Of a stretch of 64,000 nt of DNA, positions 1-64,000 are shown one piece after another (the first letter of the stretch is position 1; each line of letters opens with the position of its first letter). The stretch covers positions 35,701 to 99,700 of the forward strand of contig CANJPH010000007.1 of the NCBI GenBank assembly GCA_947476145.1, read 5' to 3'. Both the position numbers and the translations under genes were made by a program. Origin of the DNA: Bacteroidota bacterium (lineage in GTDB: Bacteria; Bacteroidota; Bacteroidia; Chitinophagales; Chitinophagaceae). The notes beneath the pieces are model-generated. The model did no database searches. It was given only the letters and a program-made list of their open reading frames with translations, and had not been told where the DNA came from.

Positions 1-127
1 ATTTGATGTTTTTTTGAAAAACATCAATCGTTGCAGGTTGCGCATTTTCATGTATAATATATCCAAGTGCTGCTCCCGCAACCATGGCTATGATAATATA
101 CAAGGTAAGTTTATTAGATTTTTTCAT
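1..127 (-). CDS. Dicarboxylate/amino acid:cation symporter, N-terminal fragment
   Basis: The gene runs off the left edge, so only the first 42 codons are visible, and it was too short for the ORF track. The translation starts MKKSNKLTLYIIIAMVAGAALGY and continues with IIHENAQP. That is a short basic N-terminus followed by a hydrophobic first membrane helix with the (A/G)xxLGY-type turn common in DAACS (GltP/DctA-like) symporters. These proteins import C4-dicarboxylates or acidic amino acids with H+ or Na+ across the inner membrane. The start ATG is divergent from the APC permease at 254, and the 126-bp gap must hold both promoters. Family assignment rests on one helix only, so another polytopic transporter is possible. 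Confidence 0.5.
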   Translation of the reverse strand, partial: MKKSNKLTLYIIIAMVAGAALGYIIHENAQPATIDVFQKNIK

Positions 128-253
128 AGGCGTTAGATATGCAATATAAGACATAAGTCACAAAAAAATACCCCCAAAATGAGCGGCAAAATCATAGAAA
201 TTGAGCTGTTTTTTGAGAAAAAAGTCCTATTTTTCAACTTATAAAACAACACT

Positions 254-1936
254 ATGAGTTTATTTAGAAAAAAAGACCTTGCTGCCATGTTGGCTCAGGC
301 CGAGGATGGAGGAAAAGGCTTAAAACGCACACTTGGTGCGGGTAACTTAATTGCACTTGGCGTTGGCGCTATTATAGGAGCTGGATTATTTGTGCGTACC
401 GCTGCGGCTGCAGGACAAGCCGCAGGACCCGCAGTAACACTTTCCTTTATTGTGGCAGCCATTGGTTGCGCATTTGCAGGATTATGTTATGCAGAATTTG
501 CTGCCATGATCCCTATTTCAGGTAGTGCGTATGCATACTCTTATGTAACCATGGGCGAGACCGTTGCTTGGATTATTGGCTGGGCATTGATTATGGAATA
601 TGCTTTAGGTGCAGCCACTGTATCTATTGCTTGGAGTGAATATTTAAACAAGCTGCTGGGTGATCGAATACCGTATGAATGGTGTCACTCTCCGTTTGAA
701 AGTTTGACAGATGCTGCCGGTGTCCTACACCATGGTATTATGAACGCACCTGCATTGGTTATTTTATTATTATTAACCTTATTGTTAATTAAAGGAACGC
801 AAGAGTCTGCAATAGTGAATGCAGTGATTGTATTTGTAAAAGTAGCGATTGTTATAATATTTATTGTTATAGGATGGCAGTTTATAAACCCTGCAAATCA
901 TAGTCCATATTTAATCCCAGCAGATCACGAACCTATCTTGAATCACGGAAAAGTAATCGCCGATTACTCTGGTGTATTTAAGCATGGATGGGGAGGGGTA
1001 TTAGGAGGAGCAGCCATTGTATTTTTTGCCTTTATTGGTTTTGATGCCGTATCCACTGCAGCACAGGAGGCGAAGAATCCAAAAAGAGATATGCCAATTG
1101 GTATTCTTGGATCATTAGTAGTGTGCACCATTTTATACATATTATTTGGTCACGTTTTAACAGGCGTGGCACCATGGACCGATTTTGTAGATCCTACAAA
1201 AGGAAAAGAAGCATCGGTGGCTTATGCTATTTCAACTTACATGACAGGTTATGGTTGGTTAGCGAAAGCGGTTACCATTGCCATTCTTGCAGGTTTCTCT
1301 TCGGTGATACTGGTAATGTTAATGGGACAATCACGCGTATTTTTCTCAATGGCAAATGATGGATTATTACCAAAAGTGTTCTCCGATTTACATCCTAAAT
1401 ATCGTACTCCTTATAAATCCAACTGGATCTTGTTTGTATTTGTAGGTGCATTTGCTGCTTTTGTACCAGGTAGTGTGGCTGGAGATTTAACCTCATTTGG
1501 TACTTTATTTGCCTTTGTATTGGTGAGTGCAGGTATTTGGATATTACGTGTAAAATCACCTAATATGGAAAGACCATTTAAGACACCATTGGTGCCATTG
1601 GTTCCCATTTTAGGTGCTGTAATTTGCCTTGCCATGATATTTGCACTTGACGGGCAAACTTTGAAAGTAGCGTTTTTATGGATGGTTATAGGCTTAGATG
1701 TATATTATCTATATAGCCAATCTAGTAGCAAGATTTTTGATGGTCCAAGCTTAGCTAAAACATCTTACGTAACTCAAATGTTACCTATTGTTTTAGCAAC
1801 TATAGGCCTGATTGCTCTTGCTGTTATTACAATGGATAAAGTAACTGTCTTTATTGCTATTGCTCAATTGATTTTGCTTGTTTTTGCTATGTTTAATCAA
1901 ATGACAATGCTTAACAAGTATACAGGAAAACAATAA
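254..1936 (+). CDS. APC-superfamily amino acid permease (cationic amino acid transporter-like)
   Basis: This is a 560-aa inner-membrane permease. After about 28 cytoplasmic residues comes the APC signature in helix 1, GVGAIIGAGLFV (about residues 37-48), the unwound glycine-rich substrate site of LeuT-fold transporters. About 12 or more hydrophobic segments follow. The conserved helix 6 stretch (FFAFIGFDAVSTAAQEAKNP, about 257-276) is typical of the CAT subgroup (TC 2.A.3.3). The C-terminus adds two extra helices, giving the longer 14-helix layout of this subgroup. The substrate is expected to be an amino acid but cannot be specified. The gene is monocistronic, followed by a strong hairpin terminator. 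Confidence 0.9.
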   Translation: MSLFRKKDLAAMLAQAEDGGKGLKRTLGAGNLIALGVGAIIGAGLFVRTAAAAGQAAGPAVTLSFIVAAIGCAFAGLCYAEFAAMIPISGSAYAYSYVTMGETVAWIIGWALIMEYALGAATVSIAWSEYLNKLLGDRIPYEWCHSPFESLTDAAGVLHHGIMNAPALVILLLLTLLLIKGTQESAIVNAVIVFVKVAIVIIFIVIGWQFINPANHSPYLIPADHEPILNHGKVIADYSGVFKHGWGGVLGGAAIVFFAFIGFDAVSTAAQEAKNPKRDMPIGILGSLVVCTILYILFGHVLTGVAPWTDFVDPTKGKEASVAYAISTYMTGYGWLAKAVTIAILAGFSSVILVMLMGQSRVFFSMANDGLLPKVFSDLHPKYRTPYKSNWILFVFVGAFAAFVPGSVAGDLTSFGTLFAFVLVSAGIWILRVKSPNMERPFKTPLVPLVPILGAVICLAMIFALDGQTLKVAFLWMVIGLDVYYLYSQSSSKIFDGPSLAKTSYVTQMLPIVLATIGLIALAVITMDKVTVFIAIAQLILLVFAMFNQMTMLNKYTGKQ

Positions 1937-1957
1937 CCTCAATAAGTTCTTACTAAG

Positions 1958-1991
1958 AATGGCCAGACTGAATTGTCTGGCCATTTTTTTT
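1958..1991 (+). terminator. Rho-independent terminator of the permease gene
   Basis: A perfect 11-bp inverted repeat (AATGGCCAGAC / GTCTGGCCATT) with a 6-nt loop is followed by a run of T. It lies 21 nt after the permease stop codon and before yebC. Confidence 0.92.
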
Positions 1992-2022
1992 GCCTTATTT
2001 TTGCTAACCTTAAATAATTACT

Positions 2023-2745
2023 ATGGGACGGATTTTTGAAGTTAGAAAAGCCACAATGTTCAAACGATTTGATCGGATGGCAAAGCAATTTACCCGAATA
2101 GGTAAAGAGATTGTAATTGCAGTTAAGGCAGGTGGGCCAAACCCGGACGATAACCCTGCTTTAAGAAGATGTTATCAAAATGCGCGCAGTGCTGGTATGC
2201 CCAAGGACAGAGTAGAGGCTGCTATTAAACGTGCGATGGGTAAGGACACGAGTAACTATGAAGAAATTTTATACGAAGGATATGCACCACACGGGGTTGC
2301 ATTATTAGTGGAGACAGCTACCGATCACCATGTAAGAACTGTTGCCAATGTAAAAAGTCATTTTAATAAAGGCGGTGGTGCCATGGGAAATAGCGGAAGC
2401 GTAAGTTTTCAGTTTAAGAAAATGGGGGTATTTAAATTAAACCCAGAAGGATTGGTGATGGACGATTTAGAATTAGAATTAATTGACCATGGTTTAGATG
2501 AATTAGGGGATAGCAGTGACGATAATGGTAATCCAATTTTAGTATTAAGATGCGCTTTCACCGATTTTGGTAATTTGCAAAAAGAATTAGAGGCAAAAAA
2601 ATTAAATGTAATAAGTGCAGAGTTTGAATGGATCCCTTCTACTACTGTGCCCGTTACCGATGAGCAAGCCGAAGATATTAGTAAATTAATTGAAAGATTA
2701 GAGGAGGATGAAGATGTAAATAAAGTATTCCACAACATGGGGTAA
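2023..2745 (+). CDS. yebC: YebC/PmpR family regulatory protein
   Basis: The 240-aa protein is full length for the YebC/TACO1 family. It opens with [20 protein letters not shown], the Bacteroidota form of the family start, followed by the conserved stretches [36 protein letters not shown] and [15 protein letters not shown]. Family members were described as DNA-binding transcription regulators. More recently they were linked to translation, helping ribosomes through difficult proline-rich motifs. The protein is cytoplasmic with three domains. The start lies close behind the permease terminator, so it has its own promoter. Confidence 0.93.
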
Positions 2746-2748
2746 GCG

Positions 2749-3015
2749 ATGCAAATTTTATCAACCATATTATTATCAGGATGTCTTTCTCCTATTATGA
2801 AAGACAGTACTAGACCCGTGTTTAATATGTATACCATATCGAAGGAGACAAAATTGCCAGCGAATTACTACACTACCAAAACGGGATTTTTTTGTAACAT
2901 GGAAAGAGCGTTGCAAAAACAAACTAAGGTAGCTGTGAAATTTAGATTAGGCTCATTGGAGCATACGCAAAAATTAGAAGGATATAATTTATCTACTCTG
3001 CCATCATCTCAGTAA
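2749..3015 (+). CDS. Possible small conserved-type protein downstream of yebC
   Basis: This 88-aa ORF starts 3 nt after the yebC stop. Its 3' end overlaps the convergent E1 gene by 23 nt. The C-terminal 70 residues look protein-like: KLPANYYTTKTGFFCNMERA, then a basic segment (VAVKFRLGSLE). From memory this resembles small uncharacterised Bacteroidota proteins with a 'LPANYYTTKTGFFC' core, which I cannot verify here. The first 18 residues may not be translated; the in-frame ATG before KDSTRP or the one before YTISKE could be the true start. No function is proposed. It could still be a chance ORF. Confidence 0.45.
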   Translation: MQILSTILLSGCLSPIMKDSTRPVFNMYTISKETKLPANYYTTKTGFFCNMERALQKQTKVAVKFRLGSLEHTQKLEGYNLSTLPSSQ

Positions 3016-5371
3016 TCACTTGTATAATTTCTTCGGTATTGGGCTTTGAGAAATAATCACCATCACTTGCATAAGCAGGGCGATGCGCTTTTGAAGCAAT
3101 GGTTCTTGCGGCAACATCCAACCACTTATAGCCTCCCTGCTTTTCAATAACCTGTTGGTACATATAAGCAGACCCGCCTCCTGGTACATCCTCGTCAATG
3201 AATACAATGCGATTGGTCTTTTTTAAAGAAGCCACAATTTGGTGGTTAATATCAAATGGCAATAAGGTTTGTACGTCGATAATTTCACATTCAATCCCTA
3301 AAGCGCTTAACCTTTCGGCAGCATCTTGAATAATTCTTAAAGTAGAGCCATAGGAAACGACCGTAATATCTGCACCTTCTTTTAAAATTTCTGGTTTACC
3401 TAATGCAACCGTGAACTCCATCATATTATTAGGCATGGTTTCTTTTAAACGATAACCATTTAAACATTCAATTAATAAAGCAGGGTCATTGCCTTTTAAT
3501 AAAGTGTTATACATACCCACGGCTTGCACCATATTTCTAGGCACACAAACATGCATGCCTCTTAATGAATTAACAATCATGCCCATCGGAGATCCGCTAT
3601 GAAAAATTCCTTCTAATCGATGTCCTCTGGTACGAATAATAACGGGACTACTTTGTTGTCCATTGCTTCTATAATGAAGTGTTGCCACGTCATCACTTAA
3701 GGTTTGAAGCCCGTATAATAAATAGTCCAAATACTGTATTTCTGCAATGGGTCTGAGTCCTCTAAGCGCCATGCCGTGCGCTTGTCCCATAATAGATTGC
3801 TCGCGTATACCGGTGTCAAATATTCGATCTGCCCCATACTTTGCTTGCAAGCCTGCAAATCCTTGATTCACATCTCCAATATTACCTAAGTCTTCGCCAA
3901 ATGCATATACAAATGGATTGGATTCAAAAAGCTGATCAAAATATTGATTCAATACTTCGAAGCCATTCACTATTTTGGAATTAGCATCATATATCGGATC
4001 CACTACCGAAACATTTAATGTACTCTTAGCCGTTTGATTGTATAAATGTCTGCCATAATATCCTTCTTCTTCCTTTAAATAGTTAGCCAAGCATTGCTTG
4101 ATAGCAGGCGCATTGGGATGCATTGGCATTTGCTCTAGCAATGTGTGAAAAGTTCTAAAAATATTTCTCTTTAATGGCTCTTTATTGTTTATCAACTCCT
4201 GCGCCAGCTCATTCACTTTTTGCAAATCCGCACCTTGAACACCTACTTGAGCTAAAGCATATACTTCATTTATTTTTGCCTTAATGGGGTTGACATATTT
4301 ATCCCATGCAGCTTGCTTGTCCTCGCGCACTTTATTTTTTACATCCGTTTCTAAAGCTTGTAATTCCGCTTCCGTTGTTAAATCATTTAACAACAACCAC
4401 TCTCTCATTTTTTTATTACAATCCCATGCTCTCTCCCAATCCAATCGCTCCGTAGATTTATATCTTTCATGACTACCACTGGTAGAGTGTCCTTGGGGTT
4501 GCGTTAATTCTTGTACATGAAACAATACAGGTACATGTGTTGCGCGTGTAAACGCAATGCCTTCCTCGAAAGTTTCACAAAGCGCGGCATAATCCCAGCC
4601 TTTTACTTTAAATATTTTTATGCCATTGGTATCTTCCTTTTTTTCAAAACCGGCCAATGCTTCCGAAATAGATCCCTTGGTAGTTTGCAAACTGGTTGGA
4701 ACAGAAATTCCATAACCGTCGTCATATACGATCATTGCTAATGGCACTTGCAATACACCTGCTGCATTAACCGCTTCCCAAAATTGACCTTCGGAAGTAC
4801 TTGCATCACCAATGGTACAAAAGCAAACTTCGTTTCCATGATCACTTAAATGCTTAAACGTTTCTTTATTTTTTGAACTTCTAAAACAATTAGAAGCAAA
4901 AGCAATTCCTAATCCACGCATCATTTGGCCTGCTGTAGGTGCAATGTCCGCAGAAATATTATAACTGTTGAGTAAATTGTTCCACTCTCCTTTTTCATTT
5001 ACAAATGGCGTAGCAAAATGCGCATTCATATTTTTGCCACCACTGTATGGATCGTTGTGAACGTCGGCATACAATTGTGAAAAATAATCTTCGGTATTGG
5101 AAATACCCAAAGCAAACATAAAAGTTTGATCTCGATAATATCCACTTCTAAAATCTCCTTTCTGAAAAAATTTAGCAAGCGCTAATTGTGGAATTTCCTT
5201 CCCATCCCCAAAAATGCCAAACTTAGCTTTTCCGGTGAGCACTTCTCTCCTACCCAATAAGCTAACTTCCCTACTTGTTAATGCAATCCGATAGTCCGCA
5301 ATAACGGAACGTTGAAACGCTTCAAAGGACAGCGCTTCTTGGCTAGCAGTAGGGTTAATATTGGATTCCAT
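2993..5371 (-). CDS. Branched-chain 2-oxoacid dehydrogenase-type E1, alpha/beta fusion
   Basis: This is the thiamine-diphosphate E1 component of a 2-oxoacid dehydrogenase complex with alpha and beta subunits fused in one chain. The ORF is 801 aa; I prefer the Met at residue 10 (MESNINPT), giving 792 aa. The alpha half has the ThDP/Mg motif GDASTSEGQFWEAVNAAG followed by DDGYG (about residues 195-235). The beta half begins near FGEDLGNIGDVNQGF and contains FDTGIREQSIMGQAHG, and EIQYLDYL, as in E1-beta subunits. Fused E1 of this kind is common in Bacteroidota and probably decarboxylates branched-chain 2-oxoacids for acyl-CoA and branched fatty-acid synthesis. E2 and E3 partners are not in the window. 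Confidence 0.88.
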   Translation of the reverse strand: MESNINPTASQEALSFEAFQRSVIADYRIALTSREVSLLGRREVLTGKAKFGIFGDGKEIPQLALAKFFQKGDFRSGYYRDQTFMFALGISNTEDYFSQLYADVHNDPYSGGKNMNAHFATPFVNEKGEWNNLLNSYNISADIAPTAGQMMRGLGIAFASNCFRSSKNKETFKHLSDHGNEVCFCTIGDASTSEGQFWEAVNAAGVLQVPLAMIVYDDGYGISVPTSLQTTKGSISEALAGFEKKEDTNGIKIFKVKGWDYAALCETFEEGIAFTRATHVPVLFHVQELTQPQGHSTSGSHERYKSTERLDWERAWDCNKKMREWLLLNDLTTEAELQALETDVKNKVREDKQAAWDKYVNPIKAKINEVYALAQVGVQGADLQKVNELAQELINNKEPLKRNIFRTFHTLLEQMPMHPNAPAIKQCLANYLKEEEGYYGRHLYNQTAKSTLNVSVVDPIYDANSKIVNGFEVLNQYFDQLFESNPFVYAFGEDLGNIGDVNQGFAGLQAKYGADRIFDTGIREQSIMGQAHGMALRGLRPIAEIQYLDYLLYGLQTLSDDVATLHYRSNGQQSSPVIIRTRGHRLEGIFHSGSPMGMIVNSLRGMHVCVPRNMVQAVGMYNTLLKGNDPALLIECLNGYRLKETMPNNMMEFTVALGKPEILKEGADITVVSYGSTLRIIQDAAERLSALGIECEIIDVQTLLPFDINHQIVASLKKTNRIVFIDEDVPGGGSAYMYQQVIEKQGGYKWLDVAARTIASKAHRPAYASDGDYFSKPNTEEIIQVITEMMAE

Positions 5372-5527
5372 TTTACAAAAGTAGGGGTCAAGATGCAATA
5401 AAAATCAATTCCTAGATAAAAACCCCGAATTCATATTTTTTTAATATTTTAGCCTAAGAAATGCGCATTTTATGTGCATAAAAAGGCAAAATTATCTTTT
5501 CAACACAGTTCAATTAAATGCATATTT

Positions 5528-5890
5528 ATGAAGATTAAATGTTTAATACTAGGGCTCTTTTTTGTAGTAGGTGGATTTGCGCAAAGCACCATTAAATTTG
5601 ATGCTGCCAGCTATAACTATGGTAAGATTAAAAAGGGGGTACACAAATCCGTCAACTTCAATTATACCAACTTGGGTAACAAGCCAGCGGTGATAGAATT
5701 TGCCAATGCCGAATGTGGATGTACCCAACCCGTATACAATCAAAACCCTGTTTTAAAAGGACAAAAAGGAACCATTACCGTTACTTATACGGCACCTAAT
5801 GTGGGTGTGTTTAAAAAACGTGTTACCGTAAAATATGCAGGTGAGAAAGAGGCCACCGAACTCATCATAGAAGGCGAAGTAATTAATTAA
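5528..5890 (+). CDS. Secreted DUF1573 protein
   Basis: The ORF track starts at 5474, but the Met at 5528 begins a proper Sec signal peptide (MKIKCLILGLFFVVGGFAQ), so the precursor is about 120 aa. The mature part is one Ig/ASPM-SPD-2-Hydin-like beta domain of the DUF1573 type. Signs are FDAASYNYGKIKKG at the start, FNYTNLGNKPAVIEFANAEC with a GCT motif in the middle, and VTYTAPNVGVFKKRVTVK near the end. Such proteins are exported and their role is not established. The gene is convergent with the SusD gene and has its own promoter region of about 155 bp. Confidence 0.85.
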   Translation: MKIKCLILGLFFVVGGFAQSTIKFDAASYNYGKIKKGVHKSVNFNYTNLGNKPAVIEFANAECGCTQPVYNQNPVLKGQKGTITVTYTAPNVGVFKKRVTVKYAGEKEATELIIEGEVIN

Positions 5891-6077
5891 ATATTCAAGC
5901 AAGGTCTTAATCAGTGGACCATTACTTGTGTACGTTTCCGTTTACCGTATATCCTTTTTTCGTCTCCGTTCATAATTATTTAACACAGATAACAGCACTA
6001 ACTCGAGCTACTGCAATAGTTTTGCATTGCAATAGTGAGGGTTTGATTTTAACTCTATATAGCAAGCAATCGTAAAC
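5891..6077. other. Intergenic stretch with small inverted repeats, no gene found
   Basis: No credible ORF and no tRNA T-arm was found. Small dyads are visible (GGTC...GACC near 5903; TGCAA...TTGCA near 6012-6030), and the stretch ends in a plus-strand terminator hairpin. It is either a long 3' UTR of the DUF1573 gene or a small RNA ending at that terminator; the sequence alone does not decide. Confidence 0.35.
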
Positions 6078-6106
6078 GCCCGTTGTTTCTACAATGGGCT
6101 TTTTTT
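6078..6106 (+). terminator. Rho-independent terminator, plus strand
   Basis: The stem GCCCGTTG / CAATGGGC (one G-T pair, 6-nt loop) is followed by seven T. It lies 188 nt past the DUF1573 stop codon, unusually far for that gene. Confidence 0.8.
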
Positions 6107-6134
6107 GCGCCCTATAATAAGCTAAAATGAAAGG

Positions 6135-6167
6135 CAAAAAAAGGCCCCCCGATAAATCGGAGGGCCT
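6135..6167 (-). terminator. Rho-independent terminator of the first SusCD operon
   Basis: Read on the minus strand, GGCCCTCCGAT pairs with ATCGGGGGGCC (one mismatch/wobble) and is followed by TTTTTTT. It sits 27 nt after the SusD stop and closes the susC-susD operon. Confidence 0.9.
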
Positions 6168-6193
6168 GTATAAATTATTAAATGATAATTTAA

Positions 6194-7720
6194 TTAGTCA
6201 ACATCCCAGAAAATTTTCGTTGATAAAGGATCAATTGTTCCTTGAGCCTTTACATTTGCACCATTAGAACCATCTTCAGTTCCAGGGTAGTATAAACGTA
6301 ATGGTCTTCTTGCATCCGTAACGTAGTTTCTAGACTGTGGAGTGGCTGGGTAATTGCTTTTACGATACTCAGACCAAGCTTCTAAACCATTAAAGTTTGC
6401 AAAAGACAACCATTTTTGGTAAGCAATTGCTTGTAACTTATTAGTAGAAGCAGCAAAGTCAACATCCTGAACACCGCTAGCTAATAATCTTGTAGCATCC
6501 GATGCAGAAGCACCTAAAATTCTATAAGACTCTTTAACACCCGCCTCAAAATAAGACTGAGCAGTTCCAGTAAAGTTGATTGCAGATCCGTAACGTTGCT
6601 TAGCTTCCGCTAAGTGAAGTTGCGCTTCAGCAGCTGTCATTAAAATGTAAGACTTGTTAAAAGTACCGCGTACCAATACAGATGGGCCAGGAGCACATGT
6701 AGCAGCAGGTAAATAACCAGCACTCGCTCCGAAAGGAACACCCGCATAGTTAGCAGCTACTTCATCCTTAGTACTTACACCAGGGTTAGCACTGTTCTCG
6801 TTTCCAGCAGCATAAAATATACGCTTTAAACGCACCGTGTCACCAGTTGACTTCAATGTATTAATTAAGAATTCAGTACCTCTAGGCCAGTTGTTATTTG
6901 CTCTTCTAGCATTGGTCTCACTATACCCATAACTATCATAGAAAGGATTAATTTGACCAGCCGAAGCAACATAACCAGGGTTAACACCTGCATCAGCACC
7001 AGATAAAACACCTGTACCTTCTGCAGCAATTTTGTTTACCTCGGCAGTGATGTATGAATCTCTTCCGCTTATTTTAGCTTGACGCATTAAAATACGCAAT
7101 TTCAAAGAGTTTGCAAATTTGATCCAGTTTGTTGTGTTTCCTTTAAACATGATATCAGAACCAGCATAAGCACTTGCAAATGCATTTGCTTTTAAGTCCA
7201 CGATGGCACCGTCTAATAAGGTAATTAAACCTTCATAAACAGTTTTTTGATCGTCAAACTTTGGCGCTAATTTACCCACTCCCTTCAATGCTTCAGAGAA
7301 AGGAATGTTACCGTAAAGGTCAACCAACTTTTGGTAACCCAATGCTTGCATTACTTTAGCTGGACCTTTTAAGTAAGGTTGACCAGCAGCATCTGCAGTA
7401 TTGATTACATATTGATAATCGTATAGGTTATCATACGTGTTATCCCAATAGTTAAAGTCTCCATTGGTAAAGCTATAAGAGAACAAAGTCGTACTAATGA
7501 TATAACCATTAGACTGTGTCCATTGACCACCCCAGAACATACCTGTCTCATTAGGAGCAAGCATGTTGGTAGCGGATGTGTTCATTGCATTGGCAAGAAC
7601 GAACGCAGGCGTTGCGGTTGGAAGTGAATTCGGGTTGGTATTGACATTTAAAAAGTCTTTTTTACAACCTGTCCCCACAAGAACCAAAAACGCGGCGATA
7701 TATAATTTATTTAGTTTCAT
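6194..7720 (-). CDS. SusD/RagB family outer-membrane lipoprotein (SusD-like 2 type)
   Basis: This surface lipoprotein caps a SusC channel and binds the ligand. The ORF begins at 7756, but the Met at 7720 (MKLNKLYIAAFLVL) starts a lipoprotein signal ending in the lipobox VGTGC followed by KKDF, so I choose it. This leaves a 25-nt gap to susC instead of an overlap. The precursor is 508 aa. It has the LNVNTNPNS opening, the region FWGGQWTQSNGYI, and TPR-like helical segments such as KVMQALGYQKLVDLYGNIPF seen in SusD-like family 2. The gene is co-transcribed with the SusC upstream. No CAZyme lies nearby, so the ligand could be a peptide or another oligomer rather than a glycan. Confidence 0.9.
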   Translation of the reverse strand: MKLNKLYIAAFLVLVGTGCKKDFLNVNTNPNSLPTATPAFVLANAMNTSATNMLAPNETGMFWGGQWTQSNGYIISTTLFSYSFTNGDFNYWDNTYDNLYDYQYVINTADAAGQPYLKGPAKVMQALGYQKLVDLYGNIPFSEALKGVGKLAPKFDDQKTVYEGLITLLDGAIVDLKANAFASAYAGSDIMFKGNTTNWIKFANSLKLRILMRQAKISGRDSYITAEVNKIAAEGTGVLSGADAGVNPGYVASAGQINPFYDSYGYSETNARRANNNWPRGTEFLINTLKSTGDTVRLKRIFYAAGNENSANPGVSTKDEVAANYAGVPFGASAGYLPAATCAPGPSVLVRGTFNKSYILMTAAEAQLHLAEAKQRYGSAINFTGTAQSYFEAGVKESYRILGASASDATRLLASGVQDVDFAASTNKLQAIAYQKWLSFANFNGLEAWSEYRKSNYPATPQSRNYVTDARRPLRLYYPGTEDGSNGANVKAQGTIDPLSTKIFWDVD

Positions 7721-7745
7721 ATCTATTGTTTTAGTTAGTGGTTTA

Positions 7746-10700
7746 TTAAAAAACAAAGTTTATGTTGAAACCAATTTGACGTACAGGAGGTGTTTGGGCA
7801 GTATTACTAATACCAGAACCGTTACCACTTGTATAGCTGAACTCAGGATCAGTAAACTGATTCTTAGCATCAACAATTGTAAATAAGTTTCTACCATAAA
7901 TTGCTACGTTAGCAGCTGAGAAAATCTTAGACTTTTTAACAAAAGAAGCTGGTAAATTGTAAGACAAGTTAACGTCTCTCAATTTAATAAACCAAGCTGG
8001 TGCTACGAAGTTCTCAGAAATCAAACGATAGTTGTTAACCCATAAAGCATACTCTGGTTCACGCACATAAACTGACGTGTTAGGTACGTTCGCTCCAGAA
8101 ACTGGATCGATATAATATGAATTAGCAAAAATTTGATTGGTTCTGTTTGCAGTCCAAGCTCCAGATCCTGTGAAAGTCATTTGACGACCTAAGTCTGAGT
8201 ACATAACGTTACCACCACGGTATTCAAAGTTAAACGCTAAACGGAAATCTTTGTAAGATACAGTTGAACCTAAGCCCACCATATCACGTGGTAAAGTACC
8301 ACCCTTTTCTTTCAAAGTAGGGTCTAGTGTTGGGTAACCAGTTGTAGCACTTACTCTTCTACGGCCTGCATCATCATAATAATAACCATTGGTTTTCAAT
8401 ATTGGGAAACGTTGTCCTAAGATTACGTTTGATGTAGCATAAGAATATCCACCATAAGCGAATTGAGTGATACCAGGATATAAACTTTCAACTTTATTAT
8501 CGTTGTAAGAGTATTTGATACTCATATCCCACTTCACTTTAGTTTCACGTAATATTTGAACTTTTAAGTCAGCCTCGTAACCGAAGTTATTCACTTCACC
8601 TACGTTAATTAACAAGTTAGAGAAACCAGTTGAGTTAGGAACTTTAACTGTTAATACTTGACCTTCTGATTTTTGAGTATACCAAGAAACGTCTAAGTTC
8701 ACTCTGTTTTTCAAGAAGCTAAACTCACCACCTACCTCTATTGCAGTTACAAACTCAGGCTTTAAATTAGCATCAGGTAAAGTATTACCTACTGATAAAC
8801 CTACGTTGTTACCGTAAGGGAAGTTACTACCGTTATTATACGCTAAATCCAAACCATACAATGGAATGTTGTCATTACCATTCTTGTTATAAGATCCACG
8901 TAATTTAGCATAGTTCAATACATCGTTTTTTAAAGCAGGTAATGCATCTGTTAACACAAATGACAATGCCGCACCATAATACAAGTAAGAGTATTGATCG
9001 GCAGATCTTGTTGTTTTAAAGAAACGAGAAGTCGCATCATAACGTCCAGTAAGGTTTAAGTTTAACCACTCCATTCCTTTTAAGTTGGTGTTCATATCCG
9101 CATAGTAACCAAACCTACGCTCGGTTGTATTAGATTCAGAACCAGCTAAGTTTCCTTGTCTGTTAGAAATATTGTAAACATCAGGAACCACAATGGAACT
9201 AGATGAAACAGAGATTGACTTCGTATAACGTTGGTATATTGAGTAACCTAAGTTCAACTTGTTTTGTGTAATACCTAAATCCTTTTGGATACGTACTTGA
9301 AATTCATTGTTTAACACATTCTCTGTAGAAGAGTAATCGTTAACACCACCTAACACGTCAGAAATGGCGCGGTAGATACCAGGATAATCATCATCACTTT
9401 CATAAGGAGCCGGAATGAATGCGCTATTTTTTGCCCAGTCAGAATATTGGAATTTCTCTTGTGTGTTTTTACCAGTACGAGAGTTATTCATGATAGCTAT
9501 ACGGTTATACAATTGTAACCAAGGGGTTGCACGATAAGTGATATCGAAGTTACCCGAGAAGTTAGCGTCTTTGTATTTAGCACGGTTAATATCCTTATTG
9601 AAATAAGGGTTATTATAATAGTCATTATAGTAACCATTTGGATTAGCGAACTTATTGGTTCTCCAATTTCTCATGGTAGTTAAATCTACCCAAGAAGCGG
9701 TATTAATGATATCATTTTGGAAATCAGAAGTAGTTCTGTCATATACAACTTGTGTATAGGCAGCGTTAAATAATGTAGAAACCTTACCGTATTCTCTTGT
9801 AGACTTCACACGAACACCAGTTCTATCACTTAAATCTCCAGGTACAATACCATTGATTTTTTGATTTTCAACTGATAAGTAGTAGCTACCATTATCATCA
9901 CCACCTTGGAAGCTTGCTTGGTTGTTTGTAGAAACACCAATATCAAAACTATTTTCACGAACATTAGCAACGTTCGAATAAGGGATAATCAATTTGCTAC
10001 CGTCTTGTAATACACGGCCGGCAATACGTTGGCTACCATCATAAGCATCACCATATTGTTGGTTTTCATAAGATCTCCAGTTTGCTTTCGCACGGAAAAG
10101 AGGATCCTTATTGTATGCCGCTTCACCATATACATATGGATAGTATTGAGAACCAGAACCATACTTGTCTTGGAAGGCAGGTAAGAAACTAACTTGCTCA
10201 AAGTTGGTCGTATTGGAATATTGAATTTTCAATTTTCCTTTACTACCTTGTTTAGTTGTAATTACCAACGCACCATTCACACCCGCAGAGCCATACAATG
10301 TAGCCGCTTGTCCACCCTTAAGGATAGAAACGTTGTCCACATCATTTGGATTGATCAGTGCTAATGCAGTTGCGGTAGTTTGCATACCATCAATTACAAT
10401 TAATGCTTCGTTATTACCAGTTAATGAACGGTAACCACGTAATACCACCTTAACGGAAGGATCAACGCTGTTATTTACAGTATACACCGCCAAACCAGAA
10501 ACCTTACCCGCAAGGGCTTGTGTTAACTGAGGAGAGCGACCTACTGAAAGTTCTTCACTAGATACTTTAGCATAAGAGTATCCAATCTCTTTAGATTTTT
10601 TACGGATACCTTGAGCGGTAACAACCACATTGTCAAGCTCATCTGCTTGACGGTTCAAAACAATACTTAAAGTTGTTGCAGTTGCTTTCACTTCAGTTGA

Positions 10701-10931
10701 AGCGAAACCAGTAGCACTAACTTGCAAAGTTGCATTTGCAGCAGCATTAATTTTGAAGTTACCATTAGCATCAGCAACTGAGGCTGATGTTTGACCCTTT
10801 ACTTTCACTGTTGCATAAGCTACCGCAACGCCTTTGTCATCTTTCACCGTACCGGTTACTGAACGAACCTGCGCATTTGCCGAAGCGAATACTAAAACAG
10901 CCAAGAAGAGTGAGGTTACAATTTTCTTCAT
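7746..10931 (-). CDS. SusC/RagA family TonB-linked outer-membrane transporter
   Basis: The 1061-aa protein has a signal peptide (MKKIVTSLFLAVLVFASANAQ), a CarboxypepD_reg-like beta-sandwich (about 22-100, VRSVTGTVKDDKGVAVAYAT), then a plug domain. The plug carries the SusC signature region SILKGGQAATLYGSAGVNGA followed by LVITTKQG (about 204-230). A long beta-barrel follows and ends in a terminal F (FNINFVF). It imports a ligand across the outer membrane using TonB-ExbBD energy, with the SusD just downstream. The upstream region 10932-11146 is AT-rich and presumably holds the promoter. A minus-strand TAATTTTG near 11000-11007 fits the Bacteroidota -7 consensus TAnnTTTG, but I saw no convincing -33 box. 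Confidence 0.93.
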   Translation of the reverse strand: MKKIVTSLFLAVLVFASANAQVRSVTGTVKDDKGVAVAYATVKVKGQTSASVADANGNFKINAAANATLQVSATGFASTEVKATATTLSIVLNRQADELDNVVVTAQGIRKKSKEIGYSYAKVSSEELSVGRSPQLTQALAGKVSGLAVYTVNNSVDPSVKVVLRGYRSLTGNNEALIVIDGMQTTATALALINPNDVDNVSILKGGQAATLYGSAGVNGALVITTKQGSKGKLKIQYSNTTNFEQVSFLPAFQDKYGSGSQYYPYVYGEAAYNKDPLFRAKANWRSYENQQYGDAYDGSQRIAGRVLQDGSKLIIPYSNVANVRENSFDIGVSTNNQASFQGGDDNGSYYLSVENQKINGIVPGDLSDRTGVRVKSTREYGKVSTLFNAAYTQVVYDRTTSDFQNDIINTASWVDLTTMRNWRTNKFANPNGYYNDYYNNPYFNKDINRAKYKDANFSGNFDITYRATPWLQLYNRIAIMNNSRTGKNTQEKFQYSDWAKNSAFIPAPYESDDDYPGIYRAISDVLGGVNDYSSTENVLNNEFQVRIQKDLGITQNKLNLGYSIYQRYTKSISVSSSSIVVPDVYNISNRQGNLAGSESNTTERRFGYYADMNTNLKGMEWLNLNLTGRYDATSRFFKTTRSADQYSYLYYGAALSFVLTDALPALKNDVLNYAKLRGSYNKNGNDNIPLYGLDLAYNNGSNFPYGNNVGLSVGNTLPDANLKPEFVTAIEVGGEFSFLKNRVNLDVSWYTQKSEGQVLTVKVPNSTGFSNLLINVGEVNNFGYEADLKVQILRETKVKWDMSIKYSYNDNKVESLYPGITQFAYGGYSYATSNVILGQRFPILKTNGYYYDDAGRRRVSATTGYPTLDPTLKEKGGTLPRDMVGLGSTVSYKDFRLAFNFEYRGGNVMYSDLGRQMTFTGSGAWTANRTNQIFANSYYIDPVSGANVPNTSVYVREPEYALWVNNYRLISENFVAPAWFIKLRDVNLSYNLPASFVKKSKIFSAANVAIYGRNLFTIVDAKNQFTDPEFSYTSGNGSGISNTAQTPPVRQIGFNINFVF

Positions 10932-11146
10932 TTGCTTTTTGTTTTTACTTAAGAGTCTAAGATAAGAAAAAAATTAAACGAATGTTAAGGATTAGTTAAC
11001 AAAATTATTATTGGTTCTAAGTAAATTTGATAATAAATTAATATATAACTGTTAATCAATCATATATGAACTCAATTATTTTAATATTTGTTAAAAATTT
11101 TTGAAAAAAAACTTAGAAAAATTGGACAAAATTCACGTATGGGCAC

Positions 11147-11180
11147 AAAAAAAGGCATAACAGACTAGTGGTTATGCCTT
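11147..11180 (-). terminator. Rho-independent terminator of the 55-aa gene
   Basis: On the minus strand, AAGGCATAAC pairs perfectly with GTTATGCCTT across a 9-nt loop and is followed by seven T. It lies 34 nt after the stop of the small gene at 11215-11382, which supports that gene being transcribed. Confidence 0.9.
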
Positions 11181-11214
11181 ATTGAATGCCTTAGGAAAGA
11201 GAAAATAGCAGAAA

Positions 11215-11382
11215 TCAACTACCTCTTGATCCACCGGTTTTAATAGGTTTTTTATTCGCGCCGCCAGAAGACTTAGTGTTGGCTTTAGCGATAAACTTTG
11301 AACTACCTCCCGCTTGAGGAGTAGTTTTAGTAGTAGCAGCTGCTTTTTTATCCGCTACTTTCTTATTAATTGCAAATCCCAT
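11215..11382 (-). CDS. Small basic low-complexity protein (55 aa)
   Basis: This ORF is below the track's cut-off. It reads MGFAINKKVADKKAAATTKT and continues through a Gly/Ser/Lys/Ala-rich tail to GGSRGS. It is strongly basic, lacks a signal peptide and has no predicted fold, somewhat like the tails of histone H1-like or ribosome-associated proteins. Support for it being real comes from a clean ATG, codon usage with no rare run, and a perfect rho-independent terminator directly downstream. The function is unknown. A nucleic-acid-binding role is only a guess from its charge. Confidence 0.65.
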   Translation of the reverse strand: MGFAINKKVADKKAAATTKTTPQAGGSSKFIAKANTKSSGGANKKPIKTGGSRGS

Positions 11383-11456
11383 AGTTAATTATTTATTACA
11401 TAAAAGTAAATAATAAAATTGGGAATATTCAATAAATAGTAAATCTTAAATGTTAA

Positions 11457-11999
11457 CTACAAGGAATAGCTTAATAATAACATGCCCCTATACTCCGGTT
11501 TCATTAATGTAAAAATAGTTGCTGGCAATTGAAACTTGCCTACAATTTCAAAACCATTTTTTTGATAAAACTGCAAAGCTTTTGTCGCACTATCCATTGC
11601 TTTTAATAAAATTATTTTCTTATTCATTCTAATAGATAGCTCTTTTGTAAATTGAATAAGTTGGGATCCGACTCCTTTTTGAATAGCCGAATGCATGATA
11701 TAAATTCGCTCTAATTCTAAACTTGCATTTTCATCAAACCCTTTGCTATTAGCATTTATATTCAATTTTAAATAACCAACGGGTTCCTTATTTAAATAGG
11801 CGATAAAATGTAAATTATTAGGATCAGCTATTTCTTTTTTTATTTTTTCAACTGGATAGGCGTATTCATTTATATACCAGTCAATTCCTCCTTCCTCCCA
11901 TAAGTAAGGGTAATGTGGAATGTAAATTTTCTTTGCAAGATCACTTAATAATTGCGCTTGGGTAAAATCTATTTGCAGAATTTGTAGTGGACTTGTCAT
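11457..11999 (-). CDS. GNAT family N-acetyltransferase
   Basis: The 180-aa cytoplasmic protein has the GNAT acetyl-CoA fold. Its motif A region is LELERIYIMHSAIQKGVGSQ (about residues 93-113), where Q-K-G-V-G-S is the pyrophosphate-binding R/QxxGxG/A loop. It is followed by the beta5 strand and the FYQKNGFEIVG motif near the C-terminus. The N-terminal part (YIPHYPYLWEEGGIDWYINE) resembles the GNATs that act on amines or antibiotics, but the acceptor substrate cannot be named. The gene sits 12 nt downstream of the SDR gene on the same strand, probably in one operon. Confidence 0.88.
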   Translation of the reverse strand: MTSPLQILQIDFTQAQLLSDLAKKIYIPHYPYLWEEGGIDWYINEYAYPVEKIKKEIADPNNLHFIAYLNKEPVGYLKLNINANSKGFDENASLELERIYIMHSAIQKGVGSQLIQFTKELSIRMNKKIILLKAMDSATKALQFYQKNGFEIVGKFQLPATIFTLMKPEYRGMLLLSYSL

Positions 12000-12011
12000 T
12001 GAAAAACAAAA

Positions 12012-12707
12012 CTACATTTTTATAGCGCTCATTCCGCCATCCACATGTAAAATTTGCCCTGTTATCCAACTTGATTTCTCAGACAATAAAAAACAAGCCA
12101 TCTCCGAGATATCATTTACGCTACCCACTCTTTTTAAAGGATGACGTAGCGCATTGGCTTCCATTTTTTGTTCACTATTTAATAAACTAGCCGCTAAAGG
12201 GGTGTCCGTTAAAGAAGGTGCAATACAATTTACTCTAATGTTGGGTGCCAATTCCGCAGACAATGCTCTGGTAAGTCCTTCGATCGCTCCTTTGGAAGCA
12301 GCCACCTGTGTATGAAAATTTAAGCCCAATTGAACCGCAACGGTAGAAAATAAAAGAATGGAAGCGCTTCCGCTATTTTTTAATGCCGGCAATGCTGCTT
12401 GAATTACTTTAACAGCGCCTCCTACTTGTAAATTAAAATCTTGTAAAAAATCGCTAGGCTGAATTCTTGCAAAAGGCCTCAAATTAATAGTGCCTGGACA
12501 ATATATTAAACCATCAAGAGTTGTTGGTAAAAAACTAAAATCAATGGACTCGTTTAGTACATTTAAAGGATGTGTGTTAAAATTTTGAACAGACTCAATG
12601 GGATGCGAATTAAAAGTCCCATACACCTCATGCCCTTCTTTTATTAATTGTAACGCAATTGCATTTCCAATCCCAGATGAAGCACCGACTACTAAAAAAT
12701 TTCCCAT
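12012..12707 (-). CDS. SDR-family protein lacking the catalytic tyrosine
   Basis: The 231-aa Rossmann-fold protein has the NAD(P) loop VVGASSGIGNAIA (about 5-17). The NNAG position is replaced by YCPGT, and the C-terminal region HPLKRVGSVNDISEMACFLL plus TGQILHVDGG is the classical SDR end. The active-site YxxxK reads VAASK (in HTQVAASKGA): Lys is kept but Tyr is Val, confirmed from the codons. The upstream Ser is present (LLFSTVA). It is therefore either a catalytically altered reductase or a binding protein. It precedes the GNAT gene by 12 nt. From memory, this Tyr loss recurs in related Bacteroidota proteins, which would make it a subfamily trait rather than a sequencing error. Confidence 0.85.
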   Translation of the reverse strand: MGNFLVVGASSGIGNAIALQLIKEGHEVYGTFNSHPIESVQNFNTHPLNVLNESIDFSFLPTTLDGLIYCPGTINLRPFARIQPSDFLQDFNLQVGGAVKVIQAALPALKNSGSASILLFSTVAVQLGLNFHTQVAASKGAIEGLTRALSAELAPNIRVNCIAPSLTDTPLAASLLNSEQKMEANALRHPLKRVGSVNDISEMACFLLSEKSSWITGQILHVDGGMSAIKM

Positions 12708-12784
12708 GACATTATTTGTTTAATAGTAATAAACAAACAATTAAGTGAAAGGTTCAATGAAAAAGAAAAAGAAAAAAAATATGA

Positions 12785-15019
12785 TTAAACGCTAAGTAAC
12801 CCGGCCTTATATAAATTGGTAATAGGCTTGTTATCCCAACATAATTCAAACCCATCTAACCCTTGTTTAGCATAGCTTTCCTTAATTTCGGTATAGGTTA
12901 AACCATTTCCATTTTCGATACTCAACTTTGACAATAAATGTAATAACCAGTTGCCTACTGCGGGTGCTAAACTAATGTCAAATGCGGTTTTATTGGTCTG
13001 AAAATGTAAATTCATTTCTTCCCATTTAGTCCCTTTTTTTGACCGTTGAACGATTGTTGTAGTTGGCATTACACCCACCCAAATTGCCTTGTAATGATTA
13101 GTTGCATTTATTTCAGGAACAGATATTGCTTTTAAAATATAGTCGGGTGGCACAGAAGTTTTTGGAATTTTAAATTCAAACCATTTTTGTAAAGGCAATT
13201 CAAAACATGCACCATGCATATAATTTAACAATGCCTTTTTTAAACCAAAGCCGAAAATTTCGTGATTCGCTCCAGTTGGATCTATATGTTCAATATCATT
13301 ATTGGCAAATGTGCCTATCTCCTCGGTTACTTTTTTTACTTTATATTTTTCGGGATTTAATCCAACGGGACTATGTGCAGTCATGGTAAATAAATGCCAA
13401 AAAGCCGACTGCAGGGTACCTGTCTCAAAAAGCTGTCTTACCATTTCTAAAGAGTCTACTGTTTCTTGAACAGTTTGTGTTGGGAAACCGTACATTAAAT
13501 AGGCATGTACCATAATGCCGGCATCGGAAAAGTGCTTACTTACTTTGGCCACCTGCGCAACGGTGATGCCTTTATCTATCAGATCCAATAACCTATCCGA
13601 TGCTACTTCTAACCCACCACTCACCGCAATGCAACCTGCCGCTTTTAACAACAAGCATAAATCACGAGTAAAACTTTTTTCAAATCGCACGTTGGCCCAC
13701 CAGCTTACAACAATTTTTCTTTTTATGATTTCAATGGCCACCGATTTCATTAAAGAAGGGGGTGCCGCTTCGTCTACAAAATGAAAACCATGCTCTCCTG
13801 TTTTTGCAATCAACTCCTCCATCCTATCAACAATTAAAGAAGCAGCAATAGGTTCATAGGATTTTATATAGTCTAAAGAAATATCACAAAAAGTACACTT
13901 GCCCCAATAACAACCATGTGCCATGGTTAATTTATTCCAACGACCATCACTCCATAAACTATGCATGGGGTTAATAACTTCAATGGCCGAAATATATTTA
14001 TCTAATAATAGTCCATCGTAATCGGGCGTACCCACTTGACCTTGTTTATAGTCCGAGCAATTTGTATTATTGATATAGGTAACCACTCCATTAACCAAGG
14101 TAAAACAACGTTTTAATTCATGTTGTTGTTTTTTGCCGTCAAGGTGGTCAATTAAAATTTCAAGGGGTGCTTCACCATCATCTAAAGTAATAAAATCATA
14201 AAATTCAAATACCCTTGCATCACTTAAGGATCTTAGTTCAGTATTCGCGAAACCCCCGCCCATGGCTACTTTCGTGCTAGGATAATATTGCTTCACCCAC
14301 TGCGCGCAACGCAAGGAAGTATATAAATTTCCAGGAAAAGGAACGGAGAGGCAAACTAATTTTGGATTCACTTCCTTTAATCTTGCATCCAAAATTTTAA
14401 TTAATATTTCGTCTAAATAAGTAAATGGTTTTTGCAATGCGTTGTATAAATCATCAAATGAATTTGCTGATCTTCCTAAACTTTCAGCATAACGACTAAA
14501 TCCAAAATGTTCGTCAATATTTTCTTTAATTAAATCACTAAGGTCTTCCAAGTACATGGTGGCAATATGCTTGGCCATATCTTGCTTTCCCATACTTCCA
14601 AAAGCCCAATTTAAATTGTCTAATTGTTCAAATCTACTGGCTTCGGGTAAAAAATTGCGCGTACAAATTAAATGAGCGAGTGTATTTGATTTTCCTTGCA
14701 AAAACGAAATCACCTGATCAATTGTTTTAATGTAAACCTCTTTCAAAGCAAAAATGCGCGCGCTGTTTTCAGATAACAGTAGGGGCGCAGTTTTATTCAA
14801 TTGCTTTTCCTGAATAGACTTGAATAAGTTTTCTAATCCCTCCTTGCAAAAAAGTGCAATCGTTACTTCAATGCCTAAATCGGCTTGAACCGCACTTATT
14901 CCTTTGGTATTAAAAAAGCCTTTCAAATAAGCCGTAGCCGGATAAGGGGTATTTAGCTGAGTAAAAGGTGGGGTGATTAAAAATATTGGGGCGCTCAAAA
15001 GGGTTCCATTTAAAAGCAA
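12785..15019 (-). CDS. B12-binding-type radical SAM protein
   Basis: The 744-aa protein shows an N-terminal region, then a cobalamin-binding-like Rossmann domain (about 215-310: LVCLSVPFPGNLYTSLRCAQ, then VAMGGGFANTELR). A radical SAM TIM barrel follows, with the cluster motif GCYWGKCTFCDIS (about 368). The spacing is CX4CX2C rather than the textbook CX3CX2C. The SAM-binding region SGGLEVASDRLL and GITVAQV follows. The C-terminal part (about 600-744) is not recognised. Members of this group do methyl transfers, ring rearrangements or RiPP maturation; the substrate here is unknown. It is divergent from a SusC/SusD operon with about 260 bp between, and is apparently monocistronic. Confidence 0.85.
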   Translation of the reverse strand: MLLNGTLLSAPIFLITPPFTQLNTPYPATAYLKGFFNTKGISAVQADLGIEVTIALFCKEGLENLFKSIQEKQLNKTAPLLLSENSARIFALKEVYIKTIDQVISFLQGKSNTLAHLICTRNFLPEASRFEQLDNLNWAFGSMGKQDMAKHIATMYLEDLSDLIKENIDEHFGFSRYAESLGRSANSFDDLYNALQKPFTYLDEILIKILDARLKEVNPKLVCLSVPFPGNLYTSLRCAQWVKQYYPSTKVAMGGGFANTELRSLSDARVFEFYDFITLDDGEAPLEILIDHLDGKKQQHELKRCFTLVNGVVTYINNTNCSDYKQGQVGTPDYDGLLLDKYISAIEVINPMHSLWSDGRWNKLTMAHGCYWGKCTFCDISLDYIKSYEPIAASLIVDRMEELIAKTGEHGFHFVDEAAPPSLMKSVAIEIIKRKIVVSWWANVRFEKSFTRDLCLLLKAAGCIAVSGGLEVASDRLLDLIDKGITVAQVAKVSKHFSDAGIMVHAYLMYGFPTQTVQETVDSLEMVRQLFETGTLQSAFWHLFTMTAHSPVGLNPEKYKVKKVTEEIGTFANNDIEHIDPTGANHEIFGFGLKKALLNYMHGACFELPLQKWFEFKIPKTSVPPDYILKAISVPEINATNHYKAIWVGVMPTTTIVQRSKKGTKWEEMNLHFQTNKTAFDISLAPAVGNWLLHLLSKLSIENGNGLTYTEIKESYAKQGLDGFELCWDNKPITNLYKAGLLSV

Positions 15020-15278
15020 AAGTAAGGCTATACCTTAGTTGAATGAATACTTTGCCTATTTTTTATACTATTTGATATTAAATTATTGAAATTTTTATTA
15101 TAATATTAATTTATTTAGTAATGTATAAATTAATGGATATTAATACTTTCTTATATGATAAGTATCTATTATCATTGATATACGGAAATAATCAAGCTTT
15201 GAGGGGTAAATAAGCGAATTGATTTAGAAAATTTAACGAAATAATAACTAATTTAGTCATTCGAAAAAACTAAAAATT

Positions 15279-18272
15279 ATGAGAAAATTTGTCGCTATCC
15301 TTTTATGCGCAGTTTTAGCAGTTACTCAGGTTTCCGCTCAAAACAGAACAGTAAGAGGTAAAGTAACGGAAGACGGGAAAAAACCTGTCGCAAACGCCTC
15401 TGTCTTAGTGAAAGGTTCTACTTTAGGAACTAAAACTGACGACAACGGTAATTACACAATTGCTGTTCCAGCAAATGCAAAAGTATTATCATTCAGTGCT
15501 TTAAACTTTGAAACACAAGAAGCAAGCATTGGATCTAAAACAGAAATAAACGTAGTATTAACTGCTAAAGTTTCTGAGTTACAAGAAGTTATTGTAACTG
15601 GTTATGGTACCACTAAAAAAGCTGCCAACACTGGTTCCATTGCTATTGTAAAAGCTGCAGACATTGAAAACTTACCATTTAGCTCTGTGGATAAAGCATT
15701 GCAAGGTAAAGTTGCAGGTTTACAATCGGTTGCTTCTTCTGGTCAACCAGGAGCGAGTCAATCTATTTTAATCCGTGGTGCAAGTTCAATCAACGCAAGT
15801 AGTCAACCATTGTGGGTAATTGATGGAGTTCCTGTGAATGCAGGTGACGCATCTCGTCTACAAACAACAGGTAACTTATTAAGTACATTAAATCCAAACG
15901 ATATTGAAAGTATTTCAGTATTAAAAGATGCCGCTTCTCAGTCTATCTATGGTAGCCGTGCTGCGAATGGTGTAATTGTAATTACGACTAAAAAAGGTAA
16001 AGGTGGTAAAACAAAATTCAGATTTGATACTGAAATAGGTAACTCTGATGTTGCTTACCAAAACCCTAGATACTTGCCATTGGATGCAAATGAATACATT
16101 AACATAACACGTACTGGTTTAATCAATGCAGGTTATGGTGCTGCTACTGTAAATGCACAAGCAATTGCATTAGGAGAAGGAAATGGTATCAACTTTAACT
16201 GGTATGATAATATTATGAGAACGGGTTCTCAAAGACAATTAAACTTAAGTGCAGAAGGTGGTAACGATAAAACAACCTTCTTCTTATCTGGTGGACATTT
16301 CTTCCAAGAAGGTACTTCTATCAACTCTCAGTTAGCAAGAAATAACCTGAATGTTAGAATTAACAACAAAGCTACAGACAGATTAAGCTTAGGTTTTAAT
16401 ATGAATGTGGGTAATGTTAGCCAACGCGCGCCTTTATCAGGTGGTGCATTTGGTAACCCATTATTAAGTACTTATTTCTTATTGCCAACTTATTCTGCTT
16501 TCAAAGCAGACGGCTCTTATAACTATGTGTTAAACGGTGGCTTACACAATACGCTTGCTTTATCTGATCAGGATAAGCGTTTTTTACGCCAAACAAGTGC
16601 TAGAGGTAGTTTATCTGCTGATTATAAAATTTTCGACAACCTTAAGTTTAGATCAGTTTACGGTGTTGACTATAACAACTTAGAGGAAGATCAATATAAT
16701 AACCCAAATCATGGTGATGGTTTAGCATCTAATGGTCGTGCATTCGCATACTATACTCGTTATTTCAACTATGTTTGGACAAATACCTTGGATTTCACAC
16801 AAAATATCACGCGTAACGGAGACCTTTCGACTTCCACTCAAATTGGATACGAGGCTCAAAAGTCTGCAGGATATTTTTCTTCATTACAGTCTCAACAGTT
16901 CCCTCCTTCTTTAACCTTAGTTTGGCCAGCATCTGGTGCGAGTCCAACTACAGCGAGTGCAACTATTTCAGAATATACATTTGAATCTCAGTTCGCCTCT
17001 ACGAACTTAAACTACCAAAACAGATTTGTATTATCTGGAAGCTTCCGTCGTGATGGATCTTCTCGTTTTAGCAAAAACAATCGTTATGGTAATTTCTGGT
17101 CTATCGGTGGTACTTGGAATATTGACAGAGAGAAGTTTATGAACAATCAAAAAATATTTGATCAATTAAAACTTAGATCTTCTTATGGTGTGAATGGTAA
17201 CGCAGGTATTGGTAACTATGAATCTCCAGCATTATATGGCTTTGGATTTAACTACAACCAATTACCTGGTTCTGCTCCAACAAACGTAGGTGACCCTAAC
17301 TTAACATGGGAATTAAACAAACCATTTAACATTGGTCTTGATTTTAGTGTATTAAAAAATAGAGTAAACGTAACCGTTGATTGGTATATCAGAAAGTCTG
17401 AAAACTTATTATTAAGTGTTCCATTGTCTACCACAACTGGTTTTGGATCTGCAACTAGAAATATTGGTTCAATGCAAAATAAAGGTCTTGAACTTTCTAT
17501 CAACATAGTTCCAGTGCAAACGAAGGACTTCCGTTGGGATGTAGACTTTAACTTTGCAAACAATAAAAACAAAGTGACTAGCTTACCAAACGACGCTGAT
17601 ATCGTTTCAGGTAGCTACATTTACCGTGAGGGTGTAAGTATCAATACTTTCTTCTTACGTGAGTGGGCTGGTGTTCATCCAGGAACGGGTGATCCATTAT
17701 GGTATGATACCGACAAGCACGGTGCGTCTTCAAACGTTTACCCTGGTGCTAATGCACGTATCTTAGCAGGTCAGGCTTTACCTAAATACTTTGGATCCTT
17801 AACCAATGCGCTTAACTACAAAGGATTTAGCTTAAGTGCTCAATTGTATTATAGCTTTGGCAACCAAGTACAGGATGGCTGGAGATCATACTATTTAGGT
17901 TCTGGTTTTGGACCAACTTTCAACAAAGTTAAACGTCAATTAAACGCTTGGACTACTCCAGGTCAAATCACAGACGTTCCTAAATATGTTTATGGTGGAA
18001 ACAAAAACTTCCAAGGTTCATCTACTTACAACTTAAATGACGGTAGTTTTATTCGTGTAAGAGATATCCAATTAGGTTATAATGTTCCAAAAGCAACCTT
18101 AGAGAAACTAAAATTAGGAAGTGCTAACATTTATGTAAGAGGTACCAACCTTTTCACTTGGGTTAAGGATGAAAACTTACCATTTGACCCAGAACAAGGT
18201 ACTGGAAGCTCAAGCAACTTAAACGTGTTCATTCCTAAAACAGTGACTGTTGGGCTTAGCCTAACTTTTTAA
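15279..18272 (+). CDS. SusC/RagA family TonB-linked outer-membrane transporter (second pair)
   Basis: The 997-aa protein has a signal peptide (MRKFVAILLCAVLAVTQVSAQ), a CarboxypepD_reg-like domain (NRTVRGKVTEDGKKPVANAS), and a linker ELQEVIVTGYGTTKKAANTG of TonB-box type. The plug contains SISVLKDAASQSIYGSRAANG, with VIVITTKKG after it. A 22-strand-type barrel ends in VGLSLTF. It imports an unknown ligand with the SusD immediately downstream (28-nt gap). The 5' intergenic region (15020-15278) is very AT-rich and is shared with the divergent radical SAM gene. Genes after the SusD are not CAZymes, so the ligand is not evidently a glycan. Confidence 0.93.
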   Translation: MRKFVAILLCAVLAVTQVSAQNRTVRGKVTEDGKKPVANASVLVKGSTLGTKTDDNGNYTIAVPANAKVLSFSALNFETQEASIGSKTEINVVLTAKVSELQEVIVTGYGTTKKAANTGSIAIVKAADIENLPFSSVDKALQGKVAGLQSVASSGQPGASQSILIRGASSINASSQPLWVIDGVPVNAGDASRLQTTGNLLSTLNPNDIESISVLKDAASQSIYGSRAANGVIVITTKKGKGGKTKFRFDTEIGNSDVAYQNPRYLPLDANEYINITRTGLINAGYGAATVNAQAIALGEGNGINFNWYDNIMRTGSQRQLNLSAEGGNDKTTFFLSGGHFFQEGTSINSQLARNNLNVRINNKATDRLSLGFNMNVGNVSQRAPLSGGAFGNPLLSTYFLLPTYSAFKADGSYNYVLNGGLHNTLALSDQDKRFLRQTSARGSLSADYKIFDNLKFRSVYGVDYNNLEEDQYNNPNHGDGLASNGRAFAYYTRYFNYVWTNTLDFTQNITRNGDLSTSTQIGYEAQKSAGYFSSLQSQQFPPSLTLVWPASGASPTTASATISEYTFESQFASTNLNYQNRFVLSGSFRRDGSSRFSKNNRYGNFWSIGGTWNIDREKFMNNQKIFDQLKLRSSYGVNGNAGIGNYESPALYGFGFNYNQLPGSAPTNVGDPNLTWELNKPFNIGLDFSVLKNRVNVTVDWYIRKSENLLLSVPLSTTTGFGSATRNIGSMQNKGLELSINIVPVQTKDFRWDVDFNFANNKNKVTSLPNDADIVSGSYIYREGVSINTFFLREWAGVHPGTGDPLWYDTDKHGASSNVYPGANARILAGQALPKYFGSLTNALNYKGFSLSAQLYYSFGNQVQDGWRSYYLGSGFGPTFNKVKRQLNAWTTPGQITDVPKYVYGGNKNFQGSSTYNLNDGSFIRVRDIQLGYNVPKATLEKLKLGSANIYVRGTNLFTWVKDENLPFDPEQGTGSSSNLNVFIPKTVTVGLSLTF

Positions 18273-18300
18273 TAAAAGTTAAATACAAATAGAAACGAAT

Positions 18301-19701
18301 ATGAAACGATTTACAATAAAAAATATGATAGTAGCAACAGCGTTATTGCTATCATTGGCTTCTTGTGAAAAGAGCTTCTTGGAATTAAACCCTCCAACCT
18401 CTTTGACACCAGAATACGCATTGGCTACCGAAGCGGACTTACAAGTTGCTTTACGTGGTGCTTATGCAGGTTTAAAATCTACTTCTTTATATGGTAGATC
18501 TTTACCAGTACTTGGAGACATCATGGCCGATAATACTTATCAGTCAGTATCCAATACCAACCGATACACTTCATTTAATCTGTATAACTATACAGTAACA
18601 GATGGTGATGTAGCTGGCTTATGGAGTGCATCTTACAGTGTTATTTTACGTGCAAACAATATCATCAATTCTAAGATTCCTGATAATGCGAACGTATTAC
18701 AATACAAAGGTGAGGCGTATGCCATTCGTGCATTGGCTTACTTTAACTTAGTTCGTTATTTTGCGACTCCATATACTCAAGACCCTACTGCTTTAGGTGT
18801 ACCAGTTGTTACTGTATACAATCCTGATTCAAAACCAGGTAGAGCTAAGGTTTCTGAAGTATACGACCAAATTAACAGAGACTTAACGCAAGCTGCTAGT
18901 TTAATGACAAAGTTTACCAACTCTTCTCAGTTTAGTAAGTATGCAGCTAGAGCTTTGCAAGCTAAGGTATACCTAACAATGGGTGATATGACAAACGCAA
19001 AAACGCTAGCTTTAGATGTAATTGCGAATAGTGGTTTCACTCCTGTGACTGCCGCTACACACGCAGGTTATTGGGCAGGTGTTGCACCTAGAACTGATAA
19101 AGTAGAAACTATGTTTGAATTGTCATTTGATGCAGTTGCCAACAACGCATTTGATGCATTGGCTTACATTTACTTACAATCAGGTAACTATGGTGACATG
19201 TTATGTTCAACCGAGCTGTATGGTAAGTTTGATGCAGCTGACGTAAGAAAATCATTATACGCTACAGGTACAAGAGGTGGTTTAGCTTCTGTATTTGTAA
19301 ATAAATTCACTTCATTCAGTGGTGACCACACAGATACTAAAGTGGTTAGATTTTCTGAGATGTACTTAATTGCTGCGGAAGCTTCTTATCCTTCAAACGC
19401 TGCTGATGCTTTGAAGTATGTTAATGAAGTAACCAGCCGTAGAGGTGCTCCAGCAATTGCTACTTCTGGTGCTGCATTATTAGAAGACATTATCTTAGAA
19501 AGAAGAAAAGAATTGGCTTTCGAAGGGGAACGTTATCCTGATATGCAAAGATTGAAAAGAGGTATTGTACGTAGTACTGATTACCCTTCATCTGCAAGAA
19601 CCATTGATTACACAAACTTCAGAAGATTGATGCCAATCCCTCAAGGTGAATTGGATGCGAATGCAACCATCAAAACACAACAAAATCCAGGCTGGAATTA
19701 A
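18301..19701 (+). CDS. SusD/RagB family outer-membrane lipoprotein (second pair)
   Basis: The 466-aa lipoprotein has signal MKRFTIKNMIVATALLLSLA and lipobox ASC, followed by EKSFLELNPPTSLTPE, the usual SusD opening. The N-terminal SusD-like region has the TPR-like helix GEAYAIRALAYFNLVRYFAT. The C-terminal part ends with the RagB/SusD segment ILERRKELAFEGERYPDMQR and a MPIPQGELDANATIKTQQNPGW tail. It is coupled to the SusC upstream and ends in a clear terminator. Confidence 0.93.
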   Translation: MKRFTIKNMIVATALLLSLASCEKSFLELNPPTSLTPEYALATEADLQVALRGAYAGLKSTSLYGRSLPVLGDIMADNTYQSVSNTNRYTSFNLYNYTVTDGDVAGLWSASYSVILRANNIINSKIPDNANVLQYKGEAYAIRALAYFNLVRYFATPYTQDPTALGVPVVTVYNPDSKPGRAKVSEVYDQINRDLTQAASLMTKFTNSSQFSKYAARALQAKVYLTMGDMTNAKTLALDVIANSGFTPVTAATHAGYWAGVAPRTDKVETMFELSFDAVANNAFDALAYIYLQSGNYGDMLCSTELYGKFDAADVRKSLYATGTRGGLASVFVNKFTSFSGDHTDTKVVRFSEMYLIAAEASYPSNAADALKYVNEVTSRRGAPAIATSGAALLEDIILERRKELAFEGERYPDMQRLKRGIVRSTDYPSSARTIDYTNFRRLMPIPQGELDANATIKTQQNPGWN

Positions 19702-19723
19702 TATTCCCCTGCAATTTTATATA

Positions 19724-19757
19724 GAAAGGCTGCCTTTATGGCGGCCTTTCTTTTTTT
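19724..19757 (+). terminator. Rho-independent terminator of the second SusCD operon
   Basis: GAAAGGCTGCC pairs with GGCGGCCTTTC (one wobble, 5-nt loop) and is followed by eight T, 22 nt after the SusD stop. Confidence 0.93.
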
Positions 19758-19816
19758 AACGAATTATATTTCAAAAAATGCGCTAAAGCAATTAGTTTTA
19801 GGTTATAAAATGTCTT

Positions 19817-20482
19817 ATGAAAACAATACTATTTACCCTTTTATTTTGTTGCTCATTATATACTGCAAATGCACAACTTTTACAGTTGCAGGATCCTGTT
19901 TCTAGTAAGAATTTTAATCCTGAAAAATATGCTGGTATCAGAGGTACTCCATTTTTACAGGACAAATGGGTACATGGCGCAGTGACAACCAATCTTGGTA
20001 TTTATAATGATCTTGAACTTAAGATAGATTTATACGATAATGTCCTTTTTTATAATAATGGTGGCGAGCCTTTTGAATTGATTGATAAAATTGTGGAAGT
20101 GAAATTATTTCCAAAATGGCCTGACAATAAGAATGAATTGGTATTCACAAAAGGCCTAAGCCAAGCGGGGATTAAGCCCGACCAATATGTTCAAGTATTA
20201 GTGGGCACGGGAGCCGTGCAGTTTTTCCGTTCCGATATTAAACAAGTATCTGAAATGAGTGAAATCAATGCAGGCATGGTAAAAACTTTCACCAATACAA
20301 GTAGGTTCTATCTTAAAAAAGGAGATCAGTTTAAATTTATTCGTCTCAACAAAGAGGATATTATGTCTTTTTTAATAGACAAAGACGCAGCGATCAATGC
20401 CGTGATAACAGAGAAGAAATTAAACTTGAAAAAGGAAGGAGATGTTGTGCAAGCAATACAGGCGTATAATAGCTTGCCTTAA
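19817..20482 (+). CDS. Secreted protein of unknown function
   Basis: The 221-aa precursor has a Sec signal (MKTILFTLLFCCSLYTANAQ). The mature part alternates beta strands (KWVHGAVTTNLGIYNDLELKI, VEVKLFP, YVQVLVGTGAVQFFRSD) and ends with a short helical segment (GDVVQAIQAYNSLP). It shows no motif that I recognise. The end region, where a KKGDQFKFIRLNKEDIMSFL stretch precedes the helix, resembles exported Bacteroidota proteins with a common C-terminal 'read-out' region, but I cannot name the family. It lies between a SusCD terminator and the convergent IDO-like gene, and is probably monocistronic. Confidence 0.7.
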   Translation: MKTILFTLLFCCSLYTANAQLLQLQDPVSSKNFNPEKYAGIRGTPFLQDKWVHGAVTTNLGIYNDLELKIDLYDNVLFYNNGGEPFELIDKIVEVKLFPKWPDNKNELVFTKGLSQAGIKPDQYVQVLVGTGAVQFFRSDIKQVSEMSEINAGMVKTFTNTSRFYLKKGDQFKFIRLNKEDIMSFLIDKDAAINAVITEKKLNLKKEGDVVQAIQAYNSLP

Positions 20483-20566
20483 ATATCATTATCATAAGGC
20501 AGCGAAATAACCTTAGACCCTTACTATACTGATACTGTTTTAATAACACATCGCGCCAGTATTAAT

Positions 20567-21991
20567 TTACTTTGTGTCATCATATCCAAATTTCTGATTC
20601 AAAGCAAACACGGCTTCTGCAGAAAAGTCATTATTATGAATTAAAGCAAGTTGTCCGTCAATCAATCCTTTTTTAGTAGGTAACAATTTTATATTTTTCT
20701 CAAAAATGGAATTAGCTTCTTCTTGATCTGATGCACCAATCGCGGTAATAGCAGCAACCACATCTTCCATTTGTCGAATGACAGATAAAATTTGATTAGG
20801 AATCCAAGAAGTGATTGGGGTACCGCCTGTAGCCATTGCATACTTGGTGTTTGCCATAATATATTTTTGCACAAACTGCCAATGGCCATTTCTAAAATGA
20901 TAAATCTCTTCTAATATGCCTAACAAATAACAAAGGCCCGTTACATCTTTATTTTCAACGAGTTTACCCATTAAGCCCTTTGGATGTAATGTTTTCATTG
21001 AGTTTTCAAGATCTTTGAAAAAATCCTGCACGCAGGTGGGGCGGTATAATCTAAGATCCAATAAATATTTAGTGAGTTCATTTTCTGGGTAATAAAAAAT
21101 AACCCCCGAGAAAATATCCTGCATCGGAATAATATCGTCCTGTGCGCCTGTTTGCCCTCTAAATGCTTTAGGCGCTTCCCATACATTTTCATACACTACT
21201 CCGTCTCCAAATAATTCGGTATTCCCCTTCACTCCCATTATAAAAATTCTAAAATCATTGTATCGCTGCCATCTTGAAGCCTTCCACATTTCTTTTCTAC
21301 GCTCATTCATCTGCTTCATGGTTGCCCAATTCTTTTCCAACAAATCGCCTACCGTTTGTGCTCCACCATGTAAGGCCTGAATGGTTTGCATTACAGTGCC
21401 TACTAAATTTGCTGAAAAACGATTGATGTCTACATGCAACATAATAAAACCAACCTCGTCTGGTTGACCCGAAAATCGGTTACACATGGTTATATTTTCC
21501 CAATTCAAATCGCCGGCCTCGTTTAATTTTTGATAATTACCTAATGAATAGGCATAATGATAGTCTAGCCAAGCAAAAACATTTAATTTATCAGCTACTT
21601 TACAAAAAGGCTGTGCAATATTTGCAGGTAATACATTTCTTGCTTTCCCATATTTGCCATCCTTTCTATATTGCTGAAAAGAGGGCTCTAATAAATAAGC
21701 AGAGGCTAAAAAACTATAGGATCTAAATAAAGCTTGTAAAACAAAAATATCTTCCTCCTTTTCAACAGCAGTTAAATGATTTTTGATCGCTAAAGTGGGT
21801 GCAACAATGCCATCTTCAGTATTCAAATAGCCAAATTCATTTTCATTTAATACAACAGGCATATTGTCCAAAACTGCTTGTAAATCATCATATTGGCTGG
21901 GTAATTTTACGAGTGGAGCTTTGACTGGTAAAAATCCATGCTCAGCACTTACATTAAAAAAGCCATCCGTGTAATTAGATAAAATAGACAT
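20567..21991 (-). CDS. Indoleamine 2,3-dioxygenase-like haem protein
   Basis: The 474-aa cytoplasmic protein matches the IDO family layout: a small N-terminal domain (to about 150) and a large helical haem domain. Recognisable pieces are GYLNTEDGIVAP, FRGQTGAQDDIIP (about 277-289, the substrate/haem loop), and the C-terminal GHWQFVQKYI, whose His is the expected proximal haem ligand. ATGGTPITSWIPNQ follows and matches the GTGGT loop of IDO. The family opens the indole ring of tryptophan to N-formylkynurenine. No other kynurenine-pathway gene lies in the window, so the in vivo substrate is open. The residue spacing is close enough that I consider the family call firm. Confidence 0.8.
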   Translation of the reverse strand: MSILSNYTDGFFNVSAEHGFLPVKAPLVKLPSQYDDLQAVLDNMPVVLNENEFGYLNTEDGIVAPTLAIKNHLTAVEKEEDIFVLQALFRSYSFLASAYLLEPSFQQYRKDGKYGKARNVLPANIAQPFCKVADKLNVFAWLDYHYAYSLGNYQKLNEAGDLNWENITMCNRFSGQPDEVGFIMLHVDINRFSANLVGTVMQTIQALHGGAQTVGDLLEKNWATMKQMNERRKEMWKASRWQRYNDFRIFIMGVKGNTELFGDGVVYENVWEAPKAFRGQTGAQDDIIPMQDIFSGVIFYYPENELTKYLLDLRLYRPTCVQDFFKDLENSMKTLHPKGLMGKLVENKDVTGLCYLLGILEEIYHFRNGHWQFVQKYIMANTKYAMATGGTPITSWIPNQILSVIRQMEDVVAAITAIGASDQEEANSIFEKNIKLLPTKKGLIDGQLALIHNNDFSAEAVFALNQKFGYDDTK

Positions 21992-22056
21992 AGTAATTTG
22001 TTTTATTTAAACAGGGTATACCCTCAATTTATGAAAAATATGGTAAAAACTACGGC

Positions 22057-22956
22057 TTAATAAACATCTAAATCTGCCCCATTTACCACTGCGCCAGTGT
22101 ATTTTGACTTTACTTCCTCCAGCAGGCTTTGCAATGTGGTGCCAAATGTTAATTGATGATTGAGTATGAGTAGTTTAGGTTTCACTTGCTTGGCAATATC
22201 CGCTAATTGATAGGTGGAGGTATGGAAAGTGGAATGATAATCCTGCCATCTTTGCGTGCGTTTCTTTAAGCCTGCATCGGAGTATACCTCATGTACTAAA
22301 ATGTCGCAATCCTTTGCATATTTAATTAAGTTTTCACTGTAAGTACAATCTCCAGAAAATACAATTTTCTTATCCTTAGTTTGAAACACAAAACCAAATG
22401 CATTTTCCCACTGACCATGATTTACTTTAAATGCAGTAACGGATATATTACTGTCTTTATAAATTTCTCCTTCTTTAATTTCAGTAGTGTTTACCTTGTA
22501 GGCGATAGCGTCTCCTTTTTCCAAGCCCTTTATTCTTATATCAATATCTTCTTTATAAGCTTCCATGATATGATGGGTCATCTTTTTGGTGCCTACGGGC
22601 CCATAAATAGTGATGGGTGCATTGCGGTCTAACACAGCGGGTGTTAAAATAAGATCAGCCAAGCCTATAGTATGATCTGAATGTAAATGAGTAATGAATA
22701 GCGTTTTTAATTGCGCCGCTTCCAATGAAGAGAACCCTAATTCTTTTGCTTGCGCTGCCCTCCGTACCACACCTGGCCCGCAGTCCACTATATAGGAGGT
22801 ATTGTTTACCACAATTGCCATGGAAGGGCCTGATTTATTGGGATCTGCAAAGGGGCTACCGGTTCCTAATAACACTAACTTGGTCTCGGTGTTTTGGGCT
22901 TTTGAAAAGGCACAAGTCCCTATCCACAGCATTGCAATTAATGAACACTTTTTCAT
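22057..22956 (-). CDS. Exported metallo-beta-lactamase-fold hydrolase (RNase Z/AtsA-like)
   Basis: The 299-aa precursor has a signal peptide (MKKCSLIAMLWIGTCAFSKAQ). The mature part is an MBL fold with LVLLGTGSPFADP at the start, the metal-binding THLHSDHTIGLADL motif (about 88), FSGDCTYSEN, VHEVYSD and the final LILNHQL. The arrangement matches RNase Z-like MBL proteins, including zinc-dependent AtsA-type alkylsulfatases and lactonases. Export excludes tRNA processing. The substrate is unknown. A sulfatase or lactonase role would fit the PUL 2 kb away, but the gene is not in that operon. Confidence 0.82.
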   Translation of the reverse strand: MKKCSLIAMLWIGTCAFSKAQNTETKLVLLGTGSPFADPNKSGPSMAIVVNNTSYIVDCGPGVVRRAAQAKELGFSSLEAAQLKTLFITHLHSDHTIGLADLILTPAVLDRNAPITIYGPVGTKKMTHHIMEAYKEDIDIRIKGLEKGDAIAYKVNTTEIKEGEIYKDSNISVTAFKVNHGQWENAFGFVFQTKDKKIVFSGDCTYSENLIKYAKDCDILVHEVYSDAGLKKRTQRWQDYHSTFHTSTYQLADIAKQVKPKLLILNHQLTFGTTLQSLLEEVKSKYTGAVVNGADLDVY

Positions 22957-23054
22957 TGGCGCTATAATAAATTACCTAAAAAATAGGTATTTAAATATAG
23001 CAAGAATTTGCGAGTTGCCGTCAATGAATTAAATTTAAAAATAACAATAAAGCC

Positions 23055-24665
23055 ATGAAAAATATAATCGCCTTGTTTAGCCTGCTAATTGCAAATAGCT
23101 TGCTAGCACAAAACAATTTGGATGTTAGTTATTTATCCTCAGGGGGTAAACTAAAGCCACTTCAGGCTATCATGGATATTAGACATTACGATATAAATTT
23201 GGATGTTAATATTGAGCAAAGAACCATTCAGGGCAATACCATTGTCACTTTAAATTTAGCAAAGCAAACCGATACCATTTTATTGGATTTGGTACACTTA
23301 TTAATTGTCGAAAAAGTATTAGTGAATAAAAAAGAAGTTTCCTTTGAGCAAAAGGACGATAAAATATATATCAGTTCTAAAACAGGTTTTACAATAGGGA
23401 AACAGATGGTAGATATTAAATATGGTGGCGCCCCTCCCGTTGCGGTGAAGCCCCCTTGGTTTGGAGGATTTACCTGGGCAAAAGACAGCTTGGGCAATGA
23501 CTGGGTTTCTATCAATATTCAAAAAGAAGGTGGCAGAATGTATTTTCCTTGCAAGGACCACCCCAGTGACGAGCCCAATGAAGGCGTTGATATGCATATT
23601 ACCGTGCCCAAAAGCTTAGTAGTAGCAGGTCCTGGATTATTACAAAAAACAACCATTAAAAATAATAAAGCAACTTATTTCTGGAAAACCAATTACACCA
23701 TTAGTAATTATTGTGTGATTTTTAATATTGGTAAATACAAAGTGGCAAAAGATTCCTATACCACCATTAACGGCAATGTAGTGCCAATTGAATTTTATGT
23801 TTTGGAAGAAGACACCATGCATGCTAAAAAATTGATTGAAACTAAAATTAGAGATACTAAAATTTTAGAGAAGTATTTTGGGGAGTACCCATGGTATAAA
23901 GAAAAAATTGGCATCGCAGAAGTACCTAATTCAGGTATGGAGCATCAAACCATGATTACCTTTAATAATAAGTTCGAATACCGTAATATAGGAGGCAATG
24001 AATACTCGGATAATTTATTTCATGAATACGCTCATGAGTGGTGGGCCAATAAAGTAACCAATAAGGACTGGGCGCATATGTGGATACAGGAAGGCATTGG
24101 AACTTATGCCGAAGCTTTAGCTTATTTTGATTTAGGAGGACAGGCCGCCTATGATGCTAAAATAGCTGCGTTTAAAAGGAGTATTAAATTTAAGAAGCCG
24201 ATGGTAGGGGGTGAAGAATTATCGGAGGATGAAACCTATGCTGGCAATGATGTTTATACAAAAGGAGCATTTTTCATGCATAGCCTACGTTATGTGATTG
24301 GAGATGAAATATTCTTTCCAACTTTGAAGAAATTATCTACCGACCCTCAATATACTTACGATAATTTTGTAACCTCAAAAGATGTGGAGGAATTATTTTC
24401 GAAAGCAGCAGGTTATTCCCTAAAACCTTTTTTTGATTTCTATTTAAGAACAACCAATACACTGGATTTTAATGTAAAAGAAATTGGTTACCAACAATAT
24501 CAAATTACGCCTGCCAATTATGTGATGGATTTGCCTATTGACCTTATGATAAATAATAAAATAGAAAGAAAAAATATTGGAAAGGATGGCTTAAAAGTTT
24601 CCAGTCAATACCCTCCCGTTTTGGATCCCAATGGATATTATTTAAAGAAAGTGACGCTACAATAA
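23055..24665 (+). CDS. M1 family metallopeptidase, secreted, short form
   Basis: The 536-aa precursor has signal MKNIIALFSLLIANSLLA-Q. The N-terminal beta-saddle domain (about 35-250) contains RHYDINLDVNIEQRTIQG. The catalytic thermolysin-like domain has the substrate-binding variant SGMEHQTM (the GxMEN site) and the zinc site HEYAHEWW followed 18 residues on by the third ligand in IQEGIGTYAEAL. It lacks the long C-terminal helical domain of aminopeptidase N, as in the short M1 proteins of Bacteroidota. It probably trims peptides in the periplasm. It converges on the FGE gene with only 23 nt between the stops. Confidence 0.9.
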   Translation: MKNIIALFSLLIANSLLAQNNLDVSYLSSGGKLKPLQAIMDIRHYDINLDVNIEQRTIQGNTIVTLNLAKQTDTILLDLVHLLIVEKVLVNKKEVSFEQKDDKIYISSKTGFTIGKQMVDIKYGGAPPVAVKPPWFGGFTWAKDSLGNDWVSINIQKEGGRMYFPCKDHPSDEPNEGVDMHITVPKSLVVAGPGLLQKTTIKNNKATYFWKTNYTISNYCVIFNIGKYKVAKDSYTTINGNVVPIEFYVLEEDTMHAKKLIETKIRDTKILEKYFGEYPWYKEKIGIAEVPNSGMEHQTMITFNNKFEYRNIGGNEYSDNLFHEYAHEWWANKVTNKDWAHMWIQEGIGTYAEALAYFDLGGQAAYDAKIAAFKRSIKFKKPMVGGEELSEDETYAGNDVYTKGAFFMHSLRYVIGDEIFFPTLKKLSTDPQYTYDNFVTSKDVEELFSKAAGYSLKPFFDFYLRTTNTLDFNVKEIGYQQYQITPANYVMDLPIDLMINNKIERKNIGKDGLKVSSQYPPVLDPNGYYLKKVTLQ

Positions 24666-24688
24666 CAGCCTCTTTTAAATTAGTGTTA

Positions 24689-25834
24689 TTATCTTATAGA
24701 GACGCATCTAAAACCGGTGTGCTCTAATCCTGTGTCAGCAGAAGTTTTCATTCTTGCAGTAACTCTATACCCTTTGCAATAAGATGCATTGCATAAAAAA
24801 GATCCTCCTCTTACCACACGCTTCGGTGCATTGGGTTCTTGTGGGTCGTAACTATCATCAGGTCCAATAGGATTTACAATAACTTGCGCGCTATTGTTTT
24901 CCAACTGCGTTGTATAAGTGTCTTCTCTATACCAATCCGAACACCATTCCCAAACATTGCCTGCCATATCATATAAACCCATAGCATTGGGTGCAAATTG
25001 TTTTACGGGCGCTAGACCGTCAAAACGATCCCATTTGGTATTGGTACTTGGAAAAGTGCCCTGCCATGTATTTGCTTTTGGTTTTCCTTTTTCGATATCC
25101 TCCGATCCCCAGGTATATTTAGTTTTAAGCCCTCCCCTAGCCGCACATTCCCACTGCGCTTCGGTTGGCAATTGCTTGCCTGCCCATTTGCAATATGCTT
25201 GTGCGTCATCCCAGGAAACATGTACTACTGGATAATTATCTTTACCCTTAATGTCAGAACCTGGACCCTTTGGATGTTTCCAATTGGCACCCTGTTTCCA
25301 GCTCCACCAAGCAGCAGCATTGTCTAAGGGCGTTCCAATGGGTTGTTTTACAAAAACAAGTGAAGCAGCTACCAACACATCCTCAGCAGGCTTAGGTGTG
25401 CCTGGTGGTAATTGCAATTTAATTAATTCCCAATCTGGTTTTTGTTCGGCGGTAGTAATATAACCAGTGGCATCCACAAACTTTTTAAACTGTGCATTGG
25501 TTACTTCCGTTGCATCTATCCAAAAATCAGCCAACTGCACTTTATGTTGCGGATACTCGTCTACTCTCCCTTCATTATCATTCGCTCCCATTAAAAAAGT
25601 TTGTGCTTTTATAAGTACCATGCCTTCATGAGAAACCTTACCTTTTTTATTTATGTTATTTGAATCAGTTTCACTTATTAAACCCCCTATTCCAAAACGC
25701 GCAGGGATTTTTGTACAACAATCTATGCTATCCTGTTTTATGGATTTCACTTTTTTTTGAGCGATAGATGAACTAGCACTCAAAAAAAATGCGAAAGCGA
25801 CAAATATATATTTTATATTGCTGTGAAAGTTCAT
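24689..25834 (-). CDS. Formylglycine-generating enzyme (sulfatase-modifying factor), exported
   Basis: SUMF1/FGE family enzyme that oxidises the sulfatase active-site Cys to formylglycine. The start at 25834 (MNFHSNIKYIFVAFAFFLSA) gives a signal peptide. The FGE-sulfatase domain starts at MVLIKAQTFLMGANDNEGRV. It contains DEYPQHKV, FWIDATEVTNAQFKKFVDATGY, PVVHVSWDDAQAYCKWAGKQLPTEAQWECAARGG and GNVWEWCSDWY. The C-terminal GGSFLCNASYCKGYR keeps both copper-binding/redox Cys in the order of human Cys336/Cys341, so this is a true FGE candidate rather than a structural homologue. It is last in the PUL operon, 43 nt after kduI, downstream of four sulfatases that need it. Confidence 0.88.
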   Translation of the reverse strand: MNFHSNIKYIFVAFAFFLSASSSIAQKKVKSIKQDSIDCCTKIPARFGIGGLISETDSNNINKKGKVSHEGMVLIKAQTFLMGANDNEGRVDEYPQHKVQLADFWIDATEVTNAQFKKFVDATGYITTAEQKPDWELIKLQLPPGTPKPAEDVLVAASLVFVKQPIGTPLDNAAAWWSWKQGANWKHPKGPGSDIKGKDNYPVVHVSWDDAQAYCKWAGKQLPTEAQWECAARGGLKTKYTWGSEDIEKGKPKANTWQGTFPSTNTKWDRFDGLAPVKQFAPNAMGLYDMAGNVWEWCSDWYREDTYTTQLENNSAQVIVNPIGPDDSYDPQEPNAPKRVVRGGSFLCNASYCKGYRVTARMKTSADTGLEHTGFRCVSIR

Positions 25835-25877
25835 TAACATAAATTGAACGGTCAATTAAAGTCTAATTTAATATTAA

Positions 25878-26708
25878 TTATTTAATAGACGCTATGGCTA
25901 CTGGATCCATGTCGGTAAATTCTTTATTTTCACCCGCCATACCCCAAATAAACCCATAATTACTAGTACCTACTCCAAAATGCATGCTCCAAGGTGCAGA
26001 CAATACCGCTTCATTATTGGCAACGACTAAATGTCTTGTCTCCTGAGGCTCACCCATAAAATGCATCACACGATGTGCTTCATTTAAATCAAAATAAAAA
26101 TAAGCTTCCATTCTTCTTGTATGGGTATGTGGTGGAACGGAGTTCCAAACACAACCTTCTTCCAAAGTAGTTAAACCCATTACCAACTGACAGCTTTGAA
26201 TGCCGTCGTTATGAATGTATTTGTAAATCGTTCTTTTATTAGAAGTGCTAAAATCACCTAAATGTACAGGAGATGCTTCATCCTTAGTCATTGATTTGTT
26301 TGGATAGCTAGCGTGAGCAGGAACTGAAAGCAAATAAAACAAAGCGGGCGCATTGCTATCATCACTTACAAATGATACCTCTTTAGTGCCTTTTCCTAAA
26401 TAAGTACATTCTAATTTATCTAAACCATAACTTACACCATCCGCAACCACTTTACCTTTACCTCCCACATTGATGATACCCATTTCTCTGCGTTCTAAAA
26501 AAAAGTTTGCTTTTAATTCACCTTCATTAGGAAGTGCAATGGCACTTGCTGTTGGTACAACACCGCCAACTATAATTCTATCGAAATGAGAATAGGTTAA
26601 ATTAATTTCCCCTTGTACCATTAAATCTTGAATTAAAAAGTTATCTCTTGTTTCCTTTGTGGACATAGTTGCCGTCTCTTTTGGACTGTTTTGAAATCTT
26701 ACTTGCAT
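25878..26708 (-). CDS. kduI: 5-dehydro-4-deoxy-D-glucuronate isomerase
   Basis: The 276-aa cytoplasmic cupin is the normal length for KduI. It interconverts 5-keto-4-deoxyuronate and 2,5-diketo-3-deoxygluconate, the step after lyase/hydrolase products ring-open. The zinc site is visible: PPHTHTRRMEAYFYF gives two His and the Glu, and the fourth ligand His is in APWSMHFGVGTSNYGFIWGM. Upstream FFLERREMGIINVGGKG and YLGKGTKEVSF are also family stretches. It lies between kduD (50-nt gap) and FGE in the PUL operon. Confidence 0.95.
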   Translation of the reverse strand: MQVRFQNSPKETATMSTKETRDNFLIQDLMVQGEINLTYSHFDRIIVGGVVPTASAIALPNEGELKANFFLERREMGIINVGGKGKVVADGVSYGLDKLECTYLGKGTKEVSFVSDDSNAPALFYLLSVPAHASYPNKSMTKDEASPVHLGDFSTSNKRTIYKYIHNDGIQSCQLVMGLTTLEEGCVWNSVPPHTHTRRMEAYFYFDLNEAHRVMHFMGEPQETRHLVVANNEAVLSAPWSMHFGVGTSNYGFIWGMAGENKEFTDMDPVAIASIK

Positions 26709-26758
26709 TGTGTTAATTTTTAGCGTTTAATGAATTTATATTATTTATTTTATTTTAA

Positions 26759-27520
26759 TTATCGACCCATCCATCCTCCGTCAACCGTAATGATGGTCCC
26801 ATTTATATAATCCGATGCTGGTGAAGATAAGAAAACATAGGCGCCTGATAAATCGGAGGTCTCTCCCCATCTGCCAGCTGGAATTCTGGATAGAATGGCG
26901 GTACTTCTATCCGCATCCGCTCTTAACTGCGTTGTATTATTGGTGGCAATATAACCTGGCGCTACTCCATTTACAGTAATGCCATGCGGTGCCCACTCAT
27001 TTGCAAATGCTTTTAATAAAGAAGCGACAGCCCCTTTACTCGCCGCATAGCCCGGTACATTAATCCCCCCTTGAAAACTTAATAGTGAGCATGTAAATAC
27101 AATTTTACCATATTTATGCGCCAACATGGATTTACCAATTTCTCTTGTAATTAAAAATTGAGCGTTTAAATTAATATCAATGATGGTATCCCAAAATTCA
27201 TCGGAATGTTCTGCTGCAGGTTGTCTTAAAATATGACCTGCATTGTTAATTAGAATGTCAATTTTGGGATGATCCACTTTTACTGCATTCAAGAATGTAT
27301 ACAATGAATCTCTGTTTGAAAAATCTGCCGTATAAGCATAAAATTTCCTTCCTGCTGCTTCAACCGCTTTTGCAACATCACTTCCAGTTGCAGGCAAATT
27401 ATTGGATACCCCAATAATGTCAGCGCCAGACTGCGCTAGCTCAATGGCTATATACATGCCAATTCCACTGCTACATCCTGTAACCAGCGCTAATTTGTTA
27501 TCTACTCTAAAGTTTAACAT
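26759..27520 (-). CDS. kduD: 2-dehydro-3-deoxy-D-gluconate 5-dehydrogenase (KduD) or DEH-reductase-like SDR
   Basis: The 253-aa classical SDR has the NAD(P) motif TGCSSGIGMYIA (about 15-26), the NNAGHILRQPAAEHS segment typical of KduD, catalytic Ser in FTCSLLSFQGG, and YAASKGAVASLLKAF with the Tyr-xxx-Lys pair. It ends in NGTIITVDGGWMGR. KduD reduces 2,5-diketo-3-deoxygluconate to KDG. The same SDR group includes reductases of the alginate monomer DEH, and the PL6/PL17 neighbours make that alternative possible. It is 20 nt downstream of the alginate-lyase-family gene. Confidence 0.92.
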   Translation of the reverse strand: MLNFRVDNKLALVTGCSSGIGMYIAIELAQSGADIIGVSNNLPATGSDVAKAVEAAGRKFYAYTADFSNRDSLYTFLNAVKVDHPKIDILINNAGHILRQPAAEHSDEFWDTIIDINLNAQFLITREIGKSMLAHKYGKIVFTCSLLSFQGGINVPGYAASKGAVASLLKAFANEWAPHGITVNGVAPGYIATNNTTQLRADADRSTAILSRIPAGRWGETSDLSGAYVFLSSPASDYINGTIITVDGGWMGR

Positions 27521-27539
27521 GCTTACTTGCTTTTTTAAT

Positions 27540-28733
27540 TTATAATAATTTAATAATCATTTTTGAATAATCTGGTGATTTTTTATTCATATATGGAACG
27601 CAACTTACGCATTGCAAATGTTTACTTGCACTTAATAATAATGGGTAGGCGTCTCCAACATCAAAATGATTTAAAGTAGGCCATGTCCATGTTTTCTCCT
27701 CCATTAAATAAGGCAACACAAAGTCATATGCATTTTTAAAAGACATGCCATTATTTAATTTAGTAGCTCTAAAATCAACGTTTATATTATCAGACAATTG
27801 TGCGATACATTCAAAAGCATTTAAAATAAAAACGGAGTAATGTAAAGAATTAGTTCTTCCTAACTCTAGTGGGAAGGCTCCTTTTGCATCCATTTGATCA
27901 TTTAGTCTTCCTAGTGCACGATTTATAATCTTTTTAGACTCTTCCGTGTTTTCTAAGAAATTAGTGATGGCCAAGGCCTGTGCATCATACCAAACACCAT
28001 GATTGTTAGCGGCTTTTTTTTCGTCCTTGCCAATTTTACTATTATCCAACCAATCATAGTAGGCTGTAAACCAAATTTTTAATTCGTTATTATCATTCTT
28101 TGTCCAGGTCTTGGACTTGTTTAAAAGTTGGACCCCATCTAATAAAAATATGAAATGTCTTGTATCTATTAATCCTTCACCTCTTCCTTCTACTACCCCT
28201 TTTACGGCTTGACCAAAGTTTACATTTGGATTCATTTTAGTAGCGGTATCTATAAACCAAGTGCGTACCAATTCTTTCGCCTTCTTCGCATATTTTTCGT
28301 TACCAGATAAATAAAAAGCCAATGAAAATTCGTACACTTTTTCGCAAACCCTTGGCATATTTTCCTTGTCCGGATAATTCCCCACTTCTGGGTTCACTTC
28401 TCCGTCTTTTCTTATATATGGCAAGCCATTCTTGGTGCTTGGGTCTGGCCACCAATAAGGAGCCAAGCTCATATAATCATGCTTGTTGCCACTTGGCGGG
28501 AAATCCTTTTTATCCATTACAGAAAAAGGGCCAAAACTCATGCTTTTGTCGCATTGTTTAATTAAACTTTCATACGCCAACATCATATCTTTATCACCTT
28601 GCGCAATTTTATTCTTGGTTACTACCAATGCTTTATTATCCAGGACGACCATATCAGATTTTGACAATCTAGTTTGTGTAAAACCAATGAATGCTATTGT
28701 GGTGAACAATAAAGAAATACTAACTTTTTTCAT
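27540..28733 (-). CDS. Alginate-lyase-family polysaccharide lyase (PF05426, PL38-like), copy 1
   Basis: The 397-aa exported protein (signal MKKVSISLLFTTIAFIGFTQ) has an all-helical (alpha/alpha) barrel of the alginate_lyase Pfam type. Conserved blocks are FPPSGNKHDYMSLAPYWWPD (about 80-100), NPNVNFGQAVKGVVEGRGEG, the likely active-site NNHGVWYDAQALAI, and FPLELGRTNSLHYSVF. The layout resembles PL38 lyases, described next to PL6 and PL17 in Bacteroides ovatus alginate loci, rather than Pseudomonas PL5. It would cleave beta-linked uronate chains by elimination in the periplasm. A second, divergent paralogue is at 49698-50831. Confidence 0.82.
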   Translation of the reverse strand: MKKVSISLLFTTIAFIGFTQTRLSKSDMVVLDNKALVVTKNKIAQGDKDMMLAYESLIKQCDKSMSFGPFSVMDKKDFPPSGNKHDYMSLAPYWWPDPSTKNGLPYIRKDGEVNPEVGNYPDKENMPRVCEKVYEFSLAFYLSGNEKYAKKAKELVRTWFIDTATKMNPNVNFGQAVKGVVEGRGEGLIDTRHFIFLLDGVQLLNKSKTWTKNDNNELKIWFTAYYDWLDNSKIGKDEKKAANNHGVWYDAQALAITNFLENTEESKKIINRALGRLNDQMDAKGAFPLELGRTNSLHYSVFILNAFECIAQLSDNINVDFRATKLNNGMSFKNAYDFVLPYLMEEKTWTWPTLNHFDVGDAYPLLLSASKHLQCVSCVPYMNKKSPDYSKMIIKLL

Positions 28734-28753
28734 TTCTACTTTTTAGGGGGATA

Positions 28754-30679
28754 TTATTTTTTTTCGGTGTTAAAACAAGATGCAGGCAATCCTTCCTTGT
28801 TATACAAATTTGCGCCTACTGGGTTGTCAGCCCAAGCATACCTAACATATTTGGGATGATCAATCATTGTACTTGAAACAATTACCTTATTGTCTTCAAT
28901 ATAGGCGTCCGCCCATACATATTTTTTATCATCAGCTGCAATGGCAAAATGGAATAACTTGCCTGTTTCCTTAGCTACAAGCCCCGATCCAATATTGTTA
29001 AAATATAGCAATATGCTATTATCCTTGATTTCTGTTTTTACTAGTGAAGGTCCCGAATAAACAATTTTATTTTCTTTATACGCTACTTTAAGGGAAGCTA
29101 AGTAAAGCCTATTAGCCGCTTCTAATTTATTCATAGGATGAACATCATTCCATTCTCCAATATCATTAATCACCGCCATTCCCGTATTAGGTAAGCTAAG
29201 TGTATTGGATTGTGCCTCCTGTAATTCTGCTAACTTACTTTCACTTGGCTGAGGTTTTGGCTTATTGATATTTGCCAATTGAACCCATAAGAAAGGGAAA
29301 TCACCCTGACCCCATGCACTTCGCCAGGAAGTAATTAAGTCTGGAAAAAGGGTTCGATATTCTTTTGCTTTGCTTTGATTGGCTTCCCCTTGGTACCAAA
29401 TCACTCCTTTGATTCCATAGCCAAGTAAAGGATGAATCATAGCATTATACAGGGCGGCTCCTTCGCAAAATAACTTTGTTAAACTATCTCTTTTAAAAGG
29501 CTCAACCGAAACTCCTAATTGATATTTCCATGCTCCGGTTAAATCAATCACAGTATCGCCAATTTCTAATTGATATCTTTTATCTTTTATAAATCCGGCA
29601 TCTCCGCCTTCATTGGTTATTTTAACCGTAATAGTATTGGTTCCTTCCTGCAATACCTTTTTATTGATTGTATAATATCTTGGTGCATGTTTATTATAAG
29701 TAGTACCCACCTTAATGCCGTTTACATAGGTAACATCCTTCATAATAATATTACCCAATCTTAATTTAGCGACCTGCCCTTGGTATTTTTTGGGAAGTAG
29801 AATATCTTTTTTATACCATACACTACCTGCTTTTACTTCGGGTAGTTTTTCTTGCCAAAAGCTTGGCATTGTTACAGAAGGCCAAGTTGAAGCATCAAAT
29901 AACTTGCTTTCCCAATGTGCTTTATCGCCTTCATCTAAGGTGGCCACTTTTTTATTCCATTGATCCGTATATAGTTTATCCGCTTTAGTGATACTATCCA
30001 CGCTGCTTTCTTCTTTGAAAAAAATAGTCCTATTATAATATTTTGGATAATTAACCAAGGCTGTTTCACTCATCCATGCTTCTGCGGGTGTGCCACCATA
30101 ACTTGAATTGATTAAACCAATGGGGACTTTGTACTTATCATATAATTTAAGTGCATAAAAATAAGCGATGGCACTAAAATTGGGTACTGTTTTTGGGCCT
30201 GCTTTTTCCCAACCTTTAATAGATTCTACATTATCTAATAGCGTAAATGAATTATTTCTTTTTACCTGAAAGTGGCGAATTTGATCGTTTTCCGAATTGG
30301 CAATTTCATTTGGATATTTTTCGGCTGCCTTGTATAATTCATATTCCATATTGGATTGGCCTGAACAAAACCAAACGTCTCCCACTAAAATATCTTCTAC
30401 TTTAATTTGATTAGCACCTTTTACAATTAATTCATAGGGGCCTCCTTGCTTACTCTTAGCCAAATTAATTTTCCACTTATTATCGCTGCCAGTAATTGTT
30501 GAGTATGCCTTACCCTTAAATGTAACTTCTATTTTTTCTCCTGCTTCTGCCCAACCCCATATGGGTATGGTAATATTTCTTTGCAATACCATACCATTAC
30601 TAATAAAGCGAGGCAATATTACATTTGCTTTAGCTTGTATTGATAAAAAAATAAATAAAATTAATTTAAGCTTGTTCAT
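28754..30679 (-). CDS. SGNH-type (sialate O-acetylesterase family) carbohydrate esterase
   Basis: I choose the Met at residue 8 (30679), which begins a signal peptide (MNKLKLILFIFLSIQAKA), giving a 641-aa precursor. The N-terminal beta domain has PRFISNGMVLQRNITIPIWG. The SGNH catalytic blocks are WFCSGQSNMEYEL (nucleophile Ser, about 110), SSYGGTPAEAWM, GVIWYQGEANQ, and WNDVHPMNKLEAANRL with the catalytic Asp-x-x-His. A jelly-roll insertion (about 290-380: VRYTINKK-type beta strands) divides the fold, as in the 600-700-aa Bacteroidota members. In a PUL this enzyme removes acetyl groups, so the target polymer is probably O-acetylated. Confidence 0.9.
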   Translation of the reverse strand: MNKLKLILFIFLSIQAKANVILPRFISNGMVLQRNITIPIWGWAEAGEKIEVTFKGKAYSTITGSDNKWKINLAKSKQGGPYELIVKGANQIKVEDILVGDVWFCSGQSNMEYELYKAAEKYPNEIANSENDQIRHFQVKRNNSFTLLDNVESIKGWEKAGPKTVPNFSAIAYFYALKLYDKYKVPIGLINSSYGGTPAEAWMSETALVNYPKYYNRTIFFKEESSVDSITKADKLYTDQWNKKVATLDEGDKAHWESKLFDASTWPSVTMPSFWQEKLPEVKAGSVWYKKDILLPKKYQGQVAKLRLGNIIMKDVTYVNGIKVGTTYNKHAPRYYTINKKVLQEGTNTITVKITNEGGDAGFIKDKRYQLEIGDTVIDLTGAWKYQLGVSVEPFKRDSLTKLFCEGAALYNAMIHPLLGYGIKGVIWYQGEANQSKAKEYRTLFPDLITSWRSAWGQGDFPFLWVQLANINKPKPQPSESKLAELQEAQSNTLSLPNTGMAVINDIGEWNDVHPMNKLEAANRLYLASLKVAYKENKIVYSGPSLVKTEIKDNSILLYFNNIGSGLVAKETGKLFHFAIAADDKKYVWADAYIEDNKVIVSSTMIDHPKYVRYAWADNPVGANLYNKEGLPASCFNTEKK

Positions 30680-30709
30680 TGGTATCCTATAAGTAGGCAA
30701 TTTATTTTT

Positions 30710-32026
30710 TTAATTATTATCTTGTTTCTTTTTAGCCTTATTAGCCGCCTTATTAGCATGTCTTCCACTACCATCCCCTTTATCTAAAACACCAGATGCT
30801 GGATCTAATTCATTCAATATCTTTTGAAGGTTTTCCTTTATGGCTTTTGTACTGTCCGAAACCGGTGTTAACTTTTCTTCAAAAGGGGCATTACGCATAT
30901 CAAAAAGCTCACCTGCTCTGTTTAGCTTCCAGTTGGCTTCTCTTACATACCAGTCATTACCCAATTCAGTAAATATCCAATTTCTAGGATTTGCTTTACC
31001 TCCATTAAGCTGTTTGGCGAAACTAGTGCCATCTAACTTTTTATCGGTAGGCAAAGTTGCTCCTGCAATTTCAGCAAATGTGGGTACAAAATCCGACGCA
31101 TCCACTAAGCTATTTGATACTGCTCCTTTTTTGATAACACCTGGCCAGTTTACAATTAATGGAACTAAACTTCCGCCTTCTTGCATGGTGCCTTTTTTAC
31201 CAATAAGTTTTTTACCATTAACCAATCCAATCTGAGCTGCTTGTCCAGCTGTTCCATTGTCTCCAAAAAATACAATTAACGTATTGTCTCTTAATTTAAG
31301 ACTATCTAAAGTGTGTATTAATTTTCCTACCAACTTATCCATGTAATTAATATTGTCGGTATATAGGTCTTTAAAGTCAGTGGTGCCAGGTTTTGTATCT
31401 GGCGTAGCCTTAATTTCACCATGCACATGCACTAAAGAGTAATACAAGTAAAATGGATCCTTTGTATGATTTGATAAAAAATCTACCATATGATCATGCA
31501 TCAAATCGGGCATATATTCATTGTCCTTTAATACTAAATCCTTGCCATTTAGAACATACTTTTGTTTCTTTTCATCGGTATTATTATAAACACCACTTCC
31601 AGTGAATCGCAAATAATCATCAAAACCAAATTCTGCAGGACCTAATGGTAATTGCCCCCATTTACCAATCATGGAAGTTGTATAACCAGCAGATTTTAAA
31701 ATTTTAGACATCATAGTTTCGTCCGAGGGTTTAAACTCGCCTGTTTGATCTTGGTTTACAGCACCTGTTCTAAAGGCATATCTACCTGTTAATATCATGG
31801 CTCTAGAAGGACCGCATAAAGGAGCGGTGTAGGCATTTGTATACCTAATGCCATTTTTAGCAAGTTTATCAATTTCAGGGGTTTTGAATAAATCGGCTCC
31901 ATAACTACTTATGCCATCTATGCCTAAGTCATCGGCAAGCACAAAAATAATATTGGGCTTTTTATTTTGCGCAGAAACACTTAGCGTTAAAAATGTAAGA
32001 ACTAATAAGAATGATGAAAATTTCAT
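30710..32026 (-). CDS. Type I (formylglycine) sulfatase, periplasmic, copy A
   Basis: The 438-aa precursor has signal MKFSSFLLVLTFLTLSVSAQ. The sulfatase core begins PNIIFVLADDLGIDGISSYG, with the first metal Asp pair. The maturation motif is CGPSRAMILTGR (C-x-P-S-R), so formylglycine is expected at this Cys. The usual GKWHLG is GKWGQLPLG, keeping the Lys but not the His in place. The second metal site is FFGDNGTAG. The chain ends in a basic low-complexity tail (GRHANKAANKAKKKQ). The S1 subfamily and the sulfate position cannot be read from the sequence. It lies 30 nt from the esterase in the operon. Confidence 0.92.
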   Translation of the reverse strand: MKFSSFLLVLTFLTLSVSAQNKKPNIIFVLADDLGIDGISSYGADLFKTPEIDKLAKNGIRYTNAYTAPLCGPSRAMILTGRYAFRTGAVNQDQTGEFKPSDETMMSKILKSAGYTTSMIGKWGQLPLGPAEFGFDDYLRFTGSGVYNNTDEKKQKYVLNGKDLVLKDNEYMPDLMHDHMVDFLSNHTKDPFYLYYSLVHVHGEIKATPDTKPGTTDFKDLYTDNINYMDKLVGKLIHTLDSLKLRDNTLIVFFGDNGTAGQAAQIGLVNGKKLIGKKGTMQEGGSLVPLIVNWPGVIKKGAVSNSLVDASDFVPTFAEIAGATLPTDKKLDGTSFAKQLNGGKANPRNWIFTELGNDWYVREANWKLNRAGELFDMRNAPFEEKLTPVSDSTKAIKENLQKILNELDPASGVLDKGDGSGRHANKAANKAKKKQDNN

Positions 32027-32068
32027 AAAAAATATTTAAGGGGTAGTAGAAAGTAATGATTAAAAAAG

Positions 32069-33838
32069 CTAGTTAGCATTTGATTGTTTTTTTGTTTTTT
32101 TATCCCAAGGCCATGGCAAGGCTTTTGTACGAATGGCTTCCTTTTCCCATAATAAAGATAGTTCTTTCACTTTTACAGGATACAGGCTAGCAAGATCTTT
32201 AATTTCACTAGGATCCGTTTCTAAATTATATAGCTCCCAAGCATTTTGATCCTTTTCTGTAAAGACTTTATTTTTTTCAGTCTTTGAAACTAATTTCCAG
32301 GTACCTGCTTTAATAGCCCGATTGCCTTCATGTTCCCAAAAAATAAAATCACGTTGAATAGGTAAGTTGATAATAGCCCCTACTAAACTTTTTCCCTCCA
32401 TCGGTATAATTTCATTGCCATTGTAAGTTTTAGGATAGGATATTCCAGCAATATCAACACAGGTGGCCATAATGTCTATTAAATGCGCATCCTGATTACG
32501 AATTGCTCCTTTTTGTTTTACCCCTTTTGGCCAATAAATAACTAAGGGTGAGGCAATGCCCCCCTCGTGCGTCCAATGTTTATACATTTTAAAGGGGGTA
32601 TTACTTACATTGGCCCATTCCATGCCATAAGTAACCCAGGTATTGGCGGGGCCAGGCATTACGCCCATGCCGCTTCTAATAAATTGACCGTCTCTTGTAT
32701 AAATTGGTTTCTTGCCAACGAATATAGAGTCCCTCGCAAAGGGATGATTTTGTTGTTGATCTGCAGTAAGCGCAATTTCAGGCTGATCCGAATCTAAAGG
32801 CTCAGCGCAACCTCCATTATCATGCATGTAAAAAATTACCGTATTGTCAAGGATCCCTTTTTGTTCTAATGTGGAGATAATTTTTCCAATACCCTGATCC
32901 ATAATATCAATCATGGCTGCATACACTTCCATTTTTCGTACTTGCCAATCTTTCATAGGTGCATTTTCCCAGGCTGGAATACTCACGCCACGTTCCGTTA
33001 AAACTGCTTCTTTACTAATCATCCCTAATTTTTGTAACTTATTAAATCTTGTAGTTCTGATAGCATCCCAACCCTTATCATAAACGCCCTTGTATTTTTG
33101 CACTTCCTTTTCAGGAGCATGTAAGGGCCAATGCGCCGAAGTATAAGCAATATAAAAAAAGAAAGGATTAGGCGTTTTATGTTCGTTGATAAATTTAACT
33201 GCGGTATCTGTTATCGCATTGGTATAATAAAAATTATCGCCAGCTGCGATATAGGTATTGTTACTTACTAAAGTACCTGGATCATAAAAACTTCCGGATC
33301 CATTTAAGGTTCCAAAATATCTTTGAAACCCTCTCTGCATTGGCCAATTGCTTATATCATTTTTATTGACAATATCTTTTGCAATATGCCATTTACCTGT
33401 CATATAAGTAGCATAGCCAGCGGAGTTAAAAACTTCGGCCATCGTTACAGCATGCTTACTTAAGTCATCCACATATCCTTCCTCGGTAAAATTTTCGGTA
33501 GACAAATGTCCCATACCCGCCTGATGCGGATAAAGGCCCGTTAATAAAGAAGCGCGTGAAGGGCTGCATCTTGCTGTGTTATAAAAATGGCTAAATCGAA
33601 CACCTTCTTTTGCCAATTTATCAATATTGGGCGTATTTATTTCAGAACCATAACAACCTATATCAGAGAAGCCCATATCGTCGGTTAAGATAACAATGAT
33701 ATTGGGTTTTTTATTTAACGCAGAATTAGATTGTGCAGCTGAAGAAAGCGCGATAAGTGGCCCCAATGATGTTAATATATATAAAGTGAAGTACTTTTTA
33801 ATTAAAATAACCTGACTATATTTAAATCTTTGTATCAT
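32069..33838 (-). CDS. Type I (formylglycine) arylsulfatase-like enzyme, copy B
   Basis: The 589-aa protein has a long hydrophobic N-terminus (KKYFTLYILTSLGPLIALSS-A) serving as signal. Motifs are PNIIVILTDDMGFSDIGCYG (metal Asp pair), RCSPSRASLLTGLYPHQAGM (maturation Cys in CSPSR), TGKWHIAK and MHDNGGCAE. The length and the LYPHQAGMGH segment match the larger arylsulfatase A-type subfamily, for example S1_4-like enzymes. It has all the canonical residues, unlike copy A. It sits in the middle of the four-sulfatase run, with a 66-nt gap to copy C. Confidence 0.92.
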   Translation of the reverse strand: MIQRFKYSQVILIKKYFTLYILTSLGPLIALSSAAQSNSALNKKPNIIVILTDDMGFSDIGCYGSEINTPNIDKLAKEGVRFSHFYNTARCSPSRASLLTGLYPHQAGMGHLSTENFTEEGYVDDLSKHAVTMAEVFNSAGYATYMTGKWHIAKDIVNKNDISNWPMQRGFQRYFGTLNGSGSFYDPGTLVSNNTYIAAGDNFYYTNAITDTAVKFINEHKTPNPFFFYIAYTSAHWPLHAPEKEVQKYKGVYDKGWDAIRTTRFNKLQKLGMISKEAVLTERGVSIPAWENAPMKDWQVRKMEVYAAMIDIMDQGIGKIISTLEQKGILDNTVIFYMHDNGGCAEPLDSDQPEIALTADQQQNHPFARDSIFVGKKPIYTRDGQFIRSGMGVMPGPANTWVTYGMEWANVSNTPFKMYKHWTHEGGIASPLVIYWPKGVKQKGAIRNQDAHLIDIMATCVDIAGISYPKTYNGNEIIPMEGKSLVGAIINLPIQRDFIFWEHEGNRAIKAGTWKLVSKTEKNKVFTEKDQNAWELYNLETDPSEIKDLASLYPVKVKELSLLWEKEAIRTKALPWPWDKKTKKQSNAN

Positions 33839-33904
33839 TTGTTTATCTCTAGTTATTCACTAGTAAAAAAGTAATTAATCTTATTACTCTTTCGATTCGG
33901 TTTT

Positions 33905-35515
33905 TTATTTAAGCTTCAGTTGAGATGCAAAGTAGGAAAGCATTTCAGCTTTTAATTTTTTGGCAACTACATCATAGTTCACATCCTTTGCAACATTTAC
34001 TTTTTCTAATGGGTCTGCTTTATAGTCATATAATTCGTCTCCAATCACAGACTCGGCTTTAAAAGGCTGTGTAGATCTAAAGCCGTTTTTCATCCAAATG
34101 GTGTATCTATATTGACTATTCCGAATTGAATACCCCATTACATTTGCTGCTGCATAGCCCAAGCGATCATTTTCCTCGTCTACTCCACTTCGTGGATATT
34201 GACTAATGGAATATTCTTTCACCGAAGCCAATGGATTTTTCATAATCGGTTGTAAGCTTTTTCCTTGCAATTGAGTAGGTATCGCAACGCCAGCTAAATC
34301 ACAAAGCGTTGGAAAAATATCCACATGCTCCGAATATGATTTTGTTTTATTTGCAGCATACCCTGGCGCACTAATAATTAAAGGCGCATGTGTTGCTTGT
34401 TCAAAATTACTATGCTTACACCATAAGTTATGATCTCCTAAATGCCAGCCATGATCGCCCCATAAAACAATAATGGTATTCTTAGTTAATCCTAAAGAAT
34501 CCAATGTGTTTAAAAGTTTGCCCACTAAAGCATCGGTATAAGAGATTGCAGCATAATAACCATGTAATAATTCCTTCTGCTTATCGGTTGATAAGGATAA
34601 TCCTAATTCTTTTTGTGGCGTTACCGCTATCACAGCTGGGATATCGGTGTAGGCTCTTAACTCTCCTGCATTGTGGTAAGCAACTTCAATAGGATTTTTA
34701 TTAATTTCTTGAAAAGGCTCCAGCACTATATCTTCTCTTTTATATAAATCCCAATACTTTTTTGGTGCTACAAATGGCAAATGCGGCTTAGCAATGCCAA
34801 CTGCAAAAAAGAATGGTTCATTTTTTTTACTTAATTGTGCTAAAATAGCTTGCGCCTGTAAAATATTAGCGCCATCCGTGTAGGCATTATCTGCAACATC
34901 AATATTTTCAGTGGTAGGGCGAACTTTAGCAGTAGCTTCCGCATTCGCTTCCGCTTTTGTCATTCCCTTAGCAAGGGCCTCATTAATTACTTTTTCTGCT
35001 GCTAATTTAGTTTCTTTTAATTGATACCTACCTTCTGCAGGTTCTCCTAATTCAGGAACGTAATATTTTTTATCTGTTTTATAATAAGGGATACTCCAAG
35101 AAACTTTATCCGTGTTAACATCTACATTTCTTGGGTCAAACACTTTACCAATACCTTGAGTGGAATATCCTTGTGTAATTAAATGCTGAGGCAAGGTTAC
35201 AATATCGGGGCTTACATCCCTGATTTGTGTTTTTAAATCCCATATTTTGGTCATGTCGGGACGCATACCCGTTAATAAACTTGCACGCGTTGGTCCACAC
35301 ACTGCTTGTTGACAATAATTATTTAAAAAGGTGGTGCCCATCTTAGCCAACCTATCCATGTTCGGCGTCTTTACAAACGTATTCCCATAAGCCCCAATTA
35401 ATGGCTTTAAATCATCTATCGCTATAAATAATATGTTTGGCTTTGATTTTGTTTGCGCCTCAATTTGAGTTTGTGCAGTTACAATGAGTAAACAAAATAA
35501 AAATATTTTTTTCAT
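33905..35515 (-). CDS. Iduronate-2-sulfatase-like sulfatase, copy C (CGPTR motif)
   Basis: The 536-aa precursor has signal MKKIFLFCLLIVTAQTQIEAQ. The core starts PNILFIAIDDLKPLIGAYG. The maturation site is QAVCGPTRASLLTGMRPD, where the fourth position of C-x-P-S/A-R is Thr. LWGDHGWHLGDH supplies the second metal and substrate His residues. The IDDLKP opening and GWHLG block are typical of the iduronate-2-sulfatase-like group (S1_7). It is a clear tandem paralogue of copy D. An insertion with KVINEALAKGMTKAEANAEA (about 170-200) is predicted helical and is unusual. Confidence 0.9.
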   Translation of the reverse strand: MKKIFLFCLLIVTAQTQIEAQTKSKPNILFIAIDDLKPLIGAYGNTFVKTPNMDRLAKMGTTFLNNYCQQAVCGPTRASLLTGMRPDMTKIWDLKTQIRDVSPDIVTLPQHLITQGYSTQGIGKVFDPRNVDVNTDKVSWSIPYYKTDKKYYVPELGEPAEGRYQLKETKLAAEKVINEALAKGMTKAEANAEATAKVRPTTENIDVADNAYTDGANILQAQAILAQLSKKNEPFFFAVGIAKPHLPFVAPKKYWDLYKREDIVLEPFQEINKNPIEVAYHNAGELRAYTDIPAVIAVTPQKELGLSLSTDKQKELLHGYYAAISYTDALVGKLLNTLDSLGLTKNTIIVLWGDHGWHLGDHNLWCKHSNFEQATHAPLIISAPGYAANKTKSYSEHVDIFPTLCDLAGVAIPTQLQGKSLQPIMKNPLASVKEYSISQYPRSGVDEENDRLGYAAANVMGYSIRNSQYRYTIWMKNGFRSTQPFKAESVIGDELYDYKADPLEKVNVAKDVNYDVVAKKLKAEMLSYFASQLKLK

Positions 35516-35555
35516 TTAATGCGTTTAGTTGATTTTGGATTTATTGTGTGATGAT

Positions 35556-37142
35556 TTATTTCGTTTCTTGTGATTTGAAAAAATCAGTCATTTTTTTATA
35601 CATTTCTTTCGCTGCTTCTTTATATTTATCAGATTTATAAATATTTTCTTTTTCCAAAGGGTCGGCATTGTAATCATACATTTCAGCAGCATAAATCTTT
35701 TTGGAATCAAATGGTTGATCAGAAGTAAAATCATTCATCCAAATGGTAAAACGATATTGGCTAGTTCTTAAACTGTACCCCATAATTTTATTAGAATCAA
35801 AACCTGCATTTTTAGCGTCTTCTTTACTTAATTTTCTAGGATATTGACTCATAGCAAAATCATTTACTGAACTGCTGTTGTTGATCATTACAGGTTTTAA
35901 ACTCTTACCTTGTAATTGACTAGGAATTTTTAATCCTGCTAAATCTACGATAGTAGGGAAAATATCAAGGTGCTCCGATAATGAGGTGGTTCTGCCAGGC
36001 TTCATGCCAGGTGCTGCAACGATTAATGGAGCGCGGGTAGCATTTTCCAAATTAGTGTGCTTTTCCCATAAATCATGATCTCCCAAATGCCAACCATGAT
36101 CTCCCCATAATACAATAATGGTATTATTTAGTGTTCCTAGGGAATCTAATGTGTTTAATAAAATACCTACTTGCGCATCCATATAAGAAACAGCAGCATA
36201 ATACCCATGAATTAATTCCTTTTGCTTTTCTTCTTTTAAGTATACATGATTACCTGGTTGATTAAAAGTTGCAAACTCAGGGATGTCGATATAATTTCTT
36301 AACTCGCCAGATTTGTGATAAGCAATTTCAGGTGCATCTTTTGCATGTTCCGTAAATGTAGCCAAAGGCATATCAGCTCGATTGTATAAATCCCAATATT
36401 TTTTTGGAGCGACAAATGGCAAATGCGGTTTTCGAAAACCTACTGCCATAAAATAAGGATTACTGCTTTTTGAAAACTCAATTAACTTATTTTTTGCTAA
36501 AAGTGCTATGACTCCATCGTCATAAGCATTGTCTGGCACATCAATAGATTCAGTAGAAGGACCTTTAATGGTAGTGGGCTCTTCGTCATCATTGTCTCTT
36601 TTTTCTCTTTCTTTTTTAGTTACAAATAGTGCCTTGTTTTCGGGTTTCTGGTATTGTGAATTTGCTGGTTTCCCTAAACTATTCGCATAGTCCGATGCTT
36701 CGGGCTCTAAATAAGGCATATTCCAACTTACAGGGTCAATTTTTTTAATGGAGCTGCTTGGATGATATATTTTACCCGTTCCAACTGTATTGTACCCCTG
36801 GGTAATTAAATATTGTGGCAGTGTTAAAATGTTGGGATTCATATCACGCATCTGCGTTTTTAAGTCCCACACTTTAGTATAATCAGGGCGCATACCCGTC
36901 ATCAAACTAGCACGCGTAGGTCCACATACTGCTTGTTGACAATAGTTATTTAAAAAAACGGTAGACATTTTTGCTAGCCTATCAATATTGGGTGTTTTCA
37001 CCAACTTGTTGCCATAAGGGCCAAGCTCGGGCTTCAAATCGTCTACAGCAATAAACAAAATGTTTGGTTTGCTTTTTTGTGCATTTACATTGCTTATTAA
37101 CGTAAATGTCAATAGTATCGCAAATAATAGATTGTTTTTCAT
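35556..37142 (-). CDS. Iduronate-2-sulfatase-like sulfatase, copy D (CGPTR motif)
   Basis: The 528-aa precursor has signal MKNNLLFAILLTFTLISNVNAQ. It shares most landmarks with copy C: PNILFIAVDDLKPELGPYG, QAVCGPTRASLMTGMRPD, WDLKTQMRDMNPNI, VGFRKPHLPFVAPKKYWDLY and LWGDHGWHLGDHDLW. The insertion of copy C is replaced here by a charged stretch (KKEREKRDNDDEEPT). It is the first gene after the PUL terminator at 37265-37298, so its transcription needs read-through of that terminator or its own start in the 184-bp gap. Confidence 0.9.
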   Translation of the reverse strand: MKNNLLFAILLTFTLISNVNAQKSKPNILFIAVDDLKPELGPYGNKLVKTPNIDRLAKMSTVFLNNYCQQAVCGPTRASLMTGMRPDYTKVWDLKTQMRDMNPNILTLPQYLITQGYNTVGTGKIYHPSSSIKKIDPVSWNMPYLEPEASDYANSLGKPANSQYQKPENKALFVTKKEREKRDNDDEEPTTIKGPSTESIDVPDNAYDDGVIALLAKNKLIEFSKSSNPYFMAVGFRKPHLPFVAPKKYWDLYNRADMPLATFTEHAKDAPEIAYHKSGELRNYIDIPEFATFNQPGNHVYLKEEKQKELIHGYYAAVSYMDAQVGILLNTLDSLGTLNNTIIVLWGDHGWHLGDHDLWEKHTNLENATRAPLIVAAPGMKPGRTTSLSEHLDIFPTIVDLAGLKIPSQLQGKSLKPVMINNSSSVNDFAMSQYPRKLSKEDAKNAGFDSNKIMGYSLRTSQYRFTIWMNDFTSDQPFDSKKIYAAEMYDYNADPLEKENIYKSDKYKEAAKEMYKKMTDFFKSQETK

Positions 37143-37264
37143 TTTTTTAAATAATTGGTTATTGTTTTAGGGGGTAAGTCACAATTAAAATCAGAAAGAA
37201 ATTAGGATTTAATTTTAGACTGTTTTTCTGCTGTATAGTTTAATATCAAAAGGTTAATATTTAA

Positions 37265-37298
37265 AATACTACTACCCTAATGAAAGGATAGTAGTATT
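37265..37298 (-). terminator. Hairpin terminator/attenuator between SusD and the sulfatase run
   Basis: On the minus strand AATACTACTATCCT pairs with AGGGTAGTAGTATT (14 bp, one wobble, 6-nt loop) and is followed by TTTTAAATATT. It lies 29 nt after the SusD stop. It would make susCD more abundant than the downstream enzyme genes. Confidence 0.82.
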
Positions 37299-37326
37299 AG
37301 CTTAAAACAAATGCGAGCTTATTGTA

Positions 37327-38868
37327 TTAATAACCCGGATTTTGCGGTATCACTAGTTTTGTATTATTGTCAATTTCGCGTTGTGGAATGGGCAATAATA
37401 ATTTATTGTCTGTTACATAAGATTGAATCGTAGCCAATGATGGTGGTGTTGGATATTTGCTATAATGAATAGTCCACATGGCACTAAAATTAGCCTTCAT
37501 GATAGCGACTGCATTTAGACTTGGCATGGTGTTATTATATCTTAAAAGATCAAACCATCTCATGTTCTCAAAAACAAATTCTAGTCTTCTCTCAGCGGCT
37601 AATTCCTTTTCGAAAATGGCAGTAGTCGTGACTGTTGTTGCAGTTAACGCTGGTAAACCCGCGCGCGCGCGCGTTTGATTCATTAACGCTAAGCTAGCAG
37701 GCGTATTTCCTTGTGCTTCCGCCAACATCAATAAAACGTCCGCATATCTAATAACAATCCAGTCGTTTTCAGCATCTCCTTTAAGAGATACTTGAGAAAT
37801 CATTTTTTTAGCATATAAATTATTAAGTGCCTTTCCATAAACACCAATACTCACAGCATTACGATTGTCTAAAGCATTATAAGCTGAGTTTAATTCCGCA
37901 CATGGTGCATTGAAATTTGAACCATCACCATTAATAACAGCAACGCCACTTAACTCTGGTGCAAATAAATTAGGAAAAGGAGAACCTTGTCCAATACCAC
38001 CTGCCTTATATCTTATGGCAAACATCACTTCCTTATTCATTTCGTTGGTAATAGAAAAAACATCTGCGTAAGTTGAAACCAATCCATAACCACTATTGGC
38101 AATGATATCATTTAATAAAGGAATAGCATCCGTTTTACGATTTAATGTCAAATACACTTTAGCTAGTAAAGCTTTCGCTGACCAGGCATTTGCTTTACCT
38201 AAATTCGCAGTTGGAATAGATGCATATTTTAAAGTAGACCCATTCTCAATTGAATAGGTAAGATCCGCAATGATCAGTTTGTACATTTCGTCAGTAGTCG
38301 CTCTATTTATTTTTGTTGCTTCAAATGGATCAATTGGCTCATGAATTAACATGACTCCACCATATAGTCTCACTAAATTAAAATAATGGTAGGCTCTAAT
38401 GAAGGCAGCTTCCGAGCTAATTACCTTTTTTTGCGCATCTGTAATTTCTACCTTAGTAGTTGCAGCATTTAGCTTGCCTGTAGCCGGATCGTAATTTACA
38501 TTCAAACTATTTAAAATATTATTTATATTTCGAATGTTATAATAGTTTGCAATCCAGTAGTCGTAAATAGCAGCATGCGAAGTACTAGGAATAAATAAAT
38601 CCAAGTCGCTTAATTCTCTATTTGGTGCTGACTTACTTGCAGAACTATACATTATAGTATTGTCGCTGCGCATTTCAGTTAATTTCCATTCATCTAATAA
38701 TGGCGTTCTTAACGCATTATAACAACCGTTTAATGCAGTCTGAACATCAGTCGCATTTTTATAGAAGTTTTCGGTAGTTATATTTGATTGGGGATACAGA
38801 TCTATCGTTTTCTCGCAAGACGCAAGAAATATAGAAGATAGTATTAATAGATTTACAATGTTTTTCAT
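37327..38868 (-). CDS. PUL SusD/RagB glycan-binding lipoprotein
   Basis: The 513-aa precursor has signal MKNIVNLLILSSIFLASC with Cys at the lipobox. It then has EKTIDLYPQSNITTENFYKN, the TPR-like helix ISSEAAFIRAYHYFNLVRLYGG, and the C-terminal RagB/SusD pieces ELAAERRLEFVFENMRWFDL and LLPIPQREIDNNTKLVIPQN. It binds oligosaccharide on the cell surface and lids the SusC. The segment encoding TRARAG contains a (CG)7 tract at 37660-37673, odd in AT-rich DNA. It is co-transcribed with susC upstream (33-nt gap). Confidence 0.95.
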   Translation of the reverse strand: MKNIVNLLILSSIFLASCEKTIDLYPQSNITTENFYKNATDVQTALNGCYNALRTPLLDEWKLTEMRSDNTIMYSSASKSAPNRELSDLDLFIPSTSHAAIYDYWIANYYNIRNINNILNSLNVNYDPATGKLNAATTKVEITDAQKKVISSEAAFIRAYHYFNLVRLYGGVMLIHEPIDPFEATKINRATTDEMYKLIIADLTYSIENGSTLKYASIPTANLGKANAWSAKALLAKVYLTLNRKTDAIPLLNDIIANSGYGLVSTYADVFSITNEMNKEVMFAIRYKAGGIGQGSPFPNLFAPELSGVAVINGDGSNFNAPCAELNSAYNALDNRNAVSIGVYGKALNNLYAKKMISQVSLKGDAENDWIVIRYADVLLMLAEAQGNTPASLALMNQTRARAGLPALTATTVTTTAIFEKELAAERRLEFVFENMRWFDLLRYNNTMPSLNAVAIMKANFSAMWTIHYSKYPTPPSLATIQSYVTDNKLLLPIPQREIDNNTKLVIPQNPGY

Positions 38869-38901
38869 AATTAAATATTTTATATTTTTTCTTTTAGAAA
38901 A

Positions 38902-41900
38902 TTAAAAGTTTATATCAATACCTGCAGTAATGGTTTGTGGAATTGGGAATGAACCTCGTTGATATCCGTCAATTAACACTGACGAGTAAGGGCCATTACT
39001 AAATCTACCTTCTGGATTGATACCTCTATACCCAGCTGCAGTATGGAAATATAAGTTCTGAGCAGAAAAATACAACCTCAAAGAGTTAATATTAAATCTT
39101 TTAATTGCAGAAGCTGGTAAGGTATATCCTAAGTTAACTTCTCTCAAAGCAAAATAAGATGCATCCTCAATTACATAGTCAGTTAACATCCAGTTGAAGC
39201 CATTGGTAGAATATGGAGTTTTACCGTCCCCAGGATACATTGGACTAAGCCATCTGTTTTGATTATAGATACGAATGGTTCTTCTTGACTCATTATAGTT
39301 AGGGTCACCATTAATTAATTTACCTCCTTGTACCCCTTGAAATAAGAAACTAAAGTCAATGCCTTTATATTTAAAAGTATTGGTGATACCCCAGTTAAAA
39401 TCAGGATAAGGATTTCCTAAATCAGTTCTATCGTTATTGTCTAACTTGCCATCCTTATTCATATCTACTACTTTCAATCCACCTGGAACAAACATAGCAG
39501 TCAATGTAGAAGTTAAACCAGATTTAGTAATTTGATCCTGAGACAACCATACTCCATCTGTTTTAAATCCATAAAAAGTAACCAATGGATCACCTACCTT
39601 ATTACGATACACTTCGGTACGCTCGCCTTGGTTTAATAAAAACGCTTCCGTTCCAAGTTCTAAGATTTTATTACGATTCTGTGAAATATTCGCTGAAGTA
39701 GTCCAAGTGAAATCTTTCTTCTGAATATTTTTTGTAGTCAATTCTAATTCAAACCCTTTGTTTTCTAATTTACCTAAGTTATTCCAAAACTGTGGAACAC
39801 CCGTAAACGCCATAGCAGACTGTTGTAATAATAACCTATCAGTTACAGATTTATAAATGTCTAAGGTTACGCTAACTTTATTTGAAAATAAGGCTAAGTC
39901 TACTCCAAAGTTATTTTGCTTGGTACTTTCCCAAGTGATATTAGGATTTGACAAATAAGAACTTGAACTCACAAGACCCGGAGTTGTCACTCCTGTACCT
40001 GAACCATAATTATAGTTTGCACCATATAATAAATCTAAAAAGGCAAAATCTACAATTCTGTTGTTTCCGGATACACCATAACTTTTACGCAATTTCAAAT
40101 TACTTAACCAATCTATTTTGCTAAATAACTTTTCTTTACTTAAAACCCAACCTCCAGAGATGGAAGGGAATTGACCCCATTTGTTACCCTGTGCAAAATA
40201 AGAACTTCCGTCACTTCTATAACTAGCAGAAATTAAATACTTATCGTCATATGCATAGTTAACACGACCTAAATAAGACACTAAACCAATTTGATTGTTC
40301 GTACCTGTAGTTCCTGCCTTATCAATTTGAGCAGCACTATTTAAAGTTCTGATATCATCACTAGGAAAATCGATTCCGGTACTTTGTTGATTTTGAATTT
40401 TTGTGGTTTGAGAAGTGAACCCGGCTAATATATTAAGGTTGCTCTTATTTGCCACCTTGGTATAATTCAATGTGTTTTCTGATAATAAGTCAACATACTT
40501 ATTATTTACAAAAACGCCTTTATTAATAGATCCTTCACTATTGTATTCTCTTTCATAGAAACTAGTTCCATTGGTATAATACATTAAGCTAGAACCTATT
40601 GATTTAAATATTAACCCTTTAGCTAGTTCAATATTTAATTCTGCAGAAGATTGTAAACGATAGTCATTACTTGTAATATCAGATCGCATTACATCGGAGC
40701 GAGGATTTTGTTGAGCAGATCCACTAGGATTAGAAGTGGTTGGTGAAGTCCAGCTAGAACCATCTGGCATTAAACCAGTATACTTTAAACCTGAGAAATG
40801 ACGTGGATGTGCGAAGTCGCCAGGCAAAATACCCGCGTATTGTGGATTGGTATTAACCAATGCGGCAGTAAGCGCATTGTGGTATACTGGAAGCCAGGCC
40901 GGAGCTCTCCAAAAGTTGGTAAAGTTTTGAGAAGGGGAAATTTTCTTCGCATAAGATGGGTTTAAGTTTACAGAAAGTTTTACCTTCTTACTTAAATCAA
41001 CATCTATTCTCGTTCTTATATTAAATTTTTCATAGTTGCTTTTAAATTGCATGCCTTCATCATTTTGATAGCCTCCCGAAAGGAAATATCTCAAATCTTG
41101 GGAACCACCAGAAGCACTTAATTGAATATTTTTAAAACCACCCGGTCTTAAAGATTCTGACTGCCAATCGGTAGACTTGCCACCTAAAAGTGCGTTTTCA
41201 ATAATAAAAGATGCTCTGTCCGCATCAAGCACCGTATTAGTAGAAGCAACCGTTGTTGGATCCTGCGCTCTAAATAGAACTTCATTAAACAACATGGTAG
41301 TATATTCATTAGTGGTCATTACATCATAACGCTTGTAATCCTTTTTCTGACCAGCCGAGTATTTAAAATTATACTTGGTTTTACTAGATGACCCTTTTTT
41401 AGTGGTTACTATAATTACACCACTTGCACCTCTAGAACCATAAATGGCAGAAGAAGCTGCATCTTTTAGTACTTCAATGGATTCAACATCTGCAGGGTTT
41501 AAAAATGATAAACCATCAGCGATGGGTAAACCATCTACAACAATTAAAGGACTAGCCCCAGCATATAGGGAACTAATTCCTCTAATGCTAATTTTTGGTG
41601 CCGCACCCGCTTCAGATGAAGTGTTTTGAATGGTTAAACCCGCAATTTTACCTTGTAAGGCTTGGTCAATTCTAGAAACAGGTGCTTCGTCTAAATTTTC
41701 ATTTTTAAACTTTGCAATGGCGCCCGTTAAACTAGATTTTTTTTGCGTACCGTAACCAATCACCACAACTTCACTTTGTACAGCATTGTCTTGTACCAAA
41801 GAAATTACATAATTGGTTGCTGACCCTAATGTTAACACTTGATTTACATACCCTACATAAGTGAAGGTTACACTTTTTTCAGTGCCGTTGAGCGTGAAGG

Positions 41901-42087
41901 AAAAAGTACCATCACTTTTAGTGGTCGTACCCTTTTTAGTATTGGGGATAATAATAGAAACACCCTCTAATGGCGCACCTGTTGACTTATCAACAACTTT
42001 ACCAGTAATGGATGTTTTTTGCGCACTTACTAATAATGTACATAGTAAAAGTGGCATCATAAACAACAGCAATCGTAAATTTTTCAT
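38902..42087 (-). CDS. PUL SusC/RagA TonB-dependent glycan transporter
   Basis: The 1061-aa protein has a signal peptide (MKNLRLLLFMMPLLLCTLLVSAQ), a CarboxypepD_reg-like domain (KTSITGKVVDKSTGAPLEGVS), SEVVVIGYGTQKKSSLTGAI as TonB-box region, and the plug with SIEVLKDAASSAIYGSRGAS then GVIIVTTKKG. The barrel ends in TITAGIDINF. It imports oligouronates. It heads the operon that continues into susD and, past an attenuator, the sulfatases. The 31-nt gap to the KdgF-like gene upstream suggests that gene and the PL17-like gene share the transcript. Confidence 0.95.
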   Translation of the reverse strand: MKNLRLLLFMMPLLLCTLLVSAQKTSITGKVVDKSTGAPLEGVSIIIPNTKKGTTTKSDGTFSFTLNGTEKSVTFTYVGYVNQVLTLGSATNYVISLVQDNAVQSEVVVIGYGTQKKSSLTGAIAKFKNENLDEAPVSRIDQALQGKIAGLTIQNTSSEAGAAPKISIRGISSLYAGASPLIVVDGLPIADGLSFLNPADVESIEVLKDAASSAIYGSRGASGVIIVTTKKGSSSKTKYNFKYSAGQKKDYKRYDVMTTNEYTTMLFNEVLFRAQDPTTVASTNTVLDADRASFIIENALLGGKSTDWQSESLRPGGFKNIQLSASGGSQDLRYFLSGGYQNDEGMQFKSNYEKFNIRTRIDVDLSKKVKLSVNLNPSYAKKISPSQNFTNFWRAPAWLPVYHNALTAALVNTNPQYAGILPGDFAHPRHFSGLKYTGLMPDGSSWTSPTTSNPSGSAQQNPRSDVMRSDITSNDYRLQSSAELNIELAKGLIFKSIGSSLMYYTNGTSFYEREYNSEGSINKGVFVNNKYVDLLSENTLNYTKVANKSNLNILAGFTSQTTKIQNQQSTGIDFPSDDIRTLNSAAQIDKAGTTGTNNQIGLVSYLGRVNYAYDDKYLISASYRSDGSSYFAQGNKWGQFPSISGGWVLSKEKLFSKIDWLSNLKLRKSYGVSGNNRIVDFAFLDLLYGANYNYGSGTGVTTPGLVSSSSYLSNPNITWESTKQNNFGVDLALFSNKVSVTLDIYKSVTDRLLLQQSAMAFTGVPQFWNNLGKLENKGFELELTTKNIQKKDFTWTTSANISQNRNKILELGTEAFLLNQGERTEVYRNKVGDPLVTFYGFKTDGVWLSQDQITKSGLTSTLTAMFVPGGLKVVDMNKDGKLDNNDRTDLGNPYPDFNWGITNTFKYKGIDFSFLFQGVQGGKLINGDPNYNESRRTIRIYNQNRWLSPMYPGDGKTPYSTNGFNWMLTDYVIEDASYFALREVNLGYTLPASAIKRFNINSLRLYFSAQNLYFHTAAGYRGINPEGRFSNGPYSSVLIDGYQRGSFPIPQTITAGIDINF

Positions 42088-42118
42088 ACTTGAATATTTA
42101 AGTTTAGAAAATCATTAA

Positions 42119-42469
42119 TTAAATTTGGACAAAATCTTCTCTCATTGGGCTAAACACATCTATTAACACCCCTTCTTCTATACAAACAGCTCCATGCATA
42201 ATGTTTGAAGGAATGTGAAAAGCATCTCCCGCTTTTAATACCTTTTTTTGGCCATCTATTTCAACTTCAAATACACCGGACTCTACATGTGTAATTTGAA
42301 CATGAACATGTTGATGAAGTGGACCAACTCCTCCAGCTTGAAATGCAACCTTAACAACCATTAAGCTAGGATCATAAGACATAATTTTTCTTTTTACTTT
42401 GTCGTCTAAAATATCCCATGATATTTCATTGTTACTTATAAAAAGGTTTTTTGTTTGTACATCATTCAT
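42119..42469 (-). CDS. kdgF: KdgF-like cupin (unsaturated uronate ring-opening)
   Basis: This 116-aa single cupin domain shows the metal site VGPLHQHVHVQITHVESGVFE (about 65-85), then VLKAGDAFHIPSNIMHGAVC with the last His. KdgF proteins linearise the 4,5-unsaturated monouronate made by lyases or GH88/GH105 into the open-chain keto form. There is no signal peptide, so it acts in the cytoplasm, as expected. It sits between the PL17-like lyase (46-nt gap) and the SusC gene. Another small cupin function is possible, but the context is strong. Confidence 0.8.
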   Translation of the reverse strand: MNDVQTKNLFISNNEISWDILDDKVKRKIMSYDPSLMVVKVAFQAGGVGPLHQHVHVQITHVESGVFEVEIDGQKKVLKAGDAFHIPSNIMHGAVCIEEGVLIDVFSPMREDFVQI

Positions 42470-42514
42470 ATTGGAAATTTTAAAATAATCGTTTTATTTA
42501 GTTATTGGTTTAAT

Positions 42515-44707
42515 TTAATTTTTCATCTTTTTGTAATAATAAGGCCCCTGCCATTGGATACGTTCCGAAAGTACAGTTACATCATGTGTTGATTTTTCAT
42601 CAAAATTATTATTGGAGACCGCAAATAATAACGAGCTTTTATTGAGCACTATTTTAAAGACGGTTGTTTTTTCGTCTTGTTGAAGCACTTTAATTTCTTT
42701 TACATTGGAATAAGAGTCATATGAAAACTCATTTTTTGTATCATAAAAACCATGCATTTCTACAACCGATAAAAAGATAGGCGATTGTTTGGTTTTTCTG
42801 AAAACAATAGAAGTTTCCGCTCTTAAATTAAAGCTAGGGTCGTTGGCTCCAATTTTAGTTAAATAAACATTAGTAGTGTCGCTTGTTAATGTTGAAACGG
42901 TATAAAATTTATCCTTGTTTAAAAAAGTTAACTGTGCTATGCCGTTTGTTTTTATCGCCTCCGCTTCCTTCCATAAAAATTCATAGCCATCATGCTTACC
43001 AAATGTTCCCAAAGTTTTTGGAGTTGTATACTTAAAATTGGTACTCACCACTTGGCCATTATAATGAAAAGGAAGATCAAATTGATGAGCAGCATTCGAA
43101 TTAGCAGCGAATAAATCAATGATGTATTTTCTTCCGTCTACAGAATCAAGGAAAAATAATGTTCTTTTTAGTTGGGTACCCTTGTATGCATTTTCTTCAA
43201 TCGCTGCAATTACCTGAAAGTTTGGTTTATTATAATCTGAAAAAAGTTTATTGGCGTGGTATTTCTGCCCTAACTCGGTATCCCCTCCAAAATGACTTGT
43301 CTCGTCTTGGACAATGGTATTGTGCGCTATGGTTTGTGCAGCATACTGAGTATTTTCTGGTAAGTATCTTCCGCCATACTTTTGTTCAATTCCAATGAAT
43401 CGTGCCGATCCATAATCCTGAAGTACTTCGTTGCCTTTGTCAAAAACATTTATACTCAATCTGTCAAAGTGCCCATGTCCCAATCCCTGAGAAGCATATT
43501 TATACACTAAAGAAGAAAGATTTTCTCCTTTGCCATTTCTCAAAATACCAATGCCCCCCTCATTCCCTAAAACACCATCCGTACTTTCAATGGTCTTGTA
43601 AGGGAAATAGTTTTCAATTTTGTTGGTCATTAATTCATTGGAAATTAGCAAGCCGCCTTTATCCAAAGTGACTCTGTTTTGTTTTTTTGCAACTGTTAAA
43701 AGTCCATTATCCTTGCCATACTTATTACGGGCAATGTCAATTGCAGTAACTAACTCATTGGAGGTGAAATCCTTCTCTTTAAGTGCATCATTTAGGGGGA
43801 AGAATGAACCATTTGAATTTGTTTGTTGAAGACAAGTAATTAAAGCTTTTTGTAAAATATTATCTCTGTGTTCAAAAATTTTCATATTTGGATTCGCCTT
43901 GTCTAATGCATTTGCAAAAAGCATATAAGGCAAAATTGCGTATCGCACATAATAGGGTCCTTCGGTATAATACCCATCTGGTGAAAATAAATTATCCATC
44001 TGTGCAATAAATCCAACTTTTCCTTTTTTATCACTGCCATACAAAGCCATATCCACATAATCTTTATTATTAGACGCTAATCCAATAATACCGATGCCTG
44101 CGCTTGCCCATACACTATGGTTATGCAAGCGGTCATACCAGTCTTTCATGTCTATCGTTAAATAGTCCACCTCAGGTTTAAAGGCACCTATTTCAATTTT
44201 ACTTCTTTCTTCACCAGATAAATAAGGATACACTAAATCATAAGCTAGTCCAGTATACACCATCCAGTTGGCATCATTTAAAGCTTGCCAAAATAAATGT
44301 CCAGCAAAAGGACTTGTTGCTTGAGGATGTTTTTTTAATGTTGGATTAAGCACAGCATATTTAAGCAACATATTTTTTACAAGTAAAGCGTATTTTGATT
44401 CGCCAGTAATATTATAAAGTATACCTGCATTAAACATGAGCATATAATTAGCTTTATGTTTATCATGCGTGTATCCACCCGCTGGATCTATAGGAAAAGG
44501 AACGTCCACATCTTTCCCAACCCATTCATCCACTTCTTTCTTAGTTTCTAAAAAGGATTGTTTAAAAACAGAATTAGATTCGTTCGTTTTTGTTGCTTGT
44601 AAAAATGTACTCGCTTCTTGTTTATTTAAATACAAAAAAGGATGCGTTTGTGCATTTGAATACACAACCAGCAAACAAGAAATATATACTAATATGTTTT
44701 TATACAT
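42515..44707 (-). CDS. Heparinase II/III-superfamily exolytic oligouronate lyase (PL17-like)
   Basis: The ORF starts at 44791, but residue 29 (44707) begins MYKNILVYISCLLVVYSNAQ, a signal peptide, giving 730 aa. An (alpha/alpha) toroid domain (about 30-370 of the ORF) is followed by a beta-sandwich (about 390-750). Candidate catalytic residues match the PL17 oligoalginate lyase pattern: the N-H pair in YDRLHNHSVWASAG, Tyr in DGYYTEGPYYVRYA, and His in GHGHFDRLSINVF. The product would be unsaturated monouronate, the substrate of KdgF. PL39 or PL12/PL21-type specificity cannot be excluded from the sequence alone. It is divergent from the lacI-type gene. Confidence 0.82.
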   Translation of the reverse strand: MYKNILVYISCLLVVYSNAQTHPFLYLNKQEASTFLQATKTNESNSVFKQSFLETKKEVDEWVGKDVDVPFPIDPAGGYTHDKHKANYMLMFNAGILYNITGESKYALLVKNMLLKYAVLNPTLKKHPQATSPFAGHLFWQALNDANWMVYTGLAYDLVYPYLSGEERSKIEIGAFKPEVDYLTIDMKDWYDRLHNHSVWASAGIGIIGLASNNKDYVDMALYGSDKKGKVGFIAQMDNLFSPDGYYTEGPYYVRYAILPYMLFANALDKANPNMKIFEHRDNILQKALITCLQQTNSNGSFFPLNDALKEKDFTSNELVTAIDIARNKYGKDNGLLTVAKKQNRVTLDKGGLLISNELMTNKIENYFPYKTIESTDGVLGNEGGIGILRNGKGENLSSLVYKYASQGLGHGHFDRLSINVFDKGNEVLQDYGSARFIGIEQKYGGRYLPENTQYAAQTIAHNTIVQDETSHFGGDTELGQKYHANKLFSDYNKPNFQVIAAIEENAYKGTQLKRTLFFLDSVDGRKYIIDLFAANSNAAHQFDLPFHYNGQVVSTNFKYTTPKTLGTFGKHDGYEFLWKEAEAIKTNGIAQLTFLNKDKFYTVSTLTSDTTNVYLTKIGANDPSFNLRAETSIVFRKTKQSPIFLSVVEMHGFYDTKNEFSYDSYSNVKEIKVLQQDEKTTVFKIVLNKSSLLFAVSNNNFDEKSTHDVTVLSERIQWQGPYYYKKMKN

Positions 44708-44933
44708 AAGGACAAATACAGGATTAAGTAACTGCTCCCAGACTAATAACTTAACCATTCGATAATATTGATTAAGTAAGTAGTGTAGCAATCGTATGGT
44801 AATATTAAGTAGGTATTAAAAGGTATAAATTTCTATATAATTTAAATATTTCTAAATTTATGTTATTATAATTAGTATTTTTTTAATATTATATACTATT
44901 TGTTACATATTTTTGAATTTATAATGACCGATA

Positions 44934-44947
44934 CGTTACCGGTAACG
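44934..44947. promoter_or_regulatory. Perfect palindrome, probable LacI-family operator
   Basis: CGTTACCGGTAACG is a perfect 14-bp palindrome with the central CG step expected of LacI-family operators. It is followed by an overlapping GGTACC. It sits 58-71 bp before the regulator's start codon, in the shared divergent region with the PL17-like gene. A related site is at 47342-47355. Confidence 0.72.
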
Positions 44948-45004
44948 GTACCGGAAATTTCGCTTACAAATAAGTACTACTTTGTGCTTTCAAACAGTAG
45001 TAAT

Positions 45005-46021
45005 ATGAAAAAACAAGCAACCATTAAGGACATTGCTAAAAGACTCAATGTCTCTATTTCTACTGTTTCCAGAGCATTAAAAAGTGCCCCAGATGTGAGT
45101 AATGAAACTAAAGCTTCCATTTTAGCGGTTGCAGAAGAACTCCATTATCAACCCAACAGACTCGCCGTTAGTTTCAGGGTTCGGCAAACAAATACCATTG
45201 GCGTTATTGTTCCCAACTTGGACTACGTTTTATCTACAATGGTAAAAGGTATAGATGAAGTTGCCTTAGAAGCAGGTTATACGGTTATGGTTTGTCAAAG
45301 CAATGAATCCTTTGGCAGGGAAGTGTTGAATACTTCCAGAATGTTACAAAGTTTGGTAGATGGGTTAATCATATCCGTTTCGAGTGAAACTAAAACCTTT
45401 GATCATATTAAAAAGTTTCAGGAGCGCGATTTACCCATTGTTGCATTTGATAGGATTGTTCCAGAAATTATTGCACCCAATGTAATCTTAGACAATGAAT
45501 ATGCTGGTTATTTAGCAACGGATCATTTAATTCAACAAGGTTATAAAAATATTGCCATTTTAGCGGGACCCAAAAACTTAGGAATAAGTAATGCAAGAAT
45601 GGGAGGTTACCTAAAAGCACTTAAAGAACATAATATTAAAGTAGACCAGAAAAATATTATTCACTGTGACTTTAATCAAGACTATGCTTATTTCGCCACC
45701 AAGGAATTATTGAAATCTAAAAACAGGCCAGATGCTATTTTCACGATAAGTGATAGAATGGCCATTGGAGCCATGATTGCCATAAAAGAAAGAGGACTTA
45801 AAATGCCTACTGATATTGGACTTATTGGCTTTAATAATGAACCCATGTTGTCCCTATTAACCCCAACGATATCTAGCATTGAGCAACCTATGTTTGAAAT
45901 AGGAAAGATGGCAGCTAAGATATTTATTGAAAGGCTCCATAGCGAAGAAAGCGCTATCACTACGGAAGTGCTTAAGCCTAGATTAATTATTAGAGAGTCC
46001 AGTAAAAGAATTTTTAATTAG
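45005..46021 (+). CDS. LacI-family transcriptional regulator of the PUL
   Basis: The track starts at a TTG (44900), but the HTH begins right after the Met at 45005 (MKKQATIKDIAKRLNVSIST). The upstream codons overlap the palindromic operator, so I choose 45005 (338 aa). The HTH IKDIAKRLNVSISTVSRALK and hinge HYQPNRLAVSFRV are canonical. The periplasmic-binding-like effector domain runs TIGVIVPNLDYVL to the end. The effector is presumably a uronate intermediate. Position between the lyase arms, and the operator-like sites at two promoters, make it the likely local repressor; no hybrid two-component system or ECF sigma is in the PUL. Confidence 0.93.
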   Translation: MKKQATIKDIAKRLNVSISTVSRALKSAPDVSNETKASILAVAEELHYQPNRLAVSFRVRQTNTIGVIVPNLDYVLSTMVKGIDEVALEAGYTVMVCQSNESFGREVLNTSRMLQSLVDGLIISVSSETKTFDHIKKFQERDLPIVAFDRIVPEIIAPNVILDNEYAGYLATDHLIQQGYKNIAILAGPKNLGISNARMGGYLKALKEHNIKVDQKNIIHCDFNQDYAYFATKELLKSKNRPDAIFTISDRMAIGAMIAIKERGLKMPTDIGLIGFNNEPMLSLLTPTISSIEQPMFEIGKMAAKIFIERLHSEESAITTEVLKPRLIIRESSKRIFN

Positions 46022-46033
46022 CGCGCGTTATTC

Positions 46034-47263
46034 TTATTTATTTGTTCTCAATAAAGCTTCTAAAAAATAATAGTCCCCATACATAATAGGCTTATCTACT
46101 TCGGATAATCTATTCGCATTACCGGTGCAATGCATTAATAAAAAACCATTATTGGTTCCTGCTACAGCTAAATAATTTTTACTGCTTAATGAACTAAGTA
46201 TTTCATTTGCAGTCTTTTTATATTGAGCGCCTTTTGTTCCGGTATAATTACTTAACTCTAACAATGCAGACGCCAAAATTGCAGCAGCAGAGGCGTCCTT
46301 GGGTATATAAGTTAATTGATTTGACTGTGCATTCGCCGGCGAGGTATAACCAACTTCATTTACATTAAAATCCCAATTAGGAATTTTATCGGAAGGTAAA
46401 TTTTTATGGTTAATGAAAAAGTCGGCCATATTAATTGCTGTATTTAAAAAACGAATGTCTCCGGTTTCTCTGTAGGTCATTGTGAAACCATAAAAACCCC
46501 AAGCTTCTCCTCTTGTCCAAGTAGAATTATGAGCGTATCCCTGGTTGGTTTCTTTATGGAGTGCTATACCAGTAATGGTATCATAGTCAACAACATGGTA
46601 GCTACTAAAATCAGGTCTTACGTGATTTTGCATTGTTTTTTCCGCATGTTTAATAGCAATATTTTTGTAGGTCGGATCCCCTGTGATTTTTGAAGCAAAA
46701 AAGAGTAATTCTAAATTCATCATATTATCAATAATCACAGGAAAGCGCATGGTGTCTTTTCCGTCTAGGGAAGGTTTGTCATTCCATGATTTAATGGCAC
46801 CTACCTTTTCATTATATCTTTTACAAAGTGATTTTGCAGACTGAATAAGAATGGCTTTATATTTTTCATTTTTTGTTAGCCTATAACCATTTCCGTAACT
46901 ATTGTACATCATAAATCCAATGTCATGATGTTTGGTGTTAAACTGGTTCGACTCCAATGTTTCAGTCCATTTTATGGCAGCCTCCTTCCATTTAGGATTT
47001 TTAGTGTATTCAAACATATACCATAAAGCGCCAGGCCAAAAACCACCCGTCCAATCTTCAATACCCACAAAGGTTAAATTACCATTCTTACTTGAACGTG
47101 GATACTTCATTTGTACATTTGCACTATCCAACAAAGTTTTATATTGTTCAGCTGCAGTATTAAAAACCGTTGAAATATTTTCTTGTAAGTTATTTTTATC
47201 TTGCCCAAACGAATATATCGTCATGATAAAACAAGAGCAGGCAATTAGTACTTTTTTAAACAT
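46034..47263 (-). CDS. GH88 unsaturated glucuronyl hydrolase
   Basis: The 409-aa precursor has signal MFKKVLIACSCFIMTIYSFGQ. The (alpha/alpha)6 barrel has DWTGGFWPGALWYMFEYT, the two catalytic Asp regions HHDIGFMMYNSYGNG and PVIIDNMMNLELLF, GYAHNSTWTRGEAWGFYGF, and KDASAAAILASALLEL. GH88 hydrates the 4,5 double bond to release unsaturated glucuronate from oligosaccharide ends left by lyases. It implies a GlcA- or IdoA-containing substrate, not pure alginate. It converges on the LacI gene with 12 nt between stops and is divergent from the PL6 gene. Confidence 0.93.
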   Translation of the reverse strand: MFKKVLIACSCFIMTIYSFGQDKNNLQENISTVFNTAAEQYKTLLDSANVQMKYPRSSKNGNLTFVGIEDWTGGFWPGALWYMFEYTKNPKWKEAAIKWTETLESNQFNTKHHDIGFMMYNSYGNGYRLTKNEKYKAILIQSAKSLCKRYNEKVGAIKSWNDKPSLDGKDTMRFPVIIDNMMNLELLFFASKITGDPTYKNIAIKHAEKTMQNHVRPDFSSYHVVDYDTITGIALHKETNQGYAHNSTWTRGEAWGFYGFTMTYRETGDIRFLNTAINMADFFINHKNLPSDKIPNWDFNVNEVGYTSPANAQSNQLTYIPKDASAAAILASALLELSNYTGTKGAQYKKTANEILSSLSSKNYLAVAGTNNGFLLMHCTGNANRLSEVDKPIMYGDYYFLEALLRTNK

Positions 47264-47341
47264 TCAAATTTAATTTTATAGATAACAATTTACAATAAAT
47301 CATCTTAAGAACAAATAATGAACCATTTATATCAGAAAAAC

Positions 47342-47355
47342 TTGTTCCGGTATCG
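47342..47355. promoter_or_regulatory. Second operator-like site (CCGGTATCG core)
   Basis: TTGTTCCGGTATCG matches the right half of the 44934 palindrome at 8 of 9 positions (CCGGTAACG vs CCGGTATCG). It lies 71-84 bp upstream of the PL6 start and 79 bp upstream of the divergent GH88 start, where an operator for both would be expected. The left half is degenerate. Confidence 0.5.
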
Positions 47356-47425
47356 TTTTCAGTAAATAATTTACCTAACAATCTAAATCCAATATGCTAA
47401 TATTGATACATCAAATAAACCAAGT

Positions 47426-49678
47426 ATGAAAAGATTCGTTTTACTATCCATAAGCTCCCTATTATTTTTAAATGTATTTGCCTCAAATACAATTGTTACC
47501 ACTATAAATGAGCTTGATGTAGCCAATAAAAATGCAAAGCCAGGGGATACGATTGTATTAAAAAATGGAGACTGGAATAATGTAACATTTAAATTAGACG
47601 CTAAGGGGCTAAAAGAAAATCCGATTGTATTCAAAGCCGAGACCAAAGGAAAGGTGATGATTACAGGCAATTCAAAATTGCTAATAGGTGGAGAGTTCTT
47701 AGTGATAGACGGATTGTATTTTACAAAAGGGTATTCAGGAGTAGATGCGGTTATTAAGTTTAGTATCAATAATCAAAAAATTGCAAACAATTGCAGGGTG
47801 ACCAATACGGTCATTAATGATTTCAATAACCCAAAACGTTTGGATGAAAATTATTGGGTGGCGCTATACGGTAAAAATAATCGAATTGATCATTGCAGCT
47901 TTATAAACAAAAAAAATATTGGCGTATTGCTTGCTGTTATTTTGGAAGACGACCGAAGCAGGGCCAACTTTCATTCCATAGATCACAACTATTTTGGATT
48001 TAGGATTCCATTGGCATCTAATGGAGGAGAAATGATTAGGGTGGGCGTTTCGGAGCATTGTGAATTTAATTCAAACACTAAAATAGAAGATAACTTTTTT
48101 GAAAAATGTGATGGTGAAACTGAAATCATCTCTATTAAATCCTGTCAAAATATTGTAAGAAATAATTTATTCAAAGAATGTCAAGGTGCAGTAGTATTAA
48201 GACATGGCAATTATAATATCATTGCAAATAATGTATTCTTAGGAAATGATAAAAAGGGGACCGGCGGTGTTAGGGTTATCAATAAAGGTCAAATGGTCGT
48301 AAATAATTTCTTTTATAAATGCAAGGGCGTTGATTTTAGATCACCCTTGTCCATTATGAATGGTGTACCCAACTCACCTGCCAATAGATATGTTGGTGTG
48401 TCGGATGCCATCATCGCCAATAATAGTTTTTATGATTGTGCGCCTATTAGTTTTTGCGAAGGCAAAAGTGAGGAAAGAAGCTTGCAACCCAAAAATGTTC
48501 AATTTATTAATAACCTGTTTTACACTAAATCTGACACAAGTATCTACCATATATATGATGACATTAGTGGGATACAATTGGCAAATAACTTAATTAGCAA
48601 AGAGGTACCCAAGCAACTTATGAATGGATTTTCAAAAGCAAATATTGAAATTGAGCAAATAGGAACTGTGTCTATTCCAAAAGCAATTTCTAAAGGCACT
48701 CATTTAGTTTCGGATTCCATAAAAAATATATTGACTACTGCGATCAATAAACCATTTACACTTACCACTGGATATGATGCCAAAGGAAATTTTAATCAGG
48801 TGGTAAATAACGCAAGTACAAATTGCGGTGCTAGTTGGTTTGTAAATCCAAATAACAATCAAAAAAACGTAACTGTTAATTGTAATAGCACAGAAGAAAT
48901 AAAAAATGCTTTAGAAAAATACAAAAACAGTGCCATCACAATCAATCTTACCAATAATAAGTATTCTTTTTCTTCAAGCATCCGATTAAATGAAACCCTA
49001 GCCATTCAATCAAATATAAAATCCCCAATCAATTTTGAGAGCAACAGTGAATTGAGCGATCTATTTGAAATAAAGGGAAATCATAACCTTACGCTATCAA
49101 ACTTAAATCTTAATTTAAGTGCGTTACATGCAAAGAATTTTATTAGTAGTGACACTTCTGGAAGCTGTAATCATTCTAATTTTATAATGCAGCAATCTAC
49201 TATATCCAACTTTAATGGCACCTTTTTGAAGGCGGCTAAATCTAGTTTGTTGGATAGTATTATTATAAGTGACTGTTCATTGCTTAATGGAAACGGCTTA
49301 CTTTTTGACCTATATGACGAGAATGATAAAAAAGGATACTACAATGTTGAAAAAATGAAAATCTCAAATAATATCATCTCAAATCATACTGGACCTATCT
49401 TAGCGGTGTTAAGAAGCGGTAAAGACGAAAGTACTTTAGGGCCGCTTGTAGAAATAATGAATAATAAATTTATAAATATTAAGGCTGAAGCAAAATCCCT
49501 GATTCTATTAAATGGGGTTCAACAGTCTTTTATTGAAAAAAATAGCTTCGATAATTGTAACCCTAGCCATACAACAATAGAATACAAAGACGAAGTAAGG
49601 GCTGCTCATGTTTTTTCGCAAAATAAAATAGAGAACAGTGGGACGATTTCTAAAAACGAATATGTTGTTATTAAATAA
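47426..49678 (+). CDS. PL6 polysaccharide lyase (alginate lyase / chondroitinase B family)
   Basis: The 750-aa precursor has signal MKRFVLLSISSLLFLNVFAS. The N-terminal parallel beta-helix is the PL6 catalytic domain. GGEMIRVGVSEHC and CDGETEIISIKSCQNIVRNN carry the calcium ligands and the Brønsted-base Lys; the acid Arg is in AVVLRHGNYNII. A second beta-helix (about 480-750, starting near CNSTEEIKNALEKYKNSAIT) gives the two-domain form with 700+ residues seen in AlyGC-type enzymes. It would cut MG-type alginate or iduronate-containing dermatan-like chains in the periplasm. It is followed 19 nt later by the second PF05426 lyase, clearly one operon. Confidence 0.93.
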   Translation: MKRFVLLSISSLLFLNVFASNTIVTTINELDVANKNAKPGDTIVLKNGDWNNVTFKLDAKGLKENPIVFKAETKGKVMITGNSKLLIGGEFLVIDGLYFTKGYSGVDAVIKFSINNQKIANNCRVTNTVINDFNNPKRLDENYWVALYGKNNRIDHCSFINKKNIGVLLAVILEDDRSRANFHSIDHNYFGFRIPLASNGGEMIRVGVSEHCEFNSNTKIEDNFFEKCDGETEIISIKSCQNIVRNNLFKECQGAVVLRHGNYNIIANNVFLGNDKKGTGGVRVINKGQMVVNNFFYKCKGVDFRSPLSIMNGVPNSPANRYVGVSDAIIANNSFYDCAPISFCEGKSEERSLQPKNVQFINNLFYTKSDTSIYHIYDDISGIQLANNLISKEVPKQLMNGFSKANIEIEQIGTVSIPKAISKGTHLVSDSIKNILTTAINKPFTLTTGYDAKGNFNQVVNNASTNCGASWFVNPNNNQKNVTVNCNSTEEIKNALEKYKNSAITINLTNNKYSFSSSIRLNETLAIQSNIKSPINFESNSELSDLFEIKGNHNLTLSNLNLNLSALHAKNFISSDTSGSCNHSNFIMQQSTISNFNGTFLKAAKSSLLDSIIISDCSLLNGNGLLFDLYDENDKKGYYNVEKMKISNNIISNHTGPILAVLRSGKDESTLGPLVEIMNNKFINIKAEAKSLILLNGVQQSFIEKNSFDNCNPSHTTIEYKDEVRAAHVFSQNKIENSGTISKNEYVVIK

Positions 49679-49697
49679 AGGAATAAACTAGCAAGAA

Positions 49698-50831
49698 TTG
49701 AAAAAGATAATATCCCTTCTTTTACTCTTTTTTACTACTCAAACTTTTGGTCAATCTAAACTTTTTGACAAAGTAAGTGGTTTATTAAAAGCAGATATTT
49801 TAGCCGAAGCAAAAATTAACTTAACGGAGAAGCCTATAACCGTAACAAGTTATCAGAGTGAACGTTCGGCAGGTGGAAAACATGATTTCTTTTCGGAAGG
49901 CGACTACTGGTGGCCCGACTCCACCAACCCAAGTGGACCTTATATACAAAGGGATGGCTTAACCAACCCTGATAATTTTACAGCACATCGTAAAGCAATG
50001 ATTCGCTTTAGCAAGCTTGTTGCCAATCAGACATCTGCCTATTTAATAACTGGCAATACAATTTATGCCACTCAAGCCATTAAACATATTAAAGCTTGGT
50101 TTGTGGATACCAATACCATGATGAACCCAAGCCTGTTATACGCGCAAGCAATTAAAGGAAAAGTGACCGGAAGAGGTATTGGAATTATTGATATGATTCA
50201 AATAATAGAAGTAGCTAAAAGTATTGAGGTTTTAGAAAATCAGCATTTAATTAAAGCAGCTGATAGCATACAAATTCATAAATGGTTTAACAACTATTTA
50301 AATTGGGTAACTACCCATCCTTATGGAATAGACGAGCGAAATGCTAAAAATAATCATGGAACTTGTTGGGTGATGCAAGTAAGTGCTTTCGCGCAATTAG
50401 TAAAAGACACTGCTCTTTTAAGTTATTGCAAAGATAGATTTACAAAAGTTATTATTCCTAGTCAAATGGATGAGCGTGGCGCTTTCCCTTTAGAGTTAAA
50501 GAGAACAAAGCCTTATGGTTATTCCCTATTTAACATAGATGCTGTTATGACCATTGCTCATATTTTTGAGATCGCTGACCCTTCGCTAAAAAAGAGTGTT
50601 GAATTTATGTACCCATATGTTCAAGATAAAAAAAGTTGGCCATACCCAAAAGATGTGATGTATTGGGATGAGTGGCCTGTAGCAACTCCTTTTTTATTGT
50701 TTGGTTATCAAAATTATAAGGAAGCTGACTGGTACAATACCTGGGAAAAGTTAAACCATTTTCCTACTAACGAAGAAGTGATCAGAAACCTGCCCATCCG
50801 AAATCCATTGATTTGGCTATATAAAAAATAG
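49698..50831 (+). CDS. Alginate-lyase-family polysaccharide lyase (PF05426, PL38-like), copy 2
   Basis: The 377-aa precursor starts at TTG, the only start that keeps the signal peptide (MKKIISLLLLFFTTQTFGQ); the next ATG is within the domain. The same landmark order as copy 1 is present: KHDFFSEGDYWWPD, NPSLLYAQAIKGKVTGRGIG, NNHGTCWVMQVSAFAQL, and FPLELKRTKPYGYSLF. The overall sequence is quite different from copy 1, so the two probably differ in cleavage specificity. It is operonic with PL6. Confidence 0.82.
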   Translation: MKKIISLLLLFFTTQTFGQSKLFDKVSGLLKADILAEAKINLTEKPITVTSYQSERSAGGKHDFFSEGDYWWPDSTNPSGPYIQRDGLTNPDNFTAHRKAMIRFSKLVANQTSAYLITGNTIYATQAIKHIKAWFVDTNTMMNPSLLYAQAIKGKVTGRGIGIIDMIQIIEVAKSIEVLENQHLIKAADSIQIHKWFNNYLNWVTTHPYGIDERNAKNNHGTCWVMQVSAFAQLVKDTALLSYCKDRFTKVIIPSQMDERGAFPLELKRTKPYGYSLFNIDAVMTIAHIFEIADPSLKKSVEFMYPYVQDKKSWPYPKDVMYWDEWPVATPFLLFGYQNYKEADWYNTWEKLNHFPTNEEVIRNLPIRNPLIWLYKK

Positions 50832-50864
50832 GAGCACTTATAAATGAATATAAATACTCCTATT
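50827..50864 (-). terminator. Hairpin terminator between the PL and M28 genes
   Basis: AATAGGAG pairs with CTCCTATT, with an inner TTATA/TATAA extension. The run of T occurs on the minus strand, so it mainly ends the M28 peptidase transcript. It overlaps the last codons of the lyase gene. Confidence 0.6.
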
Positions 50865-50911
50865 AAAAAATGTTTTATAAAAAAGCATTAATAGTCAACC
50901 AGAAAATTCAA

Positions 50912-52498
50912 TTAATTCGTTGGTGCTATAGGTCCTTTACGCATTGCTTTTACTTGTACTGGCCATTGAACGGGTTGTCCTGTTCTTTTATCCGTTCCTA
51001 AATCGGCTTTGTCTCTTGGGAATGTGGCGTTGTCTTCACAAGCCATATAAACCAATATTGCAGTGAGCATTGCATTGTTTTTTAAATCATCAAAAATGAT
51101 TTTATCATAGGTGTCTCTGTTCGTGTGCCAAGTATAATTAAAATATGACCAGTTTAATGCACCCAATGAAAAACCTGGTGCACCCACTGCCACAAATGAA
51201 GCAAAGTCACTTCCTCCTCCACCTGGCGAACCTGGGAATGTGGTTTTGATAGAATCTTTCATACTATTTGGGACTGCGGCTAACCACCTTGTAAGAAATT
51301 CACCCGCATGCTGAAAACCTTGTCCAGAAATATTTACAATTCTACCTGTTCCATTGTCCTGATTAAACAACGCTTGCAATTTACCAACCACTTCAGGGTG
51401 ATCTTCCACAAATGCTCTAGAACCATTCAGTCCTTGTTCCTCACTACCCCAATGTCCTACTAAAATGGTACGCTTAGGATTTGGATACACTAACTTTAAA
51501 ATACGCATCGCTTCCATCATGGTTAATGTTCCTGTTCCATTATCTGTAGCACCTTGTCCAGCATCCCAGGAATCAAAATGAGCTGATAACATTACATATT
51601 CATCAGGTTTTTCTGTTCCTTTCATTTCGGCAATGGTATTAAAATTTGGAACGGTACCTAAATCTTTGGAATCAGTTTGAATACTAATGATAGGATTATC
51701 TCCAGCCTCTACTAAGCGATACAATGTGCCATAATCTTCCAAGGCAATATCAACTGTTGGTATTTTTGAAGTATAGGCGTTAAATATTTTATCAACACCA
51801 AAGCCACTTGACCAGTTATTTGTTAAAACTCCTAACGCTCCTGCTTTTTCTAAAATAATAGGAAGCATTCTTGAAGAATATCCTGTTTTACTTAAGCGCT
51901 TGCGCCAAGCATCAGTTTGTTCGGTTCGTTCTTTTTTTAATTTTTCAAAAGAGGCAGGGGTTGCAAATAGTTGCCAGTTGTCATCCGGTCTACCTGTTGG
52001 TTGATTCATAGAAATCATCACAAACTTGCCCTTTACATTAGGCAACCAATTCACAAATGCCAGAGAATCTGCAAGATCAGGGATAATGATAATTTCAGCT
52101 TTAATTGCTTTTCCTTTGGTTGAAGGACTCCAAGACAATTGGGTGCCTTCTAAACTTTTAACCCTTGGGGAAAGCATATCAATATGTGTAATGCCTCGTT
52201 CCCATCCTTTCCACTCACCCCATTGTTCGTTACGAGCAGCAATACCCCAACTAGTATACTTGTCAACGGCCCATTCATTGGCTTTTTTCATTTGAGGCGT
52301 ACCTACTAGTCTTGGCCCTATCCCATCTAATAACTCATGTGCCATTGTTTGCAATTGGGAGTTCTTAGTTTCTTCCTGAACTATTTTTTCCACTACGGTT
52401 TGCGCAAATGTATTGTTTGCTGTAAGCAAACAGACAATCATAAGGAGCTTTGTTATACATCCCGTATAACTAAAGTGCAGTTTTTGATTTATTCTCAT
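50912..52498 (-). CDS. M28 family metallopeptidase (carboxypeptidase Q-like), exported
   Basis: The 528-aa precursor has an N-terminal hydrophobic segment (LLMIVCLLTANNTFA-Q). A PA-like insertion is followed by the M28 zinc sites: LSAHFDSWDAGQGATDNGTG (His and bridging Asp), HWGSEEQGLNGSRAFVEDHP (Glu pair), NQDNGTGRI (Asp), and FNYTWHTNRDTYDK (last His). It probably cleaves small peptides in the periplasm. It is unrelated in function to the adjacent PUL and marks its right boundary. Confidence 0.92.
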   Translation of the reverse strand: MRINQKLHFSYTGCITKLLMIVCLLTANNTFAQTVVEKIVQEETKNSQLQTMAHELLDGIGPRLVGTPQMKKANEWAVDKYTSWGIAARNEQWGEWKGWERGITHIDMLSPRVKSLEGTQLSWSPSTKGKAIKAEIIIIPDLADSLAFVNWLPNVKGKFVMISMNQPTGRPDDNWQLFATPASFEKLKKERTEQTDAWRKRLSKTGYSSRMLPIILEKAGALGVLTNNWSSGFGVDKIFNAYTSKIPTVDIALEDYGTLYRLVEAGDNPIISIQTDSKDLGTVPNFNTIAEMKGTEKPDEYVMLSAHFDSWDAGQGATDNGTGTLTMMEAMRILKLVYPNPKRTILVGHWGSEEQGLNGSRAFVEDHPEVVGKLQALFNQDNGTGRIVNISGQGFQHAGEFLTRWLAAVPNSMKDSIKTTFPGSPGGGGSDFASFVAVGAPGFSLGALNWSYFNYTWHTNRDTYDKIIFDDLKNNAMLTAILVYMACEDNATFPRDKADLGTDKRTGQPVQWPVQVKAMRKGPIAPTN

Positions 52499-52670
52499 AA
52501 ACTAAATTTAAGTAAAAAACCACGTAAAATTCAACCTAAAATACTTAAGAATTGGTGTTTTAGGTTGTTTTAAGCATGATAAAAAATGAATTATACTATC
52601 TTTTAGATACATATAATCATTAATTATTTATATTTATAGTACAATTAACATTCATTAAAACCTCAAAATT

Positions 52671-53180
52671 ATGAAAAAACTATTCGTATGTTTCTTAGCG
52701 GCTACATCCTTAATTGCTTGTAAGACCGAAGAAAAGAAAACAGAAACTGCTGAAAAAACAGCAACAGTTGAACACATGTACAAACCCACCTACACGGACA
52801 ACTTTAAAATTGGCGGAGAAGGCAATATGGCAATAGCTGAAAACTTCCATAAATCAATGTTTGCAAAAGATTTTAAAACTTTAGCTAGTTTTATTGCAGA
52901 CACAGCCAAATTTTGGATGGAAGATGGTTCAAAAATTAACGGTAAAGATTCTATGATGCAATTTATTGAAGCGAATTTTTCAAAAATCAATATTACAAAT
53001 TATAAGCAAAATGTTATTATACCTGTAATTGGTGAAAATGGACATGAGTGGGTATTAATATGGGATGAGGCTGATGTTGAAATGGGTGGTAAGTCACAAC
53101 ATTTTCAATGGCAGGATGGATTTAGATTTTCAAACGGCAAAATTGTTGGCATGAATGGATTTGTTAAAAGTCCAAAATAA
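52671..53180 (+). CDS. SnoaL/NTF2-like lipoprotein
   Basis: The 169-aa precursor has a lipoprotein signal MKKLFVCFLAATSLIAC, followed by a charged linker (KTEEKKTETAEKTATVE) and an NTF2-like cone. Landmarks are MAIAENFHKSMFAKDFKTLASFIADTAKFWMEDGSKINGKD, then alternating strands to QWQDGFRFSNGKIVGMNGFV. SnoaL-like folds act as small-molecule binders or isomerases, and the role here is unknown. It has its own terminator and no operon partner. Confidence 0.75.
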   Translation: MKKLFVCFLAATSLIACKTEEKKTETAEKTATVEHMYKPTYTDNFKIGGEGNMAIAENFHKSMFAKDFKTLASFIADTAKFWMEDGSKINGKDSMMQFIEANFSKINITNYKQNVIIPVIGENGHEWVLIWDEADVEMGGKSQHFQWQDGFRFSNGKIVGMNGFVKSPK

Positions 53181-53215
53181 TTATTGATAATAACTTAAAA
53201 AGTTTTTACAAATCG

Positions 53216-53250
53216 AAAGAGGCTCCTAGCAATAGGGGCCTCTTTATTTT
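53216..53250 (+). terminator. Rho-independent terminator of the NTF2-like gene
   Basis: AAAGAGGCTCCTA pairs with TAGGGGCCTCTTT (13 bp, one wobble, GCAA tetraloop) and is followed by ATTTT. It lies 36 nt after the stop. Confidence 0.92.
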
Positions 53251-53470
53251 CTGAGAAAAATTGATTACAAATATTTATAGTATAGGAGATCCCAACTTTA
53301 GTTGGTGAAAACATGATATTTATCACTTATTGTGGAGACTTTATTTTAAAAAACAACCTATATCTAAACAAAATATATGTTTATGTATTTTTATTTTTAA
53401 AAAAAACTTGAAAGGCAGTTATTCATCAATGAAATATAGAGAAGTAGTTTAAAACGCTTAGATTTATAAA

Positions 53471-53929
53471 ATGCAAAAGAATAGTACAACCTTAAGATCA
53501 CATTGCCCAATAACAACTGGAATAGACGTCATAGGAGATAAATGGACTTTACTAATAATTAGACATATGTTATTTAGACAAAAATATACATATGGACAAT
53601 TACTAGAAATGAAAGAAAAAATTGCTTCAAAAGTTTTGGCGGAACGATTAAGGACTTTGGCTGCCGATGATTTAATTGAAAAAAGAAATCATCCGACTAA
53701 TAAAAAAGTTTTTTTATATACATTAACCGATAAAGGAATAAGCACTATTGAAATAATGACGAAAATAATTAATTTTTCAGTAACTCATTATCGAAGTCTA
53801 ATGAATACTAAGCCTGTTGATAAAACTAAACTGTCATACATCTACAGTCGTGCTAAATCGGAGGAAGCATTCATTAAAGACACTAAAGCTGCCTATTCAA
53901 AATTTAGAAAGGAATTATTGAACTTTTAG
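53471..53929 (+). CDS. HxlR-type winged-helix regulator
   Basis: The 152-aa protein is a MarR-like winged helix of the HxlR family: CPITTGIDVIGDKWTLLIIRHMLF (about 14-37), FSELL-equivalent TYGQLLEMKEKIASKVLAERLRTL, DDLIEKRNHPTNKKVFLYTLTDKG. The Cys at 14 lies at the usual HxlR position, where some members sense electrophiles. It is longer than usual (about 110 aa) by a C-terminal helix (YSRAKSEEAFIKDTKAAYSK). It may control a gene nearby, but no partner is coupled to it. Confidence 0.88.
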   Translation: MQKNSTTLRSHCPITTGIDVIGDKWTLLIIRHMLFRQKYTYGQLLEMKEKIASKVLAERLRTLAADDLIEKRNHPTNKKVFLYTLTDKGISTIEIMTKIINFSVTHYRSLMNTKPVDKTKLSYIYSRAKSEEAFIKDTKAAYSKFRKELLNF

Positions 53930-54210
53930 TTACCAATAATTTGGATGAATTACCGCTATAAAGATTGAATTCAACTGAAATAGCTCAATACTTGAGGTTT
54001 CTCATAGCAAAATTGATGTAAATTTTTCGAAATTATTACTTACCTTTTAAAAGTAAATCACTCAATCTATTGCAATTCTAACGCAACAGCTCTATTTACA
54101 ATTCTTGTAATCTCTATCATTTCATGGACTCTTATTTAACTATTAATTAGATTTATCTATTTAGCACTTTTTTAAAAACAAATTATTAGAAATTAATTAA
54201 AAAACAAATC

Positions 54211-54618
54211 ATGAACACAAACAAATTTATCATTAATGGAATTATTGCTTCAGTAATTTCATTTGTTCTAGGAAATTTATTTTATAATTTTTTATTCAAA
54301 ACTTATTTTGATGCAAATATCTATGCTACAGACTTTACTACTGTTAAATGGTGGGCCATTATAGGATCAGTTTTATGTTGGGGATTTTTATACGCCTATA
54401 TATTAGAAAAAGCAAAAGTAACAACTGTTGCAGGTGGCGCAACTATGGCATTTACCATAGCCGCTATTATTCAAACAACTGTGGACTTAGGGTTTTATGC
54501 CGTTAGTGTAGTTTACAAAGACGTAAACGTAATTGTTGTCGACGTATTCCTTACTGCATGTATTGCTTCCATCATGGGTGCAGCAATCATGTTAGCAAGC
54601 AATAAGAAAAAAGCGTAA
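54211..54618 (+). CDS. Small four-helix membrane protein
   Basis: The 135-aa protein has four hydrophobic segments: IINGIIASVISFVLGNLFYN, WAIIGSVLCWGFLYAYILE, GGATMAFTIAAIIQTTVDLGFY and VDVFLTACIASIMGAAIML. It ends in a lysine-rich C-terminus. The shape and GGATMAF core resemble DUF1761/DUF4199-like small membrane proteins, but I do not recognise it firmly. No operon partner is present. A plus-strand hairpin lies 49 nt after its stop. Confidence 0.65.
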   Translation: MNTNKFIINGIIASVISFVLGNLFYNFLFKTYFDANIYATDFTTVKWWAIIGSVLCWGFLYAYILEKAKVTTVAGGATMAFTIAAIIQTTVDLGFYAVSVVYKDVNVIVVDVFLTACIASIMGAAIMLASNKKKA

Positions 54619-54666
54619 AACTATTTTCTTGTTATAATTTTGAATAGGCCCTAATTAGGATATTTG

Positions 54667-54702
54667 AAAGGGGGATATTAGCAATAATAGCCCCCTTTTT
54701 TT
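54667..54702 (+). terminator. Rho-independent terminator between convergent genes
   Basis: AAAGGGGG pairs with CCCCCTTT, with an inner partly paired TATT/AATA section, and a T run follows on the plus strand. It separates the small membrane protein gene from the convergent Rieske gene. Confidence 0.82.
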
Positions 54703-54706
54703 ATTG

Positions 54707-55156
54707 CTAAGCGTACACTCTTAAATTAGAACCTGACAGGCTTGTTTTATATTGTTTTAATGCAGTTGTTGCTGGCCCTATTGTAACCGCACCTGAAGCA
54801 TCAAAAGCAGAACCATGTGCAGCACAATAAAATCTGTTTGAATTTGCCTGAAATTCAACATTAACCCCCTGATGTGTACATATAGCGCTAACAGCAATAA
54901 ACTCATTTTTAAGGGTTCTAGCAATGATGATACCAGTTGTGCTTTCCACAAAGAAACCACCAGGAGCATTAAGGCTTAAATATGGGGCTACAGAAATATT
55001 AATTGTAAAATCAACTGGCTTATTCGTTCCTTGATTACCTGAGTTGTTGTTGGTAGTAGGGGTCGAATCCGACTTAGAACAAGCTTGCATGCAGCCAAAA
55101 ATTAAAATACTCGCACTGCTTAGACCCACTTTTTCAATAAATTCTTTCCTTTCCAT
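54707..55156 (-). CDS. Rieske [2Fe-2S] protein, exported
   Basis: The 149-aa protein has a Tat-like or lipoprotein-like start (MERKEFIEKVGLSSASILIF, then GCMQAC). A Ser/Thr/Asn linker leads to a Rieske domain: FIAVSAICTHQGVNVEFQ (first Cys-x-His) and FYCAAHGSAFDASGAV (second Cys-x-x-His). All four cluster ligands are present. The last part (ALKQYKTSLSGSNLRVYA) is the standard domain end. Short periplasmic Rieske proteins like this serve as electron carriers of unknown partners. The DoxX gene is divergent, 119 bp away. Confidence 0.9.
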   Translation of the reverse strand: MERKEFIEKVGLSSASILIFGCMQACSKSDSTPTTNNNSGNQGTNKPVDFTINISVAPYLSLNAPGGFFVESTTGIIIARTLKNEFIAVSAICTHQGVNVEFQANSNRFYCAAHGSAFDASGAVTIGPATTALKQYKTSLSGSNLRVYA

Positions 55157-55275
55157 TTTATTATTTTAAAGGTTATAACAAAAAAATAATATTGTTTAAT
55201 TATAAATATAATAAAATATTGAATAACAATCTTTATTTGTGTCAATCTCTATTTCTTTTTGTTTAAATTTATATA

Positions 55276-55686
55276 ATGAAAATAATACCTATAAGAAATA
55301 TCCTTTTTGTCGCTTTAATCGTATTTTATTTATATGCTGGAGCTAATCATTTCATAAATCCGTCTTTTTATTTACCTATCATCCCTCCTTACTTGTTTAA
55401 ATGGGCGAATCAAATTAATATATTATCTGGGGTAATTGAAATACTACTAGGTTTGTTATTAATACCAAAATCAACCAGGTTAAGGGCGGGAATTGGTATC
55501 ATTGTAATGCTATTAGCCTTTATCCCTAGCCATATATATTTTATTCAAAAGGGGGATTTTATGATCGGTACAGTTACTTTTACTCCTTTTAAATCATCTA
55601 TCCGCTTATTTATAGTTCAACCCATTTTAATTCTGTGGGCATTTTGGGCAAGTAAAAGTGACCTATCACTGATCCGTTTTACTTAG
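55276..55686 (+). CDS. DoxX-like membrane protein
   Basis: The 136-aa protein has four membrane segments: NILFVALIVFYLYAGANHFI, INILSGVIEILLGLLLIP, GIGIIVMLLAFIPSHIYFI and FIVQPILILWAFWA. The YAGANHFINPSFYLPIIPPY block is typical for this DoxX-like group in Bacteroidota. The role may concern redox or membrane function but is not established for this subgroup. Confidence 0.85.
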   Translation: MKIIPIRNILFVALIVFYLYAGANHFINPSFYLPIIPPYLFKWANQINILSGVIEILLGLLLIPKSTRLRAGIGIIVMLLAFIPSHIYFIQKGDFMIGTVTFTPFKSSIRLFIVQPILILWAFWASKSDLSLIRFT

Positions 55687-55961
55687 CCCTAAATTTTTAC
55701 ACATTTGACTGATTTACATATAGCAATAATGATATGAGCTTTGATGTTCCTTACTTTATAAAGTATAAATTTTATTATTTTAGATTTTAGTGTGGAACTT
55801 TTGGATTAAAATTAATTAAAAATAATAAACAGAGATGTTGATTATTATAAAATGGCAATTTTATAAAACTTAAAATCTTGTTAGTCCTTAAAAAAAGATT
55901 AAATTGTAACGGATGCCAATTTATAATTATACATTACGTTAAATAAATCTAAATAAATATT

Positions 55962-56141
55962 ATGTTTAAAAAATTTACAACTTCTGATATTCTCATGCTA
56001 CTATCCGCTTTCTTATCCTTAATATTTTCTGAATTTTTGTGGTTTAAGGGTGAAAAAGAGGCGGGAATATTTATTGGTCTGTGGGTGCCCTCTATATTAG
56101 GATTTGCTGTATTATTAAAATTAATAAATAATCAAAAATGA
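55962..56141 (+). CDS. Tiny membrane protein, 59 aa
   Basis: This ORF falls one residue short of the track's limit. It reads MFKKFTTSDILMLLSAFLSL, then an F/W-rich loop (EFLWFKGEKEAGIFIG) and a second helix (WVPSILGFAVLLKL). Two helices are predicted. From memory, short Bacteroidota proteins with this 'SDILMLL...WVPSILGF' shape exist without known function. Its stop overlaps the start of the 31-aa ORF (ATGA), so the two are translationally coupled. Confidence 0.7.
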   Translation: MFKKFTTSDILMLLSAFLSLIFSEFLWFKGEKEAGIFIGLWVPSILGFAVLLKLINNQK

Positions 56142-56233
56142 TTGAAATCATACCCTATTTCGCAGCACTAATAACCATCTTATTTGGCGTAGCATTTATT
56201 CTGGCATTGAATAAGTTTAGAGGCAAAAATTAG
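56138..56233 (+). CDS. Micro-protein with one membrane helix, 31 aa
   Basis: The ORF encodes MIEIIPYFAALITILFGVAF followed by ILALNKFRGKN: one membrane helix with a basic cytoplasmic end. It overlaps the previous stop (ATGA) and is followed 14 nt later by the 294-aa membrane protein gene. Coupling and helix character argue for a real micro-protein rather than chance, perhaps a small subunit of the larger protein. Confidence 0.55.
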   Translation: MIEIIPYFAALITILFGVAFILALNKFRGKN

Positions 56234-56247
56234 ACCTAAAATCTAGC

Positions 56248-57132
56248 ATGAATAATTTATTAGAAAATTCAGGCAACTATTTTGATAAATACTTCAATTC
56301 CAAAAATGTAAGGAAAATAGAATTATTAATTCTAAGAGTTGCTGTTTTTGCTTTCCTTTTACATTTATTCATTATTTTTTTAGGAAACAATTTTCTTTAT
56401 TTCAAGAATTTCCAGCACAGCTATTTAAAGGCTATATACACTCCATTTAGTTTTATATTATTTTACGAAGTTTTTCTGCTTGTTATTATCATTCCAAAAT
56501 CTATATCTGAATTTATTGGAAAGCAATTTGAAGTAATAACCTTAATTACATTGAGAGGTTTTTTTCATGATATAGCGGATCTTGATTTAAAAAATTCTAT
56601 TGCTATTAATAACCCTGCATTTATTGGGTTACTATATGACTTAATGGCCTCATTGATAATGCTTAGCTTAACAATTTTATATTATAAAATTTACTATAAT
56701 AATCGTAAATCAGATATCATTATTGAGCTTACTAATTTTATCAATATTAAAAAAATAGTATCATTAAGTATGATATTGATTTTATTTCTTTTAAGTATTA
56801 GTAGTTTTTTTGTTTGGGGTTCTGATATGATTGAGGCTTTGAAATTAAAACAAAATTATCCTAATCCGAATACCGTCTTTTATGCGGATTTCTTTTCAAT
56901 AATGATTTTTGTAGACGTATTATTACTTATAATTTCATTTATTTACCACTTTTCCTTTTTCACTATTTTTAGAAACGCAAGCTTTATTATTACAACCATT
57001 CTAATTAGAATGTCATTAACAATTGAAAAGCCAATGAATTATTTAATCATTTTAATTGGCTTTTTATTTTCAATTATATCATTCTACTTATATAGCTTAA
57101 GAAATACGAACAACAAGACCTCTGAATCATAA
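56248..57132 (+). CDS. Polytopic membrane protein of unknown function
   Basis: The 294-aa protein has about seven to eight hydrophobic helices: IELLILRVAVFAFLLHLFII, YTPFSFILFYEVFLLVIIIP, LYDLMASLIMLSLTILYY, LSMILILFLLSISSFFVWG, YADFFSIMIFVDVLLLIISF, ASFIITTILIRMSLTIEKP and a final YLIILIGFLFSIISFYLY. The central cytoplasmic loop EFIGKQFEVITLITLRGFFHDIADLD stands out as conserved-looking and charged. I do not recognise the family. The gene is third in a coupled set with two tiny membrane proteins and precedes the DCC gene by 52 nt. Confidence 0.75.
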   Translation: MNNLLENSGNYFDKYFNSKNVRKIELLILRVAVFAFLLHLFIIFLGNNFLYFKNFQHSYLKAIYTPFSFILFYEVFLLVIIIPKSISEFIGKQFEVITLITLRGFFHDIADLDLKNSIAINNPAFIGLLYDLMASLIMLSLTILYYKIYYNNRKSDIIIELTNFINIKKIVSLSMILILFLLSISSFFVWGSDMIEALKLKQNYPNPNTVFYADFFSIMIFVDVLLLIISFIYHFSFFTIFRNASFIITTILIRMSLTIEKPMNYLIILIGFLFSIISFYLYSLRNTNNKTSES

Positions 57133-57184
57133 AGTTATTATCTCTTTATTCAACAGGATTACCTACTTTTTTATATTTTTGTAG

Positions 57185-57574
57185 ATGAATATTATACTAT
57201 TTGATGGTGTTTGTAATTTATGCAACAACCTTGTTTCATTTTTAATCAAATATGATAAATTAAATCTTTTCCGCTTTGCAGCACTGCAAACAAATGCTGG
57301 GGAAAGGTTAATGCATGAGTATCAGCTTTTAGATGACAGGAAATCAATTATCTTAATAAAAGATGGTATTGTATTTTACAAATCAGACGCCATTATTGAA
57401 ATTGCAAAACAGCTTACTGGTTGGCCGCAAATATTTAAATATAGTTCCCTTTTCCCAAGATTTTTAAGAAACGGGATTTATAATATCATTGCAAAAAATA
57501 GGTACCATTTATTTGGTAAACGGGCTGCCTGCTCTATTCCCTCCGAGAAGGATAGAGAAAAATATAAAAATTAA
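57185..57574 (+). CDS. Thiol-disulfide oxidoreductase DCC family protein (DUF393)
   Basis: The 129-aa protein begins ILFDGVCNLCNNLVSFL, the DCC signature (Asp-x-x-Cys-x-x-Cys). This is followed by FRFAALQTNAGERLM, ILIKDGIVFYKSDAIIEIAK and YNIIAKNRYHLFGKRAACSI, all usual family blocks. Predicted thioredoxin-like redox activity is inferred from the CxxC and not proven. The position right after the membrane protein genes suggests co-transcription. Confidence 0.92.
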   Translation: MNIILFDGVCNLCNNLVSFLIKYDKLNLFRFAALQTNAGERLMHEYQLLDDRKSIILIKDGIVFYKSDAIIEIAKQLTGWPQIFKYSSLFPRFLRNGIYNIIAKNRYHLFGKRAACSIPSEKDREKYKN

Positions 57575-57590
57575 AGCGATTGTAACCCTT

Positions 57591-57624
57591 TTGAGGAAGT
57601 TTTCCTCACACTTGAGCGTATTAT
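57591..57624 (+). repeat. Dispersed repeat R2, copy 1
   Basis: GTTTTCCTCACACTTGAGCGTA matches copy 3 at 63734-63770 almost exactly over GTTTTCCTCACAC..GAGCGTA. The left arm TGAGGAA pairs with TTCCTCA. It lies just after the DCC gene. Confidence 0.5.
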
Positions 57625-57632
57625 TTGGATGC

Positions 57633-57749
57633 CTATTTAAATATTGTGGTTTTAGAATTTGTAGCAGTTGAGTTTGATGTTACTACAACTGTCACTGTAC
57701 AAAGTACTCCAGATGTTAATCCTGCAATTGTAAACTTACTTTCATAAAA
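57633..57749 (-). pseudogene. Possible remnant of a fibronectin-III-like/adhesion domain
   Basis: A 38-codon open stretch without a start codon reads KFTIAGLTSGVLCTVTVVVT and then SNSTATNSKTT. It has the look of an Fn3 strand pair (GLxxGxxYTVTVxAxN), with Cys at the usual Tyr. It is closed by stops on both sides and lies between the DCC gene and the nucleotidase stop. Interpreted as the degraded end of a lost secreted-protein gene; chance is possible. Confidence 0.3.
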
Positions 57750-57764
57750 TTAGTTTTATTATAA

Positions 57765-59300
57765 TTATTTCATTACAGGAATAAGCCTGCCCATTTGTGG
57801 TTCGTCAATTACTTTATTGGCCTTTATATAATCAATTACCAAAGAGGAAAATGGTGTTGAAGAATTAGTTTTTTTAAGGTCATGGAATGTTGCGTATAAA
57901 TCCCCACCGTCAGCAACAAAACTATTCGTAGCTACTTTGTATATCTTTGCATCATTCACAAGTTCATTCCCTATATTAAGTTTAACCAATCGCTGACCAA
58001 TAGGCCTCAACATGTCATACCAAGCAGTAAGTCCAGATACTTGCATCATTCCTCTGTCTAAAGAAAAGCCTTGCTCTAAAACTTCTTTAATCTGTTTACC
58101 AGTCATTTCTAATACAGATAAATTATTGAAGAAAGGTACCGCATCTAATACGTTACCATTTGTTACCAATCCCGCAGGAATATCCGCTCTTATTCCTCCA
58201 GCATTCTCAAATCCAACATCAGCTTTGCCAGCTTGCCTAATTACATCAGCTATAAAACAGCCTAAAGAAGACTCTCTTTGATAGTCTCTTACTAACCTTG
58301 TTTTTAATGTACCAAGGGGTTGTCCTATTTTATATGCAGCTTTATTTTTGTATGCATCTATTTTTGCTTGAACGCCTGCATCAGGTATATACTTATCGCT
58401 CCATACTTTTAATAGTTCGCCATTGGCATTGTTTACCTTGCCATCCTTTATTTGAACTTTTAGAAAACCTAATCTTGTTCCGTATCCATAGGTTTGCACG
58501 ATCCATGACCCATTGGTTGGTTCTTTGAATGGAACTTCAATACCCCTATGTGCATGGCCTCCAATGTAAATATCTATACCAGGAACTTCTTTACAAAAGC
58601 GAATGTCTTCATCAAAATCTCTTTGCACCTCTGGTCTTGCTTCAGCATCAGTTTGTTGTGGTCCGGTTTTGCCCTGGTGAGCAAGCACTACTATTAAATC
58701 TACTTGTGGTTTTAGCTCCTCTACAATTTTTTTAGTAATGGAGATTGGATCACGAAATTCAATATCAGCAGAACCAGCCTGCCATAAAACACTAAATGCA
58801 TCAAGACCGATGATACCAATAACTCCCAAGCGTACCCCATTTTTTTCGATAATGGTATACGGCCTTGAATACGGTATGTTTGTCCCTTTATAAAAAATAT
58901 TATCTCCTAGTATCGGAAACGATACCCGATTCATTTGTTTTGAAAAGTTTTTACTTCCATAATCAAATTCATGATTACCAATTCCCATTGCATCATATTT
59001 CATACTCATCATCATCTCCATTAAAATTTCACCTTCACTCACATTAGAAAGCATGCCTGTAAACATATCGCCTGCATCAAACAAGAAACTAGTTTTTTCT
59101 TTTTCTCTTATTTGGTTAATCATCGAAGTGAGTGCAGCTGCGCCACCCAAATTGGGAGTACCTTTTAACCAATATGCTGGGATAGGATCAAATGCACTGT
59201 GAAAATCGTTGGTATAAAGAATGGTAATGTCTTTAGTTCCTTTTTGGGCAAACCCAAAAAATGGTGCAAATACAAGCAAAAGGAGTAATATTCTTTTCAT
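57765..59300 (-). CDS. Bifunctional metallophosphatase/5'-nucleotidase (UshA-like), exported
   Basis: The 511-aa precursor has signal MKRILLLLLVFAPFFGFAQ. The metallophosphatase domain has ITILYTNDFHSAFDP (metal Asp and His), FDAGDMFTG, GIGNHEFDYG and VVLAHQGKTGP, GIDIYIGGHAHRG. The C-terminal 5'-nucleotidase domain starts near SSLGCFIADVIRQAGKADVG and contains NAGGIRADIP and FNNLSVLEMTGKQI. It dephosphorylates extracellular nucleotides in the periplasm. It stands alone, with the R1 repeat hairpin upstream. Confidence 0.94.
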   Translation of the reverse strand: MKRILLLLLVFAPFFGFAQKGTKDITILYTNDFHSAFDPIPAYWLKGTPNLGGAAALTSMINQIREKEKTSFLFDAGDMFTGMLSNVSEGEILMEMMMSMKYDAMGIGNHEFDYGSKNFSKQMNRVSFPILGDNIFYKGTNIPYSRPYTIIEKNGVRLGVIGIIGLDAFSVLWQAGSADIEFRDPISITKKIVEELKPQVDLIVVLAHQGKTGPQQTDAEARPEVQRDFDEDIRFCKEVPGIDIYIGGHAHRGIEVPFKEPTNGSWIVQTYGYGTRLGFLKVQIKDGKVNNANGELLKVWSDKYIPDAGVQAKIDAYKNKAAYKIGQPLGTLKTRLVRDYQRESSLGCFIADVIRQAGKADVGFENAGGIRADIPAGLVTNGNVLDAVPFFNNLSVLEMTGKQIKEVLEQGFSLDRGMMQVSGLTAWYDMLRPIGQRLVKLNIGNELVNDAKIYKVATNSFVADGGDLYATFHDLKKTNSSTPFSSLVIDYIKANKVIDEPQMGRLIPVMK

Positions 59301-59369
59301 TATGAGTATTTTACTGAAATTACAAAGAACTGTTATATTAATACAATAAAAACCTCAGTTAGAAACAAC

Positions 59370-59399
59370 AAAGGACCCACGATTTAACGTAAGTCCTTT
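59370..59399. repeat. Dispersed hairpin repeat R1, copy A
   Basis: AAAGGAC...GTCCTTT encloses an inner ACG/CGT pair, followed by TATTTTTAG. It shares most positions with copies at 61338 and 63680 in the same orientation. It can also serve as a terminator for the minus-strand lipoprotein gene at 59465. Confidence 0.6.
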
Positions 59400-59464
59400 A
59401 TTTTTAGTAAGTTATATTTTAGGAAAACCGAAATAACTTTCGTCTTTTATATTTCTGCGTTAAA

Positions 59465-59845
59465 TTAATTATTACAGATTTCTATACTTATTTTTTTATT
59501 TGGAATAGGACTATATGCCTTACACTGAGCACAGGCTTGAACGACAGGTCGCTTAGGAATTGAAAAATAAAATTCATCTCCTTCGTTAATTGTGGATGGG
59601 AAAGTGCAGATACTTTCTAAACCAAAAACGTTTTGATAGGTGGTATTTGATAATGGATTTTGCCAACTACTTTCATACAATGACTTATCTACATCCCCTT
59701 CGATTATTTGAATTACGTAATTCATACAAATACCTTTTAACACTAACTTGCCTTTAAAGCAAGTTACAGAGGTATCATTTGACTTATTGCAAGAAATGTT
59801 TAAAAGAATAATAAAAACAATTGATATGATTACTTTAATTTTCAT
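59465..59845 (-). CDS. Small lipoprotein of unknown function
   Basis: The 126-aa precursor has a lipoprotein signal MKIKVIISIVFIILLNISC followed by NKSN. The mature domain has a regular pattern of Cys: TCFKGKLVLKGICMNYVIQI, FGLESICTFPSTINEGDEFYF, then VQACAQCKAY and a final IEICNN. Several Cys could form disulfides in the periplasm. The KGKLVLKGICMNYVIQIIEG motif resembles short Bacteroidota lipoproteins with a beta-barrel fold. I do not recognise a named family. Confidence 0.65.
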   Translation of the reverse strand: MKIKVIISIVFIILLNISCNKSNDTSVTCFKGKLVLKGICMNYVIQIIEGDVDKSLYESSWQNPLSNTTYQNVFGLESICTFPSTINEGDEFYFSIPKRPVVQACAQCKAYSPIPNKKISIEICNN

Positions 59846-60028
59846 ATTTTAAAAAATTATATTAAAATATACATTATTCCATTGAATACAAAAACTATTT
59901 TTACATTACAATGAAGCTACTACCCATGTGAGCACGCACTCTACTACAAAAAAATTTGAAAAAAATCTTGTTGGAGCATGTAAAAATCTTTACATTTAAA
60001 TTACCATTATCGTTAATCATAAATATCA

Positions 60029-61336
60029 ATGAAAATGCAAATTGTACTAATTTTTTCTTGGCTTAATTTTATAGTTGGTTCTTTTGTAGCGCCTTCTATA
60101 TCCATTGATACTGCTACTACACCAAAATTCAAATTAATTCCTGCTCCCAAAATTACCTTCAACTCTTTTGTGGATTGTAATATGGCTGAGGTATGGATTG
60201 GCGACACCTTTAGGATTTTCCCTGGTAAGTATGGAGAAGATCCATTATGGGGATATTCTAAAAATCTGAAATATGCTGATGGCAAAAATGCAGAAGATGT
60301 TTTTAAAAGCCCCTCCGAAAATTTTATTGATCCCGCTATGCCCTTAAACGTTCCCATCGGTCAAAAAGGATTACATGGGGCAGTATGGTTTGAAACTGTA
60401 TACCAAGACAAAAAAGACCCATCGGGTAAAACACTATTTGGTCTTTATCATAATGAAAACTATCCAAGTACACTTCCCTATGATACAAAAACAAAAGAAG
60501 GATATAAAAATAAACTTTGGCCCCAGGGCTTAACTGGTCCCGAAAGTCCTGCTGCGGTTTGTCGTATTGGTATTATGAAATCAATTGATGGTGGAAAAAG
60601 TTGGGAAAACAAAGGTATTATAATAGAAGACCTTGACCCTAGAATGATTCTAAAACCTTTTAATAGTTCAAATACTTTTGCAGGTGGTGTTGGAGATCCT
60701 TCAGCAGTGGCTAGTGAAGACTATTTGTATATTTTTTATGGCGAGTATGGGTATCCTGGCATCTACGATGAAAAAACATATAACGCTAACACCGAATGGA
60801 GCGGGCAATGTATTAGTATTGCACGCATTGCCTTGAAAGACCTCAATAATCCTGTAGGAAAGACAAAAAGATGGGATGGTAAATCTTTTTCAATTCCATA
60901 TGATAGTTATGGAGTTCCTGTTCGTTCCTTACAAATTCCAATAGAGGAAGGTGGTGGACCTTCATCCTCTCCAAAAGGTGGATTTCATTGGGGACCTTCT
61001 GTAAGTTGGAACACCTATTTAAATTGTTGGGTAATGCTGATGGGGAAAGTAGAGGGGAAATCATGGGAAGGAGATAAAATATATATATCCTATAATAAAA
61101 ATAAAGACTTGGGTATTGGTAACAATAGTCAAGATTGGTCAAAACCAGCATTAGTGTTCCAGAAACCAGGATATATTCTTTGGTACCCCTCTTTACAACC
61201 ATTAAATGACCCAACTGATATTAAAGAAAAATATAGTTCTGTTAAACTTGGAAAGCGCGCGCGTTTTTTTGTAAAACGAATTAAGCCCGGAGATGACGAA
61301 TATGCTTCTGAACATTTTATTGAATTTGAAAAATAA
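60029..61336 (+). CDS. Secreted beta-propeller protein with Asp-box (glycosidase-like)
   Basis: The 435-aa precursor has signal MKMQIVLIFSWLNFIVGSFV-A. The mature part looks like a five-bladed propeller as in GH43/GH117-type or sialidase-like hydrolases: DTFRIFPGKYGEDPLWG, GAVWFETVYQDKKDP, LFGLYHNENYPSTLP, the Asp-box SIDGGKSWENKG, GGVGDPSAVASEDYLYIFYG and GGFHWGPSVSWNTYLNCWVM. Many aromatic residues line the would-be active site. Acidic residues suitable for catalysis exist (GDPS, SGQC region) but cannot be assigned. It could be a glycoside hydrolase or a lectin. It is not adjacent to a SusCD pair. Confidence 0.6.
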   Translation: MKMQIVLIFSWLNFIVGSFVAPSISIDTATTPKFKLIPAPKITFNSFVDCNMAEVWIGDTFRIFPGKYGEDPLWGYSKNLKYADGKNAEDVFKSPSENFIDPAMPLNVPIGQKGLHGAVWFETVYQDKKDPSGKTLFGLYHNENYPSTLPYDTKTKEGYKNKLWPQGLTGPESPAAVCRIGIMKSIDGGKSWENKGIIIEDLDPRMILKPFNSSNTFAGGVGDPSAVASEDYLYIFYGEYGYPGIYDEKTYNANTEWSGQCISIARIALKDLNNPVGKTKRWDGKSFSIPYDSYGVPVRSLQIPIEEGGGPSSSPKGGFHWGPSVSWNTYLNCWVMLMGKVEGKSWEGDKIYISYNKNKDLGIGNNSQDWSKPALVFQKPGYILWYPSLQPLNDPTDIKEKYSSVKLGKRARFFVKRIKPGDDEYASEHFIEFEK

Positions 61337-61337
61337 T

Positions 61338-61371
61338 AAAGGACCCTCGATATAAAGCAAGTCCATGATTT
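61338..61371 (+). repeat. Dispersed hairpin repeat R1, copy B (degenerate)
   Basis: AAAGGACCCTCGATATAAAGCAAGTCCATGATTT resembles copy A in AAAGGACCC(A/T)CGAT(T/A)TAA and copy C in AAGTCC.TGATTT. The stem is decayed. It follows directly on the propeller gene stop. Confidence 0.5.
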
Positions 61372-61436
61372 CAAGAAAACTCCAGTTTTTAGTCTACTTT
61401 GGATGGACGATTTATATCATGATAATTTGTAAACTT

Positions 61437-61871
61437 ATGGGTGAATTAAAAGCCGGAATTTATATCAAAAGCACTGCCGCGTTGATTGGCAGCTTCTTCG
61501 AGCATACAACCATTCTTCTCGTTGAACACAATGAAGTAGGAAGTACAGGATTTATAACTAATAAATTCTTTGGAAAGTCCTTGCATGAACTAATTGAATT
61601 CAATCACAGTAAACCTTTTCCACTATTGGATGGCGGCCCCGTTGATAGAGATCATCTCTTTGTATTGCACAAGAGATCTGATCTCATTGATGGGGGCAAA
61701 CAGTTAACCAATGGTCTATATTTGGGAGGTAATATGGAGCAAGTGATTGAAGCAATCAACACCAGCGGTGCCAATAATCAAGAAATTCAACTTTTTATTG
61801 GCTATTGCGGATGGGATGTGGGAGAATTGGAAGTGGAGGTTGAAGAAGGAAGCTGGATATTCAGCTATTGA
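61437..61871 (+). CDS. YqgE/AlgH family protein (DUF179)
   Basis: The track starts at 61365 with an in-frame hydrophobic leader that is not part of the family. The Met at 61437 begins MGELKAGIYIKSTAALIG, equivalent to the usual start 'MxxLKGxLLVAxP', so I choose it (144 aa). Family blocks are FFEHTTILLVEHNEVGSTGFITNKFF, LDGGPVDRDHLFVLH, NGLYLGGNMEQVIEAI and LFIGYCGWDVGELEVEVEEGSW. The usual C-terminal tail (about 40 residues) is missing: the chain stops at SWIFSY, shorter than the normal 180-190 aa. The cytoplasmic function is unknown. Confidence 0.85.
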   Translation: MGELKAGIYIKSTAALIGSFFEHTTILLVEHNEVGSTGFITNKFFGKSLHELIEFNHSKPFPLLDGGPVDRDHLFVLHKRSDLIDGGKQLTNGLYLGGNMEQVIEAINTSGANNQEIQLFIGYCGWDVGELEVEVEEGSWIFSY

Positions 61872-61891
61872 AAGGATTATAATATTTTAAA

Positions 61892-62596
61892 TTACTGCTT
61901 TGTAAAAACCATGCAGTGCTGCCATGGAAGATTATCTATGTTTTTATCAAATACAAAACCCGCTGCTTTGAATTCTTTAATGGCCTGCGCTTCACTCATT
62001 TTATGAATGGTCTTAATGGGTACAGCTGGGTCTTCGGACCTAAATTCTACAAGCACTAATTTACCACCCCGTTTTAATGCAGCAAGCATGGATAAAGCCA
62101 TTTCATAAGGATAAGAAAATTCATGGTATACATCTACTAACAACATCATGTCAACGGTATTATCTGGTAATGACACATTTTGTTCTTCACTCAATACAGG
62201 TACAATACTTGACAATTTTTCCTGCTTGATTCTTTCATTTAAGTAGAATATCATTTCTTGCTCAACGTCAACAGCAAAAACTTTACCACTTCCCACCATT
62301 TTTGAAAGTAATGCACTGTGGTAGCCACTACCCGCTCCTATATCAGCAATAACCATACCTGGTTTTACGGCTAAGTTTTTTAATAATAGAGAAGTATTTT
62401 CTTCCATTTCTCTTTCATCCCTTTCAAGCCAATCTATTCCGTAATGACTCATTACTTGTGCAATTTGTCTGCCCATGTACCACTTATTAATACCGTTTGG
62501 ATCCCCAGTACTTATTTTATAACGATCTTGACCCAATGAAAATAGGGAGAGCGATAGAAAAACAAAAAGCAGTATACAGGGCTTTAGCATATGCAT
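61892..62596 (-). CDS. Exported class I methyltransferase-fold protein
   Basis: The 234-aa precursor begins with a clear Sec signal (MHMLKPCILLFVFLSLSLFS-LGQ). It then has a class I SAM-methyltransferase fold: VIADIGAGSGYHSALLSKM (motif I), VFAVDVEQEMIFYLNERI (acidic residue after beta2), NTVDMMLLVDVYHEF (motif II) and LAALKRGGKLVLVEFRSED (motif III). The linker NKWYMGRQIAQVMSHYGIDW is common in exported members. SAM is not normally available in the periplasm, so enzymatic activity there is doubtful. It may be a moonlighting or binding protein, or the leader may be uncleaved. Confidence 0.85.
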   Translation of the reverse strand: MHMLKPCILLFVFLSLSLFSLGQDRYKISTGDPNGINKWYMGRQIAQVMSHYGIDWLERDEREMEENTSLLLKNLAVKPGMVIADIGAGSGYHSALLSKMVGSGKVFAVDVEQEMIFYLNERIKQEKLSSIVPVLSEEQNVSLPDNTVDMMLLVDVYHEFSYPYEMALSMLAALKRGGKLVLVEFRSEDPAVPIKTIHKMSEAQAIKEFKAAGFVFDKNIDNLPWQHCMVFTKQ

Positions 62597-62782
62597 GGAT
62601 ATATTTAGATTTCGAAGTGGATACTTCTATTTTATAATTCGAATTAGAATTAAAAGTTTGTATAACAAAGCTAAATTTTATTTGTAAGATTTTATACACC
62701 CGACATAAAACTTTAAGTCATTTTCATGCAATATGTTATATTTTGATAAAACCGAAAACAAGCAATTTGAACAGATTTGATC

Positions 62783-62820
62783 GATTTAGGGGGTGTTTTC
62801 GGCACGCAGAGGGTTAATTC
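62783..62820 (+). repeat. Dispersed repeat R2, copy 2
   Basis: GATTTAGGGGGTGTTTTCGG, then CACGCAGAGGGTTAATTC aligns with copy 3 (GATTTCAGGGGGTGTTTTC, CACACAGAGCGTAAAAT). It lies 43 bp before the TlpA-like gene. Confidence 0.5.
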
Positions 62821-62862
62821 ACTTTAAATAACAAATAGTACTATATTTAGACAAATATAAAC

Positions 62863-63645
62863 ATGAGAAAACAGATATTCAGTTTCATCGGTTTAGTTAC
62901 GTTCATCATTTTCTCAAATTTTTCTTGTTCCGGAATCTCCAATACTGATAGTCCAAATGTTGATGTAAATCAAGTTCAACTAGATTTTAAAACTTGGTGG
63001 GATTATAATTTTAAGAATATTAAACTTTCCGCTGATTTCACCCCATTAGACAATTCATCTAATATTATTTCAAAAGAAAGTTTTTTAACCCAACTTTCAA
63101 AAGGAGAATTTATTCCATTAAAAATTGAAGGGGCTGAATTAAAATATAAACTGTTTAAATTGAACCCCTCAACTGATCCTGAAATAAAAACGCAGCTTAA
63201 AAGAATTGGAGATGATGAATATATTAAATACAAAATGGAAGGTACTAAAATGCCTGTGTTTGAATTCAAAGATATTAAAGGGATCTTATATAATAATGAA
63301 TCTGTTATGGGGAAAGTTGTTGTTCTAAAGTGTTGGTTCATTAATTGTTTGTCCTGTGTTCAAGAAATGCCAGAGCTAAATAAATTTGTTGAAAAGTATA
63401 AAAGCAAAAATGATATTCTTTTTATAAGTCTAGCATTTGATTCAAAAGAAAAACTTGACTCATTTTTATTGACGCATAAATTTAGTTACGCCGTTTTGCC
63501 AGTACCTCAATCATTTATGGAAGATTCTTTAAAAGTTTCAGGATATCCAACACATTTCATTATTGATAAAATAGGTATCATAAGAAAAGTAGTGACGGAT
63601 TATCATGAAATGATACCAACACTTAATAACGAGTTGTCTAAATGA
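62863..63645 (+). CDS. TlpA/ResA-like thioredoxin-fold lipoprotein
   Basis: The 260-aa precursor has signal MRKQIFSFIGLVTFIIFSNF with SC as lipobox. An N-terminal region of unknown fold (about 30-145) precedes a TlpA-type thioredoxin domain: VMGKVVVLKCWFINCLSCVQEMPELN carries the CLSC redox site. FISLAFDSKEKLDSFL and VSGYPTHFIIDKIGIIRKVV supply the cis-Pro (YPT) and the C-terminal strand. It probably reduces periplasmic thiols, as in ResA or DsbD partners. No cytochrome maturation gene is near. It is followed by R1 copy C. Confidence 0.9.
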   Translation: MRKQIFSFIGLVTFIIFSNFSCSGISNTDSPNVDVNQVQLDFKTWWDYNFKNIKLSADFTPLDNSSNIISKESFLTQLSKGEFIPLKIEGAELKYKLFKLNPSTDPEIKTQLKRIGDDEYIKYKMEGTKMPVFEFKDIKGILYNNESVMGKVVVLKCWFINCLSCVQEMPELNKFVEKYKSKNDILFISLAFDSKEKLDSFLLTHKFSYAVLPVPQSFMEDSLKVSGYPTHFIIDKIGIIRKVVTDYHEMIPTLNNELSK

Positions 63646-63679
63646 TTTACTAGTCAAAAAGTAAGATCCCTCACGCAAA

Positions 63680-63715
63680 AATCAAGGACCTACGCATAAA
63701 CGTAAGTCCTTGATT
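63680..63715 (+). repeat. Dispersed hairpin repeat R1, copy C
   Basis: AATCAAGGAC and TACG pair with CGTA and GTCCTTGATT (14 bp, one bulge/mismatch) and are followed by TTCAT. It is the best preserved copy and can end the TlpA-like transcript. Confidence 0.65.
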
Positions 63716-63720
63716 TTCAT

Positions 63721-63770
63721 GTAGCGAGAACGGGATTTCAGGGGGTGTTTTCCTCACACAGAGCGTAAAA
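63721..63770 (-). repeat. tRNA 3'-end-like stretch joined to dispersed repeat R2, copy 3
   Basis: On the minus strand the stretch ATCCCGTTCTCGCTAC looks like the last 16 nt of a tRNA (T-stem 3' strand, acceptor strand). The 5' T-stem strand does not follow; instead R2 copy 3 (63734-63770) abuts it. This could be a partial tRNA end left by integration, or a coincidence. Confidence 0.35.
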
Positions 63771-63786
63771 TAGATATTTATGCAAC

Positions 63787-63862
63787 TTTGAGCCGCAAAT
63801 AAATACCAATCGGCTCAAATTATTCGTATATTTGAGCCGATAAAGTTACCAAATCGGCTCAT
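63787..63862. promoter_or_regulatory. Array of four GAGCCGA half-sites before the Fic gene
   Basis: TTTGAGCCG (63787), ATCGGCTCAAA (63809), TTTGAGCCGAT (63831) and AATCGGCTCAT (63852) form two facing pairs. The middle pair is a perfect 11-bp inverted repeat. The Bacteroidota -7-like TATATTTG (63827-63834) overlaps the third half-site, and the last abuts the start codon. It is best read as an operator for autoregulation. Confidence 0.6.
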
Positions 63863-63863
63863 T

Positions 63864-64000
63864 ATGTATAACTGGCAACACAAAAATTGGCCTGAATTTA
63901 AATTTGATAGCACATCAATAGATAATGAATTGATGAAGTTCATGTTAAAAGCAGGAGAACTAAAAGGTATCATCTCTGCATTACCAGAAGCCATCAGCAC
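63864..64000 (+). CDS. Fic family protein with DUF4172 N-terminus, 5' part
   Basis: The gene runs off the right edge; 45 codons are visible. MYNWQHKNWPEFKFDSTSID opens with the W-P-x-F-x-(F/W)-D motif of DUF4172, followed by NELMKFMLKAGELKGIISAL. DUF4172 commonly precedes a Fic (AMP/NMP-transferase) domain and often a winged helix in one chain. The array of GAGCCGA half-sites right upstream fits a Fic protein that binds its own promoter. The Fic motif (HPFxxGNGR) should lie beyond the edge. Confidence 0.65.
   Translation, partial: MYNWQHKNWPEFKFDSTSIDNELMKFMLKAGELKGIISALPEAIS

Follow-up and report, generated by a model that had tools for sequence, protein, structure and literature searches.

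A predicted exported formylglycine-generating enzyme at the end of a sulfatase operon in Bacteroidota

The sulfatase operon and its surroundings

The window (the whole stretch of 64,000 nucleotides analysed here) carries a head-to-tail run of genes on the minus strand, in the order SusC, SusD, four sulfatases, a SASA esterase, an alginate-lyase-family protein, KduD, KduI and, as the last gene, a formylglycine-generating enzyme (FGE) (Table 1). All four sulfatases (37142-30710) have a Sec-type leader and a C-x-P-S/T-R motif, and they are of the Cys type. The initial annotation had put the FGE at the end of an operon with four exported sulfatases, and the minus-strand run, the leaders and the CxPS/TR motifs are indeed present. 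The gene beyond the FGE (23055-24665) is convergent and M1-peptidase-like by sequence; a terminator-like site was looked for 3' of the FGE gene, and none was found.

Upstream of the operon, positions 42515-50831 hold heparinase II/III-like, LacI regulator, GH88, chondroitinase-B-like and second alginate-lyase-family genes. The presence of heparinase-like, GH88, chondroitinase-B-like and alginate-lyase-family genes beside the operon points to a sulfated uronate polysaccharide as its probable substrate, and the operon and these upstream genes probably form one large locus for it.

Table 1. Coordinates of the operon genes and of the FGE features in the window (export is predicted)
Feature	Position	Strand	Basis
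SusC-like TonB-dependent transporter	38902-42087	minus	PF07715 Plug, PF13715
SusD-like glycan-binding protein	37327-38868	minus	PF07980 120 bits
Exported sulfatase 4, CGPTR	35556-37142	minus	PF00884 141 bits
Exported sulfatase 3, CGPTR	33905-35515	minus	PF00884 145 bits
Exported sulfatase 2, CSPSR	32069-33838	minus	PF00884 214 bits
Exported sulfatase 1, CGPSR	30710-32026	minus	PF00884 195 bits; leader and motif in translation
Exported SASA-type carbohydrate esterase	28754-30682	minus	PF03629 67 bits
Exported alginate-lyase-family protein	27540-28733	minus	PF05426 276 bits
KduD-like SDR dehydrogenase	26759-27520	minus	NF005390/TIGR01832 ~305 bits, just below cut-offs
KduI, 5-dehydro-4-deoxy-D-glucuronate isomerase	25878-26708	minus	NF002091 417 bits, above cut-off
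Exported FGE, 381 aa	24689-25834	minus	ORF; PF03781 262.9 bits; PDB best match 6s07; AF2 model
Signal peptide, residues 1-25 (MNFHSNIKYIFVAFAFFLSASSSIA, followed by Q)	25760-25834	minus	Leader position common to family; predicted
N-terminal-extension Cys motif CCTKIPARFG, residues 39-48	25691-25720	minus	Alignment conservation
FGE catalytic domain, residues 70-378	24701-25627	minus	Pfam and phmmer alignments
Catalytic copper-binding pair Cys348-x4-Cys353	24776-24793	minus	Aligned with human Cys336/Cys341

The FGE and its catalytic site

The FGE gene runs on the minus strand from an ATG at 25834 to a stop at 24689 and encodes 381 residues, the coordinates and strand being those first annotated; the list of open reading frames also holds a 388-residue version that starts at an upstream TTG. 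The first residues of the protein are MNFHSNIKYIFVAFAFFLSASSSIAQKK, and its N-terminus reads MNFHSNIKYIFVAFAFFLSASSSIAQ followed by KK. It matches the Pfam family PF03781 (FGE-sulfatase) with 262.9 bits against a curated cut-off of 23.3, and the closest solved structure found by phmmer is the FGE of T. curvata (6s07, 253 bits), the human enzyme scoring 234 bits. Its catalytic motif is GGSFLCNASYCKGYR, in which both redox Cys reported at first reading align with the copper Cys of the human and T. curvata enzymes; this pair, Cys348/Cys353, is invariant in the alignment of homologues (69/69). The AlphaFold (AF2) model has a mean pLDDT of 85, with residues 22-60 disordered, and its top Foldseek matches are FGE structures (E 5.5e-34). 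The protein lies far below the NCBIfam cut-offs for GldK, GldJ, EgtB, SenA and PvdO, with equivalog scores of 142 bits for GldK (cut-off 350) and 55 bits for GldJ (cut-off 458). By its sequence it is a canonical catalytic FGE, which is expected to convert Cys to formylglycine, and its identification as a structural protein of the FGE fold is rejected, as the catalytic Cys pair is intact. A structural disulfide between Cys215 and Cys377 was also considered and discarded: the two positions do not covary, and many sequences retain just one of them.

Three proteins of the FGE fold are encoded in the window genome, of which the other two, a GldK (446 bits, above cut-off) and a GldJ-like protein (289 bits, below cut-off), have no catalytic Cys pair; no leaderless catalytic FGE was found in this genome. 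Of the six PF00884 proteins present, four belong to the operon and the other two are a membrane enzyme resembling LtaS and a weak match of phosphatase type, so that all the bona fide sulfatases sit in the FGE operon. The anaerobic Bacteroidota use another maturase, anSME, a cytosolic radical-SAM enzyme that is unrelated to FGE and introduces the same modification into the same motif. A genome-encoded anSME had been named as a finding that would speak against maturation by the FGE, and no match to it was obtained in the window genome, a MAG of 2.06 Mb that is 95.3% complete and from which an anSME could be missing. Elsewhere in the window (12785-15019) there is a large radical-SAM-like protein with HGCYWGKCTFC in its translation; since the genome gives no match to the anSME model, this protein does not qualify as the missing maturase by that model.

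A conserved leader, usually with a lipobox

The leader of the window FGE is hydrophobic, ends in SSIA followed by Q and is SPI-like by a simple rule, which is permissive and is passed by 14 of 63 cytosolic controls (21-22% false calls). The initial annotation was right to take this leader (its SIAQ) as real, since its position is kept across homologues and a lipobox Cys is found in 64 of the 68 rows that have a letter in the corresponding column of a 69-row alignment (A1). Because of this Cys, the family is predicted to consist mainly of lipoproteins. The window FGE has no lipobox Cys, and Ser21 (AGT) occupies that column. A sequencing error at this codon is rejected, because the sister sequence L221, from genome G326, also has Ser there, in an LSAS form identical to that of the window FGE. 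Both leaders are still similar to those of their lipoprotein sisters, and the window FGE is probably a derived, soluble form that has no lipid anchor.

From 80 loci in named genomes, 79 complete or near-complete homologues were read, and every one of them (79/79) carries the catalytic Cys pair. By simple rules, and not by SignalP, 64 of 76 leaders are of the lipobox type, ten are SPI-like, one is TM-like and one falls in no class. Lipobox-type leaders are called in 2.6% of shuffled leaders and in none of the 63 cytosolic proteins. Read by eye, every catalytic FGE in a sample of 198 genomes has a leader except L178 and L179, both from genome G122; the automatic classifier left some FGEs of this sample uncalled where it did not recognise the domain start. 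FGE homologues of Planctomycetota also have leaders or membrane anchors. Nearly all the examined FGEs of Bacteroidota and Planctomycetota are predicted to be exported, and the leader appears to be both ancient and conserved within the family. A start-codon artefact as its source is rejected, because the leader is conserved across the family.

Distribution and gene neighbourhood

The phylum was sampled through 198 Bacteroidota genomes with a completeness of at least 90%. A catalytic FGE is encoded in 35 of them, 30 detected by A1 and five more by PF03781 together with the Cys pair. The first regular expression for the catalytic Cys missed the GGSHLC type, and a looser one was used for a re-scan. 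Sulfatases are present in all 35 genomes with an FGE and in 81 of the 198 genomes of the whole sample (P = 1e-16, with no correction for phylogeny), and an FGE is found in 29 of the 37 genomes with at least four sulfatases against six of the 161 others, the genomes with fewer than four having been screened by A1 alone. In the same sample anSME is found above cut-off in eight genomes, ten in all, and never in a genome that has an FGE. Within the genus of the window, 65 of 147 genomes have an FGE and 64 of these 65 also have sulfatases, the sole exception being a genome that is 56% complete; in this genus, gains and losses of FGE coincide with those of sulfatases. The exported enzyme, usually a lipoprotein, appears to be the normal form of FGE in the phylum, whose sulfatases are therefore probably activated extracytoplasmically.

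When ten ORFs around each FGE are compared, sulfatases form the largest neighbour family (35 of 79 loci), nearly all on the same strand, and their commonest place is directly upstream of the FGE (22 loci-members at position -1), while for roughly half of the homologues the flank examined contains no sulfatase. No copper, redox or other partner is conserved beside the FGE across the 79 loci, and a link to copper genes is rejected, sulfatase being the sole dominant neighbour.

Several other forms were met in the phylum. The leaderless L178 and L179 are catalytic FGEs of a GGSHLCAPNYC type that stand beside a lipoprotein FGE (L095) in the same genome, and the type-specific pattern finds none outside it (one of 198 genomes). 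L116-L127, also with lipobox leaders, are catalytic FGEs that make up a second group, divergent from the first. Five FGEs of marine Bacteroidota (L072, L073, L074, L076 and L080) lack the Cys linker; their gene order is conserved and includes a sulfatase at a distance of about 2.4 kb. Seven near-complete, sulfatase-rich genomes that carry Cys-type sulfatases (G150, from the window's own genus, and G107, G134, G108, G135, G140 and G088) have neither a catalytic FGE nor an anSME at loose thresholds, an observation to which loci L162-L173 belong. Because these sulfatase-rich relatives have neither maturase, another maturation route may exist and serve some sulfatases of the phylum, or these may be left unmatured.

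A Cys-bearing linker and loss of the lipid anchor

Between the leader and the enzyme, in an otherwise variable linker, lies a C-x3/4-P-x-R-F motif, of which Cys39 is conserved in 50 of 55 sequences, Pro44 in 48 of 58 and Arg46 in 50 of 57. The window FGE has this motif as CCTKIPARF, with two Cys. The linker (residues 22-60) is disordered in the model, which shows no docked N-terminal motif and gives no information on it. Among 91 FGEs that bear the motif, L229 and L230 being re-assigned by hand in this classification, 72 have a lipobox and a single linker Cys, 17 have two Cys and no lipobox, and two have both a lipobox and two Cys. When only the catalytic core is used for the tree, the FGEs without a lipobox (17) fall into three separate, well-supported groups, and a single clade for all of them is rejected (AU p 1.8e-68). 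The lipid-anchor Cys appears to have been lost in three independent lineages, one of them that of the window FGE, and two motif Cys are present in all three. If five gains of the double Cys are placed at random by branch length, all three branches of loss are matched with P = 5.5e-5, for a pattern that was spotted post hoc and that amounts to three independent events in one genus (sign test p 0.25). Local recombination of N-termini could also be the source of this pattern.

The motif recalls the extension of the human enzyme (SCGCGTPQRPG), whose C-x4-P-x-R spacing we take to be the same as that of DCCTKIPARFG in the window FGE; the human string gave no match in the literature. In human FGE, Cys50 and Cys52 of this extension are required for sulfatase activation and retention in the ER (PMC7279497, PMC4505483), and a Cys-bearing N-terminal extension has been described as exclusive to higher eukaryotes (PMC7279497). 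It might be argued that, as in human FGE, the N-terminal extension is functional in the exported FGEs of bacteria, and that the second Cys replaces the lost lipid anchor, for example through a tethering or retaining disulfide; this reading, modelled on the action of Cys50/Cys52 with ERp44 in the ER, is considered unlikely. Under it, the lone conserved linker Cys would serve the membrane-anchored enzymes.

Proposed maturation outside the cytoplasm and its alternatives

The window FGE, a catalytic enzyme with an exported-type leader, encoded in a sulfatase operon of a genome in which no rival maturase was detected, is likely to be an aerobic, copper-dependent FGE that matures sulfatases outside the cytoplasm. 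The initial annotation had proposed such maturation, and the conserved leader, the operon, the lack of an anSME match and the co-occurrence of FGE and sulfatases support it. Its location, its copper loading, its activity on the four sulfatases and the timing of that activity relative to folding would, as we infer them, be as follows. FGE and sulfatase precursors would be exported separately by Sec, and FGE would be loaded in the periplasm with copper, as Cu(I) bound through Cys348/Cys353. FGE and O2 would then oxidise the Cys of C-x-P-S/T-R to formylglycine in still unfolded sulfatases, which would afterwards fold and desulfate the uronate-rich polysaccharide that the SusCD locus imports. The lipid anchor of most relatives would keep FGE on a membrane, near its emerging substrates. 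An FGE of Formosa agariphila has been used, by co-expression, for the maturation of sulfatases (PMC8511951).

Alternatively, FGE could act in the cytoplasm on sulfatases before they are exported, either prior to its own export or when translated from an internal start at Met72. This residue is nearly invariant and lies at the domain boundary, leaderless FGEs (L178 and L179) exist in the phylum, and the prokaryotic FGEs studied so far are placed in the cytosol (PMC4505483), among them the actinobacterial enzymes of Thermomonospora curvata (6s07) and Streptomyces coelicolor (2q17), which have the same copper fold and Cys pair as the window FGE at about 44% identity, whereas an export leader and a linker with Cys set the window FGE apart. 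However, protein-level conservation of leader, lipobox Cys and linker motif argues that the long form is made and is under selection, and the leaderless enzymes are a separate type confined to one of 198 genomes. A non-functional leader with translation from an internal Met had been named at the outset as what would refute export; conservation speaks against the former, a start at Met72 keeps some small chance, and cytoplasmic action as a whole is very improbable. Equally small is the probability that another, undetected system matures the sulfatases and that the window FGE has a minor or specialised part, as would suit a genome that is about 95% complete and relatives such as G150 that have Cys-type sulfatases and neither maturase; the sharing of one operon by FGE and sulfatases, together with their joint gain and loss in the genus, argues against it.

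The fold itself is found in exported proteins with other roles, such as the Bacteroidota lipoproteins GldK/PorK and GldJ of type IX secretion and gliding (PMC12421860) and OCTIN (PMC5915273), and the lack of a sulfatase in the flank of about half of the homologues would fit a structural or other periplasmic function of this kind. Yet GldK, GldJ and OCTIN have no catalytic Cys pair, which is invariant here, the best scores of the window protein go to true FGEs, and sulfatases are its dominant neighbours, with nearly perfect co-occurrence, so that a protein other than a maturase is the least probable of these explanations.

Extracytoplasmic maturation by the window FGE, the preferred reading, has its closest parallel in human FGE (SUMF1), which shares with it the catalytic domain and the Cys336/Cys341 pair and works in a secretory compartment, the ER, behind a cleaved signal peptide, as the window FGE is predicted to stand behind a leader. 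Unlike the human enzyme, the window FGE is bacterial, belongs to a family that is usually lipoprotein and has an otherwise different linker motif; its core is no nearer to the human enzyme than to the actinobacterial one, and the likeness of the extensions is one of spacing, for which homology is only a lead.

Implications for sulfatase maturation

The FGE enzyme itself is known, and its exported, mostly lipid-anchored form with a Cys extension appears to be undescribed in the open literature: no description of such a catalytic FGE as the standard of the phylum was found in open-access papers, and earlier notice in subscription papers is possible. Bacteroidota are major degraders of sulfated polysaccharides, and a periplasmic FGE in them would counter the cytosolic placement given in reviews and enzymology papers. 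Where sulfatases or aldehyde tags are to be expressed in the periplasm, a natural design would be to co-express an exported FGE with the target. If the proposed model is true, sulfatase maturation in bacteria also takes place in a secretory compartment with oxidising conditions, much as in the human ER, and the need for an unfolded substrate, the supply of copper and the retention of the enzyme would become testable in simple organisms.
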